Origin: a virus
DNA: 21,751 nucleotides
IMG/VR virus record: IMGVR_UViG_3300021373_001435
Coordinates: 1 to 21,751 of that record
Strand: one strand, 5' to 3'
Both the position numbers and the translations under genes were made by a program. The notes beneath the pieces are model-generated. The model saw only the letters and a list, made by a program, of their open reading frames with translations, had not been told where the DNA came from and ran no database searches. Shown here in pieces: positions 1-21,751 of the stretch; position 1 is the stretch's first letter, and every line of letters begins with the position of its first letter.

Positions 1-130
1 TTAGTTCAAAAGCTTTATCATGATTGTATTTGAATGTTTTGCCACTTTTGAAAGTAACTTCAATGATAGAGTTTTGACCGATTAGTGATTTGCGAATGAC
101 AAATCTTTTAGATTGAATTGAATTTTGCAT
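1..130 (-). CDS. Small phage protein of unknown function, cut by the left edge
   Basis: An open frame reads leftwards from ATG at 128-130 and runs off the window after 43 codons without a stop, so the C-terminus is missing. The visible part starts MQNSIQSKRFVIRKSL and ends in KTFKYNHDKAFEL. It is short, basic and polar, with no membrane segment. I do not recognise a family. It is supported by an AT-rich leader of about 30 bases that carries the same promoter-like element found before the next leftward gene. Together these two genes form a leftward arm opposite the structural genes, where early or host-takeover genes often lie; that role is inference. Confidence 0.6.
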   Translation of the reverse strand, partial: MQNSIQSKRFVIRKSLIGQNSIIEVTFKSGKTFKYNHDKAFEL

Positions 131-162
131 AGTTATTATATTTAAGTATTAGTATTTGTTTA

Positions 163-217
163 TTATATTATCCAAATTAGTTTTAGTTTTGTTTGTAAAG
201 TGTATAATTGTTTAGTA
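163..217 (-). promoter_or_regulatory. Repeated promoter-like element, copy B
   Basis: Read on the minus strand it has three blocks: TACTAAAC, then TTTACAAACAAAAC, then after 9 bases TTTGGATAATATAA. The last block ends 32 bases before the ATG at 130. Copy A at 506-562 has the same blocks and the same 9-base gap. The TAATAT inside the last block is a plausible -10 element. TTTACA resembles a -35 but lies about 23 bases from TAATAT, too far for a standard sigma-70 promoter, so a phage- or Bacteroidota-type promoter or an operator is possible. Confidence 0.55.
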
Positions 218-253
218 TTTAAAAATTAGTTAGAAGTATAACACTGAACTTCA

Positions 254-490
254 CTATATGATTATATAGTCTAAGTCAAATTCATCTGTGAATTGAGTGT
301 ATTTAATATTATTAGTATTAAGTATTTCAATAGTTTCTGGTAAACATTCTATAGTATATTCAAATAGTATAAATGTATTGTCAGAGAATTTAGATGGATC
401 TATATTATTATCAGAGAAGAACTGATCGCAGTCATCAATGTAATGTATTTCATCATTTGGGATTAGTGATTGTAGTGTATTGTAATTCAT
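254..490 (-). CDS. Small acidic phage protein of unknown function
   Basis: This 78-residue leftward gene encodes a strongly acidic, Asp/Asn/Ile-rich protein beginning MNYNTLQSLIPNDEIHYID. It has no Cys pair, signal peptide or membrane segment, and I recognise no family. The ATG at 488-490 follows an A/T-rich leader without a Shine-Dalgarno sequence. A clear promoter-like element lies 15 bases upstream, duplicated before the next leftward gene. Highly acidic small phage proteins can be DNA mimics or inhibitors of host factors, but nothing in the sequence proves this. The shared promoter suggests co-regulation with the gene at 1-130. Confidence 0.62.
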   Translation of the reverse strand: MNYNTLQSLIPNDEIHYIDDCDQFFSDNNIDPSKFSDNTFILFEYTIECLPETIEILNTNNIKYTQFTDEFDLDYIII

Positions 491-505
491 ATTATTTATT
501 TACAT

Positions 506-562
506 TTATATTATCCAAATAGACTATTGTTTTGTCTGTAAAATATAAGAATTAGTTTAGTA
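506..562 (-). promoter_or_regulatory. Repeated promoter-like element, copy A
   Basis: On the minus strand the order is TACTAAAC, TTTACAGACAAAAC, 9 bases, TTTGGATAATATAA, ending 15 bases before the ATG at 490. It matches copy B at 163-217 in all three blocks and in the 9-base gap, while the DNA between the blocks differs. This suggests selection on the blocks rather than a simple recent duplication. The sigma factor is unknown. Confidence 0.58.
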
Positions 563-696
563 CATGTACAGAAAAAGTCTAAACATTGTACGTAACTTAC
601 TGAAAATCAAGGGTATATACGTAGAAATCTAGAAAAAAGGGGCGACCCGTAAAATTAAAAATCGTTTTTGTAACAGACTGATAATCAGTACGATAG

Positions 697-714
697 GGGG
701 TAACACTATACCCC
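697..714. promoter_or_regulatory. Small GC-rich hairpin
   Basis: GGGGTA (697-702) pairs perfectly with TACCCC (709-714) around the loop ACACTA. An alternative register pairs ATAGGGG (693-699) with CCCCTAT (711-717). It stands out against AT-rich surroundings. No T-run follows directly, so it is not a clear intrinsic terminator. Confidence 0.4.
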
Positions 715-736
715 TATATATCTAACGTCATTTTTT

Positions 737-780
737 GTGACACTAGCCTTATAAGTAGTATAGTAACGGGCTTATGTCAC
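737..780. promoter_or_regulatory. Imperfect dyad upstream of the structural gene block
   Basis: The arm GTGACACTAGCC (737-748) pairs with GGCTTATGTCAC (769-780): six pairs, a 2-base mismatch, then four pairs. The 20-base spacer begins TTATAAGTAG and contains -10-like TATAAG and TATAGT hexamers. It lies 64 bases before the first fibre gene. It could be a dimeric-repressor operator around a promoter or a hairpin in the 5' leader; the sequence does not separate the two. Confidence 0.42.
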
Positions 781-844
781 CCTTAGGTAAAATCTTAGTG
801 AAATCTGTGAGTATATAAGATATAAACGAATTAAAAGAAAGTAT

Positions 845-3145
845 ATGCCTATTATATATTCATACCCATTGATAAATACGGTCAAAGACAGTGACCAGTT
901 TATAATAAGCGTAGCTCCTACAGACAGTGAAGACACGTTTGAAACGCGCAATGTTACGTATGAAACGTTAAGAGACAGTATACTAGCAGGTTCTACCTCA
1001 GGTACAGTAGAAAGTATTACATTTGTAGCACCTTTAACAGGTGGAACCATAACAGATACAGGTAGTGTCAGTCTACCACAAGCTAATAATTCTACTGACG
1101 GTTATCTATCTTCAACTGACTGGACAGCATTTAACGCTAAACAGAACATTAGTGAAAAAGGCCAAGCAAATGGCTACGCACCACTTAATGCGTTCACTAA
1201 AATAGACGTTCAGTACCTGCCCGACAGCTTTGTAGGCGCGGTAGTTTATCAAGGTACATGGAACGCAGGAACAAACACACCCACACTTCCAGCGCCAGCG
1301 CCAGGTAATAAAGGATATTACTATGTAGTAAGTGATCCTGGTACTTATTTAGGTATAACTTATGGCATTGGTGACTGGGTTATTTCAAATGGAACTGATT
1401 GGGAGAAAGTTGACAACTCACAAAGTGTTACGTCTGTAAACGGGCAACAAGGTGTAGTTGTTCTAACTACCACAGACATTGCTGAAGGTACGAATCTTTA
1501 TTATACAGATGCTAGAGTAGCATTAGCGCCATCAGTTGTAGCTAACACAGCTAAAGTATCTTTCCCAGGTTTTGGAACTACAGCAGGTACGGCACTAGAG
1601 GGTGATACAGTAATACCAGCTGCTTACACAGATGCAGATGTTGATGCGCATTTAAATTTATCAACAGCGGTATTTGATCAAGTTTTAGGTTGGAACGGTA
1701 ACGATTACACTTGGGTAAATCAATCTACAGGGTCTGGAAGTGTAACAGAAATTACAACAAGCGGTGGTTTAACTGGTGGCCCAATTACAAGTACAGGTGA
1801 TATATCAATAGACCCAACTGGCACTATTGGTGCTGGTGTTTATGGTAGTACATTTAGTAGTGTTAAGATAAACGAAATAGAAGTTGATGCTTACGGTAGA
1901 ATAGTATCTATATCAACTGGATCAACTGGATCTGGTAGTGGTACAATGTCTAGCTTTAACGTTACCAACGGGATAACGACAGGTATCATGTCTGACAACG
2001 GAACGTTTCAAATATCTAGTGGTAGCGGGATCAGCGTTTCACTTGCTGGGTCCGGCGGTTCAGCGATATTTACAGTATCAAATACTGACAGAGGTTCTGC
2101 GCAAAATATATATAAGAATTTTAGAGCAGACACAGGAGGTACAGCTACGGCTAATGTTAATAATGATACTCTTGTTATAGCTGGTGGTACGAATATAGAG
2201 ACAAATAGAAATGGTGATGTTATAACTATAAATTCTACAGGTGGTAACACTGACACTACTTATAGCTATGCATCGGCTCAAAGCACTAACGATGTAGATC
2301 TTACTCTCACGGGTTCTGACGCTTCAACAAACACAGTTAAGCTTGTAGCTGGTTCAAACGTAACTTTAACAGATAACGGTTCTAACCAAGTTACTATTGC
2401 TGCTGCTACAGGTACAGGTGTTGGTGGTAGTGGAACAGCAAGCTATATACCTATATGGTCAACTGGATCTACGATAAGTGATAGTATTATATATGAATAC
2501 GATTTTGGAGGTGGTCAACGTCAAATTGGAATTAACACAACATCTCCATTTGCTATGCTAGATGTTAATGGTGATCTTCAAGTTAATAGCGACACGTTTA
2601 CACCAGCCCGTATTTATCGTGAGCTACCAACTACTTCTGGCACAGAACAAGCTCTTCACATTAAAACATACACAAACTCAGGAGCTATACAAGACGGCTT
2701 TGGTGGAGGTATAACTTTTTCTTTAGCTAATTCTGGTATTGATACTAATATTGCGGCTAGAATATATGCTGTAAGAAATGGTGGTGACACTACAGGTAGT
2801 TTACAATTTTACGGTGGATTAAATGGTAGTGTGAATATTGCTAACATGATTAGCACTGGTCAATTACAATTACCAGGTTATGGTGGAAATTCATTTCCCG
2901 GCACTGCTACAAAAAGCTTAGCTGTAAATGCCGGCGGCGATGTTATCGAAATTGACGTTGCAACATCTAATGTACAATCAGATTGGAATGCTACAAGTGG
3001 TGCCGCTGAAATATTAAATAAACCAACAGACCTTGTTTCTGGTACAACACAAAGTCAAACAGCTGTTACACAAATAAGAACACTAACATCTGCTGAATAT
3101 CAGGCTATAACCCCCGCAGCTGATGTACTATATATAATCGTATAA
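845..3145 (+). CDS. Large modular tail-fibre protein
   Basis: This 766-residue protein is rich in Thr, Ser, Gly and Asn with almost no Lys-rich or membrane segments, as expected for an extended trimeric beta-structured fibre. The N-terminus MPIIYSYPLINTVKDSDQF resembles that of the protein at 4344, suggesting a shared virion-attachment module. Around residues 137-191 is a module of the type GTWNAGTN...GYYYVVSD...GIGDWVISNGTDW, and residues 219-224 show YYTDAR, a motif common in marine phage fibres. Residues near 570 (FAMLDVNGDLQVN) resemble fibre shafts that precede chaperone or tip domains. The C-terminus (LTSAEYQAITPAADVLYII) is a short closing motif also seen in phage structural proteins. 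No intramolecular chaperone domain is evident. It probably contributes to receptor contact. Confidence 0.8.
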   Translation: MPIIYSYPLINTVKDSDQFIISVAPTDSEDTFETRNVTYETLRDSILAGSTSGTVESITFVAPLTGGTITDTGSVSLPQANNSTDGYLSSTDWTAFNAKQNISEKGQANGYAPLNAFTKIDVQYLPDSFVGAVVYQGTWNAGTNTPTLPAPAPGNKGYYYVVSDPGTYLGITYGIGDWVISNGTDWEKVDNSQSVTSVNGQQGVVVLTTTDIAEGTNLYYTDARVALAPSVVANTAKVSFPGFGTTAGTALEGDTVIPAAYTDADVDAHLNLSTAVFDQVLGWNGNDYTWVNQSTGSGSVTEITTSGGLTGGPITSTGDISIDPTGTIGAGVYGSTFSSVKINEIEVDAYGRIVSISTGSTGSGSGTMSSFNVTNGITTGIMSDNGTFQISSGSGISVSLAGSGGSAIFTVSNTDRGSAQNIYKNFRADTGGTATANVNNDTLVIAGGTNIETNRNGDVITINSTGGNTDTTYSYASAQSTNDVDLTLTGSDASTNTVKLVAGSNVTLTDNGSNQVTIAAATGTGVGGSGTASYIPIWSTGSTISDSIIYEYDFGGGQRQIGINTTSPFAMLDVNGDLQVNSDTFTPARIYRELPTTSGTEQALHIKTYTNSGAIQDGFGGGITFSLANSGIDTNIAARIYAVRNGGDTTGSLQFYGGLNGSVNIANMISTGQLQLPGYGGNSFPGTATKSLAVNAGGDVIEIDVATSNVQSDWNATSGAAEILNKPTDLVSGTTQSQTAVTQIRTLTSAEYQAITPAADVLYIIV

Positions 3146-3146
3146 T

Positions 3147-4331
3147 ATGGCTGATTTAAAATTCGGAAATGTAACACCTGCTGTAGGTAACATTAAGCTA
3201 GGTAGTAATAATGTTTCTGAAATATATCAGGGCACAACTAAATTATGGCCGCAATCTTTTCCTCCATCACCAGGTGAAGTTACTGTGTGTGATTTGGTAT
3301 GGACAAGAGAAAATTCAATAATTACGACCACCAACACGGGAGGTGCAAATATTCCAATAGTAACCAACCAAACTGATTGGGTGAATGCTATTAGTAATCA
3401 ACAACCAGCCGCTTGCTATTGGGATTTTGATTCTAACAACGCTTTTAGAGGTCTTTTGTATAATGTTTATACGACAGAAGTAATTCAACCACCTGCAGGT
3501 TTTAGACTACCTACAGAACAAGATTTTACAGATTTACGTCTCTGTGTTAGTGCAGGTTCTCCTCAAGGAAATATGGATGTAACATCTTTAGCTAATAATT
3601 ATTATGGTTTTTGGCCTTCTACTTTAGCTTCAAACCCAAGATTTGGAACAGTAGATTTTAATGCTATAGGTTCTGGTTATACTTACAAATATGGGAGTGG
3701 TAGTCAACAGTTTACTGGGCAAGGTGTAAGAGATATATATTGGGTGCAACAACCTAGTTCTTTTCCAGTTTTAAATTACTTTAGAGCCTTTATGACTTAC
3801 GATAACACTGATTACGTTAACAATGTTCGTTACTTACAAGGTTTTAACGGTAATGCCTCTAATGGGTTTAATCATGGATTTTCTATGAGATTTGTTAAAG
3901 ACGTACCTACTTCGACAGTTGAGCTTTATGATTGCCAATCACCCTTTCAATGCTCGGAAGTTGCTGTAGTAGATCATAGTAAAACATATACTAGTTCAGG
4001 TGGCGGGCTTGTAAGTAACCCTAACATGAGCATTATTGTTCCTACTCAACAATCTTGGTCTCCAACTTGGGAAATATGTGTTAATCTGCCAAACAATATT
4101 ACTGTAACACAACTACAATTACGACTTTACAGTGATAGCTTGAGACAAAATTTAGTGCACACTTACCAAAAAAATATAGATCCTAGTGATCAATCACCAC
4201 CTTGTAATACGCCTGAAATATTTACTTTTGCTGATACAACTCTTGCGTCCGGCACGTATTATTGTAGAACTCTTATTTATAATAATAGAAGTGGAACTGG
4301 TCCTTTTGTTATCACAGCATTAATTAGTTAA
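3147..4331 (+). CDS. Tail adhesin with a Fibrobacter-paralogous (FISUMP-like) domain
   Basis: Three parts are visible in this 394-residue protein. Residues 1-36 carry a phage virion motif ending IYQGTTKLWP. Residues 46-252 resemble the FISUMP domain of Bacteroidota and Fibrobacteres: VWTRENSIIT, a CYWDFD segment, RGLLYNVY, GFRLPTEQDF, GFWPST and the end motif GFSMRFVKD, in the usual order. Residues 255-394 look like a beta-sandwich with several Cys residues. FISUMP domains are typical of surface and secreted proteins of that phylum, so a phage copy probably binds the host surface. The Asn/Tyr/Asp-rich stretch just before GFSMRF occupies the position where C-type-lectin-like phage adhesins often vary. 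It starts 2 bases after the previous stop. Confidence 0.72.
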   Translation: MADLKFGNVTPAVGNIKLGSNNVSEIYQGTTKLWPQSFPPSPGEVTVCDLVWTRENSIITTTNTGGANIPIVTNQTDWVNAISNQQPAACYWDFDSNNAFRGLLYNVYTTEVIQPPAGFRLPTEQDFTDLRLCVSAGSPQGNMDVTSLANNYYGFWPSTLASNPRFGTVDFNAIGSGYTYKYGSGSQQFTGQGVRDIYWVQQPSSFPVLNYFRAFMTYDNTDYVNNVRYLQGFNGNASNGFNHGFSMRFVKDVPTSTVELYDCQSPFQCSEVAVVDHSKTYTSSGGGLVSNPNMSIIVPTQQSWSPTWEICVNLPNNITVTQLQLRLYSDSLRQNLVHTYQKNIDPSDQSPPCNTPEIFTFADTTLASGTYYCRTLIYNNRSGTGPFVITALIS

Positions 4332-4343
4332 TAAAAATAACTT

Positions 4344-5039
4344 ATGCCCATAATATCCTCGTATAAAAAAAATAATACGCCAGACCCATCTGATATACTT
4401 ATAGGAACAGATGTATCTAATGGGCAGACAAAAAACTTTAGTTTAGGTGGAGCATCAGTTGTTATAATAAACGACTTTTTAAAACACTCTGCCTGGAAGT
4501 TTATTATACAAGACCCTGATCCAGACCCTAGACCAGAAGGTACTATATCGTTTGAAAACTATGGTGGTCAAGCTACGCCTTGGCAAGATATAACTAGTTT
4601 ATATATAAACGTGCAAATGCCGGTAACGGTGCCTGTAGTTTTACCTTATTTACAAAGGTTTATAGGTTACGATGTAATTATACAAGACGTAAGATCATTA
4701 GGTAGATTTGGCGTTTATACGTTAACAGCTTTAACTCAAGTTCAAGGTAATGTTTATAACATGGAGCTAGAGTTTGTAACTGGTAACAACAACATACAAG
4801 CACTTCAATATTATTCAATTCAAATAGACGAAATAGAGGGCTTTGATTCTCACTTCGAATTTACACAAGGTGTACCAGCTACAACTTGGGACATAACACA
4901 TAATTTAGATAAGTTTCCTTCAATATCAGTTGTTGACACAGCAGATACAACTGTTATAGGTAGCTATGAGTACATAACAAAAAATAGAGTAATATTGAAC
5001 TTTTCAGATGCTTTCGCTGGAAAAGCATTTTTAAACTAA
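4344..5039 (+). CDS. Tail-fibre protein with a phage C-terminal beta domain
   Basis: The N-terminal 30 residues (MPIISSYKKNNTPDPSDI) resemble the start of the fibre at 845, so both may dock on the same virion site. The last 60 residues hold a domain widely found at the ends of phage fibres: FEFTQGVPATTWDITHNL, then FPSISVVDTADT, then RVILNFSDAFAGKAFLN. The middle is beta-rich, with many Tyr and Val. At 231 residues it is short for a fibre and may be a distal or accessory fibre subunit. It starts 12 bases after the previous gene with an A-rich leader and no Shine-Dalgarno sequence. A receptor-binding or adaptor role is inferred. Confidence 0.72.
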   Translation: MPIISSYKKNNTPDPSDILIGTDVSNGQTKNFSLGGASVVIINDFLKHSAWKFIIQDPDPDPRPEGTISFENYGGQATPWQDITSLYINVQMPVTVPVVLPYLQRFIGYDVIIQDVRSLGRFGVYTLTALTQVQGNVYNMELEFVTGNNNIQALQYYSIQIDEIEGFDSHFEFTQGVPATTWDITHNLDKFPSISVVDTADTTVIGSYEYITKNRVILNFSDAFAGKAFLN

Positions 5040-5045
5040 AAAACA

Positions 5046-6848
5046 ATGGCAATACAATTTGTAAATAATGTAGATTTTAATGCGAATCAAGCGCAATCTA
5101 TAAGAATAGAAAACGTAGCAACCGATCCTTCTACAGAATTAGTTATCGGTAGAATTATATTTAACACAGCGGCAGACACACTTAAACAATATGTAGCTGA
5201 CGCTGGAGGTGGTAGCCCTGGCTGGGTTGAAGTGGGTAGCAGTAGTGGTGTAGAAACTTTTACCAACACTAGTGGTACGTTTGTATCTTTTGGAACAGAT
5301 AACTCTTCGGCTGTAGGGGATGTTAGTGTAGGAACTGTAGATCTTTCTGCAACAGGCACACCTAGTGCAACTACGTTTTTAAGAGGTGATAATACTTGGG
5401 CAGAGGCAGGCACAGTAACGTCTGTTGGTCTTTCAATGCCAGGGGCTTTTACAGTAACAAATTCTCCAGTAACTGGATCTGGAACTTTAACTGTAACAGG
5501 ATCTGGTACCACGTCTCAGTATGTAGACGGAACAGGCGCGCTGCAAACATTTCCAACTATACCAACTGTACCTTCTAACATTGTAGAAACAGTAACTACT
5601 ACAGATGGTACATACATAGATCTTACACCAAACTCTCCCACGGATGGTGCGGTAACAGTTACAGCAGACTTAAGCGCAGTAGACGGCACAGCTGGCGCAA
5701 ATGAAAGATACTTAACTAAAAACAATACTTGGGCAACAGTTGCTTCGATACCTGGTACCTATGATTTTAACGTAACTGCGGACTCTGGTACAGATCAAAC
5801 TATTGATAGTGGTAATACTTTAGACATAGCAGGTGGAACTAACATAAGTACTGTAGTAGGTGCTACTGATACCGTAACAGTAAACTTAGATGATAGTATA
5901 TCTTTAGCAGGTAGTTTAACAGTTGGAACAACAGGTGATTTTACAGGTCAAGTTACAGTACCAACCGCAACAGCTTCAACAAGCGCGCCTAACTTAGCTC
6001 AGGTTCAGTCTTTAATTGCTGGAGTTGGTGTATTCCAAGGTGGTTACAATGCTATAACAAACACACCGGCTTTAACAGGTAGTAGTAACATAGCGTTAGA
6101 TCAAGGTGATTACTTTGCCGTAACCGATTCAAACAACACTTCATTTTTAGGTACTATTTTAGAAGTTGGTGATTTAATATTTGCTAACAATGATATAACA
6201 GCAAACTCAACCCCAACCGCTTCTGACTATACTATTGTACAATCAGGACAAAGTATAGCAGGCGAAGGTGCTACTGATGGAGCTACAATAAAAGGTATTG
6301 CTGGCTTCAACTCTGCACACTTTAGTGTTACAACAAACGGATTTGTTTCAGCTGACGTAGCAACTGCAAGTTCAATTGGTATTGGTAATGTTAATGCTGC
6401 TACAGCAAATGATTTGCTGGGTGTTAACGTAACTTATTCATCTGGCACAGCTTCTGTTGGTTTGAATGTAGATGGTCTTACGGAAGACACATCACCGGCT
6501 ACAGATGATACTATAGTTATATACGATACTTCAACTTCTACAAATAAAAAAGCAACACTAGCTAACATAGCCTCTGCTATCGATATATCAAAAGGAGTTA
6601 GAATATCATTAAGTAGTACTGTGTCTGGCGTAGGAAGAACTGAATCTGGAGGATTAACTACATTTGACGTAAACACTAACACTGTTCTCGGTCAGTCAAC
6701 TGCTTTAGACGTTAAAGCAGAAATTATAACATCTGGAGGTCAAACAGTTTATGCAGATATTACAAGATCTGGTAACACACTTAACGTGATATTTACAGGT
6801 AGTGTAGCAAATGGAACTTACGAAGCTTTGTTAGTTGACGTAGGATAA
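5046..6848 (+). CDS. Modular tail-fibre protein
   Basis: This 600-residue protein opens with MAIQFVNNVDFNANQ and a RIENVATDPS...GRIIFNTAADTLKQY module, characteristic of marine phage fibres that recognise short polymer repeats. Thr/Ser/Gly-rich beta repeats follow, with short TFLRGDNTWAE and RYLTKNNTWATV units repeated in the shaft. From about residue 325 it has GGYNAITNTPALTG, parallel to the GTWNAGTNTPTL module of the fibre at 845. The end (GNTLNVIFTGSVANGTYEALLVDVG) is a common fibre terminus. The start ATGGCAATACA matches that of the next gene, so the two are probably paralogues in their attachment region. Likely part of the same fibre or baseplate complex. Confidence 0.78.
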   Translation: MAIQFVNNVDFNANQAQSIRIENVATDPSTELVIGRIIFNTAADTLKQYVADAGGGSPGWVEVGSSSGVETFTNTSGTFVSFGTDNSSAVGDVSVGTVDLSATGTPSATTFLRGDNTWAEAGTVTSVGLSMPGAFTVTNSPVTGSGTLTVTGSGTTSQYVDGTGALQTFPTIPTVPSNIVETVTTTDGTYIDLTPNSPTDGAVTVTADLSAVDGTAGANERYLTKNNTWATVASIPGTYDFNVTADSGTDQTIDSGNTLDIAGGTNISTVVGATDTVTVNLDDSISLAGSLTVGTTGDFTGQVTVPTATASTSAPNLAQVQSLIAGVGVFQGGYNAITNTPALTGSSNIALDQGDYFAVTDSNNTSFLGTILEVGDLIFANNDITANSTPTASDYTIVQSGQSIAGEGATDGATIKGIAGFNSAHFSVTTNGFVSADVATASSIGIGNVNAATANDLLGVNVTYSSGTASVGLNVDGLTEDTSPATDDTIVIYDTSTSTNKKATLANIASAIDISKGVRISLSSTVSGVGRTESGGLTTFDVNTNTVLGQSTALDVKAEIITSGGQTVYADITRSGNTLNVIFTGSVANGTYEALLVDVG

Positions 6849-6863
6849 AACAAATAAAATTTA

Positions 6864-8234
6864 ATGGCAATACAGTTTAAAAATCTAGTAGACGTATTTG
6901 AACAGAGAACAGGAGCTACAGCAACAGATGCTTACACGCTAACTGTATCTACTGAACAAACATCAGGAGCTACACCAAACCCTGGCACAGGAGGTTTAAA
7001 AGTTCAATACTATAGCGTCAGCAGCGGAACCACTCATGGTTTTGGTTTAGTTGCTGGCTCTAGTTCTAGTGATTTTTTAACTAGTGGTCCAATGCACTTT
7101 TACACTAACTCTGATTTAGACACAAAAAACGCTACCGGATTAGCCATGATTTTAGATACCAGCCAAAACCTAGGTATAGGTGTTACATCTATAACAGCCG
7201 GTAATAGATTAGAAGTGGCAGGTGGAACTATAGGTATTGACGACTATTTAGTGCACAATGGCGATACCAACACTAAATTTGGTTTTGTAGCTAATGATAA
7301 TTTTGCTATAACAACTGCAGGTTCAGAAAGAATAAGGGTAACAAGTGGAGGAAACCTTGGTGTTGGAACAAATAACCCAGTTAACAAACTAGATGTTGCA
7401 GGTGACATTGGCGTTGACGAATATATAGTTCACAATGGAGATACTAACACTAAATTTGGGTTTTCTTCAGCAGGTGTTGTAACGTTTGGTGCAGATCCTG
7501 CAAACCCTACATGGTATTTAGATTTAGTAAATAAAAAAACAGGATTTAGAACTACAACTCCTGGTTCTGCATTCGATGTTAATGGTACTTTTAGAGCAAG
7601 AAATGAATTAAATGTAGGTGCTACATCAGAGCAAAACCTTTTTGTTGAAGGAGGATCTGGACCTAGATATGTTAAAATGGGTGCTTATACACCATCTAAC
7701 AAAGACACTTGGCTAACAGGTGCATCAAATGCAAATTTAGTTAGAGGTACTGCAGGCTTTGGAACAGGTGGTAAAATATTAATGGCAACTTATAGGTATA
7801 CTACTAAGATAGAGCCCGGTGGTTGGCCTACAAGTGGTGGATCTAATAACGGGGTCAATATAACACCCACTCCGTCAAGTGGCCAAGTTATGATAGTTAA
7901 AGGTATTTTTGTACACAAGGCAGGTAGTACTATAGGTTCTGGCTGGTCTACTAGTACTTATCCTGTTATTTTTACACAACAAACAAACGCTGGTAGTTAT
8001 GCATATGTAGGAGCTGTATCTAGAACAGTAATTATTAATGGAAGCGGTGCTTGGTTTTATAATGCTCTTGGCTATGGTGAAAATGGCTTTCAACAAGGTG
8101 GCTCAGGTAGGCCTGTACAATTATTTCTCAACGCGGCTCCAATAACAAATGAACCAACTTGGTACATTACAGTAGAATATAGCATAATAAATTTAAATGT
8201 TTATAGACAAAACGTAGATCAAACTTTAACTTAA
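6864..8234 (+). CDS. Tail-fibre protein with an internal repeat
   Basis: This 456-residue protein begins MAIQFKNLVDVFEQRTGA, like the preceding fibre. The central part carries S74-type fibre-shaft motifs (LGIGVTSITAGNRLEVAGG, LGVGTNNPVNKLDVAGD) and a near-exact repeat of about 27 residues containing YLVHNGDTNTKFGF and YIVHNGDTNTKFGF. No peptidase S74 chaperone domain follows. Instead the last 190 residues form a Gly/Tyr/Trp-rich beta domain, perhaps the receptor-binding tip. The A-rich leader AAAACAAATAAAATTTA precedes the ATG. It is the third large fibre in the block, which suggests a branched or multi-component adsorption apparatus. Confidence 0.76.
   Translation: MAIQFKNLVDVFEQRTGATATDAYTLTVSTEQTSGATPNPGTGGLKVQYYSVSSGTTHGFGLVAGSSSSDFLTSGPMHFYTNSDLDTKNATGLAMILDTSQNLGIGVTSITAGNRLEVAGGTIGIDDYLVHNGDTNTKFGFVANDNFAITTAGSERIRVTSGGNLGVGTNNPVNKLDVAGDIGVDEYIVHNGDTNTKFGFSSAGVVTFGADPANPTWYLDLVNKKTGFRTTTPGSAFDVNGTFRARNELNVGATSEQNLFVEGGSGPRYVKMGAYTPSNKDTWLTGASNANLVRGTAGFGTGGKILMATYRYTTKIEPGGWPTSGGSNNGVNITPTPSSGQVMIVKGIFVHKAGSTIGSGWSTSTYPVIFTQQTNAGSYAYVGAVSRTVIINGSGAWFYNALGYGENGFQQGGSGRPVQLFLNAAPITNEPTWYITVEYSIINLNVYRQNVDQTLT
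7203..7463 (+). repeat. Two-copy internal coding repeat in the fibre gene
   Basis: Copy 1 (7203-7286) encodes a unit from NRLEVAGG to TNTKFGF, and copy 2 (7383-7463) encodes NKLDVAGD to TNTKFGF. Both share VHNGDTNTKFGF exactly. The copies start 180 bases apart and differ at many third codon positions, so this is an older duplication kept by selection, not a recent slippage event. Confidence 0.75.
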
Positions 8235-8240
8235 TATAAA

Positions 8241-8561
8241 ATGGCTAATACATATAGTTTAGAAATATTAAAACTAGAAGTTAAGCTTTTAGAAGATACA
8301 TTAGAAAATGTAGTTTTTCAAGCAGACTGGAGATATACAGCTACATCAGAAAACGAAGAGTACACAGAGCAATCTGTAGGTCTAGCTAGTATACCAGCTC
8401 CTGATCCAAATAATTTTACACCATTTGATGATCTAACAGAAGAGCAAGTTAAAAGTTGGGTAGAAAACGAAGTTGACTTTAGTAAATTTAAAGAATACTT
8501 AGATAATAGAATAGAAGAAAAAATAAACCCACCTACTGAAGTTAAAGACGTACCATGGTAA
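8241..8561 (+). CDS. Short conserved tail-associated protein
   Basis: This 106-residue acidic protein has the layout of a small protein often found after fibre genes in marine phages: an N-terminal MANTYSLEILKLEVKL strand, VVFQADWRYTATS, an FTPFDDLTEEQVKSWVE segment leading to a helix, and a Pro-Trp C-terminus (EVKDVPW). I recall this as a domain of unknown function (DUF7936-like); the name needs a database check. No membrane or signal segment is present. It sits 6 bases after the last fibre gene and before a hairpin-containing gap, so it probably closes the fibre unit. It may be a minor virion protein or a fibre assembly factor. Confidence 0.62.
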   Translation: MANTYSLEILKLEVKLLEDTLENVVFQADWRYTATSENEEYTEQSVGLASIPAPDPNNFTPFDDLTEEQVKSWVENEVDFSKFKEYLDNRIEEKINPPTEVKDVPW

Positions 8562-8563
8562 AA

Positions 8564-8613
8564 ATCACTAAAAATAAGTGATATATAAAGTATACCCTGC
8601 TCGGGAAAGAGCA
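8564..8613 (+). promoter_or_regulatory. Two small hairpins after the fibre block
   Basis: ATCACT (8564-8569) pairs with AGTGAT (8577-8582) around AAAAATA. A second stem pairs TGCTC (8598-8602) with GAGCA (8609-8613) around GGGAAA. CCC at 8595-8597 could pair with that loop's GGG, giving a competing pseudoknot-like fold. No U-run follows, so this is not a clear terminator. It may be a processing site or a leader element for the small gene at 8644. Confidence 0.42.
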
Positions 8614-8643
8614 ACCAAATAAACTAATATAAAACCAAAACCA

Positions 8644-8928
8644 ATGACACTATATTACAAGACTCATACGTGGAGTAGTCAACCGCAAATATCCGAAGAC
8701 CAAATAAACTTTTGGAAGCATATCGCTGATAAAACAAATTGGCGAATAGTACAATTACCAAATGGATATTTTCAAACTGAATACAAAGATCAAGATGGAG
8801 CTTGGCAAGATGTTACTCGTAGAGAAACTATGGATGGCGCTGAAGCTGCTATAGATGGTAGCATCGAGCACTACACTAAAAAGCTTGAATTTGTAAAAGG
8901 TCCTAAGGTAGTTAAAACTTTTGAATAA
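8644..8928 (+). CDS. Conserved small phage protein of unknown function
   Basis: This 94-residue protein has aromatic residues in the first half (YYKTHTWSS, FWKHIADKTNWRIVQLP). The second half is conserved-looking: NGYFQTEYKDQDGAWQDVTR, then RETMDGAEAAIDGSIEHY and KKLEFVKGPKVVKTFE. I believe I have seen close relatives in marine phage genomes without a function. It is soluble, of mixed charge, and probably a compact alpha/beta fold. It stands alone between two structured untranslated stretches, upstream of groEL, after the leader AAAACCAAAACCA. A link to chaperonin function or to tails is possible but unproven. Confidence 0.65.
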   Translation: MTLYYKTHTWSSQPQISEDQINFWKHIADKTNWRIVQLPNGYFQTEYKDQDGAWQDVTRRETMDGAEAAIDGSIEHYTKKLEFVKGPKVVKTFE

Positions 8929-8935
8929 AAATAAA

Positions 8936-9030
8936 TTGGGTAGGGCATGCTGCGGTGTACTATCAACAAGTAGGAACCGTGTGGACGATTTACTGCCCCA
9001 CCCATTCAATACGCTACTCGCGAAGAGTAA
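8936..9030 (+). ncRNA. Candidate structured 5' leader RNA of the chaperonin genes
   Basis: The outer stem pairs TGGGT-a-GGGCA (8937-8947) with TGCCC-c-ACCCA (8994-9004), ten pairs with one mismatch. Inside, GCGGT (8952-8956) pairs with ACCGT (8976-8980), including one G-U, and TACT (8958-8961) pairs with AGTA (8969-8972) around a 7-base loop. A third stem, TACTC/GAGTA (9015-9029), follows. ATTTAC (8988-8993) could pair with GTAAAT (9027-9032) and compete with it. The GC-rich outer stem is striking in AT-rich DNA. It matches no riboswitch or ribozyme I can recall. It may control groEL or be a processing site. Confidence 0.55.
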
Positions 9031-9052
9031 ATTAAATTAAATTAAATTAAAT
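9028..9052 (+). repeat. Tandem AAATT repeat leader before groEL
   Basis: The 25 bases before the groEL ATG are almost entirely a five-base AAATT repeat of about five units. It has no Shine-Dalgarno sequence and cannot fold, giving an open ribosome landing site. Such A/T-only leaders fit initiation in Bacteroidota. The copy number could change by slippage. Confidence 0.7.
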
Positions 9053-10609
9053 ATGTCAGATAAAATTGTTAAAAACCTTAACTTTGGGGAAGACGCAAAG
9101 AACAAGGTGTTTAAAGGTATAGAAAAACTCACAAAAGCTGTTAGCTCCACGCTCGGAGCTAGCGGCCAATGTGTTATACTAGAAGATGATCAGGGTAAAC
9201 CCGTCATTACAAAAGATGGTGTAACTGTTGCAAATAGTATTACATTAAGAGACCCGGTAGAAAACATGGGTGCTACGCTTCTAAAAGAAGCTGCTAGAAA
9301 AACCGTTCAAGAAGCTGGCGATGGAACAACAACGGCTACGGTACTAGCGCACTCAATTTTAACAGAGGCCTATAAAAATTTAGATAAAGATAATACCCGT
9401 AACATTAAAGAAGGCATAAACAAAGCCGTTAATAATGTTATTAAATACTTAGAGAAAAAAGCAATATCTGTTGAAGGTACTATGCTTGATGATGTTGCTA
9501 CTATTAGTTGTAACAACGATAAAAATCTAGGTAAAATAATTGGGGAAGCGTTTAAAGTTGCTGGTGAAAACGGTGTTGTTGTGATGGAGCCAACAACCGA
9601 AGATACTACAGAGCTTGAGTTAGTTGACGGTGTTCAATATGAAAAAGGTTTAACTAACTCACATTTTGTAACAAGCAAAGACAAACGAGTGGCTGAGCTT
9701 GATAATCCATTAGTATTACTACTAGAATCGCCAGTAGAGTCTGTGCGTAAGATACAGTCGGTGTTAGAGTATGTAATTAAAAATAAAAAACCTTTACTTA
9801 TAGTAGGTGACTTAGAAACAGAAGTTCTAGCTACTCTTGCAATGAATAAAGTAAAGGGTAATATAAAAGTAAACGTTATTAACGCGCCAACTTACGGTAT
9901 AAATAAGAAAGACACGCTTTCTGATTTAGCTTTACTTACTGGCGCAACTGTAGTCAATGAAGATCTTGGAGATGATTTAGATGTTATTAATCCAGACTTT
10001 TTAGGTACTTGTGATAAAAGTATAACTAATGACACAGAAACTATATTGCAGGTAGATACGTCTACTGAAGATATAAAAAAATTAATTAGTTCAGTAAAAA
10101 AATTAATAGCTAAAGCTAAATCGCCTGGAGAAGTTATACGTCTTGAAAAACGTTTAGCTAGATTATCAGGTAAAGTTGCAGTTGTTAAAGTTGGTGCTAA
10201 TTCAGAAATCGAATTAAAAGAAAAATCAGATAGAGTTGAAGACGCTATCTGTGCTACTAAAGCCGCGGTAAAAGAAGGTATAGTATCAGGAGGTGGTATA
10301 GCTTTGCTTGATGCATCTAAAAAAACCAAAGCAAAAACAGCTGGTGAAAAGATATTGCTACAAGCTATTAAAGCACCGTTTAAAACTATACTAAATAATG
10401 CTGGACTGGAAGAGGTTGGTACGCCCGAAGAAGGTATGGGTGTTAATGTGATTACAGGTGATATTGTAAATATGGTTGATAAAGGTATTATCGACCCATT
10501 GCTTGTAACTAAAAGCGCACTCAAACACGCGGCTTCAGTGGCTACCACTATATTATCTACAGATTGTGTAATCAATAACTTAAGAGTTGAATATGAAAGC
10601 AATAGGTAG
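9053..10609 (+). CDS. groEL: Phage-encoded chaperonin GroEL (Cpn60)
   Basis: An ATP-driven protein-folding chamber subunit of 518 residues, probably assembling into rings with the downstream GroES to fold virion proteins in the cytoplasm. The whole family pattern is present: TLGASGQCVILED, ITKDGVTVANSI, the nucleotide site AGDGTTTATVLA (D90 matches E. coli D87), RVEDAICATKAAVKEG (D397 matches D398) and SGGG at 412-415. By hand alignment several hydrophobic apical substrate or GroES contacts are changed (Y199 to L200, Y203 to H204, L234 to Q235), while the Phe next to the second is kept (F205). The flexible Gly-Gly-Met tail is absent; the protein ends soon after the equatorial strand. The gene follows a structured leader and overlaps groES by 17 bases in groEL-groES order. 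Confidence 0.95.
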   Translation: MSDKIVKNLNFGEDAKNKVFKGIEKLTKAVSSTLGASGQCVILEDDQGKPVITKDGVTVANSITLRDPVENMGATLLKEAARKTVQEAGDGTTTATVLAHSILTEAYKNLDKDNTRNIKEGINKAVNNVIKYLEKKAISVEGTMLDDVATISCNNDKNLGKIIGEAFKVAGENGVVVMEPTTEDTTELELVDGVQYEKGLTNSHFVTSKDKRVAELDNPLVLLLESPVESVRKIQSVLEYVIKNKKPLLIVGDLETEVLATLAMNKVKGNIKVNVINAPTYGINKKDTLSDLALLTGATVVNEDLGDDLDVINPDFLGTCDKSITNDTETILQVDTSTEDIKKLISSVKKLIAKAKSPGEVIRLEKRLARLSGKVAVVKVGANSEIELKEKSDRVEDAICATKAAVKEGIVSGGGIALLDASKKTKAKTAGEKILLQAIKAPFKTILNNAGLEEVGTPEEGMGVNVITGDIVNMVDKGIIDPLLVTKSALKHAASVATTILSTDCVINNLRVEYESNR

Positions 10610-10856
10610 AAATATAATTATAGAAACTAAAAAAGAAGATACCATTAAAAAAACAGATGGTGGTCTTATGTTAACTGGTAAACAACGAGTTGACGTTCGT
10701 TATAAAGAAGCTACTGTGCTTCATTGTGGCGATGACGTTAGAGGTGTTAAAAAAGGTAACAAAATATTTTATGATAAGCATTCAGGTAACAGACTTGAAG
10801 TTGATAAAAATGTTTTTTACGTTATAAAAGATACTGATGTGGTCGTTGTGTTATGA
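10593..10856 (+). CDS. groES: Phage-encoded co-chaperonin GroES (Cpn10)
   Basis: This 87-residue protein should form the heptameric lid of the GroEL chamber. The mobile loop that docks on GroEL is clear: TDGGLMLTGK, with L25-M26-L27 in place of the usual Ile-Val-Leu. The barrel strands are recognisable (GRNIIIETKK, EATVLHCGDD, GNKIFYDKHSG, FYVIKDTDVVVVL). The region between HCGDD and KKGNKI is much shorter than the roof hairpin of E. coli GroES, which recalls T4 Gp31. I chose the ATG at 10593 rather than a TTG two codons upstream, as ATGs dominate here and the family starts at this point. It overlaps groEL by 17 bases and the next gene by ATGA, suggesting translational coupling. Confidence 0.92.
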   Translation: MKAIGRNIIIETKKEDTIKKTDGGLMLTGKQRVDVRYKEATVLHCGDDVRGVKKGNKIFYDKHSGNRLEVDKNVFYVIKDTDVVVVL

Positions 10857-11296
10857 GATTAGAAGCTAGTGACATTAGGGATTTAAATCTTCTTAAGCAC
10901 TATCGTATAATACGTAAGTGGGCTTGTAAAAACAACGATCTTAACGATGCAGAGCTAGAGTTGTTAATATACTTGGACTGCATGGATATGTTTACACGTA
11001 AAGATTTTGAAGACGGTACATATTCTTTTAGTTGGGATAATAGGCGTTGGAACAAGCTTTTACAAAAAGACTGGATTACACTTTGGAGAAAGTATAATAG
11101 AACTACACAAAAGTATAATATATACAAAGTATCATTTAAAGGTAAACAGTTAATATCGCGCATGTATAGAATTATGCTAGGTGAAGAAGATATACCTACT
11201 AGCACCAGACGTAATAGCATAATGAAAGGCAAGACTTACAGCGATAAAGTTTTGTCATTTGCTATTAATAAAGTCAATAAAGATAAAAACAGATAA
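10853..11296 (+). CDS. Conserved phage protein, possible winged-helix type
   Basis: This 147-residue basic protein has helices in the first half (LLKHYRIIRKWACKNN, DAELELLIYLDCM), then an FTRKDFEDG turn, WDNRRWNKLLQKDWITLWRK and a strand pair NIYKVSFKGKQLISRMYRIM. This order of helices, turn and beta wing resembles MarR-like winged-helix proteins, and I recall similar proteins next to structural genes in marine phages. The C-terminal tail (TRRNSIMKGKTYSDK) is basic. It could be a late-gene regulator, a DNA-binding virion protein or something else. It overlaps groES by ATGA, so it is translated together with the chaperonin genes. Confidence 0.6.
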   Translation: MRLEASDIRDLNLLKHYRIIRKWACKNNDLNDAELELLIYLDCMDMFTRKDFEDGTYSFSWDNRRWNKLLQKDWITLWRKYNRTTQKYNIYKVSFKGKQLISRMYRIMLGEEDIPTSTRRNSIMKGKTYSDKVLSFAINKVNKDKNR

Positions 11297-11297
11297 T

Positions 11298-12305
11298 ATG
11301 GGAAAAGGTTTTAAATTACCAGGAAAACTTCCGGGGGCTCCAGCAAAAATAGCTATGCCAGCTATTCAAAGTGGTGGAAGCTATAGAAATCCTGCTATGG
11401 TTATAGATCGTAGCGCTGAAATACTTGGTGCTGGAATACAATCTGGTATGGACAAGATAGGCGAGGGCTTGAAAAAAAGAGCTATGGATAAGATGGCTGA
11501 AGAAAAAGGGGAAGAGCCACAAAGCAACTTAGATAAAGAAATTCAAAACGAAAAACTAGAAAGCACAGCAGTAGATGCTAGTACTAAATTAGATGCATTT
11601 AAATCCACCACTGTTCCAGCTCTAGATTCTCAAGCAGAAGAATTTTTAACAAAATTTCGGCCCGGTGTTCTTACTAATAGAAACGCAATGCCGGCTATGA
11701 TCGATGATGAACTCGCAGCTGTTGGAACTCCTGTAGATTTACCTGAAACACCTTTGCAAATGAAAAACGATTCACCGAATAAATTTTTAGGAGGAGCTAT
11801 GAGCGCTGCTTTTGGTGGTGGTAGTGGGGTAAATAACAGTGGCTTAAGCCAACAACAAATGCAAAATGCAATTGCACCAGGTGGTAAATTTGTAGGTATT
11901 GGTAATGTAGGTAAGGCCATATCACAAGCTCAACAAGGCACTGCAGCTAGTGCCGCAGCTGGACTAGCAATGGGTGCTGGAGGAACAATGGGAACTCCAG
12001 ACCAAAACCCTATGACTGGTGGAGCTGGCGGAGGTCAAACATTAAACTGCACTCCAGTTGCGATGTCATATGATCCGCCGCTGCAAGCAAATGAAAAAGG
12101 AGGTAAAACACCTGTATTTAATTTAGCAACACAAGGTATGGCAGAAACTGCTTTTGGAACATCAGCGATGAGACAAGCTTCTGTAGGTAGTGCGTTTCAA
12201 GTTAGCGCGGCTCAAGAAGCTGCGTTTGGACCTGACTCTGATTTAGCAGAAGAAAATCCAGCTAAAGCTAAAAAGATATATGATGGTATTAAAGATAATA
12301 AATAA
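11298..12305 (+). CDS. Gly/Ala-rich protein of unknown function, probably virion-associated
   Basis: I do not recognise a family for this 335-residue protein. It starts MGKGFKLPGKLPGAPAKIAM and has a charged helical stretch around residues 50-90 with a coiled-coil look. The central and C-terminal part is low in complexity (GGGSGVNNSGLSQQQMQ, ASAAAGLAMGAGGTMG). There is no signal peptide or clear membrane helix, although the Ala/Gly segment could associate with membranes. Such composition is common in internal or ejected virion proteins. The start at 11298 lies one base after the previous stop (TAATATG); a TTG 13 codons upstream is in frame but lies inside the previous gene and looks less likely. 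Confidence 0.6.
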   Translation: MGKGFKLPGKLPGAPAKIAMPAIQSGGSYRNPAMVIDRSAEILGAGIQSGMDKIGEGLKKRAMDKMAEEKGEEPQSNLDKEIQNEKLESTAVDASTKLDAFKSTTVPALDSQAEEFLTKFRPGVLTNRNAMPAMIDDELAAVGTPVDLPETPLQMKNDSPNKFLGGAMSAAFGGGSGVNNSGLSQQQMQNAIAPGGKFVGIGNVGKAISQAQQGTAASAAAGLAMGAGGTMGTPDQNPMTGGAGGGQTLNCTPVAMSYDPPLQANEKGGKTPVFNLATQGMAETAFGTSAMRQASVGSAFQVSAAQEAAFGPDSDLAEENPAKAKKIYDGIKDNK

Positions 12306-12318
12306 TAAATAAAAAATT

Positions 12319-12522
12319 ATGGATCATAATATAGAAAAATTAATTAGAAAACCTGTTCTTGAAGGGCAAGTAGGTGAGTCACACGTTTGGGACGGTCCAT
12401 TAGACACTAGTGGCTTTCCAATGGGAGTTGGTAGTAGCTCTGGTATTACTGGTATGAAAATTAAAACCGCTGCTTGCGCTTATACACCAGGTCCGATAAC
12501 TAAAAAAGCTCAAGGTGCCTGA
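12319..12522 (+). CDS. Small protein of unknown function
   Basis: This 67-residue protein starts MDHNIEKLIRKPVLEGQVGE and continues with HVWDGPLDTSGFPMG and a Gly/Ser-rich turn region, ending in basic residues. No membrane segment or known motif is seen. The ATG follows an A/T-rich leader (AATAAATAAAAAATT). It overlaps the next gene by 8 bases in another frame. Its place among small virion-type genes suggests a minor structural or assembly protein, but there is no direct evidence. Confidence 0.5.
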   Translation: MDHNIEKLIRKPVLEGQVGESHVWDGPLDTSGFPMGVGSSSGITGMKIKTAACAYTPGPITKKAQGA

Positions 12523-12778
12523 AGTAAATAAAAAAACCTTAAAGTGCAATAAACCTAGAAAAACACCAGGTCACAAGACTAAATCACATATTGTTAAAGC
12601 TTGTGAAAATGGTAAAGAAAAAATAATTAGGTTTGGCCAACAAGGTGTGAGTACTGCCGGTAAGAAGCAAGATAAAAAATCAAAAGCAAGGAGAGCTAGC
12701 TTTAAAGCTCGACACGCTAAAAACATTAAGAAAGGTAAAATGTCTGCCGCCTATTGGGCTGACAAAGTAAAATGGTAA
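12515..12778 (+). CDS. Small, very basic phage protein (DUF5872-like)
   Basis: This 87-residue Lys/Arg-rich protein has the segments TKSHIVKACENGKEKIIRFG, then QQGVSTAGKK, then KARRASFKARHAKNIKKGKM, ending SAAYWADKVKW. This pattern recurs in many phages; I recall it as DUF5872, to be checked. The basic RRASFKARH core suggests nucleic-acid binding or capsid-internal packing, but no activity is established. The start is GTG at 12515 inside the previous gene, and no ATG lies before the conserved core, so GTG is favoured. The next gene starts within its final codons (AAATGGTAA). Confidence 0.68.
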   Translation: MPEVNKKTLKCNKPRKTPGHKTKSHIVKACENGKEKIIRFGQQGVSTAGKKQDKKSKARRASFKARHAKNIKKGKMSAAYWADKVKW

Positions 12779-13044
12779 TTATGGAAAAAGGACACTTTGG
12801 AGAATACACTGGTAACGCAAGATGTTGCAAAACCCCAGTTACAAAAAGAAACTACAGATCTTCTGTGGCAGACGACGCTGCTCATATTCACTATTTAAAA
12901 GAAGATATTAACTACGATGCTAAGCATAATCATAGTGATGAAAATATGACTGCAGACGAAAAGCACATATCTAAGTTAGCAGGTGATATGAAGTATGATC
13001 AAAAACACCACGGATCGCCAGCCAAGGCTCATTGTTATAAATAA
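12772..13044 (+). CDS. Histidine-rich repeat protein of unknown function
   Basis: This 90-residue protein is unusually rich in His, Lys and Asp. Two similar units, EDINYDAKHNHSD and GDMKYDQKHHGSP, suggest an internal duplication, and a CC pair and a C-terminal HCYK add possible metal ligands. Two starts are possible: ATG at 12772, overlapping the previous stop, or ATG at 12781, which has the preferred A/T leader. The latter gives 87 residues. Metal binding is a reasonable guess from composition, but no known family is evident. It is followed by a TAATG overlap with a 51-codon gene. Confidence 0.58.
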   Translation: MVIMEKGHFGEYTGNARCCKTPVTKRNYRSSVADDAAHIHYLKEDINYDAKHNHSDENMTADEKHISKLAGDMKYDQKHHGSPAKAHCYK

Positions 13045-13199
13045 TGAAATCAAAAGGTTTAGGTGACGACATAGCTAAGTTTACTAAAGCTACTGGTATT
13101 AAAACAGTGGTTGATAGAGTCGCTGAAGGTTTAAACATCAACTGTGGTTGTAACAATAGACAAGAGTGGTTTAACGAAAAATTTCCATACAAAAACTAA
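13044..13199 (+). CDS. Short conserved phage protein with a CGC motif, 51 residues
   Basis: This short gene reads MKSKGLGDDIAKFTKATGIK, then a linking helix, NINCGCNNRQEWFNEK and FPYKN before TAA at 13197-13199. The order KGLGD-IAKFTKATGI, CGC, NRQEW, FPYK matches a short protein I recall from many tailed phages, near structural genes, without a known function. Both ends use TAATG overlaps with the neighbours, strong support for a real translated gene. The two Cys could bind metal or form part of a small interface. Confidence 0.78.
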   Translation: MKSKGLGDDIAKFTKATGIKTVVDRVAEGLNINCGCNNRQEWFNEKFPYKN

Positions 13200-13504
13200 T
13201 GGCATTTAAACTAACACCTCCGTTTCCAATAGACAACACACCAATATATCAAGTTGATATGGAAGATGGCGTGTTAGGCAAAGCTAATAACAATGGTACT
13301 ATTATTATAAATGATAAAGTAGGACCAGATAAAATAGATGATGTTATAGCCCATGAAAAAATACACGTTGCACAAATGAGACGTGGTGATCTTGATTATG
13401 ATGATGAAAATGTTTATTGGAAAGATAAAGTAATACCAAGATCTAGTATAAAAGAAGGTGCTCGCGATTTACCATGGGAAGCTGAAGCATATAGAAACGC
13501 ATAA
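13199..13504 (+). CDS. Small HExxH-motif protein, putative metallopeptidase-like
   Basis: This 101-residue protein carries HEKIH (residues 52-56) within VIAHEKIHVAQMRRGDLDYD, the zinc-binding signature of metallopeptidases. A later Glu in LPWEAEAYRNA (E94 or E96) could be the third ligand of a gluzincin-type site. It is very small for an enzyme, with no visible prodomain, signal peptide or membrane segment. Similar small HExxH proteins occur among phage structural genes; a protease for head maturation or a structural zinc protein are both possible. The start forms a TAATG overlap with the gene before it. Confidence 0.66.
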   Translation: MAFKLTPPFPIDNTPIYQVDMEDGVLGKANNNGTIIINDKVGPDKIDDVIAHEKIHVAQMRRGDLDYDDENVYWKDKVIPRSSIKEGARDLPWEAEAYRNA

Positions 13505-13514
13505 AAATATAATT

Positions 13515-14576
13515 ATGGGATATAAACCAAGTATAGTAGAGCGAATGAATCGCGGATTAAATTTCCAGAAAAGAAATAGTATACTTAAAAAATCAAGTCC
13601 TTTGCGAGACACAGATCCGCATACTGGAGAAGGTGGTCATAGCCATGCTGGTAATACCGCTGGCTCAAGTACTTTTTCTGACGTACTGCCTACCGGAACA
13701 AGATCTACGTTTCAAGGAAGCACTACAGCTACATTTGATCCAAGTACGGTAGAGACACAGGATTATGTTAAAGGTAAAGATTATTTAGCAGGAGATGAGG
13801 AAAGTAAAGCTGCTTATATGGCTTTAACTCCGGAGCAGAGAAAAGCACAAGATAAAAAAGCTTTGCAACTGCAAGCAGAAGAAAATTTAAAAACTCAAAA
13901 CATTAACAGCGCTATTGATATAGCTAATAAAGCTAAACTAGAACAAGCACAACAAGAATTTGAGCTTGAGCAACAAAATAAAGCTACATCTCAACAATTT
14001 ACTATTGGTGACGCTACTGAAGCTCAAGAGCAACAAGCTGCAATGTCTGCATTTGAGACTCTTAATAGTGAACTTGCTGCGGCTAGAACAGCAGCTTTAG
14101 AAAACGCTGGAGATACGTTTTCTGAAACATACGTTAATCTCTTATCAAAAGGAAAAGATCCTGAATACGCTAGAAACAAAGCTGCCGAAGTGGCGAATAC
14201 AGAATTAATTCGAGCTAGATATTTTAATCAAGATCGGTTTTCTAGAGTCCAAGAATCAACGCCAGATTTTTTTCCTGGCGAACAATTTGAAGAAGGTCAA
14301 CAAATTAAATATGTACAAGGCGGCCCAGGAGCAGTTTTTGGGGAAAAGCTTTTTGATCGTTCACAAACAACTTCAGGTAGATATAGTAGTAATCGTGGAG
14401 GTCGTGGCGATGATCCAACAGATTTATATGGTATAACTGAAAGCTATTTTGATGCTAAAGGTAAACCAATTGACAGAGAAAAATATTATAAATTAAAGAA
14501 AAGAGGTAAAGACCCTAAATTAGAATTAACTTACGGTTCTGAACTACAAAAATATTTACAACAATTCCAACAATAA
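13515..14576 (+). CDS. Glutamine-rich coiled-coil protein, probably virion-associated
   Basis: I recognise no family for this 353-residue protein. A basic N-terminus (YKPSIVERMNRGLNFQKRNS) is followed by a polar Ser/Thr/Gly region. A long helical part (about residues 95-185) with Gln/Ala/Glu-rich heptad-like segments (ALQLQAEENLKTQNINSAI, KLEQAQQEFELEQQNK) comes next, and then a charged C-terminus ending QKYLQQFQQ. Internal ejection proteins and tail-tip proteins often look like this. The ATG at 13515 lies 10 bases after the previous stop, in an A/T leader. A GTG 19 codons earlier is in frame but inside the previous gene. Confidence 0.58.
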   Translation: MGYKPSIVERMNRGLNFQKRNSILKKSSPLRDTDPHTGEGGHSHAGNTAGSSTFSDVLPTGTRSTFQGSTTATFDPSTVETQDYVKGKDYLAGDEESKAAYMALTPEQRKAQDKKALQLQAEENLKTQNINSAIDIANKAKLEQAQQEFELEQQNKATSQQFTIGDATEAQEQQAAMSAFETLNSELAAARTAALENAGDTFSETYVNLLSKGKDPEYARNKAAEVANTELIRARYFNQDRFSRVQESTPDFFPGEQFEEGQQIKYVQGGPGAVFGEKLFDRSQTTSGRYSSNRGGRGDDPTDLYGITESYFDAKGKPIDREKYYKLKKRGKDPKLELTYGSELQKYLQQFQQ

Positions 14577-14587
14577 ATAATAAAAAA

Positions 14588-15004
14588 ATGGCTTATAATA
14601 ATCCAGTACAAAAAAAAGAGTCCGCTTGTAAGCAGTTAAAAAGCGAGACAGGTAAACTATCAGGGTTAATGATGGAAGGTTCTTTAGCACATATGGAAGC
14701 AGATTCAGCTTTGCATAATAACGATCCTTATAGCAGAGCAGCTGCAAATGATAAAGTTTTCGCTGATGCTAAAAAATCCAAATACAGCAGAAGCAATCCA
14801 AAACACGCGGGATCAAACTTTTTACCACCAGCAAATCCTAAAGCAAAAAAAGATTTAGTAAAAGGTAAAACAGCTGATGAAGATTTAGCTTCATATTTTT
14901 ACGACTCAGATCAAGATGGTGATAGCGTATTTAGAGATTACAACCAAGATGGCACAATGGCTGGAAGATTTGTGCAAAATTTAGTTAAAAAACTTAAAGG
15001 GTGA
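14588..15004 (+). CDS. Protein with calcium-loop-like motifs, function unknown
   Basis: This 138-residue protein is polar and Lys/Ala/Asn-rich, beginning MAYNNPVQKKESACKQLKSE. Near the C-terminus it has DSDQDGDSVFRD (residues 106-117), which has Asp at positions 1, 3, 5 and 12 and Gly at 6 of an EF-hand or dockerin-type loop. A second partial copy, DYNQDG, starts at residue 117. The usual hydrophobic residue at position 8 is shifted by one, so calcium binding is plausible, not certain. A helix with KKLKG closes the protein. It overlaps the holin gene through GTGA. A minor virion role is likely from context only. Confidence 0.58.
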   Translation: MAYNNPVQKKESACKQLKSETGKLSGLMMEGSLAHMEADSALHNNDPYSRAAANDKVFADAKKSKYSRSNPKHAGSNFLPPANPKAKKDLVKGKTADEDLASYFYDSDQDGDSVFRDYNQDGTMAGRFVQNLVKKLKG

Positions 15005-15399
15005 AAAAACTTTTAAGTCTTTTAACTGGTGGGTTAATTAAAGACGTAGGTAATGTAATAGACAAGCTTACAACTACAGATGAAGAAAGGCTAGCCGCTA
15101 AACAAAAGATACAAGAGTTACTAGAGAAAGCAGATCAAGATGCGCAGACTCAAATTACTGAGCGCTGGAAACTTGATATGCAATCAGATTCATTTTTATC
15201 AAAGAATATCCGCCCGTTAGTATTAATATATCTTACTGTTATATTTACGGCATTAGCATTTTTTGATGGTAATATTGGTGGGTTTCAAGTAGACGAAGCG
15301 TATATACCTATATTTCAATCATTATTGATTACGGTGTATGGTGCATATTTTGTAGGTCGTACTTGGGAAAAAGCAAAGAAATCGAGTGATAATAAATAA
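15001..15399 (+). CDS. Phage holin of the 3-TM GTA-type superfamily
   Basis: Holins make the lesion in the inner membrane at the end of infection. In this 132-residue protein an amphipathic N-terminal helix (KKLLSLLTGGLIKDVG) and a charged helix (residues 28-60) precede the family motif SFLSKNIRPLVLIYLTV. Two membrane helices follow (about 71-89 and 101-119, the latter ending AYFVGRTWEK). The motif SFLSKNIRP with a later YF-GR-EK end is characteristic of the GTA/phage holin group (Holin_3TMs type). The start is GTG at 15001 within the previous gene's stop region. No endolysin is visible nearby. Confidence 0.82.
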   Translation: MKKLLSLLTGGLIKDVGNVIDKLTTTDEERLAAKQKIQELLEKADQDAQTQITERWKLDMQSDSFLSKNIRPLVLIYLTVIFTALAFFDGNIGGFQVDEAYIPIFQSLLITVYGAYFVGRTWEKAKKSSDNK

Positions 15400-15422
15400 G
15401 TAAATAATTTAAATTAAATCAA

Positions 15423-15692
15423 ATGGCAAATAAAGTTACAGCTGAAGAGCTTAAAACAATTAAAGATCAACAAGCAGAGTTAGGAACAGTTATTAACCAA
15501 ATAGGTCAACTAGAAGCTAGCAAGCACGCTATGCTTCATAAGATTGCTGGTATTAACGAATCTATTGAAGAGACTAAAAAAGAACTTGAAACAAAATATG
15601 GTTCTGTAAATATTAATCTTGAAGATGGTAGTTACACTGAAATCGAAAAAGAAGATGACGGTGAGTTAAGTGTTGTTAAATCAGAAGAGTAA
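15423..15692 (+). CDS. Small coiled-coil phage protein
   Basis: This 89-residue acidic protein has a long helix (residues 5-58) with heptad-like hydrophobic spacing (LKTIKDQQAELGTVINQIGQ, IAGINESIEETKKELETKYG). A short beta tail follows (VNINLEDGSYTEIEKE). Proteins of this layout, with KYG followed by INLEDG, are common in marine phages near structural genes. The function is unknown; a fibre or tail assembly coiled coil is possible. Its leader is A/T-only (AATTTAAATTAAATCAA), like that of groEL. It ends in TAATG with the next gene. Confidence 0.66.
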   Translation: MANKVTAEELKTIKDQQAELGTVINQIGQLEASKHAMLHKIAGINESIEETKKELETKYGSVNINLEDGSYTEIEKEDDGELSVVKSEE

Positions 15693-15919
15693 TGAGTACT
15701 GTTATAAGAAAAATCAGTATTGGTTCTGATTATAAGAATGATGCTATGCACTACGCGTTAGGCCAACAGGTCTATGGTGGTCATGAGATATCACATATTC
15801 TGTTTGAAGACGATGATGCTTCTTATAACATATTCATAAAGAAAAACAACGAGGTATTGCCATGGAAGAAGTTTAATTCTAACATGGCTATATCTGTTGA
15901 ATATGATTTAGAATATTAA
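15692..15919 (+). CDS. Conserved small phage protein of unknown function
   Basis: This 75-residue protein has a compact alpha/beta look: MSTVIRKISIGSDYKNDAMH, then YALGQQVYGGHEISHI, then NIFIKKNNEVLPWKKFNSN and SVEYDLEY. The pattern IGSDYKNDAMHY...LPWKKFN...EYDL recurs in small proteins of marine and flavobacterial phages, without an assigned function to my knowledge. TAATG overlaps at both ends tie it to the coiled-coil gene and the tandem GroES-like gene, so it is made together with them. Its place next to packaging genes suggests head assembly, as inference. Confidence 0.68.
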   Translation: MSTVIRKISIGSDYKNDAMHYALGQQVYGGHEISHILFEDDDASYNIFIKKNNEVLPWKKFNSNMAISVEYDLEY

Positions 15920-16524
15920 TGAGAAGTGTTTTTGATTTTATAGTTGTGCCAGACGGAAAAAGGTATAACAATGAAATTGATATAGAAGGCGATAAGCTTA
16001 TAGTTAATTCTAGTATAGAAAACTTTAAGCTTATAAATAGAAAAGCCGTTGTACTTACTACACCAACCGCTTTTGATACGCCAATACAAGAAGGTGATGA
16101 AGTTATTATACACCATAATGTATTTAGAAGATATTACAACCTAAAGGGTGAAGCAGTCGACAGTAGTAAAACGTTTGATGACAATAAGTATTTTTGCCAG
16201 TATGATCAAATATATTTATACAAACGCATGGTTAAGTGGATAGCTGTAGGTGAAAGATGTTTTATTATGCCAATTAAAAATAAAGATGAATGGTCTTTAG
16301 AAACAGAACAAAAAAATAAAGGTATAGTAAAAATAGGAAATAAAACTTTAGAGTCGCTAGGTATATACGAAGGTGATTTAGTTGGTTTTAAATCTAATAG
16401 AGAGTTTGAGTTTATTGTAGATAAGCAAAGACTTTATTGTATGCAATCAAATGATATTTTAGTTAAGTATGAGTTCAAAGGAAACGAGGAAGAGTATAAT
16501 CCAAGCTGGGCGAAAAGCAGTTGA
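15919..16524 (+). CDS. Tandem GroES-fold-like protein upstream of the terminase
   Basis: This 201-residue protein appears to have two barrels of Cpn10 type. In the second (about 108-187), ERCFIMPIKNKDE, KNKGIVKIG, EGDLVGFKSN and VDKQRLYCMQSNDILVKYE follow the GroES order, the last two matching GDIVIF and NEEVLIMSESDILAIV of E. coli. The first (about 25-102) has KAVVLTTPT, IQEGDEVIIHHNVFRR and KYFCQYDQIYLYK in the same order. Neither half has the Gly-Gly-Ile-Val-Leu-type mobile loop, so classical GroEL capping is doubtful. The C-terminus EEYNPSWAKSS overlaps the next gene by 56 bases. It may be a folding factor for capsid proteins or an unrelated use of the fold. Confidence 0.66.
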   Translation: MRSVFDFIVVPDGKRYNNEIDIEGDKLIVNSSIENFKLINRKAVVLTTPTAFDTPIQEGDEVIIHHNVFRRYYNLKGEAVDSSKTFDDNKYFCQYDQIYLYKRMVKWIAVGERCFIMPIKNKDEWSLETEQKNKGIVKIGNKTLESLGIYEGDLVGFKSNREFEFIVDKQRLYCMQSNDILVKYEFKGNEEEYNPSWAKSS

Positions 16525-16744
16525 TGAGTTAATTAAAGTTGCTGAAGAAAAAATCATTACTAATACAGAAGATGATGTTTCTGCAGATAGACTTAAAAAT
16601 GCAGCGGCAACTAAAAAGCTTGCTATATTTGACGCGTTTGAAATACTAGCTAGAATAGAAGAAGAAAAAAATATGCTTGAAGAAAAACCTCAGAATACTA
16701 AAGAAAAAAGTTTTAAAGGTTTTGCTGAAGGTAGATCAAGATAA
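16469..16744 (+). CDS. Putative terminase small subunit-like protein
   Basis: This 91-residue helical protein starts MSSKETRKSIIQAGRKAVDE and contains SADRLKNAAATKKLAIFDAF, EILARIEEE and the end FKGFAEGRSR. It directly precedes the large terminase with a TAATG overlap, the usual place for a small terminase subunit that recognises phage DNA. The family match is by position and helical content, not a known domain, so the assignment is tentative. The first 56 bases overlap the previous gene in another frame. No in-frame ATG or GTG that I can see follows soon after, and the IIQAGRKAVDEL segment looks like the true N-terminal helix. Confidence 0.58.
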   Translation: MSSKETRKSIIQAGRKAVDELIKVAEEKIITNTEDDVSADRLKNAAATKKLAIFDAFEILARIEEEKNMLEEKPQNTKEKSFKGFAEGRSR

Positions 16745-18969
16745 TGTACGAGCAGTCTTTAGTAAAAATAATACAAGACCACATTAAACCTAGCATTTTA
16801 AAAAAAAATAATAGGTATAAAAAATGGGAGTATGGATATGACGTTGAAAACGACGTTATAGTTATAAGTAAAGATGGTACGATAGGTGATGTAGTTGAAA
16901 TACAAAATCTTAAAATAGCTTTACCAGCTATTCCTGAAAACGTTTACGTTGCGTCTGAAGAAGAAAAAGACCAGCGTTGGGTTAAAGCAGAATACCCAAA
17001 ACAATTAGCTAAAATCAAAAGCGTATTTGACTGGGAAAGATATCCAGTTAACTTTAAGGAAGAATGGTATGATTACATTGATGAAGAGTTCAGAAGAAGA
17101 GAAGAAGGTTTCTGGTTTAAAAACAAAGGTATATCTACTTATATTACTGGCTCTCATTACATGTTCTTGCAGTGGTCTAAAATTGACGTTGGGGCAGCAG
17201 ATTACAGAGAATCAAATAGACTTTTCTTTATATTCTGGGAAGCGTGTAAAGCAGATCAACGATGTTATGGTATATGCTACCTCAAAAATAGACGGTCTGG
17301 TTTTTCCTTTATGGCGTCATCAGAACTTGTACACCAAGCGACTATATCTTCCGACTCACGTTTTGGAATATTATCAAAGTCAGGAGCTGACGCTAAAAAA
17401 ATGTTTACCGACAAAGTTGTACCGATATCAATCAACTACCCGTTCTTTTTCAAACCCATACAAGACGGTATGGATCGACCGAAAACAGAACTCGCCTATA
17501 GAGTACCAGCGTCAAAGCTTACAAGAAGAAAACTTGATCAGGGAGAAGCGCCAGAAGAACTTGAAGGGCTTGATACAACAATCGACTGGAAAAATACAGG
17601 TGACAACTCATATGACGGTGAAAAGCTTAAACTCCTTGCCCACGATGAATCAGGTAAGTGGGAGCGTCCAGATAACATTTTAAATAACTGGCGGGTTACA
17701 AAAACCACATTAAGATTAGGTAGTAAAGTTGTTGGTAAGTGTATGATGGGATCTACAAGTAACGCTTTAGACAAAGGTGGTGATAACTTTAAAAAATTAT
17801 ACTATGCGTCAGACGTCACACAAAGAAACCGCAATGGACAGACTAGCTCGGGATTATATAGTTTGTTCATACCTATGGAATGGAACTACGAAGGGTTCAT
17901 TGATTCTTATGGAATACCTGTATTCGACTCACCAAGAGACGCGGTTAAAGACCCACAGGGCGATTTAATTACTACAGGTGTCATAGAACACTGGGAAAAT
18001 GAAGTTGATGGTCTTAGAAATGATCAGGACAGTTTAAATGAATATTACCGTCAGTTCCCACGAACAGAGAAACACGCGTTTAGAGACGAAGCAAAATTAT
18101 CTTTATTTAATCTAACTAAAATTTATGAGCAAATAGATCATAATGAAGATATGAAAAACAAAGCTATGGTTACTCAAGGTAACTTTCAGTGGGCTGGTGG
18201 TATAAAAGATACTAGCGTTAGCTTTGTACCAGACAACAATGGTAGATTTTTAGTTTCATGGATTCCACCTATAAATCTACAAAACCGTGTAATAATAAAA
18301 AATGGAGTGAAGTTTCCAGGTAATGATCACGTAGGTGCTTTTGGTTGTGATAGTTACGATATATCTGGAACTGTAGACAAGCGTGGCTCAAAAGGATCGC
18401 TACACGGTTTAACTAAATTTAGCATGGAGCAAGCGCCCTTTAATATGTTCTTTTTAGAATATATATCAAGACCTCCAACAGCTGAAATATTCTTTGAAGA
18501 TGTTTTAATGGCATTGCATTTTTATGGCATGCCTATACTTGCAGAGAATAACAAACCTCGACTATTGTATTATTTAAAACGTAGAGGTTATAGAAAATTT
18601 TCAATGAACAGACCAGATAAAATATATAATAAACTGTCTGTCGCGGAAAGAGAAATAGGTGGTATACCTAATTCAAGTGAAGATATTAAGCAAGCTCACG
18701 CTGCTGCTATAGAATCATATATAGAAGATTACGTGGGTTTGAGTGAAAATGGATATGGTGACATGTATTTTCAAAGAACATTAGAAGACTGGGCAAAGTT
18801 TAATATAAACAATAGAACAAAGTTTGATGCAACGATTAGTTCTGGTCTAGCTATAATGGCTTGTAATAAAAATAAATACACACCAGTAAACATACAACAA
18901 CGAGATCCAGTTAACATATCGTTTAAAAAATATGATAACACAGGTTACATTTCAAAAATAATACAATAA
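16744..18969 (+). CDS. terL: Terminase large subunit (packaging ATPase-nuclease)
   Basis: This 741-residue packaging motor drives DNA into the prohead and cuts it. The ATPase part shows a deviant Walker A-like segment, YLKNRRSGFSFMASSE (residues 179-194), lacking the classical GKT/S as in some crAss-like and other large-phage terminases. Walker B is LLAHDE (297-302, D301-E302), with a coupling-motif candidate MGSTSN near 335-340. The nuclease part has the first metal Asp in GAFGCDSYDISGT (D536), and a later Asp in RTKFDATISSG (D695). The C-terminus is Lys/Asn-rich. The start overlaps the small-subunit stop as TAATG, and the portal begins immediately after the stop. Confidence 0.9.
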   Translation: MYEQSLVKIIQDHIKPSILKKNNRYKKWEYGYDVENDVIVISKDGTIGDVVEIQNLKIALPAIPENVYVASEEEKDQRWVKAEYPKQLAKIKSVFDWERYPVNFKEEWYDYIDEEFRRREEGFWFKNKGISTYITGSHYMFLQWSKIDVGAADYRESNRLFFIFWEACKADQRCYGICYLKNRRSGFSFMASSELVHQATISSDSRFGILSKSGADAKKMFTDKVVPISINYPFFFKPIQDGMDRPKTELAYRVPASKLTRRKLDQGEAPEELEGLDTTIDWKNTGDNSYDGEKLKLLAHDESGKWERPDNILNNWRVTKTTLRLGSKVVGKCMMGSTSNALDKGGDNFKKLYYASDVTQRNRNGQTSSGLYSLFIPMEWNYEGFIDSYGIPVFDSPRDAVKDPQGDLITTGVIEHWENEVDGLRNDQDSLNEYYRQFPRTEKHAFRDEAKLSLFNLTKIYEQIDHNEDMKNKAMVTQGNFQWAGGIKDTSVSFVPDNNGRFLVSWIPPINLQNRVIIKNGVKFPGNDHVGAFGCDSYDISGTVDKRGSKGSLHGLTKFSMEQAPFNMFFLEYISRPPTAEIFFEDVLMALHFYGMPILAENNKPRLLYYLKRRGYRKFSMNRPDKIYNKLSVAEREIGGIPNSSEDIKQAHAAAIESYIEDYVGLSENGYGDMYFQRTLEDWAKFNINNRTKFDATISSGLAIMACNKNKYTPVNIQQRDPVNISFKKYDNTGYISKIIQ

Positions 18970-21390
18970 ATGGTTTATACTAATGTAAATAGTTCCTTTC
19001 CAAGTCAGGTGGTACCAGACGCAGAAAAGAATACTTTAGACTACGGTTATCAAGTAGGTAGAGCTATTGAAAACGAATGGTTTAGAGGTGATCGTGGTTT
19101 AGGAGCTGGTGGTCGCTTTGGTAATAACTGGCAAGATTTTCATAGATTAAGATTATACGCTAGAGGTGAGCAGTCTGTTGCAAAATATAAAGATGAGTTG
19201 TCAATTAATGGTGACTTGTCTTATTTAAATTTAGACTGGAAACCCGTAGCTGTATTATCTAAATTTGTAGATATTGTAGTAAATGGTATGACTGATAAAG
19301 GTTATGAAATAAAATCTTTTGCTACAGACCCATACTCAACTAAAAAAAGAACAGCTCATGCTACCGGCCTAGCTAAAGATGCTTTTGCTAAAGATCTTAT
19401 AGCTCAAGCAGAAGGTAACTTAGGTGTAAACTTAAAAAATACTAATGTGCCTGCGGATGATTTGCCTAGAACTAAAGAGGAGTTAGAGCTTCATATGCAG
19501 CTTAGTTATAAGCAAGCTATTGAAATAGCTGAAGAAGAACTTATAGAAAATGTATTTAGTTTTAATAAGTATCATGAAATAAAGAAAAGATTAGCTTATG
19601 ATTTAGTAACCATAGGTATTAGTTGCGCTAAAACAAATTTTAATTTAGCTAATGGCATAACTGTAGAGTATGTAGATCCAGCTAATTTAGTTTATTCATA
19701 CACAGAAGATCCTAACTTTGAAGACATATATTATGTTGGTGAAGTTAAAAGTGTGAGTTTAGAAGAGGTTAAAAAACAATTTCCTTATTTAAGTGATGCT
19801 GAGTTAGAGGAAATACAAAAATACCCTGGTGATTCTAATTACACTAGAAACTATTGGGGTCAAGATGATAGTTATAATAATGTTCAGGTTTTATATTTTG
19901 AATACAAAACTTATAATAATCAAGTATTTAAAATAAAAGAAACAGATCAGGGTTTAGAAAAAGCTTTAGAAAAACCAGGAGATTTTAATCCGCCAGCTAA
20001 CGATAATTTTGAAAGAGTACATAGAGCTATAGAGGTTTTGTATAGCGGTGCTAAAATACTTGGGCATGAAAAAATGCTTAAATGGGAGTTAGCAGAAAAC
20101 ATGACAAGACCTTACAGTGATCAGACTAAAGTTCAAATGAATTACGCTATATCTGCTCCTCGCATGTATAAGGGTAGAATAGAAAGTTTAGTAAGTAAAT
20201 GTATTGGGTTTGCGGATATGATACAGCTAACTCACTTAAAAATACAACAAGTACTTGCTCGTATGGTACCAGACGGTGTGTTTGTAGATGTTGATGGTTT
20301 GTCAGAAGTAGATTTAGGCAATGGCACTAACTATAATCCACAAGAAGCTTTAAACATGTACTTCCAAACTGGTAGTATTGTAGGTAGATCTAAGACTATA
20401 GATGGTGATATTAACCCTGGTAAAGTGCCAATTCAAGAATTACAAACATCTAACGGTCAAGCTAAAATAGGTGCGCTAGTGCAAACGTATCAATATTATT
20501 TACAAATGATACGTGACGTGACGGGTCTTAATGAGGCTAGAGACGGTAGTCAACCAGATAAAAACGCTTTAGTAGGTTTACAAAAATTAGCCGCAGCCGC
20601 ATCAAACACTGCTACAAAACATATACTACAATCTTTAATGTATATAACAGTAAGAGCCGCAGAGAACATAAGCCTACGAGCTGCTGATATGTTAAACTTT
20701 CCGCTAACTAAAAATGCGTTAATGAATAGTATAAGTGTGTTTAACACAAACACACTATCGCAAATAGAAAAATTAAACTTACATGAGTTTGGTATTTTCT
20801 TAGAGTTAGAACCAGATGAAGAAGAAAAGGCTCAATTAGAGCAGAACATACAAGTTGCTTTACAAACTGGTGGTATAGATTTAGAAGACATTATTGATCT
20901 TAGAGAAATATCTAATTTAAAGCTTGCTAATCAAATGCTTAAAATAAAACGTAAGCAAAAGATAGAAAGAGATCAAGCTGCCCAAAGACAAAACATACAA
21001 GCACAGGCTCAAGCTAACGCTGAAACTGCAGAAAAAGCAGCTCTTGCGGAGTTACAGAAACAGCAAGCTCTTACAGAAACTAAACTTCAACTCGAACAAG
21101 GTAAGTCTCAATTTGAAATACAACGTATGCAGACAGAAGCTGAAATTAAAAAGCAGTTAATGGCTGAAGAGTTTAATTACAACATACAACTCGCTGAAGC
21201 TAAAGCTAGAGTTGAAAGAGATAAAGAAAAAGAAATAGAAAATCGTAAAGACGAACGTGCTAGAATCATAGGCACTCAACAGTCTGAAATGATATCTCAA
21301 CGACAAAACGATGAGTTGCCTAAGAATTTTGAATCAGCAGGTAACGATTCGCTTGGAGGTTTTGGGCTTGAGCAATTTGAGCCTAGATAA
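18970..21390 (+). CDS. Portal protein
   Basis: This 806-residue protein would form the dodecameric head-tail vertex through which DNA passes. The N-terminal half has portal-like segments: QDFHRLRLYARGEQSVAKYK, LDWKPVAVLSKFVDIVVNGM, and a wing and stem region with VEYVDPANLVYSYTEDPNFE. The middle contains SDQTKVQMNYAISAPRMYKG and RDVTGLNEARDG, patterns seen in large podovirus-like portals. The last 150 residues form a long Gln/Glu/Ala-rich coiled coil (QAAQRQNIQAQAQANAETAE onward), comparable to the helical barrel of long portals. It starts at the base after the terL stop, as expected in a head-gene cluster. Assignment is by composition, motifs and position. Confidence 0.84.
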   Translation: MVYTNVNSSFPSQVVPDAEKNTLDYGYQVGRAIENEWFRGDRGLGAGGRFGNNWQDFHRLRLYARGEQSVAKYKDELSINGDLSYLNLDWKPVAVLSKFVDIVVNGMTDKGYEIKSFATDPYSTKKRTAHATGLAKDAFAKDLIAQAEGNLGVNLKNTNVPADDLPRTKEELELHMQLSYKQAIEIAEEELIENVFSFNKYHEIKKRLAYDLVTIGISCAKTNFNLANGITVEYVDPANLVYSYTEDPNFEDIYYVGEVKSVSLEEVKKQFPYLSDAELEEIQKYPGDSNYTRNYWGQDDSYNNVQVLYFEYKTYNNQVFKIKETDQGLEKALEKPGDFNPPANDNFERVHRAIEVLYSGAKILGHEKMLKWELAENMTRPYSDQTKVQMNYAISAPRMYKGRIESLVSKCIGFADMIQLTHLKIQQVLARMVPDGVFVDVDGLSEVDLGNGTNYNPQEALNMYFQTGSIVGRSKTIDGDINPGKVPIQELQTSNGQAKIGALVQTYQYYLQMIRDVTGLNEARDGSQPDKNALVGLQKLAAAASNTATKHILQSLMYITVRAAENISLRAADMLNFPLTKNALMNSISVFNTNTLSQIEKLNLHEFGIFLELEPDEEEKAQLEQNIQVALQTGGIDLEDIIDLREISNLKLANQMLKIKRKQKIERDQAAQRQNIQAQAQANAETAEKAALAELQKQQALTETKLQLEQGKSQFEIQRMQTEAEIKKQLMAEEFNYNIQLAEAKARVERDKEKEIENRKDERARIIGTQQSEMISQRQNDELPKNFESAGNDSLGGFGLEQFEPR

Positions 21391-21421
21391 AAAACTTTTA
21401 ATTATTTAATTATATTATATT

Positions 21422-21751
21422 ATGTCAGAAGAAGTAAAACAAGAAGGTGAGTTTAAAGTTAAAAAACCTTCCAAACCTAAAAACTTAGGTAAAACAGAAG
21501 ATGTAACTAAAATAGAAATACCAAGCGGTCAAAGCGAAGTAGATCAAGAAGTTACAAAAGTAGAAATTAAAACTGAAGAAGATGCCGTTCAAGAGCCAAG
21601 CGCAGATGCAAGCGATGATACTATCGGACAACCCGAAGACAGTGGCGACAGCGAAGAAGTGGTTGAAGAAGTACGGTCCACCGACTCAAATGAAGAGTCC
21701 CCTATCTCTGTTATTGAAGAGGTATCAGAAGAAGAAGTAAAACCTACTGAA
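21422..21751 (+). CDS. Acidic scaffold-like head protein, cut by the right edge
   Basis: From ATG at 21422 the frame stays open to the window end, giving 110 residues without a stop. The protein is very acidic and low in complexity, starting MSEEVKQEGEFKVKKPSKPK, with repeated Glu/Asp/Val/Ser stretches (EEVVEEVRS, VIEEVSEEEVKP). A disordered acidic N-terminus directly after the portal gene is typical of phage scaffolding or prohead core proteins, which act inside the prohead before the capsid protein gene. That role is inference from position and composition. The A/T leader TTAATTATATTAT precedes the ATG without a Shine-Dalgarno sequence. Confidence 0.7.
   Translation, partial: MSEEVKQEGEFKVKKPSKPKNLGKTEDVTKIEIPSGQSEVDQEVTKVEIKTEEDAVQEPSADASDDTIGQPEDSGDSEEVVEEVRSTDSNEESPISVIEEVSEEEVKPTE

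Follow-up and report, generated by a model that had tools for sequence, protein, structure and literature searches.

The DNA analysed here probably encodes a phage-dedicated group I chaperonin operon, in which groEL and groES form a coupled pair, the GroEL would most likely work as a single ring and a probable second lid is encoded beside the terminase. This best explanation starts from the genes, their order and conservation, the GroEL phylogeny, the residue losses and the predicted folds, and from these we infer translational coupling, the single ring, the class of substrate and the role of the second lid. The window, by which the whole stretch of 21,751 bases is meant, comes from an IMG/VR virus record and carries the following features.

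The chaperonin pair and its surroundings

845..8234, + strand: tail-fibre/minor-tail genes (phrog_13892, phrog_18345)
9027..9052, + strand: AT-rich (TTAAA)n leader immediately 5' of the groEL start codon, containing three overlapping copies of TTAAATTAAATTAAAT
9053..10609, + strand: groEL, group I chaperonin, 518 aa (PF00118, E=2.7e-59; phrog_5725, E=3e-136)
10593..10856, + strand: groES, co-chaperonin, 87 aa (PF00166, E=7.1e-10; phrog_3188)
10853..11296, + strand: winged-helix protein, 147 aa, MarR-like fold (phrog_17028), ATGA-coupled to groES
15001..15399, + strand: holin (phrog_3427, E=8.7e-29)
15919..16524, + strand: second GroES-like gene, 201 aa, predicted tandem cpn10 (Cpn20-like; phrog_13932 'co-chaperonin GroES', E=1.1e-25)
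16744..18969, + strand: terminase large subunit (phrog_6681, E=3.6e-164)
18970..21390, + strand: portal protein (phrog_6547, E=1.8e-143)

The assignment to a phage is secure because tail-fibre, holin, terminase and portal genes share the + strand around the pair, which lies inside a late structural gene block as the first-pass annotation had described. Judged by terminase, the closest isolates are Podoviridae sp. ctfjg026 (62%) and the Flavobacterium phages elemo (45%), followed by Maribacter phage Panino and Cellulophaga phages, and the virus group carrying the pair infects marine Bacteroidota-type bacteria. A protein of the tail region (3147-4331) contains a Fib_succ_major domain (PF09603), which is usual in Bacteroidota/Fibrobacter surface proteins.

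groEL extends from an ATG at 9053 to a TAG at 10607-10609, and groES from an ATG at 10593, within the last six groEL codons, to a TGA at 10854-10856, so that the coordinates confirm both the gene order and the 17-base overlap (10593-10609) reported earlier. A longer groES reading frame is possible from TTG 10587; ATG 10593 is the start conserved among relatives (MKAIG...). The onward coupling of groES to the next gene was likewise seen, the ATG of that gene (10853) overlapping the groES stop as ATGA, and this junction is retained in 79/81 loci. The tandem cpn10 gene stands beside the terminase on the groEL strand in all 71 loci that could be judged, and groEL, groES and the tandem cpn10 gene are all under purifying selection (dN/dS ~0.05-0.28 vs relatives). 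The Pfam matches, this selection, the order shared by the viral relatives and the retained ATGA speak against a chance arrangement. High-level synthesis together with virion proteins, which the first-pass annotation had also proposed, is suggested by gene position, a claim limited by the elemo pair, which stands opposite to the late strand, and by that of Cellulophaga phage phi38:1, which lies among replication genes.

Comparison of the locus sequences indicates how the 17-bp overlap is fixed. The first groES codons hold TAG or TAA in the groEL frame, the groEL stop being made up from the groES Gly codon GGT plus AGx or AAx; the overlap is thus pinned because the groES Gly-(Arg/Asn/Lys) codons contain the groEL stop. 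Where the Gly codon is GGA instead of GGT, the stop comes three bases later and the overlap is therefore 20.

Upstream of groEL, the leader motif TTAAATTAAATTAAAT has 5 matches in the window against 0.24 expected, and a similar leader precedes groEL in the relatives aligned. The (TTAAA)n leader is a likely translation-initiation or late-expression signal, as judged from sequence, and such leaders are possibly an initiation signal of Bacteroidota type; a second one occurs at 15404-15424, before the gene at 15423. Promoter and terminator scans were uninformative in this AT-rich DNA. A hairpin of ~75 nt (8937-9010) lies between the open reading frame at 8644-8928 and groEL, and occurs in the window, in L001 and L003 and in one further contig, L302; its stems differ among the window, L001 and L003 in ways that look compensatory. 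It found no Rfam match at gathering, the minus strand being weakly like c4-2 RNA (18.2 bits vs 41 required). A conserved upstream RNA forming part of the operon was considered and rejected: the hairpin is missing from L002 (96% GroEL identity) and others, and is therefore an insert.

Downstream, the winged-helix protein was modelled by AF2 with pLDDT 90.8, and its best Foldseek matches were to the MarR family (E ~3e-3, prob 1.00); by sequence it gave a weak match to TcaR (E=0.13). In the elemo and ctfjg026 genomes a homologue adjoins the pair, though encoded on the other strand, which makes the gene a neighbour and not an invariable partner. The modelled MarR-like protein may regulate the operon.

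Gene order and descent

The order of the pair was followed in 80 viral contigs with a related GroEL (66-97% identity), retrieved by patterns taken from the GroEL of the window itself and hence a close-kin sample; an elemo query and contigs of metagenome-assembled genomes (MAGs) widen the range. groEL precedes groES on one strand in 80/80; the two genes share 17 bp in 73 of these loci, 20 bp in three, 4 bp in three and a single base in one. By comparison, groES precedes groEL in 57/57 Bacteroidota chromosomal pairs sampled and in Salmonella, in agreement with the earlier statement on bacterial operons, and this bacterial layout was found neither in the window nor in any of the 80 viral relatives. 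The contig of one relative, L045 (G112), bears a broken second groEL copy and an intact groES at 1819-3529 besides an intact pair elsewhere.

Among other phages, groEL also comes first in 13 elemo-type loci, ctfjg026 and Panino, whereas groES comes first in phi38:1, immuto, Bacteroides phage DAC16 and one faecal phage; in seven further phages with groEL (Vibrio, crAss-like and others) no groES was found nearby. Elemo (Elemovirus, e.g., NC_055854) thus resembles the window in its order, with an overlap of 1 bp, in its related terminase and in the tandem cpn10 beside it, but its GroEL is just 38% identical and its pair faces away from the late genes. ctfjg026 (MW202828) has overlapping groEL and groES in the same order on the late strand, and a tandem protein, yet its GroEL is 35% identical and its winged-helix neighbour faces the other way. 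phi38:1 (Pervagoviridae) also encodes a GroEL, a GroES and, ahead of the terminase, a tandem cpn10; unlike in the window, its groES comes first, a gene intervenes between groES and groEL, and both lie in the replication region.

A maximum-likelihood tree of 38 GroELs placed the window clade (support 100/96) together with elemo, ctfjg026 and Panino in a phage-only, groEL-first clade (96/92), which phi38:1 and immuto join next (100/98 each); the Bacteroidota chromosomal GroELs and nearby phages (DAC16, LAK) fall outside it. ctfjg026, Panino and phi38:1 are on long branches, and their exact placement is less sure. GroES, when treed alone, agrees broadly and is too short for support. As the check on an old phage system, the first-pass annotation had named a distinct phage clade sharing the gene order, and such a clade was found, the groEL-first label needing one change on the tree.

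That single change would accord with a reading in which the reversed order has no function of its own, a neutral rearrangement having occurred once and become fixed as the overlap was embedded in codons that are hard to change, namely the groES Gly-(Arg/Asn/Lys) codons that set the groEL stop. We regard this as quite possible, if slightly the less probable side of the question. Against it, overlaps of 20, 4 and 1 bp exist, from which it follows that the exact length is not needed, yet tight coupling is always kept. The reversed order itself is chiefly a clade marker. Marine et al. 2017 (ISME J), whose subject is said to be divergent viral GroELs of virioplankton, reportedly linked the order of the large and small subunit genes to GroEL phylogeny in marine viruses, and the gene order is for that reason probably already known.

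Recent capture of a groESL operon from a Bacteroidota host, with local shuffling of the order, was rejected and must be considered highly improbable. In favour of capture, the tree puts the phage clade next to Bacteroidota (98/96), which makes an ancient donor near Bacteroidota plausible, but the GroEL of the window is just 38-42% identical to host GroELs. Forcing the window clade to group with Bacteroidota hosts cost 87.5 log-likelihood units (AU p=3.7e-6), and with Flavobacteriaceae-type rows 90.4 (AU p=2.9e-9). Moreover, the 80 relatives have a common order and derived residue changes. Changes in the ring interface, the apical site, the roof hairpin and the tail point to long adaptation, and together the GroEL tree, the AU rejection and these derived changes uphold the earlier proposal of an old, phage-adapted system.

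Twenty matches were also obtained in bacterial or archaeal genome contigs, all of them MAG contigs scattered across unrelated groups (Euryarchaeota, Aliivibrio, Chloroflexi, Flavobacteriaceae and others). Of the eight MAG genomes tested, seven also contain a further chaperonin gene of ordinary cellular type. A chromosomal origin for these matches was rejected on both grounds, and they are most likely mis-binned phage DNA.

Ring interface, lid and probable second lid

The GroEL of the window is a member of the Cpn60 family by its PF00118 match, and its best match in the PDB is an ancestral FCB-group chaperonin (E=2.6e-115). The ATP residues are kept (T30, G32, K51, D52, D87, G88-T91, D398, G414, G415 and D495), with D52, D87, D398 and GDGTT conserved in the window and in 24/24 clade members aligned. 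The segments that make ring-ring contacts in GroEL are lost from the window clade in the alignment, which is at ~40% identity: segment 426-437 is cut from 12 to 5 aa in 94/98 clade members, and segment 461-467 from 7 to 2-4 aa in 98/98, both being intact in 57/57 hosts. Elemo GroEL differs from the clade in retaining a longer 462-466 segment. E434, E461, S463, V464, A109 and R452 are contacts between the GroEL rings (PMC2741606); the cut segments carry E434 (426-437) and E461, S463 and V464 (461-467), and A109 is also replaced. Mutations at R452/E461/S463/V464 render GroEL single-ring, and mtHsp60, which is mostly single-ring, lacks two matching salt bridges (PMC5575113). The GGM tail, common though not essential, occurs in 0/98 clade members versus 48/57 hosts. 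At the apical GroES/substrate site (Y199, Y203, F204, L234, L237, L259, V263, V264), F204 and L237 are kept, and Y203H/N, L234Q, V263A and V264M are found in nearly all 98 members.

With both ring-ring contact segments cut, a single ring of seven subunits is most likely, or else a new ring interface, and the sequence comparison predicts that chaperonins of the window type are single-ring, or re-wired at the interface, and have their own lid. A double ring built on a re-wired interface, in which the deletions merely shift the contacts, appears rather doubtful. It has a precedent in phage EL, whose chaperonin assembles into double rings through 1:1 contacts, the rings splitting upon ATP (PMC7185714), but here the deletions hit the two contact patches known from GroEL, and no compensating insertion near them was seen in the alignment. 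The chaperonins of phages EL, OBP and AR9, likewise phage-encoded and with single-ring states (PMC9598537; PMC7185714), work without a co-chaperonin, whereas the lineage of the window always keeps groES adjacent, which argues against EL-type action as well as against a re-wired double ring.

The GroES belongs to the Cpn10 family by its PF00166 match, and its GGLML lines up with the mobile-loop GIVL, a motif kept in the clade as GGLML/GGLLL. The roof beta-hairpin, which is absent in some GroES/Cpn10 members and has been lost by T4 gp31, is missing in the alignment; GroES of the clade is 86-88 aa, and that of the window ~9 residues shorter than the E. coli type and 4-5 shorter than that of Bacteroidota. 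This shortening goes in the same direction as that of gp31, with which the window GroES shares phage origin as a lid, although T4 uses the host GroEL and the window phage encodes its own. The GroEL-gp31 chamber is expanded for the capsid protein gp23 (PMC5780408).

The second GroES-like gene is predicted to encode two cpn10 domains in one chain. An AlphaFold2 model of the 201-aa protein (pLDDT 86.7, pTM 0.81; alignment of 42 sequences) gave as best Foldseek match in the PDB chain 7ekq_R, named 'Cpn20 co-chaperonin subunit' (E=7.6e-5, TM 0.54, 204 columns), and subsequently GroES and gp31 chains. Model and fold search support two domains over the full length; at the sequence level, the C-half was recognised against bacterial GroES (hhalign E=1.9e-7), profile comparison detected no cpn10 in the N-half, and the tandem profile, when run against PDB sequences, returned no cpn10, the fold search alone having matched. 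Plastid Cpn20 likewise has two cpn10 domains per chain, but the tandem protein is remote from it in sequence, its N-half is unrecognisable and its gene stands beside the terminase.

The tandem gene was present in 20/23 records searched, and undetected among these in Gundel_1 and two crAss-like phages. It is just upstream of the terminase, separated from it by at most one small gene, in the window, elemo, Panino, phi38:1, phi18:3 and phi19:3. In the crAss-like record cr111_1 (L198), a gene at 5816-6226 annotated 'putative 10kDa chaperonin' lies three genes upstream of the terminase; it was not detected by Pfam Cpn10 or by the tandem profile, and may be a distant counterpart. phi18:3 and phi19:3 have the tandem gene and a single GroES without GroEL, and the tandem gene is accordingly independent of a phage GroEL.

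This fixed synteny with terminase and portal, even in phages without GroEL, could instead mean that the tandem protein is a part of the packaging machinery or virion that happens to have a GroES fold. Such a role seems rather improbable, for the top fold match is the two-domain co-chaperonin of plastids, ahead of GroES and gp31, and in the phi18:3 record MS/MS detection is noted for tail and portal proteins but not for the tandem protein. phi18:3 and phi19:3, moreover, keep a single GroES in spite of having no GroEL, which makes action of the tandem protein on the host GroEL possible. Among lids, plastid Cpn10 and Cpn20 form mixed or alternative rings (PMC5780408).

Proposed mode of action and its significance

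Drawing these observations together, an old lineage of Bacteroidota-type phages would hold a dedicated chaperonin operon from which GroEL and then GroES are made by coupled translation. GroEL would bind unfolded phage proteins and ATP and be capped by its own GroES; because GroEL and GroES have co-adapted, they probably act independently of the host machinery. Phage proteins would then be folded in a chamber that has no second ring as its timer. A single-ring mutant of E. coli GroEL stalls on this timing problem (PMC5575113), which weaker lid contact could solve, and the altered apical residues would fit such a solution. A roofless lid might give large proteins of the phage extra space, as gp31 does in T4, and the two-domain GroES-like protein would probably act as an alternative or mixed lid in the manner of plastid Cpn10/Cpn20. 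A bolder form of this scheme, which we put forward tentatively and think somewhat less probable than its negation, is a three-part machine comprising a contact-deleted single-ring GroEL, a roofless coupled GroES and a Cpn20-like lid, the last being the most widespread and usable on host GroEL where the phage has none.

The pair might alternatively serve the host cell during infection, through stress or cold tolerance, and not the folding of virion proteins. Viruses of the Southern Ocean are reported to be rich in GroEL/GroES, which has been read as cold adaptation and host support (PMC8407431). In the window, however, the genes around the pair on its strand are those for tail, holin, terminase and portal proteins, and the changes at the apical site and in the lid hint at special clients, so that we consider host support unlikely and prefer a machine dedicated to phage proteins.

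Phage GroELs as such are already established, having been described from Bacteroidetes phages (Nishimura 2017, PMC5332604) and from marine and soil viromes (PMC8390657). The loss of the ring interface across the clade is a new structural detail, and no description of it or of a tandem Cpn20-like lid was found in the open literature searched. To our knowledge, neither of these nor the pinned overlap formed part of the account by Marine et al. 2017. Whether a GroES-dependent chaperonin needs two rings is a long-standing question, which this detail makes testable: with ring-contact segments cut, and ATPase residues and a paired GroES kept under purifying selection, the clade would offer a natural and direct test case. 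For the tandem cpn10 gene, Flavobacterium phage elemo and Cellulophaga phages phi38:1 and phi18:3 are isolates suited to tests. We know of Cpn20-type lids from plastids only, and the tandem cpn10 protein, if it is a lid, would put this type of lid in phages.
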